Of a DNA stretch of 64,000 nt, positions 1 through 64,000 are shown in pieces (position 1 is the first letter of the stretch; every line of letters starts with the position of its first letter). The notes beneath the pieces were generated by a model. That model saw only the letters and a list, made by a program, of their open reading frames with translations, had not been told where the DNA came from and made no database searches. The DNA lies in assembly GCF_011044255.1 (NCBI RefSeq), contig NZ_CP049107.1, positions 3,283,001 to 3,347,000 on the forward strand, read 5' to 3'. This DNA is from Rhizorhabdus phycosphaerae. GTDB lineage: Bacteria > Pseudomonadota > Alphaproteobacteria > Sphingomonadales > Sphingomonadaceae. A program made the translations under genes and the position numbers.

Positions 1-229
1 CGCGGTTGCGCACCACATGGCGGAAGTCCGCGCCCTCGGCCGCGAGGACGCCGGCCAGCAGGCGGACGATGTTGCGGGCCTGCTCGGCTGCATCCTCTGG
101 CATGGTGCCGGTCTCGGGATCGGGCCCGACCGTGCCAGACACATGAATATAAAGATCGTCGACCACCGCGCGCGAATAGGCGGCGAGTTCCTCGAACCGC
201 GACCCCGAGGAAATTCGCTTCAGATCCAT
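1..229 (-). CDS. RidA/YjgF/Rid-family protein, C-terminus off the window
   Basis: The gene starts at the ATG at 229 and runs leftward off the window, leaving about 76 codons. The N-terminus (MDLKRISSGSRFEELAAYSR) leads into YIHVSGTVGPDPETG and then a helix ARNIVRLLAGVLAAEGADF, the usual Rid-family order of a beta strand with an SG(T/Q)xG turn followed by the helix ending in a GA-x-x-x-D-V/H-V motif. Rid proteins deaminate reactive enamines/imines or serve as subunits in catabolic pathways. The ATG lies 3 bp after the stop of the upstream symporter gene, so the two are probably co-translated. The catalytic arginine region is outside the window, so activity cannot be judged. Confidence 0.75.
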   Translation of the reverse strand, partial: MDLKRISSGSRFEELAAYSRAVVDDLYIHVSGTVGPDPETGTMPEDAAEQARNIVRLLAGVLAAEGADFRHVVRNR

Positions 230-232
230 GTG

Positions 233-1150
233 TCAGCTCCGGTTGATGGCATCGGGAAGAACTGCATCGTCGGCCGCGCCAAGCCGTGCCGAACGCGCGC
301 GCAGCCATGTGACGAAAGGAATGCCCACCGCCATGCCGATGAAGGTGTTGATGATCATCGGCAGCGACATGTCGTTGCGGTCGAGCAGCGTGACCGCCAC
401 GAAGATCGCGGTCGCCTCCTGACGGACGATATGTTCCATCCCGATCGCGATGCGCTCGCGGCGGCCGATGCGGGCCAGATGGCAGGCGAGGAAGGCGATC
501 CCCAGATTGCAGATGTTCATCGCCAGGACGATCGCGAGGACGATGCCGAAGGATTGCTTCAGCGTCTCCCACTGCTGCACGACGATCATGCCGAACACGA
601 CGACGAGCACGCTGGTCGACAGCGTCTTGACGAGGGGCTCGATCCGCAGGGCGAAGGCCGGCAGGAGCTTTCGGCACAGCATCCCCGTCGCAACAGGGAA
701 AACGGTTATCGTCAGGATCTTACTGATCGACTCCCCGACGGGAATCGTGATCGACTGGCCCTCGCCGAAAACGAAGTCGAGGCCGAAATAGGTGATGAAC
801 GGCAGGGTGAAGATATAGACCACGCTGACGAACAGGCTCATCGAAACCGAGAGCGCCACATTGCCCCGGGCGAGATCGGTCAGCAGGTTCGACAATATGC
901 CGCCAGGGCAGGTGGCGAGCAGGATGAAGCCCATCATCAGCGCAGGTGTCGGGGCGAAGCCGATGGCGAGCGCCGTGCCGAACAGCGGCACGAGCAGCAA
1001 CATGCTTCCCACACCCACCAGGAAGGCGCGACTATTCTCGACGATCCGGGCGAAATCGCGCGGCATCAGCCCGACACCCATGGAGAACATCACCAGCCAG
1101 AGGGCCGCGGGCAGGAGATACTGCTCGGCGATCGTCATGATGTCCGTCAT
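233..1150 (-). CDS. Bile acid:sodium symporter (BASS) family transporter
   Basis: This 305-residue protein is almost entirely hydrophobic, with about nine to ten membrane segments. It carries the early FSMGVGL motif seen in BASS family members and the characteristic ATCPGG stretch near residue 80. BASS proteins import organic anions (bile acids, pantoate, pyruvate and other acids) with sodium; the substrate here is unknown. The start is supported by AGGGGGA about 7 nt upstream. It heads a two-gene unit with the Rid protein 3 bp downstream. The companion suggests import and clean-up of a small keto- or amino-acid-like compound, which is inference. Confidence 0.8.
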   Translation of the reverse strand: MTDIMTIAEQYLLPAALWLVMFSMGVGLMPRDFARIVENSRAFLVGVGSMLLLVPLFGTALAIGFAPTPALMMGFILLATCPGGILSNLLTDLARGNVALSVSMSLFVSVVYIFTLPFITYFGLDFVFGEGQSITIPVGESISKILTITVFPVATGMLCRKLLPAFALRIEPLVKTLSTSVLVVVFGMIVVQQWETLKQSFGIVLAIVLAMNICNLGIAFLACHLARIGRRERIAIGMEHIVRQEATAIFVAVTLLDRNDMSLPMIINTFIGMAVGIPFVTWLRARSARLGAADDAVLPDAINRS

Positions 1151-1385
1151 CGCTAGTCCCCCTGTCGTCGTCCCTGCGGCATGCGTTTCGGAGATGGTCC
1201 TGCGCGGCCGCCCCGGCTGATCGTCGCCGATCGGCCGCTTGGCAAGGCAGAAATCCTCCGAAATCGGCGGCGGGGCCGCGCCGGCTGGGATGAGTTGTGG
1301 CCATATTCACATGAAATATGGTTTTATCAACCGGGAACTGTTGCGGTCCGGCGCTCTTCCCCCGGCGGAAAGATCCGCCCGGTCG

Positions 1386-4300
1386 TCAGGCGGCCTCGTC
1401 GAGCGGAGCGGCGATATGCATCCTGGCCGCAGGCGCTGCGCCACGCTGAAACGGAATCTGGATGACGCCGCTGCGATCGAGCTTGCCCCAGGCCACCCGG
1501 GGGCCGCGCAGCGCCGACAGGACGGCCTTGAGCACCACCGCGTAGAGAAGCTGCCGATAGCCGAAGCGCTGGGCGAGCAGGCGCAGCAGCGGCAGTCGTC
1601 CTTCCCGCCCGTCGAGCCGGTACGCGAACCAGGCGCTGGCTGCGTCGATCGCGGCGAAGGCGAGCCAGAAGCCCAGCATCGTACGAAGGTCGGTTTGCAT
1701 CATGGCGAAGCCGCGATTGGACGTGCGCAGCGCCGTGTCGGCGATGCTGACGAGCAGGGCGAGGTCGATCAGCGGAGAAACCAGACCCAGGCCGATCTGG
1801 AACAGCCAGGCTTGCGGCAGACCGACCAGGGCGAGGCCGCGCGGACGCCCGCTCAGGAATATGCCGCGATGCTTCCACAGGCATTGCAGCGTGCCGAAAG
1901 CCCAGCGATAGCGCTGGCGGAACAGCGCGCGAAAGCTGTCGGGCGCCTCGGTCCAGGCGATGGCGTCGACATCGCAGGCCACGGTCCAGCCGGCGCGCTG
2001 GACCGCGATCGTCAGATCTTGGTCCTCGGCCAGGGTGTCGTGCGGATAACCGCCGACCACGTCGAGGGCGGTGCGCCGCCACGCGCCGACAGCGCCGGGC
2101 ACGACGGTCACGGCTCCGAGGGCCGCGAGCGCGCGACGCTCCAGATTCTGGGCCGTCACATATTCGAGCGCCTGCCAGCGGGTGACGAGGTTGACGCGAT
2201 TGCCGATCTTCGCATTTCCCGCGACCGCGCCTACCGCCGGATCGGCGAACCAGCGGACGAGCCGCGCGATGGTATCGGGTTCGAACTGGGTGTCGGCGTC
2301 GAGCGCGATCACGACCTCACCCCGGGCGATGCGAAGTCCCTCGTTCAGGGCGCGTGCCTTGCCTCCGTTCGGCAGGGTCAGCAGCGTGACGCGGGGATCC
2401 ATGCCGAAGGCGTCGGTGACGATGCGAGCGGTCCGATCGGCCGAACCGTCGTCGATCACGATGACCTCGATGCGGGGGCCGGTGCTTGCGAGAACACGGC
2501 GCACCGACGCCTCGATAACTTTTTCCTCATTATAGGCGGGGATCAGGACCGACACGAAGGCGGGGACGAGATGGGCCGGCGGGCAGGGGGGCGCCGCGCG
2601 GCGCGACTGCAGCCAGGCGAGCAGGGTGAGAAGCAGCGCGCGTCCGATGCCGAGGGCGATCGCGACGGTAAAGAGCAGGCCAAGCGCCTTTCCGGCCCAG
2701 GCCACGATCCCGAACAGCGTGCGCGCGCCTTGCGCCGCGGCTTCGCGAGTCCCGGCGAGCGGGGGCATCGCCGCGTCCCGATCGAGCCCGGCAAGTCGCG
2801 AGACCGTGACGAAGGAATAACCGCGTGCCCGCAGCGCGCGGATGATGCCGGGCAGCGCTTCGACCGTCGCGCTGCGGTCTCCACCCGAATCGTGGAGGAG
2901 GACGATCTGGGTGGCCCGCCGGCCCTTGCCGGAGGCGACCTGCTCGACGGTGCGGCGCACGATGGTGTCGGCTGTCGTCGCGGTCCAGTCGAGCGGGTCG
3001 ACGTTCAGGCCGATCGACAGATAGCCCATTTCCGCAGCGACCGTGGAGGCGTGGAGCTCGGCCGAGGTGTTCGGTTCGGCGTCCCCGAGATAAGGCGCGC
3101 GGAACAGGCGCATGGATCGGCCGGTATAGCTTTCCACGAGCCGCTGGGTCGTATTGATCTCGAAGCGGATCGCAGCTTCGGGAAGACGGTCGAGATCGGG
3201 ATGGGTCGTCGAGTGGTTGCCCAGCTCGGACCCCTCGGCCACGATCCGGCGCAGCAGCGCGGCCTCGCCAAGCGCGTTGGCGCCGGTCACGAAGAAGGTC
3301 GCCGGGACGCCCTCGCGCTTGAGGACGTCGAGGATCTGCGGCGTCCAGCGGGGGTCGGGTCCGTCGTCGAAGGTCAGCGCGACGAGCCGGGGCTGCAGCC
3401 CGGCCCGTTGCACGACATGATGCGATGGAAGGGCGGCATAGCGGGCGCTCCGGATCAGGCCGCTCGTGTCGAGCGCGATGTCGCGCCGCCCAGGCTGCGC
3501 GCTCCTGGCCAGGCGCAGGATCTCGCCCTCTCCCAGCAACTGGACATCCTCGCGATTGGCGATGGCCTGCACGGGCGGGACCTGTCCTGACGGCGTCCCC
3601 AGGGCGCTCCAGAAGCCGGGATCTTCGCTGCCGAGACGCCAGAGGGCGATACCGCCTGCGCCGAGCTGTCGCGCGGTCTGCAGGTTGTTCCAGGCGCTCA
3701 GGGCGTCGAGCAACCACAATTGGTGAACGACGCCGTCCTTCCGGTAGACGATGTGGCTGTTGCCGGTCACGGGATCGAAGCGGGGCAGTACGCCGGCCGC
3801 TGCGGCGCGTTCCCACGCCTGGGCGACGGTTATCGGTTCGGCGACCCCGGCACCCCAGTCATAGCCGTAATTGCCGATCGCGATGGTCGCCTTGTCCGCG
3901 CCGACCGCCCTGACCGCATCGCCCACGACGCGGGCGAACCAGGGCTGTGACGCGATGGGGCCTGGCTCGCCTTCGGGCCAATGCTCGTCATAGGCCATCA
4001 GGAACAGGCGATCGACCAGCGGCGCATAGCGGCCCAAGTCCCACGCTTCGTCGCCGACGGGGGCGGCGATCGTCAGCAGCAGCCCTCGCGCAGCGAGCCT
4101 TCGCCGTGCCTCGCCGAGGAAGCGCCGATAGGCATCATGCGCGGTGGGAGGAAGGTTTTCGAAGTCCAGCACGACTCCGCGCGCATCGTCGGCAAGTGCC
4201 GCCCGCTCGATCCTGTCGATCAGCGTCGCGCGCGCCCTGCGGTCGGCGAACAGGCGCGCGCTGTTGCGGCCATCCCATCCGGTCTCGATGCCGACATTCT

Positions 4301-4775
4301 GCACCATGAGCAGCAGCTTCTGCCGCGTCTGCCGGCCGAGCACCTGGTGCAGGTGCGGGTCGCTTTCATGCCGCCATCGGTGACCGGCACCCGTGACCGT
4401 GGCGAGACCGGCGGCGACATAATCGAGCTCGCCGGCATGCGCGGCGAGCGACTGCCGACTCGCCGCATCCCAAGGCATGTAGAAGCCCGTGCGTTCCGGG
4501 CGTCGCATGGCGGTCGGCACCGCCCGCGGGCGTTCCGGGAGCCAGGATCCGGCGGCAGAGTCGCGGGACGCGGCCGGCATGACGAAGGGCGCGCCCGTCG
4601 ATCGAAAGTCGGGAAGGGCGGGGGCCGCACGCTGGTCGAAGGTGAACAGCGCCACGCCCAGAATCAGTGCGGCCAGCAGCAGCGCGACCGAAGCTGCGCG
4701 AAACGTCCAGCGGACGAGAAACGCCCGTCTGCCGGTCGGATCATGAAAGACCTGAGATTGCACGCAGCCACCCAC
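1386..4775 (-). CDS. Three-domain GH18-like / polysaccharide deacetylase / GT2 glycosyltransferase
   Basis: This 1129-residue protein has one N-terminal membrane anchor (about 27-45). A GH18/YaaH-like domain follows (about 95-395; LDFEN at 203-207, LMAYDEHW about 259-266). Next is a NodB deacetylase domain (about 465-670; TFDDG 468-472, metal-binding H521 and H525, RAPY 559-562). After further membrane helices (about 687-720) comes a processive GT2 domain (about 741-970; DAD 826-828, ED in AEDQD, QRYRW 954-958), then C-terminal membrane segments. The GT2 resembles PgaC/NodC-type N-acetylglucosamine polymerases, so one chain may polymerise, deacetylate and trim a beta-linked GlcNAc polymer. 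The start is GTG with no clear Shine-Dalgarno and could lie slightly elsewhere. The polymer is unproven. Confidence 0.85.
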   Translation of the reverse strand: MGGCVQSQVFHDPTGRRAFLVRWTFRAASVALLLAALILGVALFTFDQRAAPALPDFRSTGAPFVMPAASRDSAAGSWLPERPRAVPTAMRRPERTGFYMPWDAASRQSLAAHAGELDYVAAGLATVTGAGHRWRHESDPHLHQVLGRQTRQKLLLMVQNVGIETGWDGRNSARLFADRRARATLIDRIERAALADDARGVVLDFENLPPTAHDAYRRFLGEARRRLAARGLLLTIAAPVGDEAWDLGRYAPLVDRLFLMAYDEHWPEGEPGPIASQPWFARVVGDAVRAVGADKATIAIGNYGYDWGAGVAEPITVAQAWERAAAAGVLPRFDPVTGNSHIVYRKDGVVHQLWLLDALSAWNNLQTARQLGAGGIALWRLGSEDPGFWSALGTPSGQVPPVQAIANREDVQLLGEGEILRLARSAQPGRRDIALDTSGLIRSARYAALPSHHVVQRAGLQPRLVALTFDDGPDPRWTPQILDVLKREGVPATFFVTGANALGEAALLRRIVAEGSELGNHSTTHPDLDRLPEAAIRFEINTTQRLVESYTGRSMRLFRAPYLGDAEPNTSAELHASTVAAEMGYLSIGLNVDPLDWTATTADTIVRRTVEQVASGKGRRATQIVLLHDSGGDRSATVEALPGIIRALRARGYSFVTVSRLAGLDRDAAMPPLAGTREAAAQGARTLFGIVAWAGKALGLLFTVAIALGIGRALLLTLLAWLQSRRAAPPCPPAHLVPAFVSVLIPAYNEEKVIEASVRRVLASTGPRIEVIVIDDGSADRTARIVTDAFGMDPRVTLLTLPNGGKARALNEGLRIARGEVVIALDADTQFEPDTIARLVRWFADPAVGAVAGNAKIGNRVNLVTRWQALEYVTAQNLERRALAALGAVTVVPGAVGAWRRTALDVVGGYPHDTLAEDQDLTIAVQRAGWTVACDVDAIAWTEAPDSFRALFRQRYRWAFGTLQCLWKHRGIFLSGRPRGLALVGLPQAWLFQIGLGLVSPLIDLALLVSIADTALRTSNRGFAMMQTDLRTMLGFWLAFAAIDAASAWFAYRLDGREGRLPLLRLLAQRFGYRQLLYAVVLKAVLSALRGPRVAWGKLDRSGVIQIPFQRGAAPAARMHIAAPLDEAA

Positions 4776-4844
4776 CCAATGCGATGGATGCAGCTATGCC
4801 CGGCAAAGATGAACGTCTGATAAAGTGTGTTCGGTTATTCTCCG

Positions 4845-5750
4845 TTAACCGATGGCATCCGGGCCGGGGGCGCTGGCGCGCGGGAAGAAGCGTCTTGCCG
4901 CCTCGAAGGAGCATCGAGCGGCGCTTTCCGGATCGCGGGCGCGCTGTTCTACCGACAATATCTCGACGCCCCAGGCGCCGCTATAGCCGGTTTCCGCAAT
5001 GGCCTGCAGAAAGGCCGGGAGCGGCAGGTCGCCTTCCCCGCACAGGCGGCGCCGGTCGATCGTATCGTCGATGATCGAGCCCTGCTGCACCGCGTCGGCA
5101 TCGTCGATTTCGACATGCAGGATGTGGGAAGCGTCCATCGCCGCGATCTCCGCAAAGTCGATCCCGCCCCGCACCATGTGCCAGATGTCGATCAGCAGGC
5201 CACCGTTGCGCCGCGCAGCGCCCGCGACGATCGCGGTGCCCGTCTTCAGATCGGCGATCGAGCTGCCCGGAAACAGCTCGATGCATATGCCGGTTCCGGC
5301 ACGCGCCGCGTCGTCGCAAAGACCGGCGAAGTCCTCGATCACCCCGTCGAGCGGCCAATCGCCATTTGCGAGATCGCCGCCAACCTTGAGATGCACCGCG
5401 CCCAGGTCGGCGGCGGCGGCGAGAAGCGAGGCCCGCAGCTGGTCGGATGCCCGTCGCCGCTCGCCGGCGGCATACCAGTCGACGAGGACTTCCAGTTCGA
5501 TCAGTTCCAGACCGTTCGCCGCGGCGATGCTGCGGATCTCGCGGGCGCCGAGCGTCGCCAGGAGATGCAGCACGTCCTGCGCCCCCAGCCCGATGCCGCG
5601 ATAGCCGGCGCGGCTGGCGGCTTCGGCGCGGGTGGCGAAGGGAATCGGGCTCACGGTGCTCGGAGCAAAAGGGTGCACGTCGCCCGCCAAAGTAAAATAG
5701 GTGGCGACCAGCAGCGGGTCGGCCGGCAGTCGCTTCGCTGTCTCGGTCAT
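4845..5750 (-). CDS. Sugar phosphate isomerase/epimerase (TIM-barrel, xylose-isomerase-like)
   Basis: This 301-residue protein belongs to the AP-endonuclease-2/xylose-isomerase TIM-barrel superfamily. Visible strand-end residues include the E in ELEVLVDWY, H and K in AVHLKVGGD, E in CIELFPGSS, D and H in LLIDIWHMVRGG, H and E in HILHVEID, and the terminal WGVEIL glutamate. These are the usual metal and substrate ligands. Family members are inosose dehydratases, hydroxypyruvate isomerases and sugar epimerases; the substrate cannot be called. The start at 5750 is chosen because AGAGGA lies about 6 nt upstream; the frame stays open to 6122 but that part overlaps the divergent TetR gene. Probable regulation by that TetR gene is inference. 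Confidence 0.8.
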   Translation of the reverse strand: MTETAKRLPADPLLVATYFTLAGDVHPFAPSTVSPIPFATRAEAASRAGYRGIGLGAQDVLHLLATLGAREIRSIAAANGLELIELEVLVDWYAAGERRRASDQLRASLLAAAADLGAVHLKVGGDLANGDWPLDGVIEDFAGLCDDAARAGTGICIELFPGSSIADLKTGTAIVAGAARRNGGLLIDIWHMVRGGIDFAEIAAMDASHILHVEIDDADAVQQGSIIDDTIDRRRLCGEGDLPLPAFLQAIAETGYSGAWGVEILSVEQRARDPESAARCSFEAARRFFPRASAPGPDAIG

Positions 5751-5911
5751 CGGCGTCCTCTCACGTCGCGCGCCCGTGCATCCGGAACTGCGCCTGCACC
5801 CTTTCGACACGCTCCGGCCGGTCGCGCCAAGCTGGCCTTTATGCGGAGGAATGATGTTGTTGCGCTGCACCAATGACGCCATAAGCGCGGCGGAAGGAGC
5901 GTTGACCCCAG

Positions 5912-6490
5912 ATGCCCAAGATCGTCGATCACGAAGCGCGCCGTCGGCAGGTGGCGGAGATCGCTGCGACACTGATCGCACAGCGCGGCATCGAAGGCAC
6001 CAAGGTCCGCGACATCGCCGCGCTTGCGGGGTGCAGTACCTCGATCGTGTCGCACTATTTTCACAGCAAGCACGAGTTGCTGCTGTCGTCCTACCGCTTG
6101 CGCATGGAACGGACCTCGTCACGCATCGACGAGGCGACCATGGCGGGCGTTCCGTTGCAGGACATATTGTCGGCGGTATTGCCGCTCGACGAAGAGCGGA
6201 TGGACAGTTGGCGTATCTGGCTGGCCTTCTGGGGGCTTGCCACCACCGACGAATCCTTCCTTGCGGAGCAGCGCCAGCGCAGCCGCGAGGCGGTCGACCT
6301 GTTCCATCGGGCGATCATTTCCAGCGGTGCCGTGACCGAAGGCGACCGGTCGCTTCTGATTGCCCAGGCTTTGTTGAGTGCGGCGGCGGGTATCGCGACC
6401 CAGGCGGTCTATGATCCCGATCGATGGTCACCCGATCGTCAGCGAGAGATATTGGCCCAGCACATAGCGGGCCTCCTGCCGCCGGGCTGA
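5912..6490 (+). CDS. TetR/AcrR-family transcriptional regulator, BetI-like
   Basis: This 192-residue protein has an N-terminal TetR helix-turn-helix (about 10-55; IAATLIAQRGIEGTKVRDIA, then the SIVSHYFHSKHELL recognition helix and linker). The C-terminal half matches the BetI-type ligand domain, with the tryptophan-rich WRIWLAFWG segment near residue 100. TetR proteins usually repress their own gene and a divergent neighbour. The 161-bp gap to the divergent sugar isomerase gene would hold the operator. GGAAGGAG lies about 12 nt before the ATG, slightly long spacing. The ligand is unknown. Confidence 0.88.
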   Translation: MPKIVDHEARRRQVAEIAATLIAQRGIEGTKVRDIAALAGCSTSIVSHYFHSKHELLLSSYRLRMERTSSRIDEATMAGVPLQDILSAVLPLDEERMDSWRIWLAFWGLATTDESFLAEQRQRSREAVDLFHRAIISSGAVTEGDRSLLIAQALLSAAAGIATQAVYDPDRWSPDRQREILAQHIAGLLPPG

Positions 6491-6518
6491 CCCCGGCCGG
6501 CAGGCGATTGCCCGGCGG

Positions 6519-6737
6519 TCAGCCGCGCAATGAGCGCAGCGGCTGGCGCGTGACGCGACCGGTGATGACTTTCGAGCCATAGTGACGCGTGATCGCGGCA
6601 CAGCCGGCGGCGTTGCTGAGCACGACCCGCGATCCACCCGAGGTAAGGGCCTCGATGGCCGTGATGCTGGCACCGATCTTGGCGCAGCTCTGGGTGATAT
6701 GGTCGGGCGTGGCTTGGATGTTCACGGCTCTGGACAT
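6519..6737 (-). CDS. Small conserved-looking protein of unknown function (72 aa)
   Basis: I do not recognise this 72-residue protein. The start at 6737 is favoured by AGAGGAA about 7 nt upstream. The product is basic and alpha/beta-like, with a central GGSRVVLSNAAGCAAITRHYG stretch and a basic tail (KVITGRVTRQPLRSLRG). It lies 65 bp downstream of the cold-shock gene on the same strand and may be co-transcribed. No signal peptide or membrane segment is seen. A regulatory or nucleic-acid-binding role would be guesswork based on charge and neighbour only. Confidence 0.6.
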   Translation of the reverse strand: MSRAVNIQATPDHITQSCAKIGASITAIEALTSGGSRVVLSNAAGCAAITRHYGSKVITGRVTRQPLRSLRG

Positions 6738-6802
6738 GACGGTTCCTCTGTAACGCGGGATGGGAAAGCGGCGGGCGTATCGCAATACGCCCGCCCCATG
6801 CA

Positions 6803-7009
6803 TCACGCCGCCTGAAGGTTCACGGCGCTCGTCTTGCCGCGATTGTTCGTTTCCAGCTCGTAGGAGACGCGCTGATCACGATCGAGAGTGTGCATGCCAG
6901 CCCGCTCGACGGCCGAAATATGGACGAAAGCGTCGCCGCTGCCGTCTTCCGGCGCGATGAAGCCATAGCCCTTGTCGATGTTGAAGAATTTGACGGTACC
7001 GGTGATCAT
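6803..7009 (-). CDS. Cold-shock domain protein (CspA family)
   Basis: This 68-residue single cold-shock domain starts MITGTVKFFNIDKGYGFI. RNP1 is KGYGFI and RNP2 is DAFVHISAV, the single-stranded nucleic-acid-binding surface. Such proteins are RNA chaperones that melt mRNA secondary structure in cold or stationary phase. Length is typical. The start at 7009 is preceded by AAGGA about 10 nt upstream. It is followed by the small unknown gene at 6519-6737. Confidence 0.95.
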   Translation of the reverse strand: MITGTVKFFNIDKGYGFIAPEDGSGDAFVHISAVERAGMHTLDRDQRVSYELETNNRGKTSAVNLQAA

Positions 7010-7203
7010 GGGGAGTATCCTTGTCCCATAGGCATGACGGGCATGCGCCAACAGCGGCGCATCCCGGCTTCGTGAGGCTTGAAAGGGACAAAGGGGAGCC
7101 AAAGCGGCCCGTTATCCGTCGCATACGACGTCAGCGACATCGCCATAGCCGATCGGCCGGCAAAAGGAAAGCGACGCCCCTCACACCTATTCGTGCTCCG
7201 TCT

Positions 7204-7290
7204 TTCCCGCGAAGGCGGGAATCCATATGCGCTGGCGCCGAACCTCTTGCGGTTCGGAGGTTATGGATCCCCGCCTTCGCGGGGATGACG
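7204..7290. repeat. REP-like inverted doublet
   Basis: Two facing palindromic units are present: TTCCCGCGAAGGCGGGAA plus ATCCA at 7204-7225, and its near-reverse complement beginning TGGATCCCCGCC and ending GGGGATGACG at 7264-7290. An inner inverted repeat (CCGAACC 7238-7244 with GGTTCGG 7251-7257) sits between them, so the whole unit could form a branched cruciform. The same unit type recurs at 51546-51639 and 51824-51916. It lies in the gap between the cold-shock gene and the FAD protein gene. Confidence 0.85.
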
Positions 7291-7342
7291 GGGAGAGGCG
7301 GATGCTAAAACGTTGCCTGCCCGTCTCGGTGAGCGGGGCAGC

Positions 7343-9088
7343 TCAGATCGTCCCCTTCAACGCGTGGTTGGCGGCAATGTAACCGAAGGTCAGCGCCGGG
7401 CCGATCGTGCCGCCGGCGCCATAATAGGCGTTGCGGGTTGGCGCCGCGATGCAGTTGCCTGCGCCGTACAGCCCCGGGATCGGTTCACCATTTGCGGACA
7501 GCACCTGCGCATGGTGGTTGATGCGCGGCCCGCCATTTGTGTCGAGCGCGCCTGCCGCGAGGATGAAGGCATAATAGGGGCCTTCAGCCGCGAACGGATG
7601 CATGGTGAGGTTCGGATAGGGGTTGGCGCCATATGGGGTGCCTTCGCGTGCCGCCGAGAACAGCTTGTGCCACTGAACGTCGTAGAGCTGCGCGCCGCGA
7701 TCGAAATCGGCATCGCGACCGGCCTTGGCGAAGCCGTCATAGCGGCGGATGCTCTCGCCGGCCGCTGCTGCGAAGCCCGGATCCAGCCTGACGCCGCCAC
7801 TCCTTCCGCCGAACGAGGCCAGCTTCGCGTCGAGCCGCGTGAACAGAGCGTCCCAATTTTCGCCCTTTACCAGATAGGGGCTTTCGGACGCTTTCGCCGG
7901 CATCGGATAGGCGCCGCCGAAGCGATCCAGCGAACGCTGGTCGAACAGCATGAAGAGAAGCTGGTTGGGATATTCGTCTCGAACCGGATCATAAGCGAAA
8001 TGGACGCGCGTCCGGTCATTGTAGCAGCGCTTCTCATTGACCACGCGGCGGCCATATTTGTTGAGCAACACCATGGAGTCACCCGGGAGAAAGAAGGCGC
8101 ATACGCCGAGCTCGCGGCTTTCCAGCACCTCTTCGAACAGCACCTGCGTCCGCCAGGCGCCGTCCAGCGTGCCCATCGCGGCGCCCGCTGCCCCGGCGAT
8201 GGAAATGAAGTCGCCGGTCGATCCCGGCATTGCGCAGGAACCGTAGAGCGCGGTCTGGTGCAGCCCGACGAGGTCGAGATTGTGGGCATAGCCGCCGGTG
8301 CCGAAGATGACCGCCTTGCGTGCGCGTATCCGGAGCGTCTTGCCATTGGCCTCCGCCTCGACGCCGACCGCTCGGCCGTCGTCCATGACGATCCGTGTGA
8401 CACGGGTTTCGGTGAGGACCGGCACCTTGTTTCGTTCGAGCCAGTCGGTCAGTTGCATGGCCAGGTTACCGCCGCCCTGGCTTCCGGAGCCCGTCACAGG
8501 CTCCAGTGCGCGGCCCGTAGGAACCTTGTTCTCGGGCAGATGGTCGGCATAGTCGGGCGCCGGCTCGTCGATGCCCCACAGGCGGAACTGCTTGAAGCGC
8601 ACCGCGTCCACCGTCTGCAGATGGTCGATCGCCTTGTAGCCATGGTCGTAAAAGGCTTCGATCAGGTGATAATCGGCCTCTGCCAGACCCAGCGTCGGGC
8701 TGGTCGGATCGTAGAGCTGCGGAAAGGAGAAGCGGCACATATAGGCCATCGCATCGGCCTTCTCGTCCTTCACCCCCTGAGCGCGCAGGCCGAAGTGGTT
8801 GCAGATCCAGGCGACGCCGCCGGATTTGCCGGTGGTACCGCCGAGGAAAGGCATTTTCTCCAGCAGGATGACCTTGGCGCCTGCGGAGGCCGCCGTCACG
8901 GCTGCGCTGCAGCCGGCGGCGCCGCTCCCGATGCAGACGATGTCTGCCACCTGATCCCATGCTCCGTCGGCAGCCATAGCCTGCGCCCTGGTCGGCAGGG
9001 CCGCAGCTGTGGCGGCAAGCCCTGCACCCGCCAGCAGCACGCGCCGGCTCACGCCCTGTCCCGCGCGCTCATCGCTCGATATCGTCAT
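7343..9088 (-). CDS. Tat-exported FAD-dependent dehydrogenase (fumarate reductase / 3-ketosteroid dehydrogenase superfamily)
   Basis: This 581-residue flavoprotein has a twin-arginine signal (SRRVLLAGAGLAATAAALP, ending in an A-x-A site) and so is probably folded with FAD and exported to the periplasm. The dinucleotide fold follows (IVCIGSGAAGCSAAV, about 50-64), then LGGTTGKSGG, the FAD-loop motif of the fumarate reductase/KstD/urocanate reductase superfamily. The C-terminus has the usual GLYGAGNCIA and GGTIGPALTFG FAD-binding motifs. The substrate is unknown. It is downstream of an IclR regulator on the same strand, with an inverted repeat (9143-9162) just ahead of it. A paralogous cytoplasmic-looking enzyme is at 62276-63970. 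Confidence 0.83.
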   Translation of the reverse strand: MTISSDERAGQGVSRRVLLAGAGLAATAAALPTRAQAMAADGAWDQVADIVCIGSGAAGCSAAVTAASAGAKVILLEKMPFLGGTTGKSGGVAWICNHFGLRAQGVKDEKADAMAYMCRFSFPQLYDPTSPTLGLAEADYHLIEAFYDHGYKAIDHLQTVDAVRFKQFRLWGIDEPAPDYADHLPENKVPTGRALEPVTGSGSQGGGNLAMQLTDWLERNKVPVLTETRVTRIVMDDGRAVGVEAEANGKTLRIRARKAVIFGTGGYAHNLDLVGLHQTALYGSCAMPGSTGDFISIAGAAGAAMGTLDGAWRTQVLFEEVLESRELGVCAFFLPGDSMVLLNKYGRRVVNEKRCYNDRTRVHFAYDPVRDEYPNQLLFMLFDQRSLDRFGGAYPMPAKASESPYLVKGENWDALFTRLDAKLASFGGRSGGVRLDPGFAAAAGESIRRYDGFAKAGRDADFDRGAQLYDVQWHKLFSAAREGTPYGANPYPNLTMHPFAAEGPYYAFILAAGALDTNGGPRINHHAQVLSANGEPIPGLYGAGNCIAAPTRNAYYGAGGTIGPALTFGYIAANHALKGTI

Positions 9089-9142
9089 GGCATCCCGTCC
9101 CTTCGATTTTGCGGGACGATAGGATGGATAGGGACGTTGCGC

Positions 9143-9162
9143 GACTATTTCAAACGATAGTC
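9143..9162. promoter_or_regulatory. Candidate IclR operator (inverted repeat)
   Basis: GACTAT at 9143-9148 and ATAGTC at 9157-9162 form perfect 6-bp arms around an 8-bp spacer. The site is about 54 bp upstream of the FAD dehydrogenase start and just after the IclR gene stop. Its position suggests an operator for the neighbouring regulator, but no binding evidence exists and the arms are short. Confidence 0.4.
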
Positions 9163-9172
9163 ATAAAAAAGA

Positions 9173-9997
9173 TCAATCCGGCTGATCGCTCTGGTCGCCA
9201 TCCTCATCGTCGACCTCTGCAGGGTCGGATGGCTTCTGGAATGCATCGCGGTTGGCGAGATGAAAGGCGCTGACCTGCTCGCGCATCGCCCGGACGATAT
9301 CGGACTTGGCTTTGGCGATACGGTCGACCAGTCCGCCCACGCCGATCGCGAGGCGGACGCCGTACATCGTCTGGCCCAGCGGCATGGCGATCGCCGACAG
9401 GCCGGGGTCGGGACGGTTCTCATGGTGCGCATAGCCGATCTGCCTGATCCAGCGGATATCCTGCATCAGGTGGTCGAGGCTGTGCGCCTCGCCTTCGCCC
9501 ATCCGGTAATAATGGGAATAGCGGAAGATCTTCTCGATCTGGCGATCCTTCATCTGGCTGAGCAGGGCGAGGCCCGCCGCCGAATCGATCATCGGGCGCA
9601 TGACCCCTTCGCGCGGCACCGACTTGAAGTCGTGCGATGGCTCGCGGAACAGCACATATTGGATGTAGAGGTCGTTCTCGGTGGCGAGCCCCACCGTTTC
9701 GTCGGTGATCCGCTGCAGTCCTTCGACCAGATCGCGATAGGCTGGATCGGCGACGATATGGCCGGTCAGCCAGTTGCCGAGCGCGCTGACCTGCGTTGTC
9801 GGCAAATAGGTCCGGCTGTGGCGGCTGTAGTTGAGATAGCCGCTCATCACCATGCTCTTGAGCAGGGTGGTCGTGCTCGACTGCGGATAGCCCAGGGCGG
9901 TGTGGATCTCGTTGAGCCGCAGCGGGCGGCGCAGATCGGCGAAGAGTTCGAGCACCTCGAACGCCCTCGATGCCGACTTGACCGTCCTGCGTCGCAT
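9173..9997 (-). CDS. IclR-family transcriptional regulator
   Basis: This 274-residue protein has an N-terminal winged helix (about 5-65; KSASRAFEVLELFADLRRPLRLNEI, then YPQSSTTTLLKSMVMSGYL as recognition helix and wing). The C-terminal IclR effector domain contains the IDSAAGLALLSQ and GLSAIAMPL stretches seen across the family. IclR proteins control aromatic, terpenoid and acid catabolism. The acidic tail (EVDDEDGDQSDQPD) is not part of the usual fold. GAGGGAC sits about 6 nt before the start. It lies upstream of the Tat flavoprotein gene on the same strand and is its most likely regulator. Confidence 0.9.
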   Translation of the reverse strand: MRRRTVKSASRAFEVLELFADLRRPLRLNEIHTALGYPQSSTTTLLKSMVMSGYLNYSRHSRTYLPTTQVSALGNWLTGHIVADPAYRDLVEGLQRITDETVGLATENDLYIQYVLFREPSHDFKSVPREGVMRPMIDSAAGLALLSQMKDRQIEKIFRYSHYYRMGEGEAHSLDHLMQDIRWIRQIGYAHHENRPDPGLSAIAMPLGQTMYGVRLAIGVGGLVDRIAKAKSDIVRAMREQVSAFHLANRDAFQKPSDPAEVDDEDGDQSDQPD

Positions 9998-10034
9998 ACT
10001 GTCCCTCAGCCCTTCATCGGCACCAACGGCATGG

Positions 10035-10508
10035 TCATGCCTTGAAGGTCTTCAGAACGAAACTGGACTCTATGTGAGCGATGCCGCTGGCGCGCGTGAG
10101 GGTCGCCAGCAGCTCGCGATAATGGGCCAGGTCGCGGACGAAGGCGTGGAGGAGATAGTCGTTCGTTCCGCTCATCAGATAGCCGGCTACGACCTGGGGT
10201 AGGCCCTCGACCAGCTTTTCGATGCTCTCCAGTATCTCGCTGGTCTGGCGTTCGAGTTTCACCGAGATGAACACCGGCATCGAACCGATCAGTGCGCTTC
10301 GATCGACCTTCGCGGCATAGCCGATGATCACGCCCGATTGTTCGAGCTTGCGCACCCGCCGAAGCGTAGGGGTGAGGGACAGGCCGATCTCGGCGGCCAG
10401 GTCGCTCCAGCTCAGCCGGCCATCGCGCTCGAGCGCCGCGACGATCTTCATGTCGTAGCGATCGAGCCGCGCGGCTGGCGGCGTCTCGCCGTCGGTCTGT
10501 CCCCCCAT
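10035..10508 (-). CDS. Lrp/AsnC-family transcriptional regulator
   Basis: This 157-residue protein starts with an AsnC-type helix-turn-helix (about 16-65; LDRYDMKIVAALERDGRLSW, then LSLTPTLRRVRKLEQSGVI) and ends with a RAM effector domain (GYLMSGTNDYLLHAFVRD, about 110-128). Lrp proteins usually sense amino acids. The gene begins 11 bp after the amidohydrolase stop on the same strand, so it is probably the third gene of the TonB receptor - amidohydrolase - Lrp unit. This fits control by amino acids released by the hydrolase, which is inference. The start at 10508 has a G-rich Shine-Dalgarno about 6 nt upstream. Confidence 0.9.
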   Translation of the reverse strand: MGGQTDGETPPAARLDRYDMKIVAALERDGRLSWSDLAAEIGLSLTPTLRRVRKLEQSGVIIGYAAKVDRSALIGSMPVFISVKLERQTSEILESIEKLVEGLPQVVAGYLMSGTNDYLLHAFVRDLAHYRELLATLTRASGIAHIESSFVLKTFKA

Positions 10509-10519
10509 GGTCGCCCCCG

Positions 10520-11845
10520 TCAGCGCGTCGGGGCAGGGCTCGGCTGAGCCTTGACGACCTCGCCGCCCTTCATGACGAAGCTCATCCTGCGCAGCGTGGC
10601 GATGTCCTGCAGCGGGTCGCCATCGACCGCGATGATGTCGGCATAACGGCCGGCCTGAATCGAGCCGATATCGGCCTCGTCGCCTATCAGCGCCGCAGCG
10701 GAAGAGGTGGCCGCAAGGATCGCGTCCATCGGGGTCATGCCCGCGCCGACGAGCAGTTCGAACTCGCGCGCGTTGGTGCCGTGGGCGAACACGCCGGCGT
10801 CGGTGCCGAAGGCGATCTTGACGCCGGCCTTGTACGCCCGGGCCAAATTGGCCTGCATGATCGGGCCGACCGCGAGAGCTTTCGCCGCCACCGATGGCGC
10901 GAGCAGTTCGGGATGGGTCTTGGCATAGTCGACCACCGAGGCGCCGGCGGTGAGCGTCGGCACCAGCCAGGTGCCGTTGGCCTTCATGATCTTGTCGCCG
11001 TCCGCGTCGGCGAAGGAGCCGTGCTCGATCGAATCGACCCCCAGCTTCGCGGCATGCTCGATCGCGACGGTGCCATGGGCATGGGCCGCGACCTTCATGT
11101 GCAGCGTATGCGCGGTGTCGACGACGGCCTTGATCTCCTCGTCGGTCATCAGCTGCGCCTGCGGGTCGTCGCCGACGCTGGCGACGCCGCCGCTCGGCAC
11201 GATCTTGATCAGGTCGGTGCCCTGTCGGTGATGACGCCGGACGGACTTGATCGCCTCTTCGGGACCATCGGCGATACCCTCGGTCCATTCGGGCTTGGAC
11301 AGGGCTTCGTCGAAGCCCGTGCTGGCATCGGCATGGCCGCCGGTCGGGCTGATGATGCTGCCTGCCACCCACATGCGCGGCCCGACGATCTCGCCCGAGG
11401 CCACGGCCTTCTTCAGCGCGACGATCGCCGGGGTATAGCCGCCGACGTCCCGGACCGAAGTGAAGCCCGCCATCAGCGTCTTGCGCGCGTTGACCGTGCC
11501 GTCGAGCACATGATCGAAGGCGTTCTTGGTGACCGCATTGACGACTTGCGAGCCCTTGCCCAGTTCGAGCAGCAGATGGACATGCGTGTCGATCAGGCCC
11601 GGCAGGACGGTCTTGCCGGAAAGATCGACCACGTCCGCACCCGGCTTGTCGACGAACCCCGGTTCGACGCCCGTGATCCGATCGTCCTTGATGATGATCG
11701 ACACGCGCTCGCGCGGCTGGCGAGACACGCCGTCGATCAGCTTTCCGGCGTGAATGACGACATCCCGGGCCATGGCTGGCGAGCAAAGGCTCGAGGCTGC
11801 GGCAAGCGCGAGGGTGAAGGCCAGGCGGCCGGTGCGGATGGTCAC
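10520..11845 (-). CDS. Exported metal-dependent amidohydrolase (imidazolonepropionase/Xaa-Pro carboxypeptidase-like)
   Basis: This 441-residue protein has a signal peptide (LAFTLALAAASSLCSPAMA) and an amidohydrolase TIM barrel. Visible ligands are the DTHVH metal pair, the lysine in DLIKIVPSGG, HAHG and SIEHG histidines, and the GTDAG aspartate. This pattern fits the COG1228 group, which contains periplasmic dipeptidases and N-acyl amino-acid hydrolases; ochratoxin-cleaving enzymes also belong to this superfamily. The start is GTG at 11845, with AGGAG about 7 nt upstream; upstream codons in frame overlap the receptor gene. It follows the TonB receptor on the same strand, but a strong hairpin lies between them. 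Confidence 0.87.
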   Translation of the reverse strand: MTIRTGRLAFTLALAAASSLCSPAMARDVVIHAGKLIDGVSRQPRERVSIIIKDDRITGVEPGFVDKPGADVVDLSGKTVLPGLIDTHVHLLLELGKGSQVVNAVTKNAFDHVLDGTVNARKTLMAGFTSVRDVGGYTPAIVALKKAVASGEIVGPRMWVAGSIISPTGGHADASTGFDEALSKPEWTEGIADGPEEAIKSVRRHHRQGTDLIKIVPSGGVASVGDDPQAQLMTDEEIKAVVDTAHTLHMKVAAHAHGTVAIEHAAKLGVDSIEHGSFADADGDKIMKANGTWLVPTLTAGASVVDYAKTHPELLAPSVAAKALAVGPIMQANLARAYKAGVKIAFGTDAGVFAHGTNAREFELLVGAGMTPMDAILAATSSAAALIGDEADIGSIQAGRYADIIAVDGDPLQDIATLRRMSFVMKGGEVVKAQPSPAPTR

Positions 11846-11879
11846 GGGAGCTCTCCTGTCGATTGGGCGTGAAAGAAAA

Positions 11880-11904
11880 GAGGGGGCCCAGCGGACCCCC
11901 TCTC
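11880..11904 (-). terminator. Rho-independent terminator after the TonB receptor gene
   Basis: Read on the minus strand, a G/C-rich stem (GAGGGGGTCC with GGCCCCCTC around GCTG) is followed directly by TTTTCTTT. It sits 6 bp past the receptor stop and before the amidohydrolase Shine-Dalgarno. It may reduce expression of the two downstream genes relative to the receptor rather than end the operon. Confidence 0.75.
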
Positions 11905-11909
11905 GATAG

Positions 11910-14177
11910 TTAGAAGCGCTTGGTGAAGTCGATGCCGATCGTGCGGGGGACGTTGCTGATCGCCCGGACGTTATTGAGGCCGCCATAGACATTGGCGCTG
12001 AGCTTGCTGATCACCGTATCGTCGTTGAACAGGTTGTTGACGAACAGCGAGGCGCTCCAATTGTCGTCCTGCGCGCCGAAGCCCGCGCGGAGCGAAACGA
12101 CGGCATAGGCGGGCAGCCTGCGCTGGAAGGCGCTGGTGTGCCGGAATTCGGTCCAGGTCGAGCTGTTGTAGAAGACATCGGACCGGACATTCGCCTTCAG
12201 CGCGGGGCTGAGATCCCAGTCATATTGAGCACCGCCCTGCAGCGTGACCTTGGGCACGCTCGGGATGTCGTCGCCCTTGAGACCCGAGGCGAGCAGCGAC
12301 TGGTTGGTCTGGTCCTCGCGCAGCACGGCGTCGATGTAGGAGCCCGACGCCTGGATCTGCAGGCCGTCGAGCGGATAGAGGGTCGCTTCGGCCTCGATGC
12401 CGCGGACGCGGGCGCGACCGGCATTGGCGATGAAGCCGAAATTGGTGCCTGGCAGCGTGCCCGAGGTCTGCATGTTGTTCCAGTCGATCTGGAACAGTGC
12501 GGCGTTCAGGGTAAGCAGGCGATCGAACAGGCTGCTCTTCACGCCGGCTTCGTAATTCCAGACCTTGTCCGAAGCGTAGCTCTGCAGATCGGCCGGCAGG
12601 CTGACATTCTGATTGACGCCGCCAGGGCGCTGGCCGCTCGAGGCGGTGGCGTAGAGCATCACGTCTGGCGTGACCTTGTAGCTGACGTTCGCCTTGTACA
12701 GCCAGCCATTCTCGCTGCTCGACTGCGCGGTGAAGGGCGTCGGGGCGAAGCCGACCGAGGTGTTCACGACGGTGACCACGCCCGTGACCTTGCGGGTATA
12801 GTCGTAGTAACGGACGCCGCCCGTCACCGAGAGCTGGTCGGTGATCTCATAGGTCGCCTCGGCAAAGCCGGCCTTCTGCTTCAGCCCGTCAGTGATCAGA
12901 CGCTGGCCAAGGAGATTGGTCGCGTTGACCGGCAGGACGTCGCCGGACCCGGGAGCGGCGCGCAGGATGTTGCTGGCGAAGTCGCCCTTGCGGTCGCTGT
13001 AGAAGAAGCCACCGGTCCACTGGAAAGGCCCCTTGCCGCTACCGGAGATCCGCGCTTCGAACGTGTCGGTCTTGGTGATCTGCGGCGAGTTGGCGACGGC
13101 CGGCGCCTGGTTGTTGAGCAGGTTGTAGGTTGCCGACCCGACCGGGAAGCGCGCGGCGTTGACCCGGAAGAAGGCTGAGATGTCATAGCTGTAGTTGAAG
13201 TTGCGATAGGCGTGCGAGCCGACCGCGGTCAGCGTGACCGGGCCCAGATCCCAGTTGATCGTGCCGCTGTAGAGCCGGAACTTGTCGCGCACCGGCTGGT
13301 CGGCCTCATAGTTGCGCTTGTAGGAACCCGACGCGAGGAAATAGTCGTTGAGGCCGCCCTTGAGGTTCTGGAAGGTCGCGACGCCGTCGATCGTCAGGCC
13401 GGGGGCCGGCTCGAGGCGCGCCATGATGCGGCCGCCGGTGCTGAACTGGTCGTTGACGTTCTTCTGGCCCAGCGTGACGTTGTCGACATAGCCAGGACGC
13501 TCGCGCACGAAGCCGACCGCGCGGATCGCCAGAAGGTCGGAGACGATCGGCACGTTGACCATCGCCTGATTCTCGAAGCCGAGGCTGCCGCCATCGACGG
13601 CCGAGATCTGGCCGGTGACGGTAGCCTCGGTCTTGTTGAGCTTCGGCTTGGCGAAGATCAGGCGGACCGTGCCCGCCATCGACGACGAGCCGTAGAGCGT
13701 GCCCTGCGGACCGCGCAGCACTTCGACCCGGTCGACGTCGAACAGGCGGATGTCGGGGGTCGTCCCGCCGGCGTCGCTGCTGACGCCCGAGGAGCCCATC
13801 AGCGGCACGTCGTCATAATAGAGCCCGACGGTCGCTTCGCCCGCCGCCCGGATGTTGCGGATCGTGACGCGCGAACCGGAGAAACCGCCCTCGCGGACGA
13901 CGAGGCCGGGGCTGACGCGGGCAAGGCCGTTGGAATCGGTGACGCCCATGGTGGTCAGGGTGTTGCCGGTGACCGCGCTGATCGCGAGCGGCGTTTCCTG
14001 CAGATTGGTCGCGCGGCGCAGCGCGGTGACGACGATCTCGTCACCCATGCCGTCCGAGCTCTCGGCAGCGGCCTGAGCGTCGGTCTGGGCAAGAGCGGGA
14101 GCGGTCGACAGGAGGGCGGTCAGAGCCGTACCGATCAACAGGCGACGTGCGAAATGAGCCTTGGCGAAGAGCACCAT
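11910..14177 (-). CDS. TonB-dependent receptor (outer membrane)
   Basis: This 755-residue protein has a signal peptide (LLIGTALTALLSTAPALAQ), a TonB-box-like DEIVVTALRR at about 47-56, a plug domain (SVSPGLVVREGG-type region, then VEVLRGPQGTLYGSSSMAGTV about 150-175) and a 22-strand-type barrel ending in phenylalanine (FTKRF). It matches the large sphingomonad receptor class with the RGPQGTLYG plug motif. It probably imports a ligand that the downstream amidohydrolase then cleaves. GGGGA lies about 6 nt before the start. The ligand is unknown. Confidence 0.93.
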   Translation of the reverse strand: MVLFAKAHFARRLLIGTALTALLSTAPALAQTDAQAAAESSDGMGDEIVVTALRRATNLQETPLAISAVTGNTLTTMGVTDSNGLARVSPGLVVREGGFSGSRVTIRNIRAAGEATVGLYYDDVPLMGSSGVSSDAGGTTPDIRLFDVDRVEVLRGPQGTLYGSSSMAGTVRLIFAKPKLNKTEATVTGQISAVDGGSLGFENQAMVNVPIVSDLLAIRAVGFVRERPGYVDNVTLGQKNVNDQFSTGGRIMARLEPAPGLTIDGVATFQNLKGGLNDYFLASGSYKRNYEADQPVRDKFRLYSGTINWDLGPVTLTAVGSHAYRNFNYSYDISAFFRVNAARFPVGSATYNLLNNQAPAVANSPQITKTDTFEARISGSGKGPFQWTGGFFYSDRKGDFASNILRAAPGSGDVLPVNATNLLGQRLITDGLKQKAGFAEATYEITDQLSVTGGVRYYDYTRKVTGVVTVVNTSVGFAPTPFTAQSSSENGWLYKANVSYKVTPDVMLYATASSGQRPGGVNQNVSLPADLQSYASDKVWNYEAGVKSSLFDRLLTLNAALFQIDWNNMQTSGTLPGTNFGFIANAGRARVRGIEAEATLYPLDGLQIQASGSYIDAVLREDQTNQSLLASGLKGDDIPSVPKVTLQGGAQYDWDLSPALKANVRSDVFYNSSTWTEFRHTSAFQRRLPAYAVVSLRAGFGAQDDNWSASLFVNNLFNDDTVISKLSANVYGGLNNVRAISNVPRTIGIDFTKRF

Positions 14178-14513
14178 ATATTTCCCCTTTTATGGATCGA
14201 TCGACCGGCTTGCTCGCGGACGTTGGTAGATTTTGCTCTGCCTGCGAGTGGGTGTAATTTTGTCCGATCTTCGATTTCGGTAGTGAAAATCCGCCAGCAT
14301 TGCTGTCAAAGCGGAACCGGTTTCGCCTCAAAAATCCGAATTTGCCGACGAATATCACCATAGGAATATTCGGCGAGTTCTGGCGGCATCCGCCCCGAAC
14401 CCGTTGCGGCCACCTAGCTGATTGATCAGCATCCCGGCCGCGGACCCCTCCTGTACTTTCCCGGCGAGAGCAGCGTGTGGCCGCAAAGGCCGCCGCCGAC
14501 AGGAGGGATGAAC
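14178..14513. other. Divergent promoter region between TonB receptor and SDR
   Basis: This 336-bp gap has no plausible gene. It is more AT-rich than its flanks and carries an inverted repeat, CGAATAT (14349-14355) with ATATTCG (14366-14372), separated by 10 bp. This could be an operator serving either divergent gene. Confidence 0.5.
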
Positions 14514-15281
14514 ATGGCAAGGCTCGACGGAAAGACGATCGTAATCCTGGGCGCTTCGGACGGTCGGAGCATGGGCGCGGCTACTGCGCGCATCCTCGCG
14601 CGCGAGGGCGCAAATCTCGTTCTTGCGGCCCGGCGCAAGGCAGGCGTCGAGGCGGTCGCGAGCGAAGTCGGCGGGGTTGCGGTCGCTTGCGACATCACCG
14701 ACGAGGCGCAGATCGAGGCGCTGGCGGCAGCCGCCGTGGATCGTTTCGGCGGGCTCGACGGCGCAATCAATTATGCGGGCGCGGACACGCAGGCTTCGAT
14801 CCTCGATGTCACCGTCGAGCAGCTGCGCCTCATGTGCGACGTGCACTTCATCGGCACGGCGCTGTTCTTCAAGCATATGGCGCGGCGCATGGAGCGCGGC
14901 GGGTCGCTCGTCACCACCTCGTCGCTGACGGCCGCCGTCGCCCCGCCGGGGCTTTCGGCCTATGCAGGCACGAAGCGCGGTGTCGACCATATGGTCCGCG
15001 TGGCAGCGAACGAACTGGGCGAGCGCGGCATTCGCGTCAATTCGGTCATCCCCGGCTTCACCCGTTCGGCGATGACCGAGGATTATTTCGCGCTGCCGAC
15101 GCTCGAAGGCGCGTTCCTGCGCGAAATCCCGCTGGGCCGTCTCAGCACGGTCGACGACGTCGCCAATGCAGCGCTGTGGCTGCTGTCGGACGAGTCGGCA
15201 TCGACGACCGGTCAGGCGATCGACTGCACGGCCGGGCAATCGCTGCGCCGGACGCCGACCAACGAAGAATTGATGCGCTGA
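14514..15281 (+). CDS. Short-chain dehydrogenase/reductase (SDR)
   Basis: This 255-residue SDR has the N-terminal GASDGRSMG nucleotide-binding loop, CDITDEAQ (Asp binding adenine), NYAGA in place of the canonical NNAG, the catalytic TSSLTAA serine region and YAGTK (Y-x-x-x-K). The C-terminal NSVIPGFTRSAMT is the substrate-loop start. It is NAD(P)-dependent with unknown substrate. The ATG at 14514 is preferred over the ATG at 14508, because AGGAGG ends only 1 nt before the earlier one and gives proper 7-nt spacing to the later one. Confidence 0.9.
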   Translation: MARLDGKTIVILGASDGRSMGAATARILAREGANLVLAARRKAGVEAVASEVGGVAVACDITDEAQIEALAAAAVDRFGGLDGAINYAGADTQASILDVTVEQLRLMCDVHFIGTALFFKHMARRMERGGSLVTTSSLTAAVAPPGLSAYAGTKRGVDHMVRVAANELGERGIRVNSVIPGFTRSAMTEDYFALPTLEGAFLREIPLGRLSTVDDVANAALWLLSDESASTTGQAIDCTAGQSLRRTPTNEELMR

Positions 15282-15290
15282 TTGAGGCTG

Positions 15291-15311
15291 CCCCGGCGCT
15301 CAGCGCCGGGG
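15291..15311. terminator. Candidate bidirectional hairpin between convergent genes
   Basis: A perfect 9-bp G/C stem (CCCCGGCGC 15291-15299 and GCGCCGGGG 15303-15311) with a 3-nt loop straddles the end of the M20 peptidase gene and follows the SDR stop. There is no U-run on either side, so termination is only a suggestion. Confidence 0.45.
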
Positions 15312-16694
15312 TGCGCCGGAGATGTTGCGGATCAGGTCGTACCAATGGTCGAGGTCGGCATGGAAGGCCTCGACCAGGATACGCTCGTCCTTGCCATGGG
15401 CGCGCATGTCGTCGGGGTCGACCCGCCACAGCCCGTCCACGCCATAGGTCGGGATTCCGTTAGCCCGCAGCCGGCCGCCGTCGGTCGCGCCCGGCGTCAT
15501 CTCGGGGATGATCGCGACCCCAGGATGACGGGCGCGAACCGCCCTTGTGTAGGCGCCGACGATCTCATCGGTAAGGGGCGAGGGCTGGGTGCCGTCCCCG
15601 AAGGCGTTGAGCTTTGTCACTTCGACGTCCTTGCCCGCGACCGCCTGCAGTTCGGTTCGTATCTGTTCTGCCGGGACGCCGGGAAAGATGCGGCAGTTCA
15701 CCGTCGCGGTCGCCGTCTGAGGCAGGGCATTTTCGGCATGGCCGCCGCCCAGCAGCGTCGCCACGCAGGTCGTGCGGATCATCCCGATCTCGCCATCGTC
15801 GGCGTCGATGCGGTCGGCTGCCTTGATGTCGGTCGGATCCTTGGCGAAGGCGCGCATCGCCGCCGCCAGTTCCGGCCGGCGCAGCGGCGCCGAGTTTTCG
15901 AGATAGGCCTTCACCGTCTCGTTGAGCATGGGGGCGAAGCGATAGGCCGACAGCCGCTCGAGCGCCCCCGCCAGCGCATAGATCGCATTGTCGGCACGCG
16001 GGCGCGACGAATGGCCGCCGCGGTTGCGCGCGGTGAAGGTGAAGCTCGCATAGGTCTTTTCGGATGTCTGGAGCCGGAAGCCCAGCGGCCGGCCTGCGCC
16101 GTCGATCGACCCGCCCCCGCCATCGGCGTTCAGCGCGATGACGGCATTGTGCAGCGGACGCCATTCGCCGACGATCTTCGCCGCACCCTCGCCCTCGCTC
16201 TCCTCGTCGCCGGTCGCGAAGAGGATGACGTCGCGGTCGAGCTTCACCCCTTCTGCCTTCAGCCGCAGCAGCGCGATCGCCTGGGCGACGAAGCCGCCCT
16301 TCATGTCGCTGGTGCCGCGACCATAATAATGGCCGCCCTCGGCGATCAGCTTGAACGGATCGCGAGACCAGTCCTCCGGCCGTGCATCGACTACGTCCAT
16401 ATGGCCGAGCAGCAGGACGGCGCCACGCTTCGGCTGGGCCGCGCGGAGGCGGACCATCAGCGCGGCGGTCTGCTTGTAGGGCAGTACGCGCACGTCGGCG
16501 GCCGGGAAACCCGCCGCCAGGAACTCGCGCGCCAGTCGCTCCGCCACGGGCCGGGCCCCGGTCTTTCCATCGACCGAAGGCACGGCCACCGCATCCGCCA
16601 GCAGGCCATCCGCACGCGCCCGCCAGTCGGTGGCGGGAGCGGCATGAGCGGTACCGGCGACGCAGAGCGCGGCGAGGGCGATCAGCGCGCGCAT
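15300..16694 (-). CDS. M20-family metallopeptidase, exported
   Basis: This 464-residue protein has a signal peptide (MRALIALAALCVAGTAHAA) and a full M20 di-zinc core: LLLGHMDVVD (ligand H), GRGTSDMKGG (bridging D), TGDEESEGEG (catalytic and ligand Glu), NADGGG (Asp ligand) and a distal histidine near VDGLW/AHGKDE. The dimerisation lid is in the middle (NRGGHSSRPRADN). It resembles periplasmic M20 carboxy-/dipeptidases. It starts 2 bp after the stop of the TonB receptor gene, so receptor and peptidase form a tight pair, probably for import and cleavage of a peptide or acylated amino acid. Confidence 0.9.
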   Translation of the reverse strand: MRALIALAALCVAGTAHAAPATDWRARADGLLADAVAVPSVDGKTGARPVAERLAREFLAAGFPAADVRVLPYKQTAALMVRLRAAQPKRGAVLLLGHMDVVDARPEDWSRDPFKLIAEGGHYYGRGTSDMKGGFVAQAIALLRLKAEGVKLDRDVILFATGDEESEGEGAAKIVGEWRPLHNAVIALNADGGGGSIDGAGRPLGFRLQTSEKTYASFTFTARNRGGHSSRPRADNAIYALAGALERLSAYRFAPMLNETVKAYLENSAPLRRPELAAAMRAFAKDPTDIKAADRIDADDGEIGMIRTTCVATLLGGGHAENALPQTATATVNCRIFPGVPAEQIRTELQAVAGKDVEVTKLNAFGDGTQPSPLTDEIVGAYTRAVRARHPGVAIIPEMTPGATDGGRLRANGIPTYGVDGLWRVDPDDMRAHGKDERILVEAFHADLDHWYDLIRNISGAPRR

Positions 16695-16696
16695 CG

Positions 16697-19183
16697 TCAG
16701 AAGGCGACCCGAGCGCGGGCGTAGAGGTAGCGCCCGTTGATGCCGATCGGCGACAGCACGTCATAGGCGAGGTTGCCCGCGCCGTTGATGTCGTCGATCG
16801 ACCGGTCCGGGTAGTTGTCGAACAGGTTGTTCGCGCCGATGCTGAAGGTCAGCCCTTCGGCGAAGCTATACGACACCTCGGTGTCCAGCTGCCATTCGGC
16901 GCCGAAGCGCTGGCGCGGCGCGAAACCGCCGCCAAAGTCGAACACGCGCACGACCGAGCCGTTGCGGATGCCGCGCACCGTGGCCGAGAACGGCCCCTGT
17001 GCCCAGTCGCCCGACAGGATCAGCTTGTCGCGCGGCGCGGCGTTGACGAGCGTGTTGGTTTCCTCGAGCCCGATGAGATTGCCGCTGATGCCGTTGGCGG
17101 CAAGCTGGGCCGGCGGGGCATCGACGCTGCGGATGCTGCTCTTGGCATAGCTGTAGCTGGCGGACAGGCCGACCTTGGCTTCGCCGAGGGTGAAGCGATA
17201 GTCCGCCACGGCTTCGATGCCGCGGGTCTTCAAATCGACCGCATTGGTGAAGAAGTTGATCGCGTCGAAGGTGCCGAGGCCCAGTGCGGCACGCTGTGCC
17301 GCGCTGAGACCGGTCAGGTCGAAGCGCTCCGACAGGGTGATGCGGTTGTCGATCAGGATGCGGAAGGCGTCGACCGACAGGTGCAGGCCCTCGAAGGGCG
17401 AGGCGGTGATGCCGGCCGAGAGGTTGAAGCTCTTCTCGGGCTTCAGCTTGGCGGCGCCGAGCGACTGCGCGACGGCGCTGTCGACGGGGAGCGTCGCGAC
17501 CCGGCGCAGCTGCCCGCCCGCGCCGAAGTTGAGCGAGGTGGCCGAGGCTCCGCGCTGGGCGAGCGCCGGCGCACGGAAGCTGTTCGAAACCGATCCGCGC
17601 AGCGCGAAGCCGTCGACGAACTCCCAGCGCAGGGCCGCCTTGCCGGCAACGCTGGTGCCCGCATCCGAATAATGTTCGACGCGGCCGGCGACGTCGGCCG
17701 ACAGCGTCGGCGCGAGCTTGGTCGACAGTTCGAGATAGGCGGCGACCACGTCGCGATCGAGCTTGCGCGCGTCGTCCGGGGTCAGGCCGGGGCCGGCCTG
17801 TGCGCCGGGCTGGAGGCCGAGCGAGGCCGGATCGGCGAGCGGGCCGACGGCATAGGAGGCGGGGTCGCCCGCCTTGGAACGCCAGTTCTCCCGACGATAT
17901 TCGCCGCCGAAGGAGACGGTGACGGGGGCTGCTAGGCCGAGCTCATAGTCGCGCGACAGGTCGAGATTGGCGACGAGCTGGTCCGAGCGGACGCGCGACA
18001 GCAGGAAGGCGTTGGGGCTTGCCGCGCCGAGCGAATAGTTGACCGAGTCGCGCAGGCGGTAGCTGATCCAGTTGCGGCCATAGGTCAGGCTGGCATCGGT
18101 GCGCCAGTCGCCGAGCTCGCCCTTGAGGCCGGCGGTGACCGAGATGTCGCGATTGCGCACGACGCTCTTCGGGCGGAACCCGCCGGTGCCGTTCGGCTGG
18201 GCTGGGGGCAGATAGTCGTTGCCATTGCCGTCGACGATCACCGGCCAGCGGAAGAAGTTCGCGCCGACCGACTTGCGCGCATGAGCGACGCCGAAGCTGT
18301 AGAAGGTCAGGTCGCCGCCCACCGGGGTCTCGGCATTGTACCAGAGATGGCCGCTGTCGACGCGCGGATCGCCGACCTTGAACAGGCGCTTGCCGAAAAA
18401 CTGGTCGTTGCGCGGATCGCTATAACTGCCGTTCGACAGGAACTGGCCGCCCTGGTCATAGCCGGCGCGGTTGGTGCCCTGCTGGTGGGTATAGTCGCCG
18501 CCGACCGTCAGGAAGCCGCCGTCGCCGAGCTTCGTGCCGAACTTCAGCGCGCCCGAGATGTTGCGTCCGTCGTCGAGCGTCTTGCCCACTGCGCGCGGCT
18601 TGGTGATGTTCAGGCCATAGGTCATGTCGGCTACGAAGCCATGGTCCATCCGGTCGAGGCCGATGTTGATCACGCCGGCGACTGCGTCCGAACCATATTG
18701 GGCGGCGGCACCGTCGCGCAGCACTTCCAGGCGGCCGACGCCGTTGATCGGCAGCGTGTTGAGGTCGACCGGCGCGGTGCCCTTGCCGACCTTGGTGTCG
18801 AGCGCCGGCGTCGAGGTGGTGTGGTAGCGCTTGCCGTTTACGAGCACGAGCACCTGATCGGGCGAAAGGCCGCGGAGCTGCGCGGCGCGCACCGTGTCGC
18901 CGACGCCCGAATTGGACTGGCGCGGGAAGTTGAAGGCGGGAACCAGCGTGCCGATCGACTGGGCCAGTTCGCCCGTTGCACCGGCCTGGCGGATCGCGTC
19001 GCCGCGGATCACGTCGACGGGCACCGGGCTGTCGAGCACCGTGCGGTTCGGCGCGCGGCTGCCGATGACGGTGATCTCGGGATCGCCCGAGGTCTCGGTC
19101 GTCTGCGCCATGGCGGCGCTGCCTGCGAGGAGGAAGGCACCGGTCGCGATGCCGGCGAGAAGGCGGTGATCGATCTTGCGCAT
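16697..19183 (-). CDS. TonB-dependent receptor (outer membrane)
   Basis: This 828-residue receptor has a signal peptide ending in AAMAQ, a TonB-box-like EITVIGSR, and a plug with RGLSPDQVLVLVNGKR and EVLRDGAAAQYGSDAVAGVI. That plug signature marks the same subfamily as the receptor at 35162-37699, so the two are paralogues. The barrel ends with the terminal aromatic (ARVAF). AGGGGA lies about 8 nt before the start. It is divergent from the APC permease gene and 2 bp from the M20 peptidase gene, forming an outer membrane uptake - peptidase - inner membrane permease neighbourhood. Confidence 0.93.
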   Translation of the reverse strand: MRKIDHRLLAGIATGAFLLAGSAAMAQTTETSGDPEITVIGSRAPNRTVLDSPVPVDVIRGDAIRQAGATGELAQSIGTLVPAFNFPRQSNSGVGDTVRAAQLRGLSPDQVLVLVNGKRYHTTSTPALDTKVGKGTAPVDLNTLPINGVGRLEVLRDGAAAQYGSDAVAGVINIGLDRMDHGFVADMTYGLNITKPRAVGKTLDDGRNISGALKFGTKLGDGGFLTVGGDYTHQQGTNRAGYDQGGQFLSNGSYSDPRNDQFFGKRLFKVGDPRVDSGHLWYNAETPVGGDLTFYSFGVAHARKSVGANFFRWPVIVDGNGNDYLPPAQPNGTGGFRPKSVVRNRDISVTAGLKGELGDWRTDASLTYGRNWISYRLRDSVNYSLGAASPNAFLLSRVRSDQLVANLDLSRDYELGLAAPVTVSFGGEYRRENWRSKAGDPASYAVGPLADPASLGLQPGAQAGPGLTPDDARKLDRDVVAAYLELSTKLAPTLSADVAGRVEHYSDAGTSVAGKAALRWEFVDGFALRGSVSNSFRAPALAQRGASATSLNFGAGGQLRRVATLPVDSAVAQSLGAAKLKPEKSFNLSAGITASPFEGLHLSVDAFRILIDNRITLSERFDLTGLSAAQRAALGLGTFDAINFFTNAVDLKTRGIEAVADYRFTLGEAKVGLSASYSYAKSSIRSVDAPPAQLAANGISGNLIGLEETNTLVNAAPRDKLILSGDWAQGPFSATVRGIRNGSVVRVFDFGGGFAPRQRFGAEWQLDTEVSYSFAEGLTFSIGANNLFDNYPDRSIDDINGAGNLAYDVLSPIGINGRYLYARARVAF

Positions 19184-19375
19184 GGAATAGTCCCCTGAAA
19201 CGCCTGTCTTTTATGCTGCTCGTTATAACCGATGGCGCGCGAGCGTTTAGACAAGAATGCTATTCCGTTCGTAACAATTTCTTCCAGATCGGTTGGGAAG
19301 GCCAGAAAAGGGACGACAAGCCGCCCATGACGCGGCAGAGGACGCCGACGGAAAAACGGGTACGGACAGGATAGA

Positions 19376-20695
19376 GTGCGGCGCGTCATCGGTCCCTGGC
19401 AGGCATCCTCGGTCGTCGTCGGCATGGTCGTCGGGGCGGGCATCTTCCGCTCGGCGTCGGTCGTCGGCGCCACGCTGGGCTCGCCGCTGGCGATCTATGC
19501 CGCCTGGGCGCTGGGCGGTGTCGTCGCGCTGATCGGTGCGCTCTGCTATGCCGAACTCAGCGCCGCTTTTCCCCATCCGGGCGGCGACTATCGCTTCCTG
19601 AAGCAGGCCTATGGCCAGACGATCGCCTATCTGTTCGCCTGGTCGCGCTTCACCGTCATCTTCACCGCCTCGGCGGCCATGCTGGCCTTCGTCGGGACCG
19701 ACTATCTCAACGAATTATGGCCGATGGACCGATTGACGCGAGCGGTGCTCGCGGCGGCGATGGTCGTTGGGCTCGCGGCGATAAACCTGCGCGGATTGAA
19801 GACCAGCGCCCGCAGCGAGGTCGCGTTCGTGGCGCTCGACGTGGTTGCGCTGCTGGCACTCGGCGGCGCGGCGCTGTGGATGATCGTGCAGGGTGGGGTG
19901 CCGGTCGATGGCGCGGTTCCCCCTGTCGATCCCGTCGGCGGTTTCGGTGTCGCGATGGTCTATGTCATGCTGGCCTATGGTGGCTTCAACGACGCCTCCA
20001 CGCTGTCGGCCGAGGTCCGGCGGCCGCGCGACATAACCCGCGCAATGATCGGCGGAATGGGGGCGGTGACCTTGCTTTATCTGGTCGCCAACTGGGCCTA
20101 TGTGAGCGTCCTCGGCCCCGCCGGCCTGGCCCGCAGCGATGCGCCGGCGGCGGCGGTGATGCAGGCGGTCTTCGGCGAGGTCGGCCGCACCGCCATGGTC
20201 ATCGCGGTCGGCGTGGCGGCGATCGCCATCCTCAACGCGCTGCTGATCGTCGGCGGGCGCACCCTCTATGCCGCAGCTGCTGACTTGCCGGGGCTGGAGC
20301 GGCTGGCGACCTGGGACGAGCAGCGGGGCGTGCCGCGCGCCGCAATCCTGCTGCAGACGGCTATCACCCTGCTGCTGATCGTCTGGGGCGCGCTGACCCC
20401 GGCCGGCTTCGCGACGATGGTCGACTATATGTCGCCGGTCTATTGGCTGTTTCTGACGCTGAGTGGCCTCGCCTTGCCGCTGCTGCGCCGCAAATGCCCC
20501 GAAGCCGAGCGTCCCTATCGCGTTCCCTTCGGTCCGCTGCTGCCGCTGATCTTCTCGGGCGTGTCGATCTACATATTGTGGGCCAGCATCGACTATGTCG
20601 GCTGGGTCGGCACCGCGATCAGCTTCGGCACCCTGATTGCGGGCCTGATCGCGCGTTGGGGGCTTGGCCTGTTCGCGGGGCGGACGGCTGTTTAG
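19376..20695 (+). CDS. APC-superfamily amino acid permease
   Basis: This 439-residue protein has about 12 membrane segments. It shows the APC TM1 motif GMVVGAGIFRS near residue 15-25 and the conserved FPHPGGDYRFLKQAYG region after TM2. It lies in the LAT-like/amino acid-polyamine group. It would take up a product such as an amino acid released by the divergently encoded M20 peptidase, which is inference from position. The start is GTG at 19376, with an AGGAT-like ribosome site about 5 nt upstream. Confidence 0.87.
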   Translation: MRRVIGPWQASSVVVGMVVGAGIFRSASVVGATLGSPLAIYAAWALGGVVALIGALCYAELSAAFPHPGGDYRFLKQAYGQTIAYLFAWSRFTVIFTASAAMLAFVGTDYLNELWPMDRLTRAVLAAAMVVGLAAINLRGLKTSARSEVAFVALDVVALLALGGAALWMIVQGGVPVDGAVPPVDPVGGFGVAMVYVMLAYGGFNDASTLSAEVRRPRDITRAMIGGMGAVTLLYLVANWAYVSVLGPAGLARSDAPAAAVMQAVFGEVGRTAMVIAVGVAAIAILNALLIVGGRTLYAAAADLPGLERLATWDEQRGVPRAAILLQTAITLLLIVWGALTPAGFATMVDYMSPVYWLFLTLSGLALPLLRRKCPEAERPYRVPFGPLLPLIFSGVSIYILWASIDYVGWVGTAISFGTLIAGLIARWGLGLFAGRTAV

Positions 20696-21244
20696 CACGC
20701 GAGCGCCGGGCCGAATCTGCCTCTTTTCCTTCGCCTGTTCGAGAGTCGATGGCCTGTGAGGGTGGCGCTGTTCCTTGAGTCCATCGGGCACTGTGTATTA
20801 CCCGCAATCAGCGGTTACTTCCCTCGATAAGTTTCGAATAATCTTTTCGTACAATGAGTTGTCTGAATTCATACCTGAACGAAGCATGCTTCAGGCTGAA
20901 TGATTAAGCGGAATTTAAGTATCAGATTTAAGGATTTTAAATCGGCTTGTTCGTTAGAGGATTGTAGCAGAACAACCAAATAACGAGGGCGACATGATCT
21001 TTCTCATTGAGACTTGGACCTAGCGTCCCGATTTCATACAGATCGGAGACCTTGGTTCTCCTGTGTTTTTCACCGCCGGAGGTGAGAAACCCGATCCGGA
21101 CGACGCAGCGCGCGGCTCGACCGACAAGCTTTTAATCGACAGCGAGACTGTCGGCTGGCGCCAGGCTGGCGACTGATCCTGCCGTGCGCCTCCATTTCTG
21201 CACGCCGACGTGCCCGCCCGCCCTGCTCCTTCAGGAGAACGCCA
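20696..21244. other. AT-rich intergenic region with palindrome and an interrupted small ORF
   Basis: This 549-bp stretch is clearly AT-richer from about 20800 to 20990. A palindrome GAAGCATGCTTC (20881-20892) lies within a longer inverted repeat (CCTGAA 20874-20879, TTCAGG 20890-20895). From an ATG at 20994 a 61-codon frame runs to a TGA at 21176, but codon 10 is TAG. The nine codons before it read MIFLIETWT; the rest reads like protein (RPDFIQIGDLG then SPVFFTAGG). It may be a pseudogene, a leader peptide or chance. The 5' end of the chemoreceptor mRNA probably starts here. Confidence 0.45.
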
Positions 21245-23167
21245 ATGCGCTTCCATGCTTCACTGAAAACCACGTCCCACATCGACACGGCCATCGCGGA
21301 GATCGCCCGTGTGCAGCGCGCTTTTGTGCAGGGACGCGTCGATGACCGTCTTGACCTGACAGGGACTACGGGGAAAGCGCGGGAGGTTCTGGTCGCCGTC
21401 AACGAGATGATCGAGGCGGCCGCCGCGCCGACAGCCGCCTTCAACAAGCGACTGGTGCACATGACCGCCGAGCATGCCCGGGGTGACATAGACGTCATTT
21501 TGCCCGTCGAGGAATTCCAGGGCGGTCTGGCGGTTGCCGCGCATATGGTCAATGAGTTGGTCGTCAGCCATATCACTGTGAAAAAGCTGGCCTTGGCCTG
21601 CGTCAAGTCGTTTAGCGAGGGTGATTTCGAGGCCCCGCTGGAACAGCTTCCGGGCAAGAAGGCGTTCATCAATGATACGATCGAGAAGTTGCGCGGCAAC
21701 CTGAAGGGGCTGATCGCGGAAATGAACAGGATGTCGGCGGAGCACGACAAAGGCGACATCGACGTGTTCGTGCCCGTGGAAAAGTTCGAGGGCGATTTCG
21801 GCCTGATGGCGCAAGGCATCAACGAGATGGTCGCCAATCATATCGCGGCCAAGAAGATGGCGATGGCCTGTATCAAGCAGTTTGCCGAAGGCAATTTTGA
21901 TGCGCCGATGCCGCAACTTCCGGGCAAGAAGGCGTTCATCAACGATACGATCGAAATGCTGCGCGGCAATCTCAAGGCAATCATTGGCGAAATCCAGCGC
22001 CTGATCCACGCCTCGACTGCGGGTCAGCTGAGCGAGCGCGGTGTGGCGGATCGCTTCCCCGGCGACTTCGCCGGGCTGGTCGAGGGCATTAACGGCATGC
22101 TCGATGCCATCCTGCTGCCGATTGCCGAGGGTAACCGCGTCCTCAATCTGGTAAGCACGGGTTCGCTGCTGGAGCGGGTCGAGATCGAATGCGAAGGCGA
22201 TCATCGCCGCATGAAGGATGCGATCAACACTCTGGTGGACAATCTCAGCAATTTCGCGAGCACCGTCTCGGTTGCCGCCGATCAGGTGGCGAGCGGCAGC
22301 CAGGAATTGTCCTCCTCGTCCGAGCAGGTGTCGCAGGGCGCAACCGAACAGGCTGCTTCCGCCGAGGAAGCGTCGTCAGCGATGGAGGAGATTGCGGCAA
22401 ACATCCGGCAGAACGCCGACAATGCCGCCCAGACCGAGAAGATGGCGCGCCAGTCGTCGCAGGATGCCGAGTTGAGCGGGCAGGCGGTGCACAAGGCGGT
22501 CATCGCCATGCGTACGATCGCCGAGAAGATCGGTATCGTGCAGGAGATTGCTCGTCAGACCGACCTGCTCGCACTCAATGCTGCAGTCGAAGCAGCGCGC
22601 GCCGGCGAACATGGTCGCGGCTTCGCGGTCGTTGCCGCCGAGGTGCGCAAGCTTGCGGAGCGCAGTCAGCTGGCGGCGGCCGAGATCAGCGGCGTGTCGT
22701 CCGACACGGTGACGGCGGCCACCCAGGCGGGCGAGATGCTGACCCGGCTGGTCCCCGATATCCGCCGCACGTCCGAACTGGTAGCCGAGATCAGCGCCGC
22801 ATGCCGTGAGCAGGATATCGGTGCCGCGCAGATCAACGAGGCGATCCAGCAGCTCGACAAGGTCACGCAGCAAAATGCGGCAGCGTCCGAGCAGATTACA
22901 TCGACCTCGACCGACCTTGCCGGCCGCGCGGAAGAACTGCAGCATAGCCTTGGTTTCTTTCGCGTAGCCGGTGCGCATAATATTGCTGCAGCAGCGAAGC
23001 AGCCCGCGCGCAAGCCATTGATGCGGCCGGCTTCCAAGCCAACGGCCAAACCCATCGCGCGCGCAGGCTCGGTCGCGGACCAGCAGGCGAGGGTGCGTGG
23101 CTTCACGCTCGATCTCAGCACGGGTGGCCCGGACGGCGAAGATGCCGACTTCGGCTGCGCGGCATAA
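21245..23167 (+). CDS. Soluble poly-HAMP methyl-accepting chemotaxis protein
   Basis: This 640-residue chemoreceptor has no membrane segment or signal peptide. Residues 73-160 and 165-250 are near-repeats of about 92 residues (each has GDIDV, a FxG segment, then [13 protein letters not shown] and LRGNLK), looking like stacked HAMP-type modules, followed by another linker (about 250-345). The signalling domain (about 345-575) has the hairpin tip [20 protein letters not shown] then [21 protein letters not shown] low-complexity basic/proline tail follows. No C-terminal CheR-docking pentapeptide is visible. It probably senses a cytoplasmic cue. No che genes are nearby. The start is supported by CAGGAG about 6-8 nt upstream. 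Confidence 0.9.
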
Positions 23168-23590
23168 GCTCTGGGAGGCTGAGGTACAGCGGCGACGGGC
23201 TCACGCAGCGTCTGGACGATAATGATTGTCCGGCGGGACATATGTCCCGCCGGATGAGCGTTCAGGCGGACGCGGTTGTCGAAACCGGTCGAGCGCTTCG
23301 GAATCCACTTGGCTTGGTTACCGCCAAACTGGCTCGGTGTTGCTCCTGCCACCGCCGGCTACGCGTCGCGGGCCAGCAAGTCCTTATAGGTCGAGCCCGT
23401 ACAGGCGCAGTCGGTGGCGTTCAGCGCCGCGCCCAGTTGGCGTTCCGATGGTCGATTGTCTGCAAGCAGCCCAGAAGGGACATCGTCCGAGCGATAGATA
23501 TCGTGCCGCTAAGCATGGTCTGGGGCCCGCCTAAACCGCAGTTTCTGCGTCCGTGATCGAGCTTAGGCCGTGCTGGCCTCCGCATGGAAG
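23168..23590. other. Intergenic region, possible decayed coding remnant
   Basis: This 423-bp gap has no convincing gene. On the minus strand, 23508-23362 is open for 49 codons and ends NATDCACTGSTYKDLLARDA before a TAG, reading like a protein C-terminus, but it has no usual start and is closed upstream by TAG. It may be a remnant of a lost gene. A 26-bp perfect palindrome is at 23229-23254. Confidence 0.4.
23229..23254. terminator. 26-bp perfect palindrome, candidate terminator of the chemoreceptor gene
   Basis: The 13-bp arms begin TCCGGCGGGACAT and mirror perfectly around a central CATATG. It lies 62 bp after the chemoreceptor stop. No U-run follows, so it may be a terminator hairpin or a protein-binding site. 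Confidence 0.45.
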
Positions 23591-24283
23591 CTAGGCTGGA
23601 ATTCTGGACCGGGGGTGATCTTCGCGCAATTGAGCAACCTCGGCTATGATCTCAGCGGCTTCAGTCCGTCGCAGCCAGTCCGGGCTGACATCGGCGAAAA
23701 GCACCTTCCCCTGCGTGTCGATCAGGACGACGGCAGGCATCGGCAATTCCCAGCTGTCCGTACCCGTCAAGGCGCCTATCCAGGTCTCGTCATTCTCCGG
23801 CTTGGGTGGGTTGTCGTACGGAACGAAGGTCAGGCCGAAACGACGAGCGAGGCTGTTGCCGCGATCGCTTGCCACGTCGAACCCGAGGCCATGACGGACA
23901 CGGATCTCATCGAGCCCCTTCTCGGGAAGATGCGGGCTCACCGCGACGATGCGGATACCGGCTGCCTCAAGCGCGGGGCGGAGATGCTCGTCATAATGCG
24001 GCAAGGCGATATTACACGCCGGGCAGCCGGCGAAGCGGAAGAAGATCAGCGCCACCGGCCCGTCGCGCGTCAGGCTGGCCAGGTCGACGGCGCCGCCTGT
24101 CGACAGTTGCAGCACGAAAGGCGCGACCGTCTCGCCGGCCTTGACGACCGCCTCGGCATCGAACCGCTCCACCAGCGCCTGCCGCTGCGCGATGTTCGTC
24201 GCCAGCTTGGCAGCGTCCCAGCTGCGCACGCGTTCGGCATGGAGGGCGTCGAATTTCGATTGCAGGGATTGGGACATCGTCAT
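23591..24283 (-). CDS. Peroxiredoxin-like (AhpC/TSA superfamily) protein
   Basis: This 230-residue protein has a thioredoxin fold with RFAGCPACN, placing a C-x-x-C pair where AhpC/TSA-like proteins carry the peroxidatic cysteine. Preceding LTRDGPVALIFF and following LPHYDEHLRPALEAAGIRIVAVSP are typical of the peroxiredoxin-like group related to AhpC/BCP. A helical N-terminal extension of about 60 residues precedes the domain. It probably reduces peroxides or acts as a disulfide reductase in the cytoplasm. The start at 24283 (MTMSQS) has GGAG 4 nt upstream; the ATG at 24277 is also possible. Confidence 0.82.
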   Translation of the reverse strand: MTMSQSLQSKFDALHAERVRSWDAAKLATNIAQRQALVERFDAEAVVKAGETVAPFVLQLSTGGAVDLASLTRDGPVALIFFRFAGCPACNIALPHYDEHLRPALEAAGIRIVAVSPHLPEKGLDEIRVRHGLGFDVASDRGNSLARRFGLTFVPYDNPPKPENDETWIGALTGTDSWELPMPAVVLIDTQGKVLFADVSPDWLRRTEAAEIIAEVAQLREDHPRSRIPA

Positions 24284-24415
24284 CGGCTCCGCACAGGGTT
24301 GGTCTGCGCTGGATAAACGGAAGGTGCAGCCACCAACCAACGAGACTTTGCACGGCTCGATTGAGCCAGCCTCATAGGTTGCGGGGCGGGACCGGCGATG
24401 CCCAGGCTCAACCCC

Positions 24416-25252
24416 TCACAGCGCGCAGATCACCTCGGTGGCAAGGTCTGCGAGCCGTGTCTTGGCCTCGTCGGCATTGCCCGCGCGGATGACGACGCAG
24501 CTGATGTTCGGCAGCCGAGGCAGGCTCTCGACCTGCGCCAAGTCCCCGTCCGCAAGGAACAGATGCGTCCGACAGGTCACGCCCAGGCCGGCCTGCACGG
24601 CGGCGCGCAGCGTAGAGAGATTGGGCGACTCCACCGCGATGCGATAGGGTAGTCCCGCGGCCTCCAGGCTGGCGATTGCCGCATCGCGGAACCGGCACGG
24701 CTTTTCGAGCACGGCGAGCGGCAGAATGGGGCGCTCGGCAAGGCTCTCGTCGCCATACCAGCTCATTGGGGCCACCCGGATGGCGCTGGGTTCGTCGCCG
24801 GGCGCAAAGCCCAGCGCGATGTCGAGCTGGTTGCGCTCGATCAGCCCCTGAAGCTCGGCCGTGCCGGCGACGCGCGCGTAGATCTGCGCGGTGGGATGAA
24901 GCTCGACGAACCGGGCGAGCAGACCGGACAGCAAGGTGTCGGCGAAGTCCTGAACCATCCCGATCCGGATCGGCCCGGAAAAGGTGCCACGGGTCACGGC
25001 CGCCACGGCCTCGTCGTTCAGGCTGAGCACGCGCCGCGCATAATCCAGCAGGAGTTCTCCAGCGCTGGTCAGGGCCAGCTTGCGACCATCGCGTGTGAAC
25101 AGCGCCTGCTGCAGCATATCCTCGAGACGCTTGATCTGAAGGCTCAGCGCGGACTGGGTGACGAACACCTTGTCGGCGGCGCTGAGCATCGAGCCCGAGT
25201 CGACAATGGCGACAAAGCTGCGGAGGAGGTTGGTGGGTAGGTTGACGGCCAT
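24416..25252 (-). CDS. LysR-family transcriptional regulator of the organosulfur cluster (probable)
   Basis: This 278-residue LTTR has the N-terminal winged helix (about 8-65; LLRSFVAIVDSGSMLSAADK, then VTQSALSLQIKRLE) and a two-lobed periplasmic-binding-like effector domain. It is divergent from the SsuC-type permease gene, with a 185-bp shared region containing a CTAT-N7-ATAG site that fits the LysR T-N11-A box. The same site type recurs ahead of the SsuA-type gene. It is therefore the likely local activator, perhaps sensing a sulfur metabolite as CysB and Cbl do. The assignment to these targets is inference. Confidence 0.9.
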   Translation of the reverse strand: MAVNLPTNLLRSFVAIVDSGSMLSAADKVFVTQSALSLQIKRLEDMLQQALFTRDGRKLALTSAGELLLDYARRVLSLNDEAVAAVTRGTFSGPIRIGMVQDFADTLLSGLLARFVELHPTAQIYARVAGTAELQGLIERNQLDIALGFAPGDEPSAIRVAPMSWYGDESLAERPILPLAVLEKPCRFRDAAIASLEAAGLPYRIAVESPNLSTLRAAVQAGLGVTCRTHLFLADGDLAQVESLPRLPNISCVVIRAGNADEAKTRLADLATEVICAL

Positions 25253-25419
25253 GATTTAATATAACTGATTTGATAGAGTATTCGGACGCAGCTTCTCTTT
25301 GCCGCCCGAAAGCGAAGTTTGGGTGTAGGCATAAGCAACTGAAAATAGGATTTTATCTTCACCGTCTGAGCCCCGGACAGGGGATATATGAGCAATCCAA
25401 ATAGGACGGCTCGATAACT

Positions 25420-25434
25420 CTATCATATCGATAG
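25420..25434. promoter_or_regulatory. LysR-type box (T-N11-A) upstream of the permease gene
   Basis: CTATCATATCGATAG is a CTAT-N7-ATAG inverted repeat that contains T-N11-A. It ends 3 nt before the annotated permease ATG, which is very close for an activator site. This could mean the site acts by repression or that the real permease start lies downstream. Confidence 0.5.
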
Positions 25435-25437
25435 TAT

Positions 25438-26238
25438 ATGAGCCTGACACCGTCTTCCATCTCGACATTGCCCCGCTGGCGCACCGTGGCCCGATCGCGG
25501 GCGCTCTCTCCATTGCTGCTCCTGCTGCTGTGGGAGCTCGGCTCACGAACCGGGGCGATCCCCGAACAGACGCTCGCAGCACCGTCGGCGGTGCTGGCCA
25601 CCATGGCGGACATGATCTGGTCCGGCGAATTGCCGCGGAACCTGCTCGTCTCTTTCGGCCGGGCGGCGACGGGACTGGCGATCGGGGTTTCGCTGGGGCT
25701 CGCCCTGGGACTGGCTGCCGGCCTGTCGCGCATCGGCGAGGCGATCGTCGATCCGGTGATGCAGATCAAGCGCACCATTCCCGTGGTCGCGCTCGCGCCG
25801 CTGTTCATCGTCTGGTTCGGGATCGGCGAGACGCCGAAGGTCGCGCTAATCGCCTTCGCAACGCTGTTTCCGGTTTATCTCAATCTCTACAACGGCATTC
25901 GCGGGGTCGATGTGCGACTGCTGGATGCGGCGAAGAGCTTCGGGCTTTCCCGTACCGAGCAGATCGTTCATGTCGTCCTGCCCGCTGCGCTGCCGTCGCT
26001 TCTCGTCGGCTTGCGCTATTCGCTGTCGATCGCGATCATCCTGCTGGTGATCGCCGAGCAGATCAACGCCTCGGCGGGGCTCGGCTTCCTGATCAACAAC
26101 GCGCGCGACTTCATGCGGACCGATATCATCGTCGTCTGCCTGATGGTCTACGCCTTGCTGGGCCTCGCGGCCGATCACGTCATCCGCCTGATCGAACGAC
26201 GCGCGCTCGCCTGGCGCCCCGACATATTGGAGGCCTGA
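25438..26238 (+). CDS. ABC transporter permease, SsuC/TauC-type (sulfonate/organosulfur uptake)
   Basis: This 266-residue inner-membrane protein has about six membrane segments and the binding-protein-dependent transport signature (LLDAAKSFGLSRTEQIVHVV then LPAALPSLLVGLRY), the EAA loop that contacts the ATPase. The sequence is typical of the SsuC/TauC/NitT family. It opens the operon permease - ATPase - thiol dioxygenase - rhodanese - LLM oxygenase. No Shine-Dalgarno precedes the ATG, and family members usually begin nearer the first helix, so the start may be internal (for example the GTG in frame near 25486). Confidence 0.9.
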   Translation: MSLTPSSISTLPRWRTVARSRALSPLLLLLLWELGSRTGAIPEQTLAAPSAVLATMADMIWSGELPRNLLVSFGRAATGLAIGVSLGLALGLAAGLSRIGEAIVDPVMQIKRTIPVVALAPLFIVWFGIGETPKVALIAFATLFPVYLNLYNGIRGVDVRLLDAAKSFGLSRTEQIVHVVLPAALPSLLVGLRYSLSIAIILLVIAEQINASAGLGFLINNARDFMRTDIIVVCLMVYALLGLAADHVIRLIERRALAWRPDILEA

Positions 26239-26239
26239 C

Positions 26240-27049
26240 ATGACCGCTCGCCATGGACTGATGCTCGTATCGCGGGCCCTGAAGGCCACCCTGCCTCCCG
26301 AGGCGGGAGAAGCGGTCGTCCGCCTGCGCGGCTTCACCCGCCGCTATGGTGCCAACACGATCATCGACGGCCTCGATCTCGATATCGCGCCGGGTGAATT
26401 CGTCGCCCTGCTCGGACGCTCGGGCAGCGGCAAGACGACCCTGCTGCGCACGCTCGCCGGACTGGACGACGTCACCGACCAGAATGTCCGCGTTCCGGAA
26501 TCGCGCGCGGTCGTCTTCCAGGATGCACGGCTGCTCCCCTGGAAGAAGGTGTGGCGCAATGTCGCGCTCGGGCTGCGGCGCGGCAATGCGCGCCTGCTCG
26601 CCGAAGAAGCCTTGCAGGAAGTTGGCCTTGGGCACAGGCTGAACGCCTGGCCGCTGACCCTTTCCGGAGGAGAAGCACAGCGCGTCGCGCTGGCCCGGGC
26701 GCTCGTCCGCGAACCCAAGCTGCTGCTGCTCGACGAGCCCTTCGCGGCCGTCGACGCATTGACCCGTATCCGGATGCACCAGTTGGTGCTGGCCTTGTGG
26801 CGGCGCCATCGCCCGGCGGTGATGATGGTAACCCATGACGTCGACGAAGCGATCGCTCTGGCCGATCGCATTCTCGTCCTCGATGCCGGTCGGATCGTCG
26901 CGGAAGAGATCATCGCCGCTCCGCGCGGCGAGCGGACCGCCAGTGTCCGGCCTTTGCGCAGCCGCCTGCTCGGCCATCTCGGCGTCGAGGCGCCCGAGGG
27001 AACCTATGCCGATGCGATCTGGCACAACAGCGAAAGCGACGTGCCATGA
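26240..27049 (+). CDS. ABC transporter ATP-binding protein, SsuB/TauB-type
   Basis: This 269-residue ATPase has Walker A GRSGSGKTT, Q-loop VVFQDARLLPW, signature LSGGEAQRVALARAL, Walker B LLLLDEPFAAVD and the H-loop THDVDEA. The QDxRLLPW loop and the short form are typical of SsuB. It starts 1 bp after the permease stop, with GGAGG 7 nt before the ATG, and its stop overlaps the thiol dioxygenase start by 4 bp (ATGA). It energises import of a sulfur-containing organic compound with the SsuC-type permease and, most likely, the SsuA-type lipoprotein encoded 7 kb away. Confidence 0.93.
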   Translation: MTARHGLMLVSRALKATLPPEAGEAVVRLRGFTRRYGANTIIDGLDLDIAPGEFVALLGRSGSGKTTLLRTLAGLDDVTDQNVRVPESRAVVFQDARLLPWKKVWRNVALGLRRGNARLLAEEALQEVGLGHRLNAWPLTLSGGEAQRVALARALVREPKLLLLDEPFAAVDALTRIRMHQLVLALWRRHRPAVMMVTHDVDEAIALADRILVLDAGRIVAEEIIAAPRGERTASVRPLRSRLLGHLGVEAPEGTYADAIWHNSESDVP

Positions 27050-27639
27050 CCCTCGCGCTCGTCGATGCCGGAAGCGGTGTCGCTCGCCTGCGCGGCTTCA
27101 TCCGGGATTTCGCGGAATTGGGCGGCCCGCCGGGGGCAAGCCATGCCGCGTTGCTGCGCGACCTCGTTGCGCACGACGACTGGCTGCCCGATGCCTACGC
27201 CCAGCCCGACCCCGACCGCTATCGCCAATATCTGCTCCACTGCGACAGCCGCGAGCGCTTTTCGGTCGTTAGCTTCGTCTGGGGGCCGGGCCAGCGCACA
27301 CCGATCCACGATCACCGGACCTGGGGGCTGGTCGGCGTGCTGCGGGGTGCCGAGGTGGTGCGCAACTATGGCTGGTCGGGTGACGGAGCCTTGATCCGCA
27401 CCGGACCTGCGCATCGGTTGGAGCCGGGCGATGTCGAGGCGTTCGGCCCCGATATCGGAGACATACATAGTGTCTCCAACGCCTATGACGACCGGGTCTC
27501 GATCAGCATCCACGTCTATGGCGACAATATCGGCGCCGTGCAGCGGGCGACCTACGATTCCGCCGGACGGCCCAAGCGCTTCATCTCCGGCTACGCCAAC
27601 GACAGCCTTCCAAATCTTTGGGATCTTTCCTCACGATGA
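27046..27639 (+). CDS. Cysteine dioxygenase-family thiol dioxygenase (Q-type, possibly 3-mercaptopropionate dioxygenase)
   Basis: This 197-residue cupin carries the iron ligands H88 and H90 (PIHDHRTWG) and H141 (DIHSVSN), plus the second-sphere H156 and Y158 (SIHVYG). The residue matching the substrate-carboxylate arginine of animal cysteine dioxygenase is Q61 (YRQYLL), the hallmark of bacterial enzymes that prefer 3-mercaptopropionate. The cross-link cysteine position is glycine. It would oxidise a thiol to a sulfinic acid in the cytoplasm. It overlaps the ATPase gene by 4 bp and the rhodanese gene by 4 bp, so it is translationally tied to a sulfonate-type importer. Substrate preference is inference. 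Confidence 0.88.
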   Translation: MTLALVDAGSGVARLRGFIRDFAELGGPPGASHAALLRDLVAHDDWLPDAYAQPDPDRYRQYLLHCDSRERFSVVSFVWGPGQRTPIHDHRTWGLVGVLRGAEVVRNYGWSGDGALIRTGPAHRLEPGDVEAFGPDIGDIHSVSNAYDDRVSISIHVYGDNIGAVQRATYDSAGRPKRFISGYANDSLPNLWDLSSR

Positions 27640-28871
27640 GCCGCCTTTCACCCCACGACGTCCGCACCGCATGGCTGCTGCGCTACGAAATCGCGCTGAT
27701 AGACCTGCGCAGCGAGCATGCGTTCGCGCAGGGCCATCCCCTGTTCGCCGCCCAGATCCCGCCGTCGCGCATCGCAGAGGAGGCACCGATCCGTTTACCG
27801 AGGCGCGACGTGCCGATCGTCCTCTATGACGATGGTGAAGGCCTGGTCGACGATGCGATCGAGCAATTCCGCGCGCTGGGCTTCACGGAGGTTTCGTCGC
27901 TCACGGGCGGGCTGCAGGCCTGGCGGGACGCCGGATACGAACTGTTCCAGGATGTGAACAGCTATTCCAAGGCGTTCGGCGAACTGGTCGAAAGCCGCCG
28001 CCATACCCCGTCGCTCGCAGCCCCCGACGTGCAGGCGCTGATCGACGAAAAGGCCGATATCCGCATCCTCGATGCCAGGCGCTTCGAGGAATATGCGACG
28101 ATGAGCATCCCCACCGGCACCAGTGTGCCCGGCGCCGAACTGGTCGTCGGCGCCCCCATTCTGGCGCCGGATCCCGATACGACGATCATCGTCAACTGCG
28201 CGGGCCGGACCCGCAGCATCATCGGGACGCAGTCGCTTATCAATGCGGGCCTTCCCAACCGCGTCGTGGCGCTGCGCAACGGTACGATCGGGTGGACGCT
28301 GGCAGGCCAGCAACTCGAGAACGGCCAGCAGCGCCGACTGCCGCCTGTAGATCAGGGCGCAGCAGCAGAAGCCCGCGAGCGGGCGCGACAGGTCGCCTAT
28401 CGCGCCGGCGTCAGGCACATCGACACAGCTGCGCTAAAGCGACTGGGCGCCGATGGACGCCGGACGCTCTATCGCTTCGACGTACGGCAGCCGGACGCCT
28501 TTGCCGCCGGACATCTGCCCGGCTTTCGCAACGCGCCGGGTGGGCAGCTCGTCCAGGAAACCGATCATTTCGCGCCGGTGCGCGGCGCGCGGATCGTGCT
28601 TGCCGACGATCTCGGTGCGCGCGCCGACATGAGCGCCTCATGGCTCGCCCAGATGGGGTGGGAGGTTTACGTGCTCGAGAGCGGCTTCGAGGGGCCGCTG
28701 GAAACCGGTGCCAGCGACGCCTTCCCCCCGCGCGGACCCGAGGGGCGATACAAGCGGCCTTATGAGGGCACCGACAATCCGCAAGCCGCGATGCAGGCCT
28801 ATCTCGATTGGGAGTTCGGCCTCGTCGATCAGCTCGAACGCGACGGCACGCACGGTTTTTACGTCATCTGA
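27636..28871 (+). CDS. Multi-domain rhodanese-like sulfurtransferase
   Basis: This 411-residue protein holds at least three rhodanese-like modules (about 5-110, 125-225 and 255-370). Only the middle one has an active-site cysteine in the loop (VNCAGRTRS); the first has LYDDGEG and the third LADDLGAR at the same place, so these are probably structural or regulatory. Rhodaneses move sulfane sulfur to thiol or cyanide acceptors. The start at 27636 gives a 4-bp ATGA overlap with the thiol dioxygenase gene and is favoured over a TTG 18 bp upstream. With the dioxygenase it probably handles sulfur freed from imported thiols or sulfinates. Confidence 0.88.
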   Translation: MSRLSPHDVRTAWLLRYEIALIDLRSEHAFAQGHPLFAAQIPPSRIAEEAPIRLPRRDVPIVLYDDGEGLVDDAIEQFRALGFTEVSSLTGGLQAWRDAGYELFQDVNSYSKAFGELVESRRHTPSLAAPDVQALIDEKADIRILDARRFEEYATMSIPTGTSVPGAELVVGAPILAPDPDTTIIVNCAGRTRSIIGTQSLINAGLPNRVVALRNGTIGWTLAGQQLENGQQRRLPPVDQGAAAEARERARQVAYRAGVRHIDTAALKRLGADGRRTLYRFDVRQPDAFAAGHLPGFRNAPGGQLVQETDHFAPVRGARIVLADDLGARADMSASWLAQMGWEVYVLESGFEGPLETGASDAFPPRGPEGRYKRPYEGTDNPQAAMQAYLDWEFGLVDQLERDGTHGFYVI

Positions 28872-28889
28872 AACGAAAGGAAGTCCGGC

Positions 28890-29978
28890 ATGGGCGTCAA
28901 ATTCATCGGCTATATCGGGTTCAACAATGGCTCTGAAACGCAACAGGCCATCCGGTCCCGCGTGCTCGACAAGGACTATGTGGACGCGGCGGCGCGCGCG
29001 CAGGAGGCCGGCGGCTTCGATCGGGTTCTGATCCCGTTCGGATCGAACAGCCCCGAAAGCCAGATCGTTGCGGCCCATGCGGCGGCCATCACCTCGCGGC
29101 TGGGATTCCTTGTCGCGCATCGGCCTGGCTTCACCCAGCCCACCCTCGCTGCGCGGCAACTCGCGACCCTCGATCAACTGTCCGGCGGACGGGTTGCCGT
29201 TCACATCATCACCGGTGGTGCCGACGAGGAAATGGCCCGCGACGGCGACGTCGGCACGACCAAGTCCGAACGCTATGCCCGCACCGACGAATATCTGACC
29301 GTGTTGCGTCAGGAGCTCAGCGCCTCGCAGCCCTTCGACCATGAGGGGCGCTTCTATCGGGTCCGGCAGGCATTCAGCGCGATCAAACCCGACAATCTGC
29401 CGATCTTTTTCGGCGGTACCTCGGCCGAGGCGATCGATGTCGCCGGGCGGCATGCCGACGTCTACGCCACATGGGGGGAAACGCTGGAGGCGACACGCGA
29501 GGTGGTGCAGCGCGTACGTGCCTCGGCCGCGCGCCATGGCCGCTCGCCCGGCTTCTCGCTCTCGCTGCGGCCGGTGATCGCCGGGACCGAGGAAGAAGCC
29601 TGGAAGAAGGCTGCCGAGATCGTCGAGCAAGTGCGCGAAAGCCGCATCGCCGCAGGGCTTCCGCTCGAAGGTCACACCCCGCCCAATGACGGTGCGCAGA
29701 GGCTGCTGCGTACGGCGTCGGCGCTTCGCCAGGATAAGCGGCTATGGACGGGCGTCGCGGCGCTGACCGGCGCTGCGGGCAATTCGACCGGGCTGGTCGG
29801 AACGCCCGAGCAGGTCGCCGAGGCGCTCCTCGATTATTACGAGATCGGCGTCGACCATTTCCTCATTCGCGGCTTCGATCCGCTCGGAGACGCGGTCGAA
29901 TATGGCAAGGATCTGATTCCCGCGACACGTGCGCTGGTCGCCGCGAGAGATGCGCAGGCGGGCGTGGCTGCCGCCTGA
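28890..29978 (+). CDS. LLM-class flavin monooxygenase, SsuD-like (alkanesulfonate monooxygenase family)
   Basis: This 362-residue protein is a bacterial luciferase-like TIM barrel of the SsuD branch. Signs are the GGFDRVLIPFGSNSPESQ region, HRPGFTQPTLAARQLATLDQ, SGGRVAVHIITGG, and FFGGTSAEAIDVAGRHADVY. SsuD-type enzymes use FMNH2 and oxygen to split a C-S bond, giving aldehyde and sulfite. AAAGGAAG lies about 7 nt before the ATG, 18 bp after the rhodanese stop. No flavin reductase is encoded nearby, so reduced FMN must come from elsewhere. The exact substrate is unknown. Confidence 0.9.
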   Translation: MGVKFIGYIGFNNGSETQQAIRSRVLDKDYVDAAARAQEAGGFDRVLIPFGSNSPESQIVAAHAAAITSRLGFLVAHRPGFTQPTLAARQLATLDQLSGGRVAVHIITGGADEEMARDGDVGTTKSERYARTDEYLTVLRQELSASQPFDHEGRFYRVRQAFSAIKPDNLPIFFGGTSAEAIDVAGRHADVYATWGETLEATREVVQRVRASAARHGRSPGFSLSLRPVIAGTEEEAWKKAAEIVEQVRESRIAAGLPLEGHTPPNDGAQRLLRTASALRQDKRLWTGVAALTGAAGNSTGLVGTPEQVAEALLDYYEIGVDHFLIRGFDPLGDAVEYGKDLIPATRALVAARDAQAGVAAA

Positions 29979-30010
29979 GCAACCGGAGGGCGGAGTGCCG
30001 TGGCTTTGCG

Positions 30011-31384
30011 CTACAGTCCTTCGCCCTCCACCCATTGCGCATTGCACAGCCTGCGGGCGAGCGCCCATGTCTGCACCCGGATATCGGGCACGGCGACAAT
30101 CTCCCAGAAGGCGCTTCGCGTCATGGGCCCGATGATCATCAGGCCGGGATTGGGCCGCCCATCCTCGGCGATCGCCTCCGAGCGGGCGTTGACGTCGATC
30201 CCCAGCTGGAGCGGGTCCGGGCGGATCAGCCCGCGCGCGACCAGATTCCGCAGCAGACGGTCGTCGGTCTTGCGCAGATCGCCTTGCGGCCCGCTGCAGT
30301 TGATGATGCGCGCGACCTCGATCGACCGGATTGCATCCTCGCCGCGCGGTCGCCAGTCGACGATTGCACCCTTCCCGGTCGCCACCGCCGACTGGAGCTT
30401 GCCGGCGACGATCTCCAACTGGCCGCTCCGACGCATGGCCGCGATCCGGGCTGCGACGGCGGGTGCGAGCCGATGACGATGAATGTCCCACCAGGGGCGC
30501 AGATGGCGCAGGAAGCTGCGCCGTTGCCCGGCATCGGCGGCGAGCCACATCGATTGTGTGAACGGTCGCAGGGCATCGACCGCCGCGCGCCAGCCGACGT
30601 GGGTCGCACGCCTACGTACGGCACTGAGAGCCCCTGTTGGGTGCACCGGCGGACGTTCGTTTAGCGGAGCGGCCATCACGCCGTCGGCATGGGCATGGGG
30701 ACTGAGCCCGCGGCGCGACATCGCAACGATCCGGCCGCGATGCCCCCCGGCCTCGAGCAGCAGCACCATGTCGACCATCGTCAGCCCGGTGCCGATGATC
30801 AGGATCGTATCGTCGGGAGACAGGCCAGTGGTGGCGTCTGCTGCCCACGGATCTCCGGCATAGACAGCCGAAGGCAAATCCGCCGCCGCAAGAGGTGTCG
30901 GTTGGTGGGGCGGCAGATTGCCGGGCGCCAGGATGACGGCATCCGCCCTAAGCCGGTCACCCTCGTCGAAGAGCAGATCGAAACCATCGCCCGCGACCGG
31001 GACGACATCCACCACTTCGGCCTGGTGCAGCGCTAGCCGGTCTGGCGAGGCAGCCAGAGTATCGGAGAGCAGATCGCCGAGATAATCGCCGTAGAGGGTC
31101 CGCGGCACGAAGCCGTCCTGCTCGGGATGGCGATCGGCCAGCCAGCGGAGAAAATGATCGGGATCGTCGGGCAGCGCGCTCATATTGGCGGCGCGCACGT
31201 TGAGAAGATGCCCGGGATGTGCGGTCGAATAGGCGACCCCGCGTCCGGCGGTCGACCGTCGTTCGACGAGCGTGGTCCGGGGACCATCGTGCCGCAGCAG
31301 GTTGATCGCCTGCAGGCTGCCGGAAAAGCCTGCGCCGACCACGGCGATATGCTCGTGGCCGGCGCGGTGAGACGCTAATTTCAT
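30011..31384 (-). CDS. FAD/NAD(P)-binding protein
   Basis: This 457-residue flavoprotein has an N-terminal FAD fold (IAVVGAGFSGSLQAI, about 13-27), the GRGVAYSTAHPGHLLNVRAANMSA-type segment typical of the PF13454 NAD_binding_9 family, and a second dinucleotide loop (ILIIGTGLTMVD). The C-terminus contains INCSGPQGDL. The reaction is unknown. It is encoded convergently with the SsuD-like gene and just downstream of an LLM oxygenase on the minus strand (44-bp gap), so it may act as an oxidoreductase or electron donor in organosulfur use. That role is inference. Confidence 0.8.
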   Translation of the reverse strand: MKLASHRAGHEHIAVVGAGFSGSLQAINLLRHDGPRTTLVERRSTAGRGVAYSTAHPGHLLNVRAANMSALPDDPDHFLRWLADRHPEQDGFVPRTLYGDYLGDLLSDTLAASPDRLALHQAEVVDVVPVAGDGFDLLFDEGDRLRADAVILAPGNLPPHQPTPLAAADLPSAVYAGDPWAADATTGLSPDDTILIIGTGLTMVDMVLLLEAGGHRGRIVAMSRRGLSPHAHADGVMAAPLNERPPVHPTGALSAVRRRATHVGWRAAVDALRPFTQSMWLAADAGQRRSFLRHLRPWWDIHRHRLAPAVAARIAAMRRSGQLEIVAGKLQSAVATGKGAIVDWRPRGEDAIRSIEVARIINCSGPQGDLRKTDDRLLRNLVARGLIRPDPLQLGIDVNARSEAIAEDGRPNPGLMIIGPMTRSAFWEIVAVPDIRVQTWALARRLCNAQWVEGEGL

Positions 31385-31428
31385 TCGCCGCTTATACCTG
31401 CCGGCGCTCCCGAGTCAGCGTCGGTCTT

Positions 31429-32760
31429 TCAAGCGGCCGCGCGGTTGCGCCGTGCCGCCGTATACCGGTTCTCGGGAAAAGCCAGGCCGAGATTGTCGCG
31501 GAAGGTTGAGCCCTCATAATCGGCCCGATACAGCCCGCGCGCCTGCAGGATCGGAACGACATGGTCGACGAAAAGCGCCAGCTGGCCCGGCAATGTTTCG
31601 AAGAGCACGAAGCCGTCGGCCGCTTCTTCCTCGAACCATTTCTGCAGTGCATCGGCGACCTTCTCGGGCGTGCCGACGAAGGCGCCGCGCGGCGTGGCGA
31701 TACGCTGCGCGATCTGGCGGAGGGTCAACCCCTCGGCGCGGACCTGTTCCAATATGTGGTTCGACTGGCTCTGATTGCTGTTCCGCCCGAGATGGGCGAC
31801 GTCGGGGAACGGAGCATCGAGATCATAGGCGCCGAAATCATGATCGTCGAACGCACGCGAGATCATGCCGAGCCCGGTCTCGATCGAGTTCAGCGCGGCG
31901 AGTTCCTGATAGCGGGCTTCCGCCGCCTCCTCGGTCAGGCCGACGATCGGGCCGATGCCGGGCAGGACGAACAGCTGGTTCGGATCGCGGCCCAGTTTGC
32001 GTGCGCGGGCTTTGACGTCCCAGTAATAATCCTGCGACTCCTCGATCGTCTGGGCACCGGTGAAGATACAGTCGGCCCGCGAGGCGGCGAAGTCGCGGCC
32101 ATCTTCGGAAGCTCCCGCCTGGAAGATGACCGGCTGGCCTTGTGGCGACCGCTTGATGTTGAGCGGCCCCCGGACCTGGAAGAACTGGCCGTGATGGTCG
32201 AGCCGGCGCAGTTTGTCGGGATCGAGAAAGCGTCCGCTTTCCTTGTCCCCGACATGGGCGTCGTCTTCCCAGCTGTCCCACAGCCCCTGGACCACGTCGA
32301 CATGCTCGGCGGCGATGCGATAGCGGACGTCATGGGCCGGATGCTCGGTCTTGCTGAAATTGGCGGCCGTGTCGCCCAGCCAGGACGTCACCACATTCCA
32401 GCCGGCACGCCCCCCGCTGATATGGTCGAGCGAAGCGAACTGGCGCGCGACATTGAAGGGTTCGGAATAGCTGACCGTCAGCGTCGCGACGAGGCCTATC
32501 CGCGAGGTGGTCGCTGCGAGCGCGGACAGGATGGTGATCGGCTCGAACCGGTTGAGATAATGCGGGCTCGACCGCTCGTTGATCGACAGGCTGTCGGCGA
32601 CGAACAGGAAGTGGAACTTGCCCTGCTCGGCCAGCTCCGCCTGCTCCAGATAGAAGGCAAAGCTGGTGCTGGCGTTCACGTCGCGGTCGGGATGCCGCCA
32701 GTCGCCCCAGCTGCGTCCGACGCCGTGGAGGATCAGGCCCAGTTTGATTGTTCGTGTCAT
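31429..32760 (-). CDS. LLM-class flavin monooxygenase, NtaA/SnaA/DszA-type
   Basis: This 443-residue protein belongs to the nitrilotriacetate monooxygenase/DszA branch of luciferase-like enzymes: N-terminal [57 protein letters not shown] and WNVVTSW are hallmark stretches. Family members cleave C-N or C-S bonds with FMNH2 (nitrilotriacetate, dimethylsulfide, dibenzothiophene sulfone). The start at 32760 is chosen over upstream in-frame ATGs because family proteins begin just before this strand. It is divergent from the TauD gene and lies inside the sulfur island, so C-S bond cleavage is the favoured guess. Confidence 0.9.
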
Positions 32761-32853
32761 TTCGGATCCATCTGTTGAGCTGGCGTCAACATAGTCTCCG
32801 GAGCATTGGCCGACGAATGGCGAATGCAAAAGCAAGGGTTGAGCAACCTCAAT

Positions 32854-32868
32854 ATATCGCCGGAATAG
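32854..32868. promoter_or_regulatory. Degenerate CTAT-N7-ATA(t) site in the LLM/TauD divergent region
   Basis: On the minus strand the site reads CTATTCCGGCGATAT, one mismatch from the CTAT-N7-ATAG form seen at 25420 and 34059. It sits midway between the divergent LLM oxygenase and TauD genes, where a shared LysR site would be expected. Short and degenerate, so tentative. Confidence 0.3.
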
Positions 32869-33002
32869 TGGTGGGATCATAAATCCCATCAGCAGGCGTT
32901 ATACTATTTCATCATTTTACTCGTCCCGACGATATCTCATGAGAAGTTTGCGACAAGTAAGAGGATGATCGCCTTCGCCACAGTACAATGATGGAGAAGA
33001 CG

Positions 33003-33863
33003 ATGTCCCAAGCCCTGCCTGCCGAGCTACTTGCCAAGGAGCCATTCGAGATTCGCCCGTTGCAGCCGACGATCGGCGCAGAGATCCATGGTGTCGATCT
33101 GCGCCAGCCCCTGTCGCCGGAACAGCGCGATGCGCTGAGGCAGGCGGTGCTTCGATACAAAGTCGTCTTCTTCCGCGACCAGCAGCTCGACAATGACAGT
33201 CATGCGGCCTTCGCCGCCAATTTCGCTCCGCTCTACACCCACCCGAGCACGACGCGCGATCCGAAGGTTGCACCGATCCACCGGATCGCGGCGATCGATG
33301 CCGCGAAATATGAGAAGCGCATCCATCGCGACGTGCTGCCGGGCGACGCCTATCACAGCGATACGAGCTGGCGGCTGGTCCCGACCTGGGGCGCGGTGCT
33401 GCGCGCCGTCACCCTGCCCGAGACCGGAGGCGACACGATCTGGGTGGACGCCAACCTCGCCTATGAGGGCCTGTCTTCGGAATTGAAGGAGCGGCTCGAT
33501 CAGCTTCACGTGACCCATGATTTCCGCGAAGCGCTGCACGACGCCGGCCATGATTACCCGATCGTCGCGCATCCCGTCGTCCGCACCCATCGCGAAACCG
33601 GCCAGAAGATACTCTGGGTCAACTTCACCCAAAGACCCCAGATACTCGGCGTCGAGCTTTCCGAGAGCAAGGCGATCCTCGACGAGATATTGCGTCAGTA
33701 TAAGAGGCCGGAGTTTCAGGTACGCTTCTCCTGGCGGCCGGGCTCGGTGGCGTTCTGGGATAACCGGGCTGCGGTTCATTACGCGGTGAAGAATTACGGC
33801 GACTTCCCCCGCCATCTCGAGCGCGTGCTGATCGCGGACGAGCCGCTCTACGCCGACCTCTGA
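33003..33863 (+). CDS. TauD/TfdA-family 2-oxoglutarate/Fe(II) dioxygenase
   Basis: This 286-residue protein shows the TauD pattern: GAEIHGVDLRQPL near the N-terminus, iron ligands in YHSDTSW (H-x-D), the substrate-lid region after it, and the distal histidine in NRAAVHYAV, with the 2-oxoglutarate arginine in HLERVLI. Such enzymes hydroxylate the carbon next to sulfonate or sulfate, releasing sulfite or sulfate. The start at 33003 has GGAGA about 6 nt upstream; an ATG at 32988 would add five residues. It ends before a strong terminator, so it is probably monocistronic. Taurine itself or an alkyl sulfate are both possible substrates. Confidence 0.92.
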   Translation: MSQALPAELLAKEPFEIRPLQPTIGAEIHGVDLRQPLSPEQRDALRQAVLRYKVVFFRDQQLDNDSHAAFAANFAPLYTHPSTTRDPKVAPIHRIAAIDAAKYEKRIHRDVLPGDAYHSDTSWRLVPTWGAVLRAVTLPETGGDTIWVDANLAYEGLSSELKERLDQLHVTHDFREALHDAGHDYPIVAHPVVRTHRETGQKILWVNFTQRPQILGVELSESKAILDEILRQYKRPEFQVRFSWRPGSVAFWDNRAAVHYAVKNYGDFPRHLERVLIADEPLYADL

Positions 33864-33885
33864 TCGACCGGAGCACGTCCAGCGG

Positions 33886-33916
33886 AAGGGCGTCGGTGCG
33901 AACCGGCGCCCTTTTT
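33886..33916 (+). terminator. Rho-independent terminator of the TauD-family gene
   Basis: A 12-bp stem (AAGGGCGTCGGT with ACCGGCGCCCTT, one G-U pair) is capped by a GCGA tetraloop and followed by a T-run. It lies 22 bp after the stop codon. Confidence 0.9.
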
Positions 33917-34058
33917 CATGTGCACATCGGCCATAAAAGCTGTCGTTTCGCTGGGGGAAGAGTTTCTTCATCGCCGCCTTTCGCTGCGAATTATCGCCCT
34001 GTTTTCAAGGGAGGCGGACCCATGATTAGCGCCGCTAATAGACCCTAGAAGTTTTTTT

Positions 34059-34073
34059 CTATTGAAACGATAG
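34059..34073. promoter_or_regulatory. LysR-type box (T-N11-A) upstream of the SsuA-type gene
   Basis: CTATTGAAACGATAG is a CTAT-N7-ATAG inverted repeat with T-N11-A, 23 nt ahead of the ATG of the substrate-binding lipoprotein gene. It shares arm sequence and spacing with the site at 25420-25434. Confidence 0.5.
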
Positions 34074-34096
34074 AGATAAACTGGCGGTTGGCCGAC

Positions 34097-35101
34097 ATGG
34101 AAAACGCTCTCAGAAAATCCGCTTTGCGCCTGCGCCTCCCTTTGCTCCTCGCACTGGCGAGTCTCGGCCTGTCGGCCTGTGGAAAAGGCACGGCGGACGA
34201 TGTGCCGACGCTGCATGTCGGCAGCCAGCGCGGCGGTACGAAGGCGGTCATGCTGGCGAGCGGTGCGCTGGAAGGTGCGAACTACCGGATCGAATGGTCC
34301 GAGTTTGCGGCGGCGCAGCCCCTGCTCGAGGCTATCGGAGCAGGCGCGGTCGATGTCGGCGTAGCGGGCGACGCCCCCTTCATCTTCGCCTATCAGAGCG
34401 GCAGCCCGGTCAAGGCCGTATCGGCGCAATATGCAGTGGAGCGCCCGCGCGGGGCGCTGTCGCTGCTCGTACCGCCCGGCTCGACCGCAAAGACGCTACG
34501 CGACCTGAAGGGCCGGAAGGTGGCAACCACCCGCGGCTCGATCGGCCATTATCTGATCCTGCGGGCACTCCAGCAGGAAGGCCTTCCGGCCGACTGGCTG
34601 ACAATCACCTTCCTCACCCCCGGGGACGCCCGTGCGGCTTTCGTTTCCGGGGCGATCGACGGCTGGGCGACCTGGACGCCCTATGTGAAGCCGGCCATCG
34701 ACGCCGGCGCCCGCAGCATCGTGGACGGTAAGGATCTCGTCCGGGGCTATGGGTTCGACGTTGCCAATGAAAAGGCGATCGGTGCGAAGCGTGCCATCCT
34801 GGCGGACTTCCTGCAGCGCGAAGCGAAAGCGCTCGACTGGGCCAAGCGCAACAAGGACGCATTCGGGCGGCTGCTGGCCCAGGAAACGGGTCTGCCGCTC
34901 GATGTCGCGACCGATTATGCCGACAAGAACGGACGCACCGTGGTCGCGATCGACGACCAGCTGGTCGCGGACCAGCAAAAGGTGATCGACGGATTCCGCG
35001 CTGCCGGCGCCATCAAAGGCGACAGGCCGCTCACGGGCGCGTTCGACCGAAGTTTCGCTCCGGCAGCCGCCGGGGCCGCACAGGATCGCGCCACGCCATG
35101 A
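34097..35101 (+). CDS. ABC transporter substrate-binding lipoprotein, SsuA/TauA-type
   Basis: This 334-residue protein has a lipoprotein signal ending LSAC (lipobox), then a type-2 periplasmic binding fold: LHVGSQRGGTKAVML, FAAAQPLLEAIGAGAVDVGVAGDAPFIFA and LRDLKGRKVATTRGSIGHYL are typical of SsuA. It would capture an organosulfur anion and pass it to the SsuC/SsuB-type transporter, whose genes sit 7-9 kb upstream without a binding protein of their own. The start is the ATG at 34097 (a TTG lies three codons earlier). The unit continues to the TonB receptor gene 60 bp downstream, with a small GCCGGC hairpin between. Confidence 0.92.
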   Translation: MENALRKSALRLRLPLLLALASLGLSACGKGTADDVPTLHVGSQRGGTKAVMLASGALEGANYRIEWSEFAAAQPLLEAIGAGAVDVGVAGDAPFIFAYQSGSPVKAVSAQYAVERPRGALSLLVPPGSTAKTLRDLKGRKVATTRGSIGHYLILRALQQEGLPADWLTITFLTPGDARAAFVSGAIDGWATWTPYVKPAIDAGARSIVDGKDLVRGYGFDVANEKAIGAKRAILADFLQREAKALDWAKRNKDAFGRLLAQETGLPLDVATDYADKNGRTVVAIDDQLVADQQKVIDGFRAAGAIKGDRPLTGAFDRSFAPAAAGAAQDRATP

Positions 35102-35161
35102 GGTCGATCTGATCCACGCCGGCGGAAAGCCGGCCAACCACCAACATCTACGGGGAACGAC

Positions 35162-37699
35162 ATGAAACCGATATTCTATGCTGGCGCCGCCGCGATCGCG
35201 GTCGGCGGATGGGGAAGTCTTGCCTATGCCGCCGAGGCACCGGCCGGTGCCGTTACGCCGGGTGGCGAAGCCGACGGCGCGGATGGAGCGGACGGGGCTA
35301 CGATCGTGGTGACGGGGTCGCGCAGCCGCACGGCGCGCACCGTCGCCGACAGCCCGGTTCCGATCGACGTGATCACGCCCACCGAGCTGCGCGCCACCGG
35401 CGGCGCGGGTCTCAAGGAGGTGCTGGGCAACATCATCCCCTCGCTGACCATGCCCGCGCTCGGCGGCGGCGGCACCTCGGCAAGCGTCCGTCCGATCTCG
35501 ATCCGGGGCCTCTCGGGCGACTATCTGCTCGTGCTCGTAAACGGCAAGCGCCGTCATACGACCTCGCTGATCAACAATCTCTCGCGCATTTCGGGCGGCT
35601 CCACGCCGGTCGACATCGACCTGATTCCCACCAATGCAGTGGGCCGGATCGAGGTGCTGCGTGACGGTGCCGCCGCGCAATATGGTTCGGATGCAATCTC
35701 GGGCGTCATCAATATCATCCTGGACGACCGCCCCGAGGGCGGCGAGTTCACCGCGCAGGCGGGCCAGCTCTACGAGAAAGGGGCGCAGCTGCTTCAGCAG
35801 ACGATCGGCTATGGCACGAAGCTGGGCGACGGCGGTTTCATCCGCTTCGCCATCGAAGGGCGCTATCGCGACCGCGCGAAGAGCTCCGCCGAACCCGTGC
35901 CCAGGCTCTACCCGCTGGTGAACGGCCAGCCCGACCCACGCGAAGCCAATGCCGACCACCTCATCGCCGGCGGCTACGGCCGGTCCAACCGCGACAAGAT
36001 GATCAACAGCTCGCTCAATCTGTCGGTCCCGGTTGGAAGCGCCGACATCTACAGCTTCTCGACGCTCAGCTATCGCGACATCAACGACAAGCGCGGCGCC
36101 TATTTCCCGTCTCCGACAGGCTATGGGGGGCAGGCCAACCCGACCGGCTTCAACGCGCTGCCGCAGCTCTATCCTGCCGGCTTCCAGGCGCGGCGGCGCA
36201 TCTGGGAATGGGATTATCAAACGGCGCTGGGCGTCAAGGGCGAGCTCGCCGGCTGGAACTATGATGTCTCGTCGAGCTACGGCAAGGACCACGTCAAGCT
36301 GGGCGCCGTGGGGACGCTCAATCCGACATTGGGCCCGTCGAGCCCCACCGAGTTTCTGATGGGACGGCAGATCCAGACGCTCTGGGTCAACAATGTCGAC
36401 CTCTCGCATGAATATGACATCGGCTTCGCCGAGCCGCTGACGCTGGCCGTGGGCGCCGAACATCGCTGGGAGCGCTTCCAGAACAAGGCCGGTGAACCCG
36501 ACAGCTATCGCGACGGCGGCTATGTGATCCCCAATGACGGCACCGCCTATGGCCAGCTGTACGGCGGGCGTTCCCCGTCGCCTGGCCTCGTGTCCTTCAC
36601 CGGCACATCGCCGGCCGATGCGACCTCGCTCAGCCGCAACAATCTGGCAGCCTATGTCGACCTGTCGACCAACGTGACAAAGGCATGGTTCGTCGGCGTG
36701 GCCGGCCGTTTCGAACATTATGACGACAGCGCCGGCAACACCGTGTCGGGCAAGATTTCGACGCGCTACGAGATCCTGCCGGGCTTCGCGCTGCGCGGGG
36801 GCATCAACACGGGTTTCCGCGCGCCGTCGCTGGCGCAGACCGGTTTCTCCACGACGCAGAACACGGTGACGATCATTGGCACCCAGCGTGTCAACACGAC
36901 CTCCAAATTCCTGCCCGTCAACAGCGTCGCAGCGCAGGCTTTGGGTGCCCGTGCACTCAAGCCCGAAAAGTCGCTGAACTACACGCTCGGCTTCACCTTC
37001 GAGCGGGAGCCGGCGCGGCTGACCGTGGATGCCTATCAGATCAAGGTCGACGACCGGATCGTGAAGACCGAGTTCCTCGGCACCGCCTCGAACGGGGGCA
37101 GCGCGATCCGTACGATCCTGATCGCAAACGGGGTCACCGGGGTCGACAGCGCGCAGTTCTTCGCCAACGCGATCGACACCCGTACGCGCGGCATCGACGT
37201 GGTGGCGGAATATAATCTGCGGAGCACGGCGCTCGGCAATTTCCGGCTCAACGCGGCATTCAGCTACAACAAGACGAAGATCACCGACATCATCGCCAAT
37301 CCGAGCCAGCTGGCGTCGCTCAACGTTACCCTGTTCGGGCGGCAGGCGCAGCGCGATCTCGTCGTCGCTACGCCGCGGACCAAGCTGGTGCTGACCAACG
37401 ACTGGTCCTCCGGCAGGCTCCACGCACTCGCCCGCCTGACCCGGTTCGGCTCCTACATCGAATCGTCGAACGTCGCGACCGGCGACCGCCGCTTCGGCGC
37501 GAAATGGATCGCCGATCTGGATGTGGGCTATGATGTCAGCGAGAATGTCACGCTGTCGGTCGGCGCGAACAACCTGTTCGACACCTATCCCGACCGCAAC
37601 GGCATCATCGCTGCCGACGGATCGGGCGCCTATGGCAACTTCGCGCCCTTTGGGCTGAGCGGCGGCTTCTATTATGCGCGCGCGAGCGTGACCTTCTGA
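35162..37699 (+). CDS. TonB-dependent receptor of the organosulfur cluster
   Basis: This 845-residue receptor has a signal peptide (MKPIFYAGAAAIAVGGWGSL and on to an AYA site), the TonB-box-like ATIVVTGSR, and a plug with RGLSGDYLLVLVNGKRRHTT and IEVLRDGAAAQYGSDAISGVI. The barrel ends in ARASVTF. It is a paralogue of the receptor at 16697-19183. Its place directly behind the SsuA-type lipoprotein gene implies active outer-membrane uptake of the same compound, pointing to a substrate too large or too scarce for porins. This is inference. Confidence 0.93.
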   Translation: MKPIFYAGAAAIAVGGWGSLAYAAEAPAGAVTPGGEADGADGADGATIVVTGSRSRTARTVADSPVPIDVITPTELRATGGAGLKEVLGNIIPSLTMPALGGGGTSASVRPISIRGLSGDYLLVLVNGKRRHTTSLINNLSRISGGSTPVDIDLIPTNAVGRIEVLRDGAAAQYGSDAISGVINIILDDRPEGGEFTAQAGQLYEKGAQLLQQTIGYGTKLGDGGFIRFAIEGRYRDRAKSSAEPVPRLYPLVNGQPDPREANADHLIAGGYGRSNRDKMINSSLNLSVPVGSADIYSFSTLSYRDINDKRGAYFPSPTGYGGQANPTGFNALPQLYPAGFQARRRIWEWDYQTALGVKGELAGWNYDVSSSYGKDHVKLGAVGTLNPTLGPSSPTEFLMGRQIQTLWVNNVDLSHEYDIGFAEPLTLAVGAEHRWERFQNKAGEPDSYRDGGYVIPNDGTAYGQLYGGRSPSPGLVSFTGTSPADATSLSRNNLAAYVDLSTNVTKAWFVGVAGRFEHYDDSAGNTVSGKISTRYEILPGFALRGGINTGFRAPSLAQTGFSTTQNTVTIIGTQRVNTTSKFLPVNSVAAQALGARALKPEKSLNYTLGFTFEREPARLTVDAYQIKVDDRIVKTEFLGTASNGGSAIRTILIANGVTGVDSAQFFANAIDTRTRGIDVVAEYNLRSTALGNFRLNAAFSYNKTKITDIIANPSQLASLNVTLFGRQAQRDLVVATPRTKLVLTNDWSSGRLHALARLTRFGSYIESSNVATGDRRFGAKWIADLDVGYDVSENVTLSVGANNLFDTYPDRNGIIAADGSGAYGNFAPFGLSGGFYYARASVTF

Positions 37700-37750
37700 G
37701 GTGCACAGTTGGAGAGTGTCCCAAGCCTGCTCTTCAAATTTTCAGAAGCC

Positions 37751-37788
37751 GGTGCCCGACCATTCCAGGCAATGGATGGTCGGGCACC
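37751..37788. terminator. Candidate terminator hairpin after the TonB receptor gene
   Basis: Perfect 13-bp arms (GGTGCCCGACCAT 37751-37763, ATGGTCGGGCACC 37776-37788) surround a 12-nt loop, 52 bp after the receptor stop. No U-run follows, so termination may need Rho or the hairpin may protect the 3' end. Confidence 0.55.
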
Positions 37789-37995
37789 GATCCAGGGTCG
37801 ACCTGCCTGCCGCTTACCCTGCGATCATGACGACAGTCCCGCAGTCTGATGATCCGATACCAATTTCTGATTACCCGCGGACGGACCTTTCCGGGATCAC
37901 ATCGGCTGTCGCGATCATGCGCAGGAACGACTGCGCCGACACTGCACCGCTGACACGGCAGAGGAGCTTAAATTCTGGTGAAAATCGGCGTGGGT

Positions 37996-38071
37996 TGGTG
38001 GAGCTGAGGGGAATCGAACCCCTGACCTCTGCAGTGCGATTGCAGCGCTCTCCCATCTGAGCTACAGCCCC
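37996..38071 (-). tRNA. tRNA-Ala (anticodon CGC)
   Basis: The 76-nt cloverleaf reads GGGGCTG at the 5' acceptor and CAGCTCC plus encoded CCA at the 3' end. The acceptor includes G3-U70, the alanine identity pair. The D-arm is GCTC/GAGC, the anticodon stem CTGCA/TGCAG with loop ATCGCAC (anticodon CGC, reading GCG), and the T-arm AGGGG-TTCGATT-CCCCT. The gene stands alone; no integrase or att-like repeat was seen beside it. Confidence 0.97.
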
Positions 38072-38210
38072 GCACGCCGGGCGCATCCTCTAGCGGGAGG
38101 CGCGATCCGATGCAACAGCCCATGATGCGCAGGCGGCGATTTCGTCGCCCAAGCGTTTCGCTTGCGACGAACCGTCGGTCGTTTTCTGCTCCCTTTCTGT
38201 CGCCAGGGCC

Positions 38211-38236
38211 GGAACGGCCAAAGCCGGGCGGTCGTT
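38211..38236 (+). promoter_or_regulatory. EcfG-type (general stress response) promoter candidate
   Basis: GGAAC (38211-38215) and CGTT (38233-38236) are separated by 17 bp, matching the alphaproteobacterial EcfG consensus GGAAC-N16/17-CGTT. It sits about 60 bp before the start of the DUF2171 gene, a sensible leader length. A match this short can occur by chance. Confidence 0.5.
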
Positions 38237-38296
38237 TTCGCGACATCCTTCCCAGGGCAAACGCCCGGGAAAATCACGCCAGAGCAGGAGGATGTC

Positions 38297-39166
38297 ATGG
38301 GTTACGAACGTAGCAGCCGCTATTATCGGGACGATCAGGACCGGCGCTATGGATATGGTTATCGTGAGCGCGATCGCGACGAGGAACGCGGTTATCGCGC
38401 TCGGTCCGACTATGATCGCGGCTATGGCGATCGAGGCTATTCGCGGCCGCGCGATTATGACGAGGATCGCGGATTTTTCGATCGTGCCGGAGACGAGGTG
38501 CGCTCCTGGTTCGGTGACGAAGAAGCGGAGCGTCGGCGGCGCTGGGACGAGCGGCTGCGCGACCGTGAAGACGAGCGGCGCTACGGAGCGTCGGGCGGTG
38601 GCTTCGCCGCTTCCAGTTCCGGCTATGGCGCGCGTGGCGGCTATCTCGGCGCCTCAAGCGGCTATGCATCCGACTATGGCGCCGGCCGGGGTGCGGGTGC
38701 CACCAGCAGCTGGGGCCTGGGCGCCGGTCGCGACCATGACGGCTGGGGTCAGGACCCCAATTACAGCCAGTGGCGTCGCCGCCAGATGGAGGAACTCGAT
38801 CGCGACTATGATGACTATCGCCGCGAGAATCAGAGCCGCTTCGAAAGCGACTTCGGCAGCTGGCGCTCGACCCGGCAGGGGCAACGTAGCGCCATCCGCC
38901 AGGCCCGTGAGCATCAGGAAGTCGTCGGCTCGGATGGCACCCATGTCGGAACCGTCGATCATGTCCGCGGCGACCGTATCCTGCTGACCAAGACCGACAA
39001 GGATGCCGGCGGACGGCACCATTCTATCCCCTGCAGCTGGATCGCCGAGGTCGGCACCGAGGTGAAGCTCAACCGCACCGCCGAGCAGGCACAGGCGGCG
39101 TGGAAGGACGAGGAGCGGAACGAAGGGCCGCATAATCTGAACCGGGCCTTTTCGGGCACTTACTGA
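38297..39166 (+). CDS. DUF2171 domain protein with Arg/Asp/Tyr-rich N-terminus
   Basis: This 289-residue protein has a disordered, strongly polar N-terminal half rich in R, D, Y and G (RYGYGYRERDRDEERGY repeats), containing an SWFGDEEAERRRRWDE motif near residue 75. The C-terminal about 75 residues (VGSDGTHVGTVDHVRGDRILLTK) form a PRC-barrel-like DUF2171 domain. Such proteins are often stress-linked in sphingomonads; the molecular role is unknown. The start is at 38297 with AGGAGG about 6 nt upstream (an out-of-frame ATG at 38292 is not used). An EcfG-like promoter precedes it and a UUCG terminator follows. Confidence 0.85.
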   Translation: MGYERSSRYYRDDQDRRYGYGYRERDRDEERGYRARSDYDRGYGDRGYSRPRDYDEDRGFFDRAGDEVRSWFGDEEAERRRRWDERLRDREDERRYGASGGGFAASSSGYGARGGYLGASSGYASDYGAGRGAGATSSWGLGAGRDHDGWGQDPNYSQWRRRQMEELDRDYDDYRRENQSRFESDFGSWRSTRQGQRSAIRQAREHQEVVGSDGTHVGTVDHVRGDRILLTKTDKDAGGRHHSIPCSWIAEVGTEVKLNRTAEQAQAAWKDEERNEGPHNLNRAFSGTY

Positions 39167-39202
39167 GCCCTGACGGTGGTCCGGCCGCACGACGGCTGGG
39201 AG

Positions 39203-39235
39203 AGGGGTCGGTCTTCGGATCGGCCCCTTTGCTTT
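39203..39235 (+). terminator. Rho-independent terminator of the DUF2171 gene
   Basis: An 11-bp stem (AGGGGTCGGTC with GATCGGCCCCT, two G-U pairs) closed by a TTCG tetraloop is followed by TTGCTTT, 36 bp after the stop. Confidence 0.85.
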
Positions 39236-39243
39236 GCAATCCG

Positions 39244-40425
39244 ATGACGGCCCCTCTTGATGCGGTGCAGCATCGCGCCCACTATGGTGCTATGGCCGAA
39301 CCCGAACCCGCCAGGCAGGCTGCGACAGGCCTGCCTCTTCCCGACAGCGTCGCGCTGGTGTTGCAGGGCGGTGGAGCCCTGGGGGCTTATCAGGTCGGCG
39401 TGTTCGAAGCGCTCGATGCCGCGAGGATCCAGATCGACTGGGTGGCCGGCATTTCGATCGGCGCCGTCAATGCCGCACTGATCGCGGGCAATCCCTGCGA
39501 GCGCCGGCTGGAGCGGCTGCACGCCTTCTGGGACAAGATCACCGAAGCGATCCCGGCGATCGCACTGTTTAATGGGGATTTCGGGCGGGAGGCGCTGCAC
39601 GAAAGCGCGGCCGCACTGGTGGCCACCTTCGGCGTACCAGGCTTCTTTCGTCCGCGGCTCATTCCGCCGGCCTTCGCGCCGGCAGGGTCGATGGCGGCGC
39701 TCAGCGTCTATGACAGCGCCCCGCTGCGCGACACGCTCGACGCATTGGTCGACTGGGACCTGCTCAACGACGGGCCGATGCGCTTCTCGGTCGGCGCGGT
39801 CGAGGTGGAGAGCGGCAATTTCCGCTATTTCGACAACCGCACCGATCGCATCGACGCGCGCCACGTCATGGCGTCTGGCGCACTCCCCCCGGGCCTGCCG
39901 CCGGTCGAGATCGACGGCAAGCTGTGGTGGGACGGCGGTCTCGTATCGAATACCCCGCTCAGCCACATCGTCGAAAACCAGACCGAGGACATGCTGGCCT
40001 TCCAGATCGATTTGTTCGCGGCTTCTTCCGAACCGCCCCGCACGATCTTCGACGTCATGGCGCGCGAGAAGGAAATCCGCTTTTCCAGCCGCACGCGGCA
40101 GATATCCGACCAGCTCATCCGCAGCCGGCGGGATCAGCAGCTCATCGCACGGTTGCTCGACAAGCTCCCGGCGGACATGGCGGACGACCCCGACGTGGTG
40201 GCGCTGCGAGATCGCGCTCGTACGTCCAGCCTCAGTCTCGTCCAGCTGATCTACCGCGCCAATCGCTGGGAAGGCGGCTCGCGCGACTATGAATTCTCGC
40301 AGCGGACGATGCGCGACCATATCGCCGCTGGGCGTGCAGCCATCGCCGAGACGATGAGCAATTCCGAACTGCTCGCCCGTAACATCTATGACGGCCGCAC
40401 CGCCGCCTTCGACCTGACCCGCTGA
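39244..40425 (+). CDS. Patatin-like phospholipase/acyl hydrolase
   Basis: This 393-residue protein has the patatin core: oxyanion loop GGGALGAYQ, nucleophile GISIG (serine in G-x-S-x-G) and the DGG dyad aspartate (WWDGGLVSN). A DUF3734-like C-terminal region follows. It hydrolyses lipid acyl esters or possibly polyhydroxybutyrate. No clear Shine-Dalgarno precedes either ATG (39244 or 39292), so the start is uncertain by 16 residues. It lies 44 bp before a 3-hydroxybutyrate dehydrogenase gene on the same strand, which suggests a shared role in PHB or lipid mobilisation. Confidence 0.9.
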   Translation: MTAPLDAVQHRAHYGAMAEPEPARQAATGLPLPDSVALVLQGGGALGAYQVGVFEALDAARIQIDWVAGISIGAVNAALIAGNPCERRLERLHAFWDKITEAIPAIALFNGDFGREALHESAAALVATFGVPGFFRPRLIPPAFAPAGSMAALSVYDSAPLRDTLDALVDWDLLNDGPMRFSVGAVEVESGNFRYFDNRTDRIDARHVMASGALPPGLPPVEIDGKLWWDGGLVSNTPLSHIVENQTEDMLAFQIDLFAASSEPPRTIFDVMAREKEIRFSSRTRQISDQLIRSRRDQQLIARLLDKLPADMADDPDVVALRDRARTSSLSLVQLIYRANRWEGGSRDYEFSQRTMRDHIAAGRAAIAETMSNSELLARNIYDGRTAAFDLTR

Positions 40426-40469
40426 ACGCCCGCCCCCTTCTTCCAGACACCGCCAAGGAGTTCGACAGC

Positions 40470-41255
40470 ATGTTTCTCAAGGGCAAGACCGCTCTGATCA
40501 CCGGTTCGACCTCGGGCATCGGCCTGGCCTATGCCAAATATCTCGCCGCCGAAGGCGCGAATGTCGTCATCAACGGCTTCGGCGATGCCGACGCGATCGA
40601 GCAGGAGCGCAAAGCCCTCGAAGCATCGAGCGGTGCGGCGGCGCTCTACAGCGGCCATGATCTCACGAAGGCGGACCAGATCGAGGCGATGATGTCGGAA
40701 GCTGCCGAGGCCTTCGGCGGCGTCGACATCCTGATCAACAATGCCGGCGTGCAGCATGTCGCTTCGGTCGAGGAGTTCCCGGTCGACAAGTGGAACCTCA
40801 TCATCGCGCTGAACCTGACGAGCGCCTTCCACACGACGCGCCTCGCATTGCCCTGGATGAAGTCGCGCAAATGGGGACGGATCATCCAGACGGCCTCCGC
40901 TCATTCGCTCACGGCCTCGCCGTTCAAATCGGCCTATGTCACCGCCAAACATGGCCTTGCCGGCTTTACCAAGACGGTTGCACTCGAGACCGCGACCTTT
41001 GGCATAACCGCGAACTGCATCAGCCCTGGCTATGTCTGGACCCCGCTCGTCGAGAAGCAGATCCCCGACACCATGAAGGCGCGGAACATGACGCGCGAGC
41101 AGGTGATGAACGACGTGCTGCTGGCGGGCCAGCCGACCAAGCAGTTCGTGACCGTCGAGCAGGTTGCGGCCATGGCGCTCTATCTCTGTCGCGACGAGGC
41201 GGCCGCGATCACGGGGACCAACATCTCGATCGATGGAGGCTGGACTGCCCAGTGA
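40470..41255 (+). CDS. bdhA: D-3-hydroxybutyrate dehydrogenase (SDR)
   Basis: This 261-residue SDR matches 3-hydroxybutyrate dehydrogenases throughout: ITGSTSGIG, NNAGVQHVA, SAHSLTASPFKSAYVTAKHG (S-Y-K triad), and the family-specific NCISPGYVWTPLVEKQI. It oxidises D-3-hydroxybutyrate to acetoacetate with NAD+, feeding PHB-derived carbon to central metabolism. AAGGAG lies upstream of the ATG. It is probably co-transcribed with the patatin gene before it. Confidence 0.93.
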   Translation: MFLKGKTALITGSTSGIGLAYAKYLAAEGANVVINGFGDADAIEQERKALEASSGAAALYSGHDLTKADQIEAMMSEAAEAFGGVDILINNAGVQHVASVEEFPVDKWNLIIALNLTSAFHTTRLALPWMKSRKWGRIIQTASAHSLTASPFKSAYVTAKHGLAGFTKTVALETATFGITANCISPGYVWTPLVEKQIPDTMKARNMTREQVMNDVLLAGQPTKQFVTVEQVAAMALYLCRDEAAAITGTNISIDGGWTAQ

Positions 41256-41365
41256 GGGGAAGCCGCGCGTCCCCGGATCTTGCGTAAATCGCTGAAAAGC
41301 TAGGCTTGCCAAGCATGGCGTGGGCGGGCAGGCTGCCGTTTCCGGGGGCTTGAGGAGACGATTGC

Positions 41366-41998
41366 TTGCAGTCATCGCGACTCGTGCTGGCCGCCTCTGC
41401 GCTGCTTCTGGCGACGGGGTGTGGCAAGGATGGCGGCCTGGAAAGTGCCGCGTCCGCCGACCGCACGTCTGTATGGCAGCGCGTCGCGAGCGCAGCCGAC
41501 CGTGACCGGATCGCCCGTTGGCGAAGCGCCTGGATTGCGGGCCTCGAGAAGGCTCGGACCAGCAGCCCGCAACAGGTGGCCGCGCAGGGGGCATTGCTCC
41601 AGCCGGACATGGCGATCGACGATCCGCTGCTGCCGGTCGGCGATTATCGGTGCCGCGTCGTCAAGATGGGCGCCCAGACCAAGGGTCTGATGGACTATAT
41701 CGCCTATCCCTATTTCACTTGCCGGGTCAGCGCGGACGCGGCGGGCCTCCATCTCGCGAAGCTCGACGGCTCCCAGCGACCGGTCGGGACGCTCTATCCC
41801 GACGAAGGTCGCCGGATGATCTTCCTGGGGGCTATGTCGCTGGGCGACGAAGCGCGGCCGCTGCCCTATGGGCGCGACACGGAACGCGACATGGCCGGGA
41901 TCGTCGAGCGGATCGCGCCGAAGCGCTGGCGCATCGCCTTTCCCTATCCGCGATGGGAATCGACGATCGACATATTCGAACTGGTGCCGAAGGGATGA
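41366..41998 (+). CDS. DUF4893 lipoprotein
   Basis: This 210-residue protein starts with a lipoprotein signal (LVLAASALLLATGC, lipobox LATGC) and continues as a DUF4893 domain (VWQRVASAADRDRIARWR, then GDYRCRVVKMG and FPYPRWESTIDIFELVP). The function is unknown. The start is TTG at 41366 with GAGGAGA about 8 nt upstream; no ATG gives the signal peptide. Its stop overlaps a possible start of the M20D amidohydrolase gene, so the two are probably co-translated. Confidence 0.82.
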   Translation: MQSSRLVLAASALLLATGCGKDGGLESAASADRTSVWQRVASAADRDRIARWRSAWIAGLEKARTSSPQQVAAQGALLQPDMAIDDPLLPVGDYRCRVVKMGAQTKGLMDYIAYPYFTCRVSADAAGLHLAKLDGSQRPVGTLYPDEGRRMIFLGAMSLGDEARPLPYGRDTERDMAGIVERIAPKRWRIAFPYPRWESTIDIFELVPKG

Positions 41999-42000
41999 GG

Positions 42001-43290
42001 ATGAAGAAGCTGATATCGCTGCTCGCTGCCACGACGGCCGTCATTGCGACACCAGTGCGCGCCGATCCGCTGGCCGATGCGATCAAGGCGGACATGCCCG
42101 GCCTGACGGCCATCTACCGTGACCTGCACATCCATCCGGAGCTGAGCTTCAAGGAAGGCCGCAGCGCCGGCATCATGGCGGAGGAAGCGAAGAAGGCGGG
42201 CTTCGAGGTCACAAGCGGCGTTGGCGGGACCGGCGTGGTCGCGATCCTGCGCAACGGCTCGGGGCCGGTGCTGCTGCTGCGCGCCGACATGGACGCTCTG
42301 CCGGTGGCCGAGCAGACGGGTCTTCCCTATGCCAGCCAGAATCCCGGCGTGATGCACGCCTGCGGCCACGACACGCATATGGCGAGCTGGATCGGCGTCG
42401 CCCGGCGCATGGCCGCGATGAAGGATCGCTGGTCGGGCACGCTGGTCATGGTCGGGCAGCCCGCCGAGGAGATCGGCTCGGGGGCGCGGGCGATGCTCAA
42501 GGACGGGCTCTACAGCCGCTTCCCCAAACCGTCGACCGTCATCGCTTTCCACGATTCCGCAGCCCTGCCGGCCGGCACGATCGGTACGGTCGATGGCTAT
42601 ATCATGGCCAATGTCGACTCGGTCGACGTGCAGGTGAAGGGCGTTGGCGGCCATGGCGCCTATCCGCATCTCGCCAAGGACCCGATCGTCCTCGGATCGC
42701 GCATCGTGACGACGCTGCAGACCCTGATCTCGCGGGAGACCGACCCGCTCGAGTCCGGGGTCGTCACCGTCGGCAGCTTCCAGGCCGGCACCAAGCACAA
42801 CATCATTCCGCCCGACGCGAAGCTCCAGCTGACGGTGCGGTCCTACACGCCCGAGGTTCGTCAGCACCTGCTGGACGGGATCGCCCGGATCGCGAAGGGC
42901 GAAGGCATTGCGGCGGGCCTGCCCGACGACAGGCTGCCGGTGGTGACGCTGCAGGATCAGCGGACCCCCGCGACGTTCAACACCCATGAGGTGACCACGC
43001 ATATGGTCGACCTGTTCCGGAATCGATTTGGGCAGGAGCGGGTCAAGCTGATCAAGCCGCAGATGGGCGGCGAGGATTTCAGCGAATTCTACCTTGCGGA
43101 CAAGTCGATCCAGTCGCTGCTCTTCTGGGTCGGGGGAGTGTCGGCCGAGAAGTGGAAGGCGGCGGGCGGGGACGTCACCAAGCTGCCGTCGATCCACAGC
43201 CCCTTCTGGGCGCCCGACGCCGATGCCGTCATCTCGACTGCGGTCGAGGCGATGACGATAGCGGCGCTGGACGTGTTGAAGAAGGGATAA
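42001..43290 (+). CDS. Exported M20D amidohydrolase (IAA-amino acid/hippurate hydrolase-like)
   Basis: This 429-residue protein has a signal peptide (MKKLISLLAATTAVIATPVRA) and the M20D pattern: HIHPELSFKE, DMDALPVAEQTG, HACGHDTHMA (metal-binding C and H), GQPAEE (catalytic Glu), GGHGAYPHLAKDP and GGEDFSEF. It cleaves N-acyl amino acids such as hippurate or indole-acetyl conjugates in the periplasm. The start at 42001 is favoured, because AAGGG lies 6 nt before it; an ATG at 41995 overlaps the upstream stop. Confidence 0.92.
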   Translation: MKKLISLLAATTAVIATPVRADPLADAIKADMPGLTAIYRDLHIHPELSFKEGRSAGIMAEEAKKAGFEVTSGVGGTGVVAILRNGSGPVLLLRADMDALPVAEQTGLPYASQNPGVMHACGHDTHMASWIGVARRMAAMKDRWSGTLVMVGQPAEEIGSGARAMLKDGLYSRFPKPSTVIAFHDSAALPAGTIGTVDGYIMANVDSVDVQVKGVGGHGAYPHLAKDPIVLGSRIVTTLQTLISRETDPLESGVVTVGSFQAGTKHNIIPPDAKLQLTVRSYTPEVRQHLLDGIARIAKGEGIAAGLPDDRLPVVTLQDQRTPATFNTHEVTTHMVDLFRNRFGQERVKLIKPQMGGEDFSEFYLADKSIQSLLFWVGGVSAEKWKAAGGDVTKLPSIHSPFWAPDADAVISTAVEAMTIAALDVLKKG

Positions 43291-43344
43291 GGTGCCGCAA
43301 GGCTAGGGGCCCGGGATGGTAAGCGTCTCCGGCGCCTCGGTCTT

Positions 43345-43710
43345 TCAGGCGAGAGCTGCAGCGATTGCCGTTGCGAGCTGGTCGAGCCGATAGGGCTTGG
43401 CGATCACGGGTGCATTGTCGAACCCGCTGCCGGGCGGAAGGCCTTCATAGCCGGTCGCGAACAGGAACCGGCGTCCGCTATCGCGCAGCGTCTGCGCGAC
43501 GATCAGGCTGTTCTCGCTGCCGAGATTGAGATCCAGCAGCGCAATGTCGAACTCGGTATCCTTCGCGCGGGCCAGCGCCTCGTCGACATTGGCGGCCACC
43601 GCCACCGTCTTGCAGCCGACTTCCTCGAGCATGTCTTCCGCCGTCATCGCGATGATCGTCTCATCCTCGACGATCAGCACGCGGGTTCCCGCAGGGGGTT
43701 CGCTAGCCAT
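43345..43710 (-). CDS. Single-domain response regulator, FAT-GUY type
   Basis: This 121-residue receiver-only protein has acidic pocket residues in VEDET, the phosphoacceptor in ALLDLNLG, and the switch lysine in AKPYR. The FLFATGYEG stretch matches the FAT-GUY signature of alphaproteobacterial single-domain regulators, which include SdrG of the sphingomonad general stress response. It has no output domain and would act by protein contact or phosphotransfer. No kinase is adjacent. It is convergent with the M20D gene and divergent from the ScfR-type gene. Confidence 0.9.
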   Translation of the reverse strand: MASEPPAGTRVLIVEDETIIAMTAEDMLEEVGCKTVAVAANVDEALARAKDTEFDIALLDLNLGSENSLIVAQTLRDSGRRFLFATGYEGLPPGSGFDNAPVIAKPYRLDQLATAIAAALA

Positions 43711-44025
43711 TTCAGTCCTTCTTCGAAATTCCCCCTGACGGCGTGATGAACGATATATGTTACGGAAGCAATCGCCAACGCAGAGACGGGTGATGCGACG
43801 AGGTTACGCCCGCCAGGCCGGGCCTGACGGGCGTATCTCTTCCTCCCCAGGAAAAGAGCGGTACTGCGGCGGCCCCGCAGGGAAACCGCAAGCGATTCGA
43901 TCTGCGCTTCTTCTGCCCACAGTGCGCTGCGGCTTCCATGACCGGCGTTACGATTTTCGTGTCCGTTTGTTGGGTCTGGCGCTATGAGCTGTGTAATTTT
44001 GTAAACTTCTTACGGTGACCGCTTT
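43711..44025. other. Divergent promoter region with a strong hairpin
   Basis: This 315-bp gap between the response regulator and ScfR-type genes has no supportable gene. A hairpin at 43805-43835 has an 8-bp outer stem (TACGCCCG/CGGGCGTA), one C-A mismatch, a 5-bp inner stem (CAGGC/GCCTG) and a CGG loop. It could be an sRNA or leader element. The last 40 bp before the ScfR-type start are AT-rich (GTAATTTTGTAAACTTC), possibly the self-binding site of that regulator. Confidence 0.45.
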
Positions 44026-45414
44026 ATGGCCAAGCAGGGGATTTTCGCCGGTCCGCGCGTGCGGCGGCTGCGCCGGGACCAGCATCTGACGCAGCAGGTC
44101 ATGGCGGAGATGCTCGGCATATCGGACAGCTATCTGGCGTTGATCGAGGGCAACCGTCGCCCGCTGACCGCCGGCCTGATTCTGCGCCTTGCCGAATTGT
44201 TCGACTTCGACGTGCGCAGCCTGAGTCAGGAGGAGCCTGGCGGGGGCTCGGCGGCGATGCGACGCCGGCTGGCCGATCCGCTGTTCGCCGACATCTCCAT
44301 CGACCGCGCCGAGCTGGAGGCGTGGATGGACAATGCGCCGGGGGCTGCCGAGGCGTTCGCACGGCTGTTCGATCGCTGGCGCGAGGGCGGCGGTGCGATG
44401 GCGGAGGCAGGCCCGGGCCCGGTCGCCCGCGTCCGGCGCGAGATCGAGCGCTGGCGCAACCATTTCGCCGATCTCGATGCCGAGGCGGAGGCGCTCGCCG
44501 ACGAACTGCGCATGGGGGCTGGCGATCTCTACGGGGCGATCACCGAAAGGCTGCGGGTACGCCATCAGCTGGCGATCCGCATATTGCCCTTCGACGTCAT
44601 GCCCGACCGGCTGCGTCGGCTCGACCTGCACGCCCGACAGCTGCAGCTGTCGGAAATGCTCGATCCGGCGGCGCGGACCTTCCAGGCGGCATTCCAGCTG
44701 GCGCAGATCGAGGCGAAGGCGGGTATCGAGGCGCTGGTGTCGGGCGCGGCGTTCGGCGACCGGCCAGCCGAAAGGCTCTATCGCCGCCATGTGACCTCCT
44801 ATGTCGCAGCGGCGCTGATGATGCCCTATGGCCGCTTCCTGCGCGCCTGCGAAACGAGCGGTTACGACACGCAGATTCTGCAACGGCGTTTCGGGGCGGG
44901 CTATGAGCAGGTCGCGCATCGGCTGACGACTCTGCAGCGCGTCGGCGCCCGGGGACTGCCCTTCTTCATGCTGCGGATCGATCGCGCCGGCCAGATGTCG
45001 AAGGGCTATGCCGGCGCGAGCGGCGCCGCGCTGGTCGACGCCGTGCATCGCTGTCCGCTGTGGATCATCCATCACGCTTTCGACCAGCCGGGGCGGCTGT
45101 TGCACCAGCTGGCGGAGCTGGAAGACGGGTCGCGCTGGTTCACCGTCGCGCGCAGTGTGCGCCACCATGGCGGGGCTGCCGGCGTCCCGGCGGCCGAGCA
45201 TGTCGTGGCCCTGGGCCTTGCCGCCGAACATGCGCCTTCGCTGGCGATCGCGCGCGGCATCGACCTGACGGGACCGGCGGAGCGCATCGGTCTCGGCTGT
45301 GCCCATTGCCAGCGCGCCGAATGCGTCCAGCGGGCGGCGCCACCGGCCGGTCGGGCCGTCACCATCAACGAGCGCGAACGCGGCCTGGCGCCATTCTCCT
45401 TCGTCGGCGACTGA
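44026..45414 (+). CDS. ScfR/RamB-type short-chain fatty acyl regulator (XRE HTH + DUF2083)
   Basis: This 462-residue protein has an N-terminal XRE helix-turn-helix (about 9-62; VRRLRRDQHLTQQVMAEMLG, then SDSYLALIEGNRRPL), a central IrrE-like/peptidase-derived region and a C-terminal DUF2083 part with a cysteine-rich end (LGCAHCQRAEC). This layout matches the ScfR family (RamB, MccR, PccR), which sense acyl-CoA and control glyoxylate, methylcitrate or propionyl-CoA genes. No such target gene is adjacent, so the regulon lies elsewhere. It nearly abuts the convergent guanylyltransferase gene (9-bp gap). Confidence 0.88.
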   Translation: MAKQGIFAGPRVRRLRRDQHLTQQVMAEMLGISDSYLALIEGNRRPLTAGLILRLAELFDFDVRSLSQEEPGGGSAAMRRRLADPLFADISIDRAELEAWMDNAPGAAEAFARLFDRWREGGGAMAEAGPGPVARVRREIERWRNHFADLDAEAEALADELRMGAGDLYGAITERLRVRHQLAIRILPFDVMPDRLRRLDLHARQLQLSEMLDPAARTFQAAFQLAQIEAKAGIEALVSGAAFGDRPAERLYRRHVTSYVAAALMMPYGRFLRACETSGYDTQILQRRFGAGYEQVAHRLTTLQRVGARGLPFFMLRIDRAGQMSKGYAGASGAALVDAVHRCPLWIIHHAFDQPGRLLHQLAELEDGSRWFTVARSVRHHGGAAGVPAAEHVVALGLAAEHAPSLAIARGIDLTGPAERIGLGCAHCQRAECVQRAAPPAGRAVTINERERGLAPFSFVGD

Positions 45415-45423
45415 GCGGCCTGC

Positions 45424-46509
45424 TCAGAAGGGGACGTCGAGGGTGACGTGCCCTGTCGCCTTCAGCCCCTCGACGATCTTCTTCACATCCTGACTCGAGC
45501 CCCGGGGGAGGATCATCACCGCGTCGCGGGTCGCCACGACGATCAGGTCGCGGACCCCGGCCGTGGCGAGCACCGGTCCCTCGCTGCGCAGCAGGCAGCC
45601 CTCCGTGTCGATCGCCAGCACATCGCCGCGGATCACATTGCCCGCGCCGTCGCTCCCGCCCAGCGCATGCAGCGCGTCCCAGCTGCCGACGTCGGACCAG
45701 CCCATCTCCACGGGCACGACCGCGACCCGCTCCGCCTTCTCCATCACCGCATAGTCGATCGATTCCGACTTGGCCGAAAGAAAGGCTTCGGCGGCGGGGA
45801 TCACCATCCGGCCCTCGCGTGCCGCGCCCTCCAGCGAAGCACGCACCGCTGCGACCATCTCGGGCTCGAAGCGGTCGAGCGCCGCCAGATAGGCGTCGGC
45901 GCGGAACAGGAAGATGCCGCCGTTCCAGCTGTAATTGCCGTCCGCGACATAGTCGGCCGCGCGCGCCAGATCGGGCTTTTCGACGAAAGCGTCGACTTTC
46001 TGGACTCCGGGCGCGACGCTTTCTCCGCGCCGGATATAGCCATAGCCCGTCTCCGGCTTGTCCGGCGTGATCCCGAAGGTGACGAGCCAGCCCTGCTCGA
46101 CCAGCGGCAGGGCCGCCGCGATCGCCGCATGGAACGCGGGGACATCCTCGATGACATGGTCGCTGGGCATCACCAGCAGCGGCGCGTCCGGTGCGGATTC
46201 CAGCGCCGCGAGCGCGATGGCGGGCGCGGTATTCCGCCCTGCGGGCTCCAATATGATCGCGCTTGGCGCATCCTCGGCCAGCTGTCGTGCGATCTCGGTC
46301 GCATGGAGCGCGTTGGTGACGATGATCGCGGGGGCGAAGCAGCTGCCGTCGCGGCAGCGCTCCGACGTCATCTGCAGCATCGTCTTCTCCCCGGTCAGCG
46401 GCAGGAGCTGCTTGGGGCGATGCGAGCGCGAAAGTGGCCAGAGCCGCGTGCCCGATCCGCCCGAGAGAATGACCGGGGTGATTATGGTGGTGGAAATGAC
46501 GGGCTCCAT
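45424..46509 (-). CDS. manC: Mannose-1-phosphate guanylyltransferase (short form)
   Basis: This 361-residue protein starts MEPVISTTIITPVILSGGSG and has the pyrophosphorylase signature GGSGTRLWPLSR, followed by KQLLPL, the LVMPSDHVI diphosphate-metal site, TGYGYI, and FVEKPD. It makes GDP-mannose from mannose-1-phosphate for exopolysaccharide. It lacks the C-terminal cupin isomerase domain of longer ManC/AlgA. The start at 46509 is chosen by homology; the frame is open to 46599 and no strong ribosome site is seen. It is divergent from the polyprenyl glycosylphosphotransferase gene (95-bp gap), fitting a common polysaccharide pathway. Confidence 0.9.
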   Translation of the reverse strand: MEPVISTTIITPVILSGGSGTRLWPLSRSHRPKQLLPLTGEKTMLQMTSERCRDGSCFAPAIIVTNALHATEIARQLAEDAPSAIILEPAGRNTAPAIALAALESAPDAPLLVMPSDHVIEDVPAFHAAIAAALPLVEQGWLVTFGITPDKPETGYGYIRRGESVAPGVQKVDAFVEKPDLARAADYVADGNYSWNGGIFLFRADAYLAALDRFEPEMVAAVRASLEGAAREGRMVIPAAEAFLSAKSESIDYAVMEKAERVAVVPVEMGWSDVGSWDALHALGGSDGAGNVIRGDVLAIDTEGCLLRSEGPVLATAGVRDLIVVATRDAVMILPRGSSQDVKKIVEGLKATGHVTLDVPF

Positions 46510-46604
46510 GGTCCAGAAGAAGATGTCGTTATCCGACAGGTAACGGACTGGCGGCAAGGGGGTTTCATGACAGGCGGGGGCGAACCGGTGGCGCGGCATC
46601 GGCG

Positions 46605-47993
46605 ATGGTAAGGCTGTTCAAACATTATGTCGCCTATCCGGTCATCCTGCTGTGCGTGATCGATCTCGCGGTACTGCTGCTGGTGGCGGAGGCCGGCTGG
46701 GTGCTGCGCCTGCGCCAGATCGGCAGCATCCCGACTCCGATATGGGACCGGGCGCCCCAGCTAATCACCTTCGCGCTCGCCATCCAGGCGTCGATGATCG
46801 GGGTCGGCTGCTATTCGCCCGAGTCCGTCAAGAATATGCGCTTTGCGGCGGCCCGCCTGCTCGTCGCCATCTCGCTCGGCGTCATCCTGATGTCCGTGCT
46901 GTTCTTCATCCTGCCCGAACTGACCCTGTGGCGCTCGAATTCGCTTTATTCGATGGTCCTGGCGGTCGTCCTGCTGATGATGGTGCGGGTCCTGCTCGGC
47001 GGGTTCGTCAGCGGCGACGTCTTCAAGCGCCGCGTGCTGCTGCTGGGGGCAGGGCGGCGCGCGAAACGGGTCGTCGATCTCGAACATCGCGTGGGCTCGG
47101 GCTTTCGCATCGTCGGCTGCGTCGACATGCAGGACGCCCCGGCGCAGGTACCCGGTGCCACGGTCCGCAGCGACATCGCCAGCCTCGCTGAGCTTGTCGA
47201 GCGCGGGGAAGCGCAGGAGGTGGTGCTGGCGCTCGACGAGCGGCGCAACACCGTACCGGTCGACGCGCTGCTGAGGCTCAAGACGACCGGCGTCCACGTT
47301 CTCGACATTTCCGACTTTCTCGAACGGGAAACCGGACGGATCGATCTCGACACGGTGCGGCCATCGACGTTGATCTTTTCCGACGGCTTTTCCTCGGGGC
47401 GCCAGTTGTCGGCGGTGCTGAAGCGCGGCTTCGACCTGCTGGTAAGCGCGCTGATCCTGCTGATAACCGCTCCGGTCATCCTGATCACCGCGATCATCGT
47501 GAAGATCGACAGTCCGGGCCCCGCCTTCTATCGCCAGATTCGCGTCGGCCGCTATGGCGAGACCTTCGAGATATTGAAGCTGCGTTCGATGCGCCAGGAC
47601 GCCGAGAGCGGAGGCAATGCGATCTGGGCGCAGAAGGGCGACCCGCGCGTGACCCGTATCGGCCGGATCATCCGCCTGATCCGGGTGGACGAGCTTCCGC
47701 AGTTGTGGACCGTGCTCAAGGGGGACATGAGCTTCGTCGGCCCGCGTCCCGAGCGGCCGGAGTTCGTGGCCGAACTGGAGCGGCAGATTCCCTTCTATGC
47801 CGAGCGGCACATGGTGAAGCCGGGGATCACCGGCTGGGCGCAGATCAACTATCCCTATGGCGCCAGCCTCGACGACGCGCGGCACAAGCTCGAATATGAC
47901 CTCTACTATACGAAGAACTACAGCCCCTTCCTCGACGTGCTGATCATCCTCCAGACGATGCGCGTCCTGCTCTGGGCGGAGGGGGCCCGCTAG
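46605..47993 (+). CDS. Polyprenyl glycosylphosphotransferase, EpsB/TIGR03013 type (exosortase-associated)
   Basis: This 462-residue membrane protein has about four N-terminal helices, a nucleotide-binding-like CoA-binding region (VLLLGAGRRAKRVVDLEHR), one further helix and the bacterial sugar transferase domain (FYRQIRVGRYGETFEILKLRSM, VDELPQLWTVLKGDMSFVGP then RPERPEF, KPGITGWAQINYPYG). It moves a sugar-1-phosphate onto undecaprenyl phosphate, the first step of exopolysaccharide repeat synthesis. The TIGR03013 branch is typical of PEP-CTERM/exosortase loci. It is followed 3 bp later by the PrsK kinase gene, which supports that call. Confidence 0.9.
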   Translation: MVRLFKHYVAYPVILLCVIDLAVLLLVAEAGWVLRLRQIGSIPTPIWDRAPQLITFALAIQASMIGVGCYSPESVKNMRFAAARLLVAISLGVILMSVLFFILPELTLWRSNSLYSMVLAVVLLMMVRVLLGGFVSGDVFKRRVLLLGAGRRAKRVVDLEHRVGSGFRIVGCVDMQDAPAQVPGATVRSDIASLAELVERGEAQEVVLALDERRNTVPVDALLRLKTTGVHVLDISDFLERETGRIDLDTVRPSTLIFSDGFSSGRQLSAVLKRGFDLLVSALILLITAPVILITAIIVKIDSPGPAFYRQIRVGRYGETFEILKLRSMRQDAESGGNAIWAQKGDPRVTRIGRIIRLIRVDELPQLWTVLKGDMSFVGPRPERPEFVAELERQIPFYAERHMVKPGITGWAQINYPYGASLDDARHKLEYDLYYTKNYSPFLDVLIILQTMRVLLWAEGAR

Positions 47994-47996
47994 GCG

Positions 47997-50138
47997 ATGG
48001 CGCGGGGGCTCGAAGCCGCGATGCTGGCCCAGCAGACGGCCCAGCCCAGCGTCTATTCCAACGCCCTGCCCGAGCCCCTGGTGTTCGGCACCATCCAGTG
48101 GGGCCATGCGCTGGCGGCGATCATGTTCGGGGCGCTGGTCTGCTGGCAGGCGACCGTGCGGACCGGCGGCGCGCGGCGCGTCGTCCTCACCATGGCAGGG
48201 GCGCTCACCGCGCTCTGGTGCGCGCTGGTGGCGAAGGACGGTGCCGCGAGCATCTCCGCAAATGTCGCCAAGAGCCTGGTCGATGCGGCGTGGCTGGCCT
48301 TCCTCTTCGCCCTCCAGCCGCCGGTCTCGCGCGAGCATCGAAGGCCGCTGATCCTGGGCATCTACGTGCTGCTCGGCGCCCTGATCGCCGCGACCGTCGT
48401 GATGAAGCTGCTGCCGCTGGCGTTCGATGGCAGTCCCCGCATCCAGACCGGGCTCTTCCTGACCGACCAGTCGATCCGCGCCTTCATCGCGATCGGCGGG
48501 CTGTGCCTGCTCCACAATCTCTATGCCGCAGCCTCGCCCGAGGCGCGCATCGGCATCGCGTCGCCCATGCTCGCTCTGGCGCTGCTCTGGGCGTTCGACC
48601 TGAACCTCGCGACGGTTTCCTATCTCATCAGCGCCTGGCCGATGTGGCTGTTCGGATTGCGCGGTCCGCTTCTGATGATGATCGCGCCGCTGCTGGTGAC
48701 GGCGGGCCGCCTCGCCACGCTCGATCGCGTCCGCGTGTCGCGCGGCGCGCGCTTCCAGACGATCACCCTCGTGCTGAGCGGTGGCTATCTCGCGCTGATG
48801 CTGCTCGTCGCGCGGTTGCTGGCGGTGGTCGCTGCCGTTCGCTGGCTGCCGCAGCTGACGATCGCGGCGGCGGTGCTCGGCTTTGCCCTGTCGCTGTTCC
48901 CGTCCAGCCGGTACCGGCGGCGCCTGAAGAAGACGATGGCACGCCGCCTCTTCCAGCACCGCTACGACTATCGGGTGGAATGGCGGCGCTTCACCGAGAC
49001 GGTTGGCCGTCCGGGCGAGGATGCTCCTGCCTTGGCCGAGCGCACCATCAAGGCGGTGGCCGACATATTGGACGCCCCGGGCGGGCTTTTGCTGCTCGTG
49101 ACGGGGCCGGGCGGTCTGGTGACATCGGCGCGGTGGAACTGGCCAGGCCTGGATGCGCCGTTGAATGCGGGTTCGATCGACCTCGCCCGCCAGCTCGAAC
49201 AGGGCGAAATCGTCGAACTGTCGGATGATCCCGATGCGGGCAACGCCGCGCCGCTCCCCGACTGGATGCGCCGGGAGACCGCCGCCTGGGTGCTGGTCCC
49301 GCTGATTCACTTCGACCGGCTGGTCGGTGCCGTCCTGCTCGAACGCCCTGCGGCGCCGCGCCTGCTCGACGAGGAGGATCATGACCTTCTCCGCGTCGCC
49401 GGGCGGCAGGTCGCGAGCTACCTGGCCGAAGCGCGCGGGCAGGAGGCGCTGTCGGAGGCCCGCCGGTTCGACGAGTTCAACCGGCGCTTCGCCTTCATCA
49501 TGCACGACATCAAGAATCTGGTGAGCCAGCTGAGCCTGCTGGCCCGCAACGCCGAACGGCATGCCGACAAGCCCGAATTTCGGGCTGACATGATCGACAC
49601 GCTGCGCAATTCAGTGGGGAAGATGAACGACATGCTCGCACGGCTGTCGCAGCATCATCGCGCCCGCCCGGACGAGCCCGCGCCGCATGCGCTGCGCATG
49701 CTGGTCGAAGAGACGGTACGCGACCGCGTCGGCGGGGCCGATCTGCGTATCGTCAGCGAGGACGACATCGCCGCCGCGGTCGATCCCGACCGTTTCGCGC
49801 AGGCGCTGGGGCATCTCGTGCAGAACGCGATCGACGCCAGCCCGCCCGGTCGGGCTGTCGAAATCCGCCTCTCGCGCCGCGACGGACAGGCCGCGGTCGA
49901 GGTGGTCGACAAGGGGTGCGGGATGTCGTCCGAGTTCATCCGGACGCGGCTCTTCCATCCCTTCTCGTCGACCAAGCAGGACGGTTTCGGTATCGGGACG
50001 TTCGAGGCGCGCGAGATCGTCGCAGCCATGGGAGGCAGGATCGACGTGCAGAGCCGTGAGGGAGAGGGCAGCCGCTTCGCCATCCTGCTGCCGGAGGTGC
50101 AGCTGACCGGCACCGGCCGATCGGGAGAAGATGCATGA
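47997..50138 (+). CDS. prsK: PrsK-type sensor histidine kinase (XrtA/PEP-CTERM system)
   Basis: This 713-residue kinase has an N-terminal multi-helix membrane region (about 35-310), a GAF-like domain (about 330-480), the histidine box FAFIMHDIKNLVSQLSLLAR and a HATPase domain (LVQNAIDAS N-box, DKGCGMSSEF G1, DGFGIGTFEA G2). The FIMHDIKNLVSQ box and the membrane-GAF layout are features of PrsK. It would phosphorylate PrsR, whose gene overlaps it by 4 bp. It probably controls exopolysaccharide and PEP-CTERM genes. No PEP-CTERM protein or exosortase gene is in this window. Confidence 0.9.
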   Translation: MARGLEAAMLAQQTAQPSVYSNALPEPLVFGTIQWGHALAAIMFGALVCWQATVRTGGARRVVLTMAGALTALWCALVAKDGAASISANVAKSLVDAAWLAFLFALQPPVSREHRRPLILGIYVLLGALIAATVVMKLLPLAFDGSPRIQTGLFLTDQSIRAFIAIGGLCLLHNLYAAASPEARIGIASPMLALALLWAFDLNLATVSYLISAWPMWLFGLRGPLLMMIAPLLVTAGRLATLDRVRVSRGARFQTITLVLSGGYLALMLLVARLLAVVAAVRWLPQLTIAAAVLGFALSLFPSSRYRRRLKKTMARRLFQHRYDYRVEWRRFTETVGRPGEDAPALAERTIKAVADILDAPGGLLLLVTGPGGLVTSARWNWPGLDAPLNAGSIDLARQLEQGEIVELSDDPDAGNAAPLPDWMRRETAAWVLVPLIHFDRLVGAVLLERPAAPRLLDEEDHDLLRVAGRQVASYLAEARGQEALSEARRFDEFNRRFAFIMHDIKNLVSQLSLLARNAERHADKPEFRADMIDTLRNSVGKMNDMLARLSQHHRARPDEPAPHALRMLVEETVRDRVGGADLRIVSEDDIAAAVDPDRFAQALGHLVQNAIDASPPGRAVEIRLSRRDGQAAVEVVDKGCGMSSEFIRTRLFHPFSSTKQDGFGIGTFEAREIVAAMGGRIDVQSREGEGSRFAILLPEVQLTGTGRSGEDA

Positions 50139-51490
50139 GCGGTCCACGGCAGCGGCTGCTGATCGTCGAGGATGACGAGGGCCTGCAGAAGCAGCTTCGC
50201 TGGGCGTTCGAGGATTATGACGTCATATCCGCCACCACCCGGCAGGCGGCGATCGATGCGCTACGCCACTATGAGCCCGCGGTCGTCACGCTCGATCTGG
50301 GCCTGCCGCCCGACCCGGACGGGACCAGCGAGGGCTTCGCGACGCTCGATGAAATCCTGTCGCTCAAGCCCGATACGAAGGTCATCGTCGCCTCGGGGCA
50401 TGGTGCGCGCGAGGGAGCGTTGCGGGCCATCGCGGCCGGCGCCTACGATTATTATCACAAGCCCGTCGATATCGACGAGTTGGGGCTGATCGTCGCCCGC
50501 GCCTTCCAGCTCCATGATCTGGAGCGCGAAAATGCCCGGCTTCAGGCACAGGCGGGCGTCGATGAAGAGGGTGGGCTGCTCACCAACGACCCTGCGATGC
50601 TCAAGGTCGTCCGCACGGTCGAGCGCGTTGCCAACACCGATGTCTCGGTCATGCTGCTGGGGGCCAGCGGCACGGGCAAGGAGGTGCTCGCGCGCATGCT
50701 GCACCGGGCGAGCAAGCGCGCGGGTGGCGCATTCGTCGCGATCAACTGCGCCGCTATACCTGAAAATCTGCTCGAGGCCGAGCTGTTCGGCTATGAGAAG
50801 GGCGCCTTCACCGGGGCGATCAAGACGACCGAAGGCAAGATCGAGCTGGCGCAGGGCGGCACGCTGTTCCTCGACGAGGTGGGCGACATCCCGCTGCCGC
50901 TCCAGGTAAAACTGCTGCGTTTCCTGCAGGAGCGGGTGATCGAGCGGATCGGCAGCCGCAAGGCGATCGATGTCGATACCCGCATCGTCTGCGCGACCCA
51001 CCAGAATCTGGAAGCGATGATCGGCGAGGGCCGTTTCCGCGAGGATCTCTATTACCGCCTTGCCGAGATCGTCGTGCGCATACCGACGCTCGCCGAGCGT
51101 CCCGGCGACGCATTGCTCATCGCCCGCTCCCTGCTGCGCCGGCTGGCGCGCGAGATGAACTCGCCGGTAAAGGGTTTCGCGCCCGATGCGCTCGCCGCGA
51201 TCGACGGCTGGCGCTGGCCGGGCAATGTCCGCGAGCTGGAGAACAAGCTCAAGCGCGCGGTCATCATGGCCGACGGCAAGCTGGTGACGGCGGACGACCT
51301 CGATCTCGCGCCCGAGCGCGAGGATGGCGGCTATCTCAACCTGAAGGCCGTCCGCGAAGTCGCCGACCGCACCGCGATCAGCCGCGCGCTGGCCCGCAGC
51401 GAGGGCAATATCTCGAGCGCGGCCAAGATGCTCGGGATCAGCCGGCCCACGCTGTACGATCTGCTCAAGCAATATGGGATGGAGGCGTGA
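50135..51490 (+). CDS. prsR: PrsR-type sigma-54-dependent response regulator (XrtA/PEP-CTERM system)
   Basis: This 451-residue NtrC-like protein has a receiver (about 5-120; EDDEG acidic pair, VTLDLGLPP phosphoacceptor, YHKPVD lysine), an AAA+ domain with Walker A GASGTGKE, the sigma-54-contact GAFTGA loop, Walker B GTLFLDEVGDIP and a C-terminal Fis-type HTH (SSAAKMLGISRPTLYDLLKQ). It activates sigma-54 promoters when phosphorylated by PrsK. The ATGA overlap with prsK ensures coupled translation. I found no clear -24/-12 promoter ahead of the operon. Confidence 0.93.
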   Translation: MSGPRQRLLIVEDDEGLQKQLRWAFEDYDVISATTRQAAIDALRHYEPAVVTLDLGLPPDPDGTSEGFATLDEILSLKPDTKVIVASGHGAREGALRAIAAGAYDYYHKPVDIDELGLIVARAFQLHDLERENARLQAQAGVDEEGGLLTNDPAMLKVVRTVERVANTDVSVMLLGASGTGKEVLARMLHRASKRAGGAFVAINCAAIPENLLEAELFGYEKGAFTGAIKTTEGKIELAQGGTLFLDEVGDIPLPLQVKLLRFLQERVIERIGSRKAIDVDTRIVCATHQNLEAMIGEGRFREDLYYRLAEIVVRIPTLAERPGDALLIARSLLRRLAREMNSPVKGFAPDALAAIDGWRWPGNVRELENKLKRAVIMADGKLVTADDLDLAPEREDGGYLNLKAVREVADRTAISRALARSEGNISSAAKMLGISRPTLYDLLKQYGMEA

Positions 51491-51545
51491 TGGGGATTTC
51501 GGCCTGTGCTGGCATGCCAGGAAAGAGAGCGGGTCTTATCCCACG

Positions 51546-51639
51546 CGTCATTCCCGCGAAGGCGGGAATCCATGGACGGCGGTCCGTCCGACACCACAGC
51601 GTCCCGTGACCGTGGATTCCCGCCTTCGCGGGAATGACG
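51546..51639. repeat. REP-like inverted doublet, copy A
   Basis: Facing units start CGTCATTCCCGCGAAGGCGG (51546) and end CGCGGGAATGACG (51639), with about 40 bp between. They are near-perfect inverted repeats of each other and nearly the same as copy B 278 bp downstream and the doublet at 7204-7290. Confidence 0.9.
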
Positions 51640-51776
51640 TCGGAGTGTGGTGGTCCTTCCGCCGTCTTCGCCGTCCTTTCAGTAAGTGACCATCCGCTCC
51701 TCCGTTCAAAAACCCCGCCATGAGGCCTGCGCCAGCTTTCGCTGGATCGCCACTGAGGCAACCGCTATTTCCCGCC

Positions 51777-51914
51777 ATGGCCGATCCCGACAGGCTCGCT
51801 CGTATCGCCGACGCTCCCCCACCCGTCATTCCGGCGAAGGCGGGAATCCATGGATGCGGCACGTCCGACACCACAGCGTCCCGTGACCGTGGATTCCCGC
51901 CTTCGCGGGAATGA
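51777..51914 (+). pseudogene. Truncated duplicate of the DUF815 ATPase gene start
   Basis: Thirteen codons from the ATG at 51777 match the start of the intact gene at 52054 (MADPDRLARIADA against MTDPDTLRRIADA). The frame then enters REP sequence and ends at TGA 51912-51914, 45 codons in all. It is a by-product of the tandem duplication and unlikely to be functional. Confidence 0.7.
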
Positions 51915-51916
51915 CG
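51824..51916. repeat. REP-like inverted doublet, copy B
   Basis: Facing units begin CGTCATTCCGGCGAAGGCGG (51824, one base unlike copy A) and end CGCGGGAATGACG (51916). The central spacer shares ACACCACAGCGTCCCGTGAC with copy A. Confidence 0.9.
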
Positions 51917-52053
51917 CGGATATGGGGTGTCCGTCTGCCATCTCCGTCGTCCTTTCAGAAAGTGACCATCCGCTCTTCTGTTCAAAAGTCCCGCCATGAG
52001 GCCTGCGCCAGCTTTCGCTGGAACGCCGCCGAGGCGACGGCTATCTCCCCGCC

Positions 52054-52878
52054 ATGACCGATCCCGACACGCTTCGCCGCATCGCCGACGCCTTGGAACG
52101 ACTCGCCCCGCCGCCGGCACCGCATGCCGATCCGGCGGCGCATGCGGCCTATGTCTGGCGTGACCATGGGCTTGCGGCCGCGCGGGCCTTTGCGCCGTTA
52201 CCGCTCGACCTGCTGACCGGGATCGACGCCCAGAAGGCGGCTCTGCTGGAAAATGCGCGGCGGCTCGCGCAGGGGGCGGCGGCGCATGACGTGCTGTTAT
52301 GGGGCGCGCGAGGTGCCGGCAAGTCGGCGCTGGTCAAGGCGGCGGTCGGCCATCTGCGCGGCGAGGGGCATGACATCGCGCTGATCGAGATTGCGGGCGA
52401 GAAGATCGAGGATCTGCCGCGCCTGTTCGCGCTGATCGCGGAAGTGCCGCGCGCCTTCCTGCTGTTCATCGACGATCTCGGCTTCGACGAGGAAGCCGGC
52501 GGGCAGGGGCCGCGCATTCTGCGCTCGATGCTGGAGGGCGGTGCCGAAGCTCGCCCGGCCAATGCGCGGCTGCACGTGACCGCGAACCGGCGACACATCG
52601 TGCCGCGCGACCTGAAGGAACAGGACAGCGCCATCAATCCGCGCGACGTGGTCGACGACAAGCTGGCGCTGGCCGATCGCTTCGGCCTGTCGCTGGGGTT
52701 CCATGTCTGCGACCAGGATGCCTATGTCGCCATGGTGAAGGGCTATGCCGATCGCTACGGTCTCAAGTTCGAGCCTCTCGACGCGATCGCCTGGGCCACC
52801 CAGCGGGGCAGCCGCTCGGGCCGTGTCGCCTGGCAATATGTGGTCGAACTGGCGGGGCGGGCAGGCAAGGCGCTCTGA
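52054..52878 (+). CDS. DUF815-family ATP-binding protein (AAA+-like)
   Basis: This 274-residue P-loop protein has Walker A GARGAGKSALV (about 87-97), the Walker B-like LLFIDDLGFDEE (about 138-149) and a sensor-like TANRRHIVPRD, matching the DUF815 family of bacterial AAA+-like ATPases, whose function is unsettled. The opening 13 codons are duplicated upstream at 51777 as part of a tandem repeat. The promoter must lie in or before the REP-rich repeats. It converges with the histidine kinase gene. Confidence 0.9.
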   Translation: MTDPDTLRRIADALERLAPPPAPHADPAAHAAYVWRDHGLAAARAFAPLPLDLLTGIDAQKAALLENARRLAQGAAAHDVLLWGARGAGKSALVKAAVGHLRGEGHDIALIEIAGEKIEDLPRLFALIAEVPRAFLLFIDDLGFDEEAGGQGPRILRSMLEGGAEARPANARLHVTANRRHIVPRDLKEQDSAINPRDVVDDKLALADRFGLSLGFHVCDQDAYVAMVKGYADRYGLKFEPLDAIAWATQRGSRSGRVAWQYVVELAGRAGKAL

Positions 52879-52885
52879 CGCGCGA

Positions 52886-54319
52886 TCAGCTTCCGCCGCC
52901 GGGCAGGCGCACGCGGATCTGAAGGCCGCCCAGATCCTCGCTCTCCTCGAGCGTGATCGATCCGCCATAGATGCCGATCACGTCGCGGACGATGGCGAGG
53001 CCCAGGCCGGTGCCGGGCTTGCCGGTATCGAGCCGCGCGCCGCGCTCGAACAGCTTGCCGCGCTCGGCCTCCGGAATGCCGGGGCCGTCATCCTCGATCA
53101 GGATTTCGACCTGTTCGGCCTTGCGGTTGCCGGGCAGGTCGCGGACGACACGGCCGACCGTCACGAAGACGCGACCCTGTCCATATTTGGCGGCATTCTC
53201 GATCAGATTGCCGAGGATCTCGTCGAGGTCCTGCCGCTCGACATGGACGATCGCCTCCTTGTCCCCGGCGAGATCGACGGTGACATGGCGGTGCATGCGG
53301 TTGACCGCGCGCTCGACCGCCTTGAGCGAAGGCCAGACCTCGGCCCGGGCCTGCGCATTGGCGCGACGCCCGACCGCGCGGGCGCGGGCGAGATGGTGGT
53401 CGACCTGCCGCCGCATCATCGTCGTAGACCGCACGACCGTCTCCGCCAGCTCGGGCGTATTGGCGGTCGCCTCGTTCATCAGCACGGTCAGCGGGGTCTT
53501 CAGCGCATGGGCCAGGTTGCCGGCATGGCGGCGCGCCTCTTCGGCCTGCCGCTCATTATGCGCAAGCAGCTCGTTGAGCTCGTCGACGAGCGGCTGGACC
53601 TCATTCGGGAAGCGCGCTTCGATCCGCGAGCTGATCCCCGAACTCACCGAGGCGACCGCCCGGCGCAGGCTGCGCAGCGGCCACAGGCCATAGGTCGCCT
53701 GCAGCGCGGCGAGGATGATCAGGCCGAGGCCCAATATGGCAAAGGAACGCACCAGCGTGCGCCGGAGCACCGCGATCTGGTCGTCGAGCGCGGCCCGGCT
53801 GGCGGCAACCTCGAAGCGCCATTCGGTTTCGGATCCAGGCAGACGGATTTCGCGGTCGAGGACGCGCAGCGGTTCGCCGTCGAACTCGTCGCTATTGTCG
53901 ACGTGAAGCGCACGGCCATGATGCTTGGCGTCCTGACGCAGCGCCCGGTCCCAGAGCGAGCGCGACCGGAACGGCTCGTGCCCGGTGCCGCTCACCTGCC
54001 AGTAGAGTCCCGAATAGGGCTCCAGAAAGCGCTGGTCGCCGAGCGGCCGGTTGAAGCGCACCTCGCCATCGGGGCCGATCTCGGCCGAGCCGATCATCGC
54101 GTTCAGCACATATTCGAGCTGGCCGTCGAAATTGCGGGTGATCGCCTCGCTCAGCACTCGATCGAGAGCGAAGCCGCCCCCGACGAGCAGGACGATGATC
54201 CATAGCGCCGCGATCGAGATCATCCGGCGGGTGAGCGACCCCGTCGAATGGCGCCGCTGGCGGGCCTCGCGAGAGAACCAGCCCGCCAACGCGGCCGGCA
54301 TCGCCTTAAGCGGGATCAT
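52886..54319 (-). CDS. Sensor histidine kinase, PhoQ/EnvZ-like
   Basis: This 477-residue kinase has two membrane helices (about 34-52 and 190-210) around a periplasmic sensor domain, a HAMP-like linker (GLWPLRSLRRAVASVSSG), the H-box NLAHALKTPLTVL, N-box NLIENAAKYG, G1 DDGPGIP and G2 GTGLGLAIV. It partners the OmpR-type regulator whose 3' end it overlaps by 14 bp. The start may instead be the ATG at 54301, just after the regulator's stop. With the upstream PepSY protein it resembles envelope-stress or metal-sensing systems; the signal is unknown. Confidence 0.9.
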   Translation of the reverse strand: MIPLKAMPAALAGWFSREARQRRHSTGSLTRRMISIAALWIIVLLVGGGFALDRVLSEAITRNFDGQLEYVLNAMIGSAEIGPDGEVRFNRPLGDQRFLEPYSGLYWQVSGTGHEPFRSRSLWDRALRQDAKHHGRALHVDNSDEFDGEPLRVLDREIRLPGSETEWRFEVAASRAALDDQIAVLRRTLVRSFAILGLGLIILAALQATYGLWPLRSLRRAVASVSSGISSRIEARFPNEVQPLVDELNELLAHNERQAEEARRHAGNLAHALKTPLTVLMNEATANTPELAETVVRSTTMMRRQVDHHLARARAVGRRANAQARAEVWPSLKAVERAVNRMHRHVTVDLAGDKEAIVHVERQDLDEILGNLIENAAKYGQGRVFVTVGRVVRDLPGNRKAEQVEILIEDDGPGIPEAERGKLFERGARLDTGKPGTGLGLAIVRDVIGIYGGSITLEESEDLGGLQIRVRLPGGGS

Positions 54320-54968
54320 CCAGCGAATAGCCGAGGCCGCGGATGGTGGTGATCACGTCCTGGCCCAGCTTCTTGCGGATGCGGGTGACGAAGACTTCGA
54401 TCGTATTGGAGTCCCGGTCGAAGTCCTGATCGTAGATATGCTCGATCAGTTCGGTCCGGCTGACCACCTTGCCCTTGTGATGGAGCAGATAGCTGAGCAG
54501 CTTATATTCCTGCGCCGTCAGCTTGACCGGTTCGCCCGCGAGCGTGACCTTGCCGCTGCGCGTGTCGAGGCGGACGTCGCCGGCGGTCAGCTCGGACGAC
54601 GCATTGCCCGACGCACGACGGATGAGCGCGCGCAGGCGGGCGATCAGCTCTTCGGTCTGGAACGGCTTGGTCAGATAATCGTCGGCGCCCGCATCGAGCC
54701 CCGCGACCTTGTCCGACCAGCTGTCGCGTGCCGTCAGCACCAGCACGGGCACATCGCGGCCCTCTCGGCGCCAGCGGTCGAGCACGGTCAGGCCGTCGAC
54801 CTCGGGCAGGCCGAGATCGAGGATGATCGCGTCATAGCTTTCGGTCGATCCCAGGAAATGCCCGTCTTCGCCATCGGTGGCGAGGTCGATGGCATAGCCC
54901 GCGCCTTCCAGCGTGGCGCGCAGCTGGCGGCCCAGATTCGGTTCATCCTCGACGATAAGGACGCGCAT
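54306..54968 (-). CDS. OmpR/PhoB-family response regulator
   Basis: This 220-residue regulator has a receiver (acidic EDEP, phosphoacceptor in IILDLGLPEVDG, switch lysine in LTKPFQ) and a C-terminal winged helix (about 125-218; LTAQEYKLLSYLLHHKGKVV, SNTIEVFVTRIRKKLG, TIRGLGYSL). It is the partner of the overlapping histidine kinase and lies 36 bp after the PepSY gene on the same strand, so the order is PepSY - regulator - kinase. Confidence 0.95.
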   Translation of the reverse strand: MRVLIVEDEPNLGRQLRATLEGAGYAIDLATDGEDGHFLGSTESYDAIILDLGLPEVDGLTVLDRWRREGRDVPVLVLTARDSWSDKVAGLDAGADDYLTKPFQTEELIARLRALIRRASGNASSELTAGDVRLDTRSGKVTLAGEPVKLTAQEYKLLSYLLHHKGKVVSRTELIEHIYDQDFDRDSNTIEVFVTRIRKKLGQDVITTIRGLGYSLDDPA

Positions 54969-55004
54969 TGCTTCCCCTTTTAAGAACCCCTCATGGGGTG
55001 GCGT

Positions 55005-55313
55005 TCATTGACCGACGCGACCCAATTCGCGACCGGTGCGTCCGTCCATGTCCATCCATATCACCGAACCGCCACGCTGAAACTTGAAACGGTAGCGTCC
55101 GGTTCCCGGATCGAATTCGGAACCTATCATCCTGCCCTCGACGCGGCCCTGAGCGCGCGCGCGCATTTCGGAATAAGGGAGATATTCGCCCGACTGCACG
55201 CCGGCGCGCAAAGCATCCTGTTCGGGCACGCGATTCCGGTCCGCCGAAGCGGGGGACGCGGCAACGAAAAGCAACGCCAGCGAGAGGGCGGCAACGGGGT
55301 TACGCATTGACAT
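55005..55313 (-). CDS. PepSY-domain small exported protein
   Basis: This 102-residue protein has a signal peptide (LSLALLFVAASPASA) and one PepSY-like domain (RFKFQRGGSVIWMDMDGRTG at the C-terminus). PepSY proteins are periplasmic and often inhibit peptidases or tune the adjacent sensor kinase. The start is uncertain among ATGs at 55307, 55313 and farther upstream, with no clear ribosome site. Its position as first gene of the two-component operon suggests it modulates the kinase, which is inference. Confidence 0.8.
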   Translation of the reverse strand: MSMRNPVAALSLALLFVAASPASADRNRVPEQDALRAGVQSGEYLPYSEMRARAQGRVEGRMIGSEFDPGTGRYRFKFQRGGSVIWMDMDGRTGRELGRVGQ

Positions 55314-55402
55314 GGGGTATAGGCATAGGGTCATGGGCTTGAATAGGGCATGAATGTTCGTGCTTCGGCAGAAAGCCCACACCTGTTGCATCAGTAAGAC
55401 AC

Positions 55403-57190
55403 ATGTCCGCTCCCATCCTATCCTATCAGAATCTCGGCGTCGTCCAGGGCAGCGGTTGGCTGTTCCGGGGTCTCGACATCAATATCGCGCCGCGCGACCG
55501 GCTGGCGCTGATCGGCCGCAACGGCGCGGGCAAGACCACCTTGCTCAAGCTGCTCGCGGGGAAGATCGACTCCGACGAGGGGCTGCGCACCATCGTCCCC
55601 GGAACCCGCGTGATCATGCTGGAGCAGGAACCGTCGATGGCGGGTCACGCCACGCTGCGCGATTTCGCGCTCGCCGGTGCGGATGCCCCGCCCGCGCATG
55701 TCGTCGAGGCGATCGCGAGCCAGATCGGCATCGATCTCGACCGCGAGGCGTCGACGGCGAGCGGGGGCGAGCGCCGCCGCGCCGCCATCGCGCGGGCGCT
55801 GGCGCAGGAGCCCGAAGTGCTGCTGCTCGACGAGCCGACCAACCATCTCGACCTCGCCGCGATCGAATGGCTCGAATCCTGGCTCGGCCGCTTCGGTGGC
55901 GCCTTTGTCGTGATCAGCCATGACCGCACCTTTCTCACCCGTCTCACGAAGCAGACGCTGTGGCTCGACCGCGGTTCCATCCGGCGCAACGAGGTCGGCT
56001 TCGGCGGCTTCGAGGCCTGGACCGAGAAGGTCTATGAGGATGAGGCGCGCAATGCGGAACGGCTCGACGCCCGGCTCAAGCTGGAGGAGCATTGGCTGCA
56101 CCGTGGCGTCACCGCCCGGCGCAAGCGCAACCAGGGGCGCCTCGCCAAGCTGATCGAGATGCGTGCGGCCCGCAAGGCGATGATGGGGCCGCAGGGCACG
56201 GCCAAGCTCTCGATCGGGGCCGACGACGTCAAGACCAAGGTCGTCATCGACGCCGAGCATGTCACCAAGAGCTTCGGCGACCGGGCGATCATCCGCGACT
56301 TCACCTTTCGCGTGACGCGCGGCGACCGCATCGGCGTGGTCGGCGCGAACGGCGCGGGCAAGTCGACCCTGCTCAAGCTGCTGACCGGCGAACTGGCGCC
56401 CGACAGCGGCACCGTGAAACTGTCTAAGACGCTCGACGGCATCGTGATCGACCAGCAGCGCAAGCTGATGGCGCCGGACAAGCGCGTCCGCGACGTGCTC
56501 GCCGATGGCGGCGACTGGATCGAGGTCCAGGGCAACAAGAAGCATATCCACGGCTATCTCAAGGAGTTCCTGTTCGAGCCGTCAATGGCCGATGCCAAGG
56601 TGGGCACTCTCTCTGGGGGCGAGCGGTCGCGCGTCCTGCTGGCGCGCGAGTTCGCCCGCCCGTCCAACCTGCTGGTGCTCGACGAGCCGACCAACGATCT
56701 CGACCTCGAAACGCTCGACCTGCTCCAGGAGGTGATCGCCGACTATGAAGGCACCGTCCTGATCGTCAGCCACGATCGCGACTTCCTCGACCGGACCGTG
56801 ACCGTCACCCTCGGGCTCGACGGCAGCGGCAAGGTCGACATCGTCGCGGGCGGCTATGAGGATTGGGAGAAGCAGCGCGCGGCCGACGCAGCGGCGCGCA
56901 GCCGGCCTTCCGCCGCCAAGGCCGCTCCGGCGGCACCTGCCACGCCCAAGGCCAAGACCAAGCTCAGCTACAAGGACCAGCGCGAACTGGACCTGCTGCC
57001 CGGCGAGATCGAGAAGCTCGAAGCCGCGATCGCTCGCGACGAGGCGGCGCTCGCCGACCCCGACCTTTATGCCAGCAACCCGGCCCGCTTCGAAGCCCTG
57101 ACCAAGGCAATCGATGCCGCGCGGGCCAAGAAGGAAGAGGCCGAGCTGCGCTGGCTCGAGCTTGCGGAAATGGCCGAGCAGCTGGGCTGA
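55403..57190 (+). CDS. uup: ABC-F family ATPase, Uup-like
   Basis: This 595-residue protein has two ABC domains and no membrane segment. Domain 1: GRNGAGKTT, ASGGERRR, LLLDEPTNHLD. Domain 2: GANGAGKST, LSGGERSR, LVLDEPTNDLD. A linker (about 205-260) with charged helices joins them. An Ala/Pro/Lys-rich stretch leads to a C-terminal coiled coil (about 530-595), the feature that marks Uup. ABC-F proteins act on the ribosome; Uup also affects transposon excision and ribosome biogenesis. The last codons form part of a small GCTGGGC/GCCCAGC hairpin (57181-57198) that may aid termination. Confidence 0.9.
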   Translation: MSAPILSYQNLGVVQGSGWLFRGLDINIAPRDRLALIGRNGAGKTTLLKLLAGKIDSDEGLRTIVPGTRVIMLEQEPSMAGHATLRDFALAGADAPPAHVVEAIASQIGIDLDREASTASGGERRRAAIARALAQEPEVLLLDEPTNHLDLAAIEWLESWLGRFGGAFVVISHDRTFLTRLTKQTLWLDRGSIRRNEVGFGGFEAWTEKVYEDEARNAERLDARLKLEEHWLHRGVTARRKRNQGRLAKLIEMRAARKAMMGPQGTAKLSIGADDVKTKVVIDAEHVTKSFGDRAIIRDFTFRVTRGDRIGVVGANGAGKSTLLKLLTGELAPDSGTVKLSKTLDGIVIDQQRKLMAPDKRVRDVLADGGDWIEVQGNKKHIHGYLKEFLFEPSMADAKVGTLSGGERSRVLLAREFARPSNLLVLDEPTNDLDLETLDLLQEVIADYEGTVLIVSHDRDFLDRTVTVTLGLDGSGKVDIVAGGYEDWEKQRAADAAARSRPSAAKAAPAAPATPKAKTKLSYKDQRELDLLPGEIEKLEAAIARDEAALADPDLYASNPARFEALTKAIDAARAKKEEAELRWLELAEMAEQLG

Positions 57191-57211
57191 CGCCCAGCCG
57201 CTCTTCCTGGT

Positions 57212-58093
57212 TCAGGCACTGACCAGCGGTCGCATCAATTCGATGCGGACGCCGTCCGGGTCGGCGCCGTGCATCAGCTCGATCACGGGGGTGCGGACAT
57301 GCGCCGCCTCGACGAAATGCCCGCCGCGCGCGGTGAGTTCGGCCGCCGTCTTCTCCGGCTCATCGTCCCAGAAGGCGATGTGGGTGAGGCCGAAGCGGTT
57401 CAGCGGGCGGCGCGTCCGCTGGCCCTTGCTGCCCGGTTCGAACACCTTGAGCAGTTCGAGGGTGTTGCCCTCAGCATCGCGGATCATCTGGGCGCGCAGC
57501 TTTATGCCGGGTACCTCGTTGATCACGCCGAGCCAGTCGAAACCCTGATCGAGGACATAATCCTCGGCGCGTTCGAAGCCGAGCGTGCGATAATAAGCGA
57601 GCGATACGTCGACATCGTCGACGCAGATGCCGCTGTGCGAGAAGCGCGCAGCGACGCCCGGCGCTTTCATCAGCTCGATCCGCACTCCGTCCGGGTCGGT
57701 GCAGTAGAGCATCGTCGTGTCGTTCTCGGCATAATGGGCGCGGGTGCTTTCATGCACATGGCCTCCGGCCGCCGCGATCCGCGCCGCTGCCGCGTCGATG
57801 TCGTCGACATAGAAGGACAGGTGGACCAGCCCATAATCGAGGGTCGACCGCCGTTCGCGTGGTCCGCTCGCCTCCGGGGCGAGGAAATGGAGCAGCTCGA
57901 TGACCGGCCCGTCGGGGTGCCGGAGCATCTTCGCGCGGAGCCGGACGCCGGGCAGCTCCATCGTCTTGTCCATGTCGGGACCCTCGATGATCCCATAGTC
58001 CTGATGGTCCTCGAACCCCAGGCCCTCGCGATAGAAGCGCTCCGACACTTCCATGTCGCTAATGCAGATTCCGCGGTGTGACAGCTTGACCAT
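57212..58093 (-). CDS. Two-domain VOC (glyoxalase/extradiol dioxygenase superfamily) protein
   Basis: This 293-residue protein is two VOC repeats (about 1-130: LSHRGICISDMEVSERFYRE, then GLGFE; about 140-290: FSHSGICVDDVDVSLAYYRT, then LGFE). Metal-ligand candidates are the histidines at strand 1 (SHRGI, SHSGI), GLVHLSF/GLTHIAF, and the glutamates in VRIELM. It could be an extradiol-type dioxygenase, isomerase or lyase. AGGAGG is well spaced before the start. It is divergent from the LLM oxygenase gene and probably belongs to the same catabolic set. Confidence 0.82.
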   Translation of the reverse strand: MVKLSHRGICISDMEVSERFYREGLGFEDHQDYGIIEGPDMDKTMELPGVRLRAKMLRHPDGPVIELLHFLAPEASGPRERRSTLDYGLVHLSFYVDDIDAAAARIAAAGGHVHESTRAHYAENDTTMLYCTDPDGVRIELMKAPGVAARFSHSGICVDDVDVSLAYYRTLGFERAEDYVLDQGFDWLGVINEVPGIKLRAQMIRDAEGNTLELLKVFEPGSKGQRTRRPLNRFGLTHIAFWDDEPEKTAAELTARGGHFVEAAHVRTPVIELMHGADPDGVRIELMRPLVSA

Positions 58094-58257
58094 CTCGTCC
58101 CCTCCTATGGGTTATGTCTTTGGCCGCAGCCTGCCGCATGGGGCGGAGGACCGCATAGTCCGATTGGACGATGTAACGCATTTGCGCGCCACATAGTCTC
58201 CACACCGGATGCAGCCGGCAATGCGAAGACCGGCCAGGTTTAAGGAGAGCGGACATC

Positions 58258-59406
58258 ATGAAATTCTCGATCATCTATGAAGCGCAGATGGCGGACCCCT
58301 CGCCCGAGTCCGAGGTGCGCTGCTTCAACGAGATCGTCGAGCAGGTCCTGCTCGCCGAGGAAATGGGCTTCGACAATGTCTGGTGCGTCGAACACACGGC
58401 CCTCACCCAATATGCCCATATGTCGGCGCCCGAGACGATGCTCGCCTATCTGGCCGGCAAGACCTCGCGCATCGGCATCGGCCATGGTGTCGTCTGCCTC
58501 CCGCCCGCGATGAACCACCCGGTGAAGGTGGCAGAGCGGATCGCGACGCTGGACATCCTGTCGGGCGGTCGCGTCCATTTCGGCATGGGCAAGGGCGGAA
58601 CCCAGCAGGAAGCCGGCACCTTCGGCTATGACCTGACCGAGCTGCAGCCGATGATCGACGAGTCCATGTATCTGATCCCCAAGATCATGACGCAGGACGA
58701 GATCGAGCATGACGGCAAGTACATCCAGATCCCGCGCCGTCCGATCCATCCGAAGCCGCTGCAGAAGCCGCACCCGCCGCTCTATTATGCCTGCACGCGC
58801 GAAGCGACGCTCGAACTGGCCGGCCGTCGCGGCATCGGTGCGCTCGTTCTCGGCTTCTCGGGCCCCGAGGAAATCGCCCGCAAGAATGCGGTCTACCGCG
58901 AGAATTTCCGCAACCGGAAGATCGAGGACCAGGTCGGCGTCGTTCCGACCGAGCATCTGGCCGCCTTCTGCGCTGCCTGCGTGCTCGACGATCGCGAGGA
59001 AGCCCGCCGCATCGGTCTGCGCGGCCAGCGCTTCTTCGCCGAGGCGATCGCCCATTGGTATCAGGGTGGCCCCAAGCCCTCGATCAACGACCTGTCCGCC
59101 GAGGAGCAGGAAGCTGCGCTCAGCAAGGGCAAGGAAGCCATCGTCACCTATCTGTCGGAAGAGAAGATCGAGATCGGCGACGAGCACACCAGCAACTATT
59201 CGGTCGCGCAGGACGCATATGGCAACGCCGACGACTGCGTCCGCTATGTGACGCGGTTGCAGGATGCGGGCGCGGACGAGGTGTTGTTCCTGTTCCAGAT
59301 GGGCACCATCCCGCACGAATCGATCCTCGAGACGATCCGCAACATCGGCAACAAGGTCATCCCGCACTTCCGCGACCAGCAGAAGACCGCGATCGCCGCG
59401 GAATGA
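58258..59406 (+). CDS. LLM-class flavin-dependent monooxygenase
   Basis: This 382-residue luciferase-like TIM-barrel protein has MKFSIIYEAQ, GFDNVWCVEHT, KTSRIGIGHGVVCLP, HPVKVAERIATLDILSGGRV and the GMGKGGTQQE loop. Such enzymes use FMNH2 or F420H2. The partner reductase is not nearby. AGGAGAG precedes the ATG by about 8 nt. Its stop overlaps the SDR start (ATGA), so the two are co-translated. It resembles monooxygenases of terpenoid and cyclic-ketone pathways, but the substrate is unknown. Confidence 0.88.
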   Translation: MKFSIIYEAQMADPSPESEVRCFNEIVEQVLLAEEMGFDNVWCVEHTALTQYAHMSAPETMLAYLAGKTSRIGIGHGVVCLPPAMNHPVKVAERIATLDILSGGRVHFGMGKGGTQQEAGTFGYDLTELQPMIDESMYLIPKIMTQDEIEHDGKYIQIPRRPIHPKPLQKPHPPLYYACTREATLELAGRRGIGALVLGFSGPEEIARKNAVYRENFRNRKIEDQVGVVPTEHLAAFCAACVLDDREEARRIGLRGQRFFAEAIAHWYQGGPKPSINDLSAEEQEAALSKGKEAIVTYLSEEKIEIGDEHTSNYSVAQDAYGNADDCVRYVTRLQDAGADEVLFLFQMGTIPHESILETIRNIGNKVIPHFRDQQKTAIAAE

Positions 59407-60170
59407 CCGGCTCCATGTTCGCGAACAAGGTCGCCATCGTCACCGGTGGCGGGTCGGGGATCGGTCGTGCCGCTTCCCGGCGTCTCGCGGCGGAGGGCGC
59501 ATCGGTCGTCGTCGCCGACCTGAACGGGGAGAGCGCTGAGGCCACCGCCTCTCTCATCGTTCAGGCTGGCGGCAACGCCATCGCGGTCAAAGCTGATATT
59601 TCGAGCGATGCCGATAATGAGGCGATGTTCGATGCCGCCCAGCGCGCGTTTGGCGGGGTCGACCTGACCTTCCTCAATGCGGGCATGCTGCAGCCCTATA
59701 TTCCCTTCGACCAGGTGACCCCCGCGCTGTTCGACAAGATCATCGCGGTCAATCTGCGGGGGACCTTCCTGGGCATGCAACTCGCGCTGGCGCGCTCGCG
59801 TCCGGGCGGGGCCTGCGTCGTGACGGCGTCGGCGGCAGGCGTGATCGGCTTTTCGGAAGCCGCCGCCTATGCCACGTCGAAGCATGGCATGGTCGGGCTC
59901 GTCCGGTCTGCGGCGCGTGCCTTTGCGGAGAAGACGCTGCGGGTGAACGCGATCTGTCCGGGCATGGTGCTGACGCCCATGAACGGGCTCGAGCAGGACG
60001 ACTCGATCCAGACGGAGCTCGTCGATCCGGAATATCGCGGCGGCCTGTCGGCGCAGCACATCGCCGAAGTGGCGCTGTTCCTGCTGTCGCGCAACGCTGC
60101 CGGGGTGAACGGACAGGCGCAGCTGGTCGATGCTGCGCTGCTGTCGTCTTTCCCGCCGCTCGATCTCTAG
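59403..60170 (+). CDS. Short-chain dehydrogenase/reductase (SDR)
   Basis: This 255-residue classical SDR has TGGGSGIG, ADLNGE (NAD-preferring Asp), LNAGM in place of NNAG, TASAAG serine region, YATSKHG (Y-x-x-x-K), and the NAICPGMVLTPM loop. The ATG at 59403 overlaps the LLM oxygenase stop by 4 bp; a second ATG at 59415 is possible. It likely oxidises an alcohol in the same pathway as the LLM enzyme. It converges with the LuxR-type regulator gene (3-bp gap). Confidence 0.9.
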   Translation: MTGSMFANKVAIVTGGGSGIGRAASRRLAAEGASVVVADLNGESAEATASLIVQAGGNAIAVKADISSDADNEAMFDAAQRAFGGVDLTFLNAGMLQPYIPFDQVTPALFDKIIAVNLRGTFLGMQLALARSRPGGACVVTASAAGVIGFSEAAAYATSKHGMVGLVRSAARAFAEKTLRVNAICPGMVLTPMNGLEQDDSIQTELVDPEYRGGLSAQHIAEVALFLLSRNAAGVNGQAQLVDAALLSSFPPLDL

Positions 60171-60173
60171 GGA

Positions 60174-61295
60174 TCAGCCGGCGGGCCGAGAGAGGCTGGG
60201 CAGGCTCTGATGCACGAGTTGCACGAGCTGGCTCTGCCGCTTGACCCCGGTCTTGCCGAAGATCGACCGAAGATGCGCGCGCACGGTATTGGCCGAAATG
60301 CCGAGCCGTGCCGCCACCTCGGCTGGCGCCAGTCCCTCCGCCAGATGCGCCGCGACTGCGGCCTCGCCCTGGGTGAGGCCCAGCAAGTCGCGGATCGCTT
60401 CTGCGGAAATGCGCGGACCATGGGTCGGGTCGGTCAGGAAAAGCACCAGCGCGGGGCCGCCTCCCGCCGATATATAGTCGGGGGCCGGGGCCTGCCCCGC
60501 GACCAGGAGCAGATCCCCGGTGCCGGACGGCCGTTCGATGCGGATCGTCATGGGGGCGCCGTCTTCGCCGCGCGCCAGCCGCTCTTGGAGCTGCCTGCCG
60601 ATCACCGCATCGTCGAAGGTCAGCGCACCATTGCGCAAGGCGATCCCGTCCTGCTCGGCGAGGATCGTCGAGGCCGGGGCGTTGAGCCGCAGTACCTTGC
60701 CCCGGCGGTCGAGGATGATCAGGCCGACCGCCATCTGCGCGACCGCGCCGGCGTAGATGCGCTGCTCGGTTTCCCCGGCCGCGAGCCGCTCGAACAGCGC
60801 GAGCGCGATCCGCAGGTGGGGAACGATCTTCTCCAGCTTGCGGCGATCTTCCAGGGTGAAGCGCGGCTGGTCGGCCGCGCGCGTCAGCCGCAGGCGCAGT
60901 TCGAGCCGGCTCGCCTCGCCGATGTCGACGCCCAGTATCTCGTCACTCGTATGCTCGACGAACTCGCGGAAAGCGGTCTTGCGGTCGAGCATCGTCGCCG
61001 AGACGAAGTCCCGGAAATGTTCGACCTTGCCGTCGGGCAGGCCGATGAAGGGATCGTCGGCGAACAGCCGGCTGCTATAGTCGGCGCCGACTCCCGGGTC
61101 GGCATTGGGCGTCAGGATCATGCCCGGCTGCTCGGCCGATCGCGGCGTCAGGATCAGCGTGACCCAGGTCGCGCCCGATGCCTTCGACAGGCGGCCGAGA
61201 AAGGCCGCCCAGGGTTCTTCGTCCAGCAGGCTCGCGAACAGCGCGGCGAGCACGCCGGGCATGTCGTCATATTCTTCGGGCATCAGGTCCAGCAT
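60174..61295 (-). CDS. LuxR-family transcriptional regulator with PAS-like sensor region
   Basis: This 373-residue protein has a C-terminal LuxR/GerE helix-turn-helix (LTQGEAAVAAHLAEGLAPAE then VAARLGISANTVRAHLRSIF) and an N-terminal sensor part with a PAS-like segment (GAVAQMAVGLIILDRRGKVL, then LNAPASTIL). It has no receiver domain, so it probably binds a small molecule. The start is the ATG at 61295 or 61283; neither has a strong ribosome site. It is divergent from the esterase gene with only 16 bp between start codons, so the promoters must lie inside each other's coding region. It is the likely regulator of the cluster. Confidence 0.85.
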   Translation of the reverse strand: MLDLMPEEYDDMPGVLAALFASLLDEEPWAAFLGRLSKASGATWVTLILTPRSAEQPGMILTPNADPGVGADYSSRLFADDPFIGLPDGKVEHFRDFVSATMLDRKTAFREFVEHTSDEILGVDIGEASRLELRLRLTRAADQPRFTLEDRRKLEKIVPHLRIALALFERLAAGETEQRIYAGAVAQMAVGLIILDRRGKVLRLNAPASTILAEQDGIALRNGALTFDDAVIGRQLQERLARGEDGAPMTIRIERPSGTGDLLLVAGQAPAPDYISAGGGPALVLFLTDPTHGPRISAEAIRDLLGLTQGEAAVAAHLAEGLAPAEVAARLGISANTVRAHLRSIFGKTGVKRQSQLVQLVHQSLPSLSRPAG

Positions 61296-61311
61296 CAGGA
61301 GAGGGAATAGA

Positions 61312-62223
61312 ATGATCGATCCAGCCTTGCAGCAAATGATTGATGCCATGGCCGCCAGCGGCTTCGCCTTGCCGGACCCGCTTGAGGCGAATGCCATGCG
61401 GGCGATGATGGACAATCCCATGCCGATGCCGCCGGTCGAGGTCGCCGAAGTCCGCGACGTCGAGGTTGACGGGGCGGCAGGCCCCTTGCCCGCGCGCCTC
61501 TATCATCCGAAGCCGGGCGAGGCCCTGCCGGTCGCGGTGCTGTTCCATGGCGGCGGCTGGGTCGTCGGTACGCTCGAGACGCATGACGGCCTGGCGCGGA
61601 AGATCGCGCAGGAGGCCGGCTGTGCCGTGTTGTCGGTCGCCTACCGGCTGGCCCCCGAGCATCCCTTCCCCGCGCCGCTGCTCGACTGTGTCGCGGCGGT
61701 CGAGGGCCTGCCTGCGCGTGCAGCGGGCTTCGGCGTCGACCGCAGCCGCTATGCGGTTGTCGGTGACAGCGCGGGCGGCAATCTTGCCGCCGCGACTGCG
61801 CTGGCCCTGCGCGGCAAGCCCCATGCGCCGCTCGCGCAGCTGCTCTTCTACCCGGTGATCGACAATGATTTCGACAATGGCTCCTACCGCGCCAATGCGG
61901 CGGGTGGCTTCCTCTCGAACGAGATGATGGCCTTTTTCTGGAACGCCTATGTCGGCAATGCCCAGCCGACCGAACTGGCCGCGCCGATCCGGGCGAAGGA
62001 CCTGTCGGGCCTGCCGCCGGCCACGATCATCCTGGCCGCGAACGATCCGCTGCATGACGAAGGTTTCGCCTATGCGGTGCGGCTGCGCGAAGCCGGGGTG
62101 CCGACCGATCTCCACGATTTCTCGGGGGGCATCCACGGGTTTGCGAGCTTCTTCGGCCTTTCGCCGATCGCCGATCAGGCGGTCACGCTTGGCGCAGCGG
62201 CGCTGAAGCGCGCCTTCGCCTGA
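61312..62223 (+). CDS. HSL-family alpha/beta hydrolase (esterase)
   Basis: This 303-residue hydrolase of the hormone-sensitive lipase family has HGGGW (79-83, oxyanion hole), nucleophile S153 in GDSAGG, the acid in NDPLHDEG (D245) and H275 in GGIHGF. The N-terminal cap helices are typical. It cleaves short-chain esters or lactones in the cytoplasm. AGGAGAGGGA lies just before the ATG at 61312. Its neighbours suggest it opens an ester or lactone made by the LLM monooxygenase (Baeyer-Villiger-like chemistry), which is inference. Confidence 0.92.
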   Translation: MIDPALQQMIDAMAASGFALPDPLEANAMRAMMDNPMPMPPVEVAEVRDVEVDGAAGPLPARLYHPKPGEALPVAVLFHGGGWVVGTLETHDGLARKIAQEAGCAVLSVAYRLAPEHPFPAPLLDCVAAVEGLPARAAGFGVDRSRYAVVGDSAGGNLAAATALALRGKPHAPLAQLLFYPVIDNDFDNGSYRANAAGGFLSNEMMAFFWNAYVGNAQPTELAAPIRAKDLSGLPPATIILAANDPLHDEGFAYAVRLREAGVPTDLHDFSGGIHGFASFFGLSPIADQAVTLGAAALKRAFA

Positions 62224-62230
62224 ACAGGCG

Positions 62231-62260
62231 CAGGACGGCGGACTCGCGTTCGCCGTCCTG
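62231..62260. terminator. Candidate bidirectional terminator between convergent genes
   Basis: Perfect 10-bp arms (CAGGACGGCG 62231-62240 and CGCCGTCCTG 62251-62260) surround a 10-nt loop, between the esterase stop and the end of the FAD dehydrogenase gene. No U-run is seen. Confidence 0.55.
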
Positions 62261-62275
62261 CCAGGGCCCGGTCGT

Positions 62276-63970
62276 TCAGGCGGGTTCGTTGATCCCGATC
62301 GCATCGGCGGCGGCAAGCCATCCGAAGGTCATCGCCGGCCCGAGCGTCGCGCCGGCCCCCGGATAGGAATAGCCCATCACCGAGGCGGCAAGATTGCCGA
62401 CCGCATAGAGCCCCGGGATAGCGCTGCCATCCTCGCGCAGCACATGGGCGCGGCCGTCGGTGACGACGCCGCCATTGGTTCCGATGTCGCCCAGATAGAG
62501 GGGAATCGCATAGAAGGGCGCCTTCTCGACACTGCCGAGCGACGGATTGGGCGAGACGCGCGGATCGCCGTAGAGGCGATCATAGGTCGCATCACCCCGT
62601 CCGAAATCCTCGTCGCGGCCCTGCGCGACCATGGTGTTGAAGCGGTGGACCGTGGCCTTCAGCGTGGCCGGGTCGAGCTTCATCTTCTCGGCAAGAGCCT
62701 CGATGGTCGATGCCTTGACCAGAACCTGGCGGACATTCGCGGGCAGCATCGCGTCGGGGAAGCCCGGTATCACTGGTCCCGCCGGATAGCGGGCGCGATA
62801 GCGCGCATCGAAGACCAGCCAGCTGGGATCAGTGCAGGCGCCCGGCCGATGGCGGGCCATCATCGCTTCGCCGAAGCGGTGATAGGACAGCGCCTCATTG
62901 GCGTAGCGCTTGCCCGCCTGGTTGACGATGATCGAATAGGGCAGGGCCCGCTCGACCGTCGACAGCCGCGCGCGATCTTCGCCCGGAATGCGGAAGACGG
63001 GCGCCCACCACGCCGAATCGAGGTTGCGCGTCGCGGCGCCCAATTTCATCGCGGCGAGCAGCGCATCGCCCTCGTTGTTGATCTGCGAGCCGCTCGCCTG
63101 TGGCTGGTGCGCGCCTGGCAGATGTTCCTCGCGCAGCGCGGCGTTGCGCTCGAAACCGCCTGCGGCAAGGATAACGCCCCGGCGTGCGCCGATGCGCAAT
63201 TCCCGGCCTTCATGACGGACGGTGGCGCCCACCACCCTGCCGCCCTCTTCGATCAGGCCGGTGAAGGGGCTCTTCAGCCAGAAGGTCGCGCCGGTCCGGT
63301 CGAGTGCCTTGCGGAGCTGCGCCATCAGCGCGGTGCCGAGGGTCAGGCGCCGGTCGCGCGGGCTGCGCAGCCGCTGCGGAATATCGAGCCAGTAGCCAGC
63401 CATGACCTTGAGCGTGACGCCGAGCCAGCCCTTGGGGCGGAACAGGACGGTGTTCGTCTCCGACAACTTCCAGTTGATCCGGCCCCACAGGCTGGCGGCC
63501 GGCGAGGCGCGCTGCATCGTGTCGAAGGTCGCGCGGTCCATCGTCCGCGCATCGACCTCGCCCGGCATCAGATGGGTGCGGAAGCCGTCGCGGCTGCCCT
63601 CCGTCTCGGGATAATAATCGGGATAGGGCAGGGCGGCATATTCGACGTCCGCCTCGCGCTCGATCCAGGCGAGCATGCGGTGGGCGTTGTCGATGAAGGC
63701 GTGGATCTGTTCGTCCTTGACGTTCGGCGCGGTCAGCCGGCGGACATAGCCGAAGGCTTCCTCGAGATCGTCGGGCCGGCCGGCCGCTGCGGCGAGATGG
63801 CTGCCGGGGATCCAGATACCGCCGCCCGACGTTGCCGACGTGCCGCCCCACAGATCACCCTTTTCAGTCACGAGAACATCGGCACCTGCCTTGGCCGCGC
63901 GCAGCGCCGCCACCAGCGCGGCAGCGCCCGACCCGACCACCAGCAGATCCACTTCCCGATCGAACGCCAT
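62276..63970 (-). CDS. FAD-dependent dehydrogenase, 3-ketosteroid delta1-dehydrogenase-like
   Basis: This 564-residue flavoprotein has the FAD fold LLVVGSGAAALVAALRAAKA, WGGTSATSGGGIWIPG (the KstD-type FAD loop), AAGGFERN, and the C-terminal GLYAVGNLAASVMG and YSYPGAGATLGPAMTFG motifs. These match the 3-ketosteroid delta1-dehydrogenase/3-oxosteroid branch. It has no signal peptide, unlike the relative at 7343-9088. It would introduce a double bond next to a ring ketone. A G-rich ribosome site (GGGAGGGG) is 4-5 nt before the ATG. The substrate need not be a steroid. Confidence 0.87.
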   Translation of the reverse strand: MAFDREVDLLVVGSGAAALVAALRAAKAGADVLVTEKGDLWGGTSATSGGGIWIPGSHLAAAAGRPDDLEEAFGYVRRLTAPNVKDEQIHAFIDNAHRMLAWIEREADVEYAALPYPDYYPETEGSRDGFRTHLMPGEVDARTMDRATFDTMQRASPAASLWGRINWKLSETNTVLFRPKGWLGVTLKVMAGYWLDIPQRLRSPRDRRLTLGTALMAQLRKALDRTGATFWLKSPFTGLIEEGGRVVGATVRHEGRELRIGARRGVILAAGGFERNAALREEHLPGAHQPQASGSQINNEGDALLAAMKLGAATRNLDSAWWAPVFRIPGEDRARLSTVERALPYSIIVNQAGKRYANEALSYHRFGEAMMARHRPGACTDPSWLVFDARYRARYPAGPVIPGFPDAMLPANVRQVLVKASTIEALAEKMKLDPATLKATVHRFNTMVAQGRDEDFGRGDATYDRLYGDPRVSPNPSLGSVEKAPFYAIPLYLGDIGTNGGVVTDGRAHVLREDGSAIPGLYAVGNLAASVMGYSYPGAGATLGPAMTFGWLAAADAIGINEPA

Positions 63971-64000
63971 GTCCCCTCCCGTAATCGCTTATCGTGTAAA

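Follow-up and report, generated by a model that had tools for sequence, protein, structure and literature searches.

A Putative Sulfur-Scavenging ssu-Type Operon of Rhizorhabdus phycosphaerae, Apparently Cut by an Inverted Insert, with a Two-Part Promoter Signature before Both Halves

Gene Content of the Locus

The locus lies in a 64-kb window (the whole stretch of DNA analyzed, 64,000 nucleotides) from Rhizorhabdus phycosphaerae, which is called a soil-type bacterium. The eleven genes that the initial annotation had listed for 24416..37699, from a LysR regulator to a TonB receptor, were all recovered at these positions by their open reading frames and family matches. The LysR-type regulator (24416..25252, minus strand; PF00126/PF03466) is divergent from ssuC, and orthologues 65–71% identical to it occur in five of the seven related genomes searched, the other two having none at E<=1e-40. 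Adjoining lysR is a peroxiredoxin-like gene of the AhpC/TSA type (prx, 23591..24340, minus strand; PF00578, 1.7e-14), whose actual start may be an inner ATG near 24277. The two genes are neighbors on the same strand (prx- lysR-) in 16 of the 46 compared loci that hold the thiol dioxygenase gene mdo (L018, which repeats the locus of L039, was left out of these counts), and by synteny this conserved neighbor, absent from the initial annotation, belongs to the predicted set as a twelfth member.

On the plus strand, an SsuC-like permease (25438..26238; PF00528) and an SsuB-like ATPase (26240..27049) score under the NCBIfam equivalog cut-offs (NF008470, 223 against 347 bits, and NF008420, 235 against 395 bits, respectively), the SsuC and SsuB families still being the best-scoring for each. 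They are followed by a Gln-type thiol dioxygenase of the 3-mercaptopropionate dioxygenase type (mdo, 27046..27639; 3uss/4tlf, 5.6e-70), a three-domain rhodanese (rhod, 27636..28871; three PF00581 stretches; 1yt8, 1.2e-158), and an LLM monooxygenase (28890..29978; matches to 7jv3 and 1m41), which is below the TIGR03565 equivalog cut-off (228 against 518 bits) and is named SsuD-like only. The ssuB-mdo and mdo-rhod pairs overlap by 4 bp each, and an 18-bp gap leads to ssuD. Since mdo, rhod, and ssuD thus run on from ssuB, only a minus-strand gene pair and tauD intervene before ssuA, and the four other transcription units that had been counted between SsuBC and SsuA are too many.

The minus-strand pair forms an inverted insert, with an NtaA-family, YtnJ-like LLM monooxygenase ("dszA", 31429..32889) as its first gene and an FAD/NAD(P)-binding protein (fad, 30011..31384; PF13454, 4.9e-34) as its second. 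A TauD-like Fe/2-oxoglutarate dioxygenase (tauD, 32988..33863, plus strand; PF02668) comes next. The SsuA-family binding protein (34088..35101, plus strand; likely start at the ATG at 34097) has a lipoprotein-like signal, passes the TIGR01728 subfamily cut-off (183.5 against 163.5 bits), and is the sole match to that family model in the genome. The TonB-dependent receptor (35162..37699, plus strand; PF00593 and PF07715) completes the block. No flavin reductase was found among the island genes, candidates being located elsewhere in the genome. A recent foreign island is not supported, the GC content of the block being within the window range and the sole tRNA found lying beyond the block at 37996.

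Predicted Enzymes

In the alignment to the 3uss chain, Mdo keeps the Gln at position 62/63, the His triad, Ser155-His157-Tyr159, and Arg168. The same alignment places a Gly where CDO has its cysteine. Mdo thus keeps the residues checked for a Gln-type 3-mercaptopropionate dioxygenase, and such activity is predicted. In the available excerpts of the respective sources, roles are given for the Gln, His, Tyr159, and Arg168 in bacterial 3-mercaptopropionate dioxygenases (3uss/4tlf, 6xb9; PMC8050391), which share the Gln, the three His, the Ser-His-Tyr, and Arg168 with the window protein, and the Ser-His-Tyr motif of thiol dioxygenases is described (PMC10966181). What differs from these enzymes is the genetic setting, here a sulfonate importer. 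A single cysteine of the rhodanese, residue 194 when the ORF is read from TTG 27618, is conserved, being present in 87 of 87 aligned rows. The mdo and rhod genes are adjacent in 43 of the 46 loci and also in 6 of the 11 stretches from wider Pseudomonadota, and a same-genus genome carries them on a different contig from its ssu operon; these last two observations indicate that mdo-rhod forms a separate module.

The product of the window dszA passes the TIGR03860 NtaA/DmoA family cut-off (549 against 280 bits). Among solved structures, it is closest to YtnJ (538 bits over 428 residues), which we take to be CmoJ, followed by 3sdo (487 bits), 7e36_B (323 bits), and DszA (298 bits). Of the earlier designation "NtaA/DszA-type", the NtaA part therefore stands and the DszA identity does not. 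The protein is alike in sequence to the YtnJ/MoxC and NtaA-family monooxygenases and differs by its setting, an inverted pair with an FAD protein. The TauD-like protein is below the NF007104 cut-off for taurine dioxygenase TauD (219 against 313 bits). The "three desulfonation chemistries" proposed initially are thus not borne out, the SsuD-like and TauD-like proteins both falling under their equivalog cut-offs and the "DszA-type" one being closer to YtnJ.

Gene Order in Relatives

The order ssuC-ssuB-mdo-rhod is found in 36 of the 46 loci, in 32 of them with ssuD as well, so that the SsuB-thiol dioxygenase-rhodanese order, for which a synteny search across sphingomonads had been suggested, is indeed recurrent. 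This recurrence across genomes rules out a chance clustering, and the core ssuC-ssuB-mdo-rhod-ssuD...ssuA-TonB receptor is, as judged from gene order, a recurrent sphingomonad operon.

Wherever ssuA comes after ssuD in the relatives, it is on the same strand (31/31). The separation of ssuA from ssuCB, described initially as unusual, is so among the relatives compared but is not unique, because ssuA is also inverted, on the strand opposite to ssuCB, in L059 and L117, both of which are without ssuD. The ssuD-ssuA slot in line with the operon is empty in 18 of the 46 loci and holds tauD in 5, dszA-tauD in 5, and dszA in 2; where relatives have nothing or in-line dszA and/or tauD, the window has the inverted dszA-fad pair and tauD. 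No direct repeats were found flanking the insert. One arm of a 23-nt inverted pair (21/23) lies in the start region of prx and the other in that of tauD, a match that exceeds what most shuffles give; as the prx-lysR-ssuC order equals that of the relatives, the pair is not read as an inversion trace.

The ssuA gene is directly followed by a TonB receptor gene in 22 of the 46 loci, the receptors being 63–78% identical in 15 of these and 38–40% in 7. A whole-order search returned stronger relatives of the receptor, 43–48% identical, but the four stretches examined around them had no ssu matches, so that they were not taken as members of this system. Sulfonates are a large share of the carbon-bonded sulfur in the environment, according to the available part of PMC5443232, and the route by which they cross the outer membrane of sphingomonads was not found described in the open-access literature. 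The conserved ssuA-receptor pair offers a concrete candidate receptor for this passage.

Promoter Signature

Two putative control sites, Box 1 and Box 2, were modeled with matrices learned from relatives only, Box 1 from 47 sites of 25 loci with the window excluded (after 3 of 50 candidate boxes unlike the rest had been dropped) and Box 2, a TATnAGC/GCTnATA dyad, from 27 relatives. At ssuC, Box 2 (25385..25407, plus strand) scores 24.3, the best in the window, against a shuffle top of 16.9, and Box 1 (25417..25439, plus strand; core CTATCATATCGATAG, 25420-25434) is an exact dyad that overlaps the annotated ssuC start and has matrix scores within the shuffle range (5.7 on the plus strand and 9.6 on the minus strand at 25415). 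Upstream of ssuA, with the same strand and order, Box 2 (34022..34044, plus strand) scores 14.5, a value topped in 4 of 10 shuffles, and Box 1 (34056..34078, plus strand; core CTATTGAAACGATAG, 34059-34073), again an exact dyad, scores 19.0, the best in the 64 kb and above 20 of 20 shuffles (shuffle tops 14.9 and 10.5). On the lysR side, a weak second Box 1 copy (25257..25281, no strand assigned; 7.5 on the plus strand at 25259 and 7.4 on the minus strand at 25257) is within the shuffle range, and its position agrees with the upstream copy in relatives. Both exact Box 1 sites lie within 20 nt of start codons, a position compatible with either an operator or an activator site.

The composite signature, in which Box 1 comes about 33 bp after Box 2, has exactly two occurrences in the window, before ssuC and before ssuA, and none in 30 shuffled windows, with a spacing range and thresholds that were chosen after the window sites had been seen and with shuffled controls that do not model AT-rich promoters. 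It is absent from 42 non-mdo loci, and 33 of its 36 occurrences in the 46 mdo loci precede ssuC. Box 2 alone is unspecific (10 matches of at least 14 in the 42 non-mdo loci). The exact Box 1 dyad, a pattern likewise fixed after the window sites had been seen, has two matches in the 4.33-Mb genome, again before ssuC and ssuA; with one mismatch there are 14, no excess over the control (45). A general promoter and terminator scan gave no excess over shuffles. Shared putative control sites of post hoc spacing and thresholds are thus found before both halves, and on this ground the ssuC and ssuA halves probably remain one regulon.

In the own genome, a Box 1 weaker than the exact dyad (15.1) also precedes a serine acetyltransferase gene, as does the exact dyad in two same-genus genomes. 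In relatives, the dyad is found as well at places without evident sulfur genes, and it is absent in exact form from two relatives' genomes (G140 and G075). Its position before serine acetyltransferase, together with its presence in two same-genus genomes where a close LysR orthologue was not found, leads us to propose, tentatively, Box 1 as the site of a global sulfur regulator. We put forward, as a tentative model, that sphingomonad organosulfur genes are marked by a two-site promoter code of two LysR-type T-N11-A dyads about 33 bp apart, in which Box 1 would be read by the global regulator and Box 2 by the local LysR, a second whole copy keeping the severed ssuA-receptor half in the regulon.

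Proposed Explanation and Alternatives

We consider it reasonably probable that the locus is a sphingomonad version of the sulfur-scavenging ssu operon, cut by an inverted insert, with both halves probably still co-driven by sulfur supply. From the sequence, we infer the substrates, the enzyme activities and their order, the sulfur regulation, and the direction of the rearrangement. An organosulfur anion at low concentration would cross the outer membrane through the TonB receptor and be passed by SsuA to SsuCB, after which sulfite would be released by the SsuD-like monooxygenase. The 3-mercaptopropionate-type dioxygenase would convert a carboxylated thiol to its sulfinate, another possible source of sulfite, while the rhodanese would transfer sulfane sulfur or make thiosulfate. 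The ssuD-ssuA slot would have taken up the inverted YtnJ-like/FAD pair and tauD, the insert separating ssuA-receptor from the main promoter, and the second composite promoter copy before ssuA would probably keep both halves driven together. The single scavenging system with outer-membrane uptake suggested initially gains support from the conserved ssuA-receptor synteny, the lone SsuA of the genome, and the common promoter boxes.

The locus could instead hold two distinct neighboring systems. One would be a sulfonate importer to which Mdo and rhodanese belong, and the other, independent of it and located inside it by chance, would salvage thioethers of the S-alkyl cysteine type through dszA-fad with tauD. 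YtnJ being the closest solved structure is in line with this, as are the dszA-fad pairs located away from the operon in L060 and L062 and the dszA tree, where the window copy clusters with those from outside the ssuD-ssuA slot (8 rows, 96/98) and not with the in-operon Novosphingobium copies, which form another group (8 rows, 100/99). The tauD tree has weak support, and the placements of dszA and fad do not date the insert; all trees were built after removal of hits below 180 bits or 200 residues. The matrix scan found no Box 1 at dszA, fad, or tauD within the window, so that their membership of the regulon through this box is not supported; the single Box 2 match on them is weak (9.6, near the dszA start). 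However, related dszA and tauD genes fill this very slot in line in 12 of the 46 loci, and Box 1 lies 58–61 bp before the fad match in five (L058, L060, L062, L066, L068), so that a pair of this kind can share the regulon. We regard two separate systems as rather unlikely.

It is more improbable still that this lineage never had ssuA-receptor and ssuCB in a single operon, the two units being ancestral and the contiguous form having arisen elsewhere. The opposite strand of ssuA in L059 and L117 would agree with such a history, and so would the 12 Box 1 sites near the receptor gene (tbdr) in several loci, by which separate receptor promoters appear common. Against it, a same-genus genome has an unbroken ssuC-ssuB-ssuD-ssuA-receptor order with a receptor 81% identical, and two other members of the family (L020 and L021) are likewise unbroken, with mdo-rhod inside. 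As for Mdo and rhodanese, they might serve thiol or sulfite detoxification and merely share the operon, given that some stretches hold mdo-rhod without ssu matches (L022, L123) and that a Variovorax rhodanese-domain protein beside mercaptosuccinate dioxygenase is discussed in sulfite detoxification in the available part of PMC5373536. This appears doubtful, since mdo overlaps ssuB by 4 bp and, in 32 of the 46 loci, the genes come after ssuB and before ssuD.

If the split ssu operon is the correct reading, it would be a natural test of how bacteria hold separated genes under one control, and its control boxes an inexpensive way into the sulfur regulon of an entire bacterial family.

Comparison with Known Systems

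The alkanesulfonate operon of E. coli, SsuEADCB, is under LysR-type control. The window locus resembles it in such control, as predicted, and in having SsuA, SsuB, SsuC, and an SsuD-like monooxygenase of the FMNH2 type together; it differs in that the island is without a flavin reductase, includes a thiol dioxygenase, a rhodanese, and a receptor of the outer membrane, and has SsuD-, SsuB-, and SsuC-like proteins under the equivalog cut-offs. The kind of gene set is thus already known, and what is new here is the two-part promoter signature before ssuC and ssuA. In close relatives, the same set of importer and monooxygenase is formed by the ssuABCD genes of rhizosphere Novosphingobium (PMC5443232; strain AP12 is L040 here), and the available part of that source names no thiol dioxygenase, rhodanese, receptor, or promoter motif as part of the operon. 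No operon combining mdo, rhodanese, and receptor was found described in titles or abstract openings of the open-access literature.

In deposited annotation, the plasmid pTomTYG65a of Sphingobium sp. TomTYG65 and Azospirillum sp. B510 have a permease, an ATPase, a 3-mercaptopropionate or cysteine dioxygenase, and a rhodanese in the same order. The Azospirillum locus has several binding proteins and no receptor in the stretch shown. At the TomTYG65 locus, which is without the inverted pair, ssuA directly follows ssuD, and tauD, a hypothetical gene, and the receptor come after it.

Gene Layout and Protein Identities

The genome holding the window is a single contig of 4.33 Mb, and the genes listed by the initial annotation are borne out by gene prediction and by matches to protein families. 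On the plus strand, five closely packed genes run together: ssuC (25438-26238), ssuB (26240-27049), the thiol dioxygenase gene mdo (27046-27639, overlapping ssuB by 4 bp), the three-domain rhodanese gene rhod (ATG at 27636, to 28871, overlapping mdo by 4 bp) and ssuD (28890-29978). Facing ssuD is a minus-strand pair, fad (30011-31384), for a FAD/NAD(P)-binding protein, and dszA (31429-32889), while on the plus strand tauD (32988-33863) is oriented away from dszA, and ssuA (34088-35101) lies 60 bp upstream of the TonB receptor gene (35162-37699). The peroxiredoxin-like gene prx (23591-24340, minus strand) adjoins lysR. An open frame of 975 codons antisense to the receptor gene (34496-37423, minus strand) is probably a by-product of high GC.

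The probable start codons of both prx and tauD fall within a 23-nt inverted pair (24262-24284/32996-33018, 21/23 matching), which suggests that the two genes start at an inner ATG reading MSQ. A pair of this quality is absent from 11 of 12 shuffles; a second one of equal quality (29796/31655) falls in coding DNA.

The thiol dioxygenase matches the solved bacterial 3-mercaptopropionate dioxygenases (3uss/4tlf, 5.6e-70; 6xb9, 2.9e-66) and in the alignment retains the Gln, the three His, the Ser-His-Tyr and the Arg168 equivalent, whose roles are taken from passages of PMC8050391. The rhodanese matches 1yt8 (1.2e-158), one cysteine being kept in 87/87 aligned rows. SsuA, the sole match to its family model in the genome, and the NtaA-family protein exceed their NCBIfam cut-offs; the SsuB-, SsuC- and TauD-like proteins match their respective families best, with scores below the cut-offs, and the SsuD-like protein matches best two alkanesulfonate monooxygenase models, both under cut-off. 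The enzyme initially described as DszA-type is closer to YtnJ (CmoJ; 538 bits) and to a nitrilotriacetate-type enzyme (487) than to DszA (298). For related enzymes, C-S cleavage of S-alkyl cysteine derivatives is described in PMC10863075 and PMC9706529. No flavin reductase is found among the genes of the island; candidates elsewhere in the genome are five FMN_red matches and one Flavin_Reduct match. The luciferase-like family has 15 matching stretches in the genome, and a further such monooxygenase gene lies 20 kb downstream of the island (58309-59277, plus strand).

Conservation of the Operon

Among 199 genomes of the family, mdo is present in 16 at E<=0.001 (own genome counted), and ten of these reach 1e-50 or better. 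A rhodanese-based search of contigs, limited to the top 80 out of more than 559 loci, with nine further stretches added and one duplicate (L018) removed, gave 46 loci with mdo and 42 without; those nearest to the window come from sphingomonads. Within this selection, mdo and rhod are adjacent in 43/46 mdo loci, the order ssuC-ssuB-mdo-rhod occurs in 36 and extends to ssuD in 32, lysR and ssuC are divergent in 27, ssuA precedes a receptor in 22 (63-78% identical in 15, 38-40% in 7), and prx adjoins lysR in 16. In Novosphingobium and Sphingobium, large replicons also carry the operon. In a genome of the same genus (G174), ssuC-ssuB-ssuD-ssuA-receptor is unbroken, with a receptor 81% identical, and the mdo-rhod pair is on a different contig. 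Elsewhere in the Pseudomonadota, mdo and rhod lie side by side in 6 of the 11 stretches compared (from 10 genomes), and relatives of ssuD, ssuA or dszA are close by in some. The three-domain rhodanese itself is widespread in stretches mostly from Bradyrhizobium (L076-L116 and L118), which contain within the compared stretch neither a match to the window thiol dioxygenase nor an ssu operon.

The ssuABCD genes of rhizosphere Novosphingobium are already published (PMC5443232), and annotated records of a Sphingobium sp. TomTYG65 plasmid and of Azospirillum B510 have the same core as the window. Searches of an open-access paper library listed no description of the full gene set or of the boxes discussed below.

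Proposed Function

The island probably works as follows. The receptor, SsuA and SsuCB would import the substrate, sulfite would be freed by the SsuD-like enzyme and possibly also by the TauD-like one, Mdo would convert a carboxylated thiol to a sulfinate, and the rhodanese would deal with sulfane sulfur or sulfite. PMC5373536 discusses a Variovorax rhodanese-domain protein in sulfite detoxification and reports a rhodanese gene near the mercaptosuccinate dioxygenase gene of Advenella. In Azospirillum B510, a gene near the dioxygenase gene is annotated as malonic semialdehyde reductase; this annotation would fit an oxidative desulfonation of 3-sulfo- or 3-sulfinopropionate.

The Split of ssuA from ssuCB

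Across the 46 mdo loci (from the top 80 out of more than 559, plus nine), the same-strand slot between ssuD and ssuA is empty in 18 and contains tauD in 5, dszA-tauD in 5, dszA in 2, and a receptor with tauD, in line, in L070. None of the twelve query proteins has a match on the opposite strand within the slot of these 31 loci, two of which (L051 and L056) have a gap there. A clean same-strand rule is counted against by L059 and L117, which lack ssuD and have dszA and ssuA relatives (42-51%) downstream of rhod on the strand opposite to ssuCB, and by four further loci whose ssuA, likewise on the opposite strand, is only distantly similar (28-30%). In a tree of dszA sequences, the protein of the window groups with seven copies from outside the slot (8 rows, 96/98), and eight Novosphingobium copies from within the operon form the sister group (93/94). 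On the simplest reading, the slot accepts varied oxygenase genes, and an inverted dszA-fad pair entered it in this lineage; we infer the direction of this undated change.

Conserved Boxes before ssuC and ssuA

Two conserved elements stand out when the intergenic region between lysR and ssuC is aligned for the window together with 27 relatives. Box 1 (23 bp, dyad core CTAyyr-N3-yrrTAG) occurs in two copies in most loci, and Box 2 is the dyad TATnAGC/GCTnATA; both boxes conform to T-N11-A, the usual geometry of LysR sites. With a matrix built from 47 sites of 25 loci, the window excluded, the top Box 1 score in the window is 19.0 at 34056, just upstream of ssuA (34054 is the same site read on the opposite strand), the highest scores in 20 shuffled windows being 14.9 and 10.5. 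The other sites scoring at least 4 are within the shuffle range, namely 25257/25259 and 25415/25417 in the lysR-ssuC gap, 9137, and 19276 (7.8), which lies upstream of a second TonB receptor gene of the same family (16697-19183, minus strand; 41% identical to the island receptor).

At a threshold of 14, Box 1 has 90 sites in the 46 mdo loci (training sites included), 82 of them within 350 bp of the start of one of the twelve genes, and none in the 875 kb of the 42 loci without mdo, all from the same selection (top 80 out of more than 559, plus nine); shuffled copies of 40 loci give 2. The ssuA copy of Box 1 is within 20 nt of the start of that gene, and the ssuC copy overlaps the annotated start of ssuC, so that Box 1 may be an operator; the positions fit activation or repression alike.

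Box 2, scored with a matrix from the 27 relatives, reaches 24.3 at ssuC, 14.5 at 34022 (surpassed by the top score of 4/10 shuffles) and 10.8 at 24358 before prx. It is less specific alone, with 10 matches of at least 14 in the 42 loci without mdo. The composite of Box 2 followed 26-42 bp on by Box 1 on the same strand, at low thresholds (spacing and thresholds both set after the window sites had been seen), has exactly two window positions, one upstream of ssuC (32 bp) and one upstream of ssuA (34 bp). It is absent from 30 shuffles and from the same 42 loci, and in the 46 mdo loci of this selection 33/36 are before ssuC.

Genome-Wide Dyads and a Possible Regulator

The exact Box 1 dyad with flanks, a pattern composed after its two sites had been seen, occurs in two places in the whole genome, before ssuC and ssuA (reversed control, one). 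One mismatch gives 14 matches, versus 45 for the control; on rescoring, the top-scoring new match (15.1) is upstream of a serine acetyltransferase gene, as are exact dyads in G174 and G114, also of this genus. A dyad lies between the serine acetyltransferase and modE/modA (molybdate) genes at C1:1182922 in the own genome (L138) and in L153/L166 and L169, three genomes of the genus, a possible tie of cysteine synthesis and molybdate uptake to the sulfur regulon. G114 and G031, the latter another genome with the dyad, show no close orthologue of the LysR encoded beside the operon, suggesting that a different regulator reads Box 1. A whole-genome pattern search finds no dyad in G140 and G075. Further dyads in relatives adjoin genes without evident sulfur roles, and exact dyads that precede other TonB receptor genes (L149 and L155) mark these as possible further sulfur receptors.
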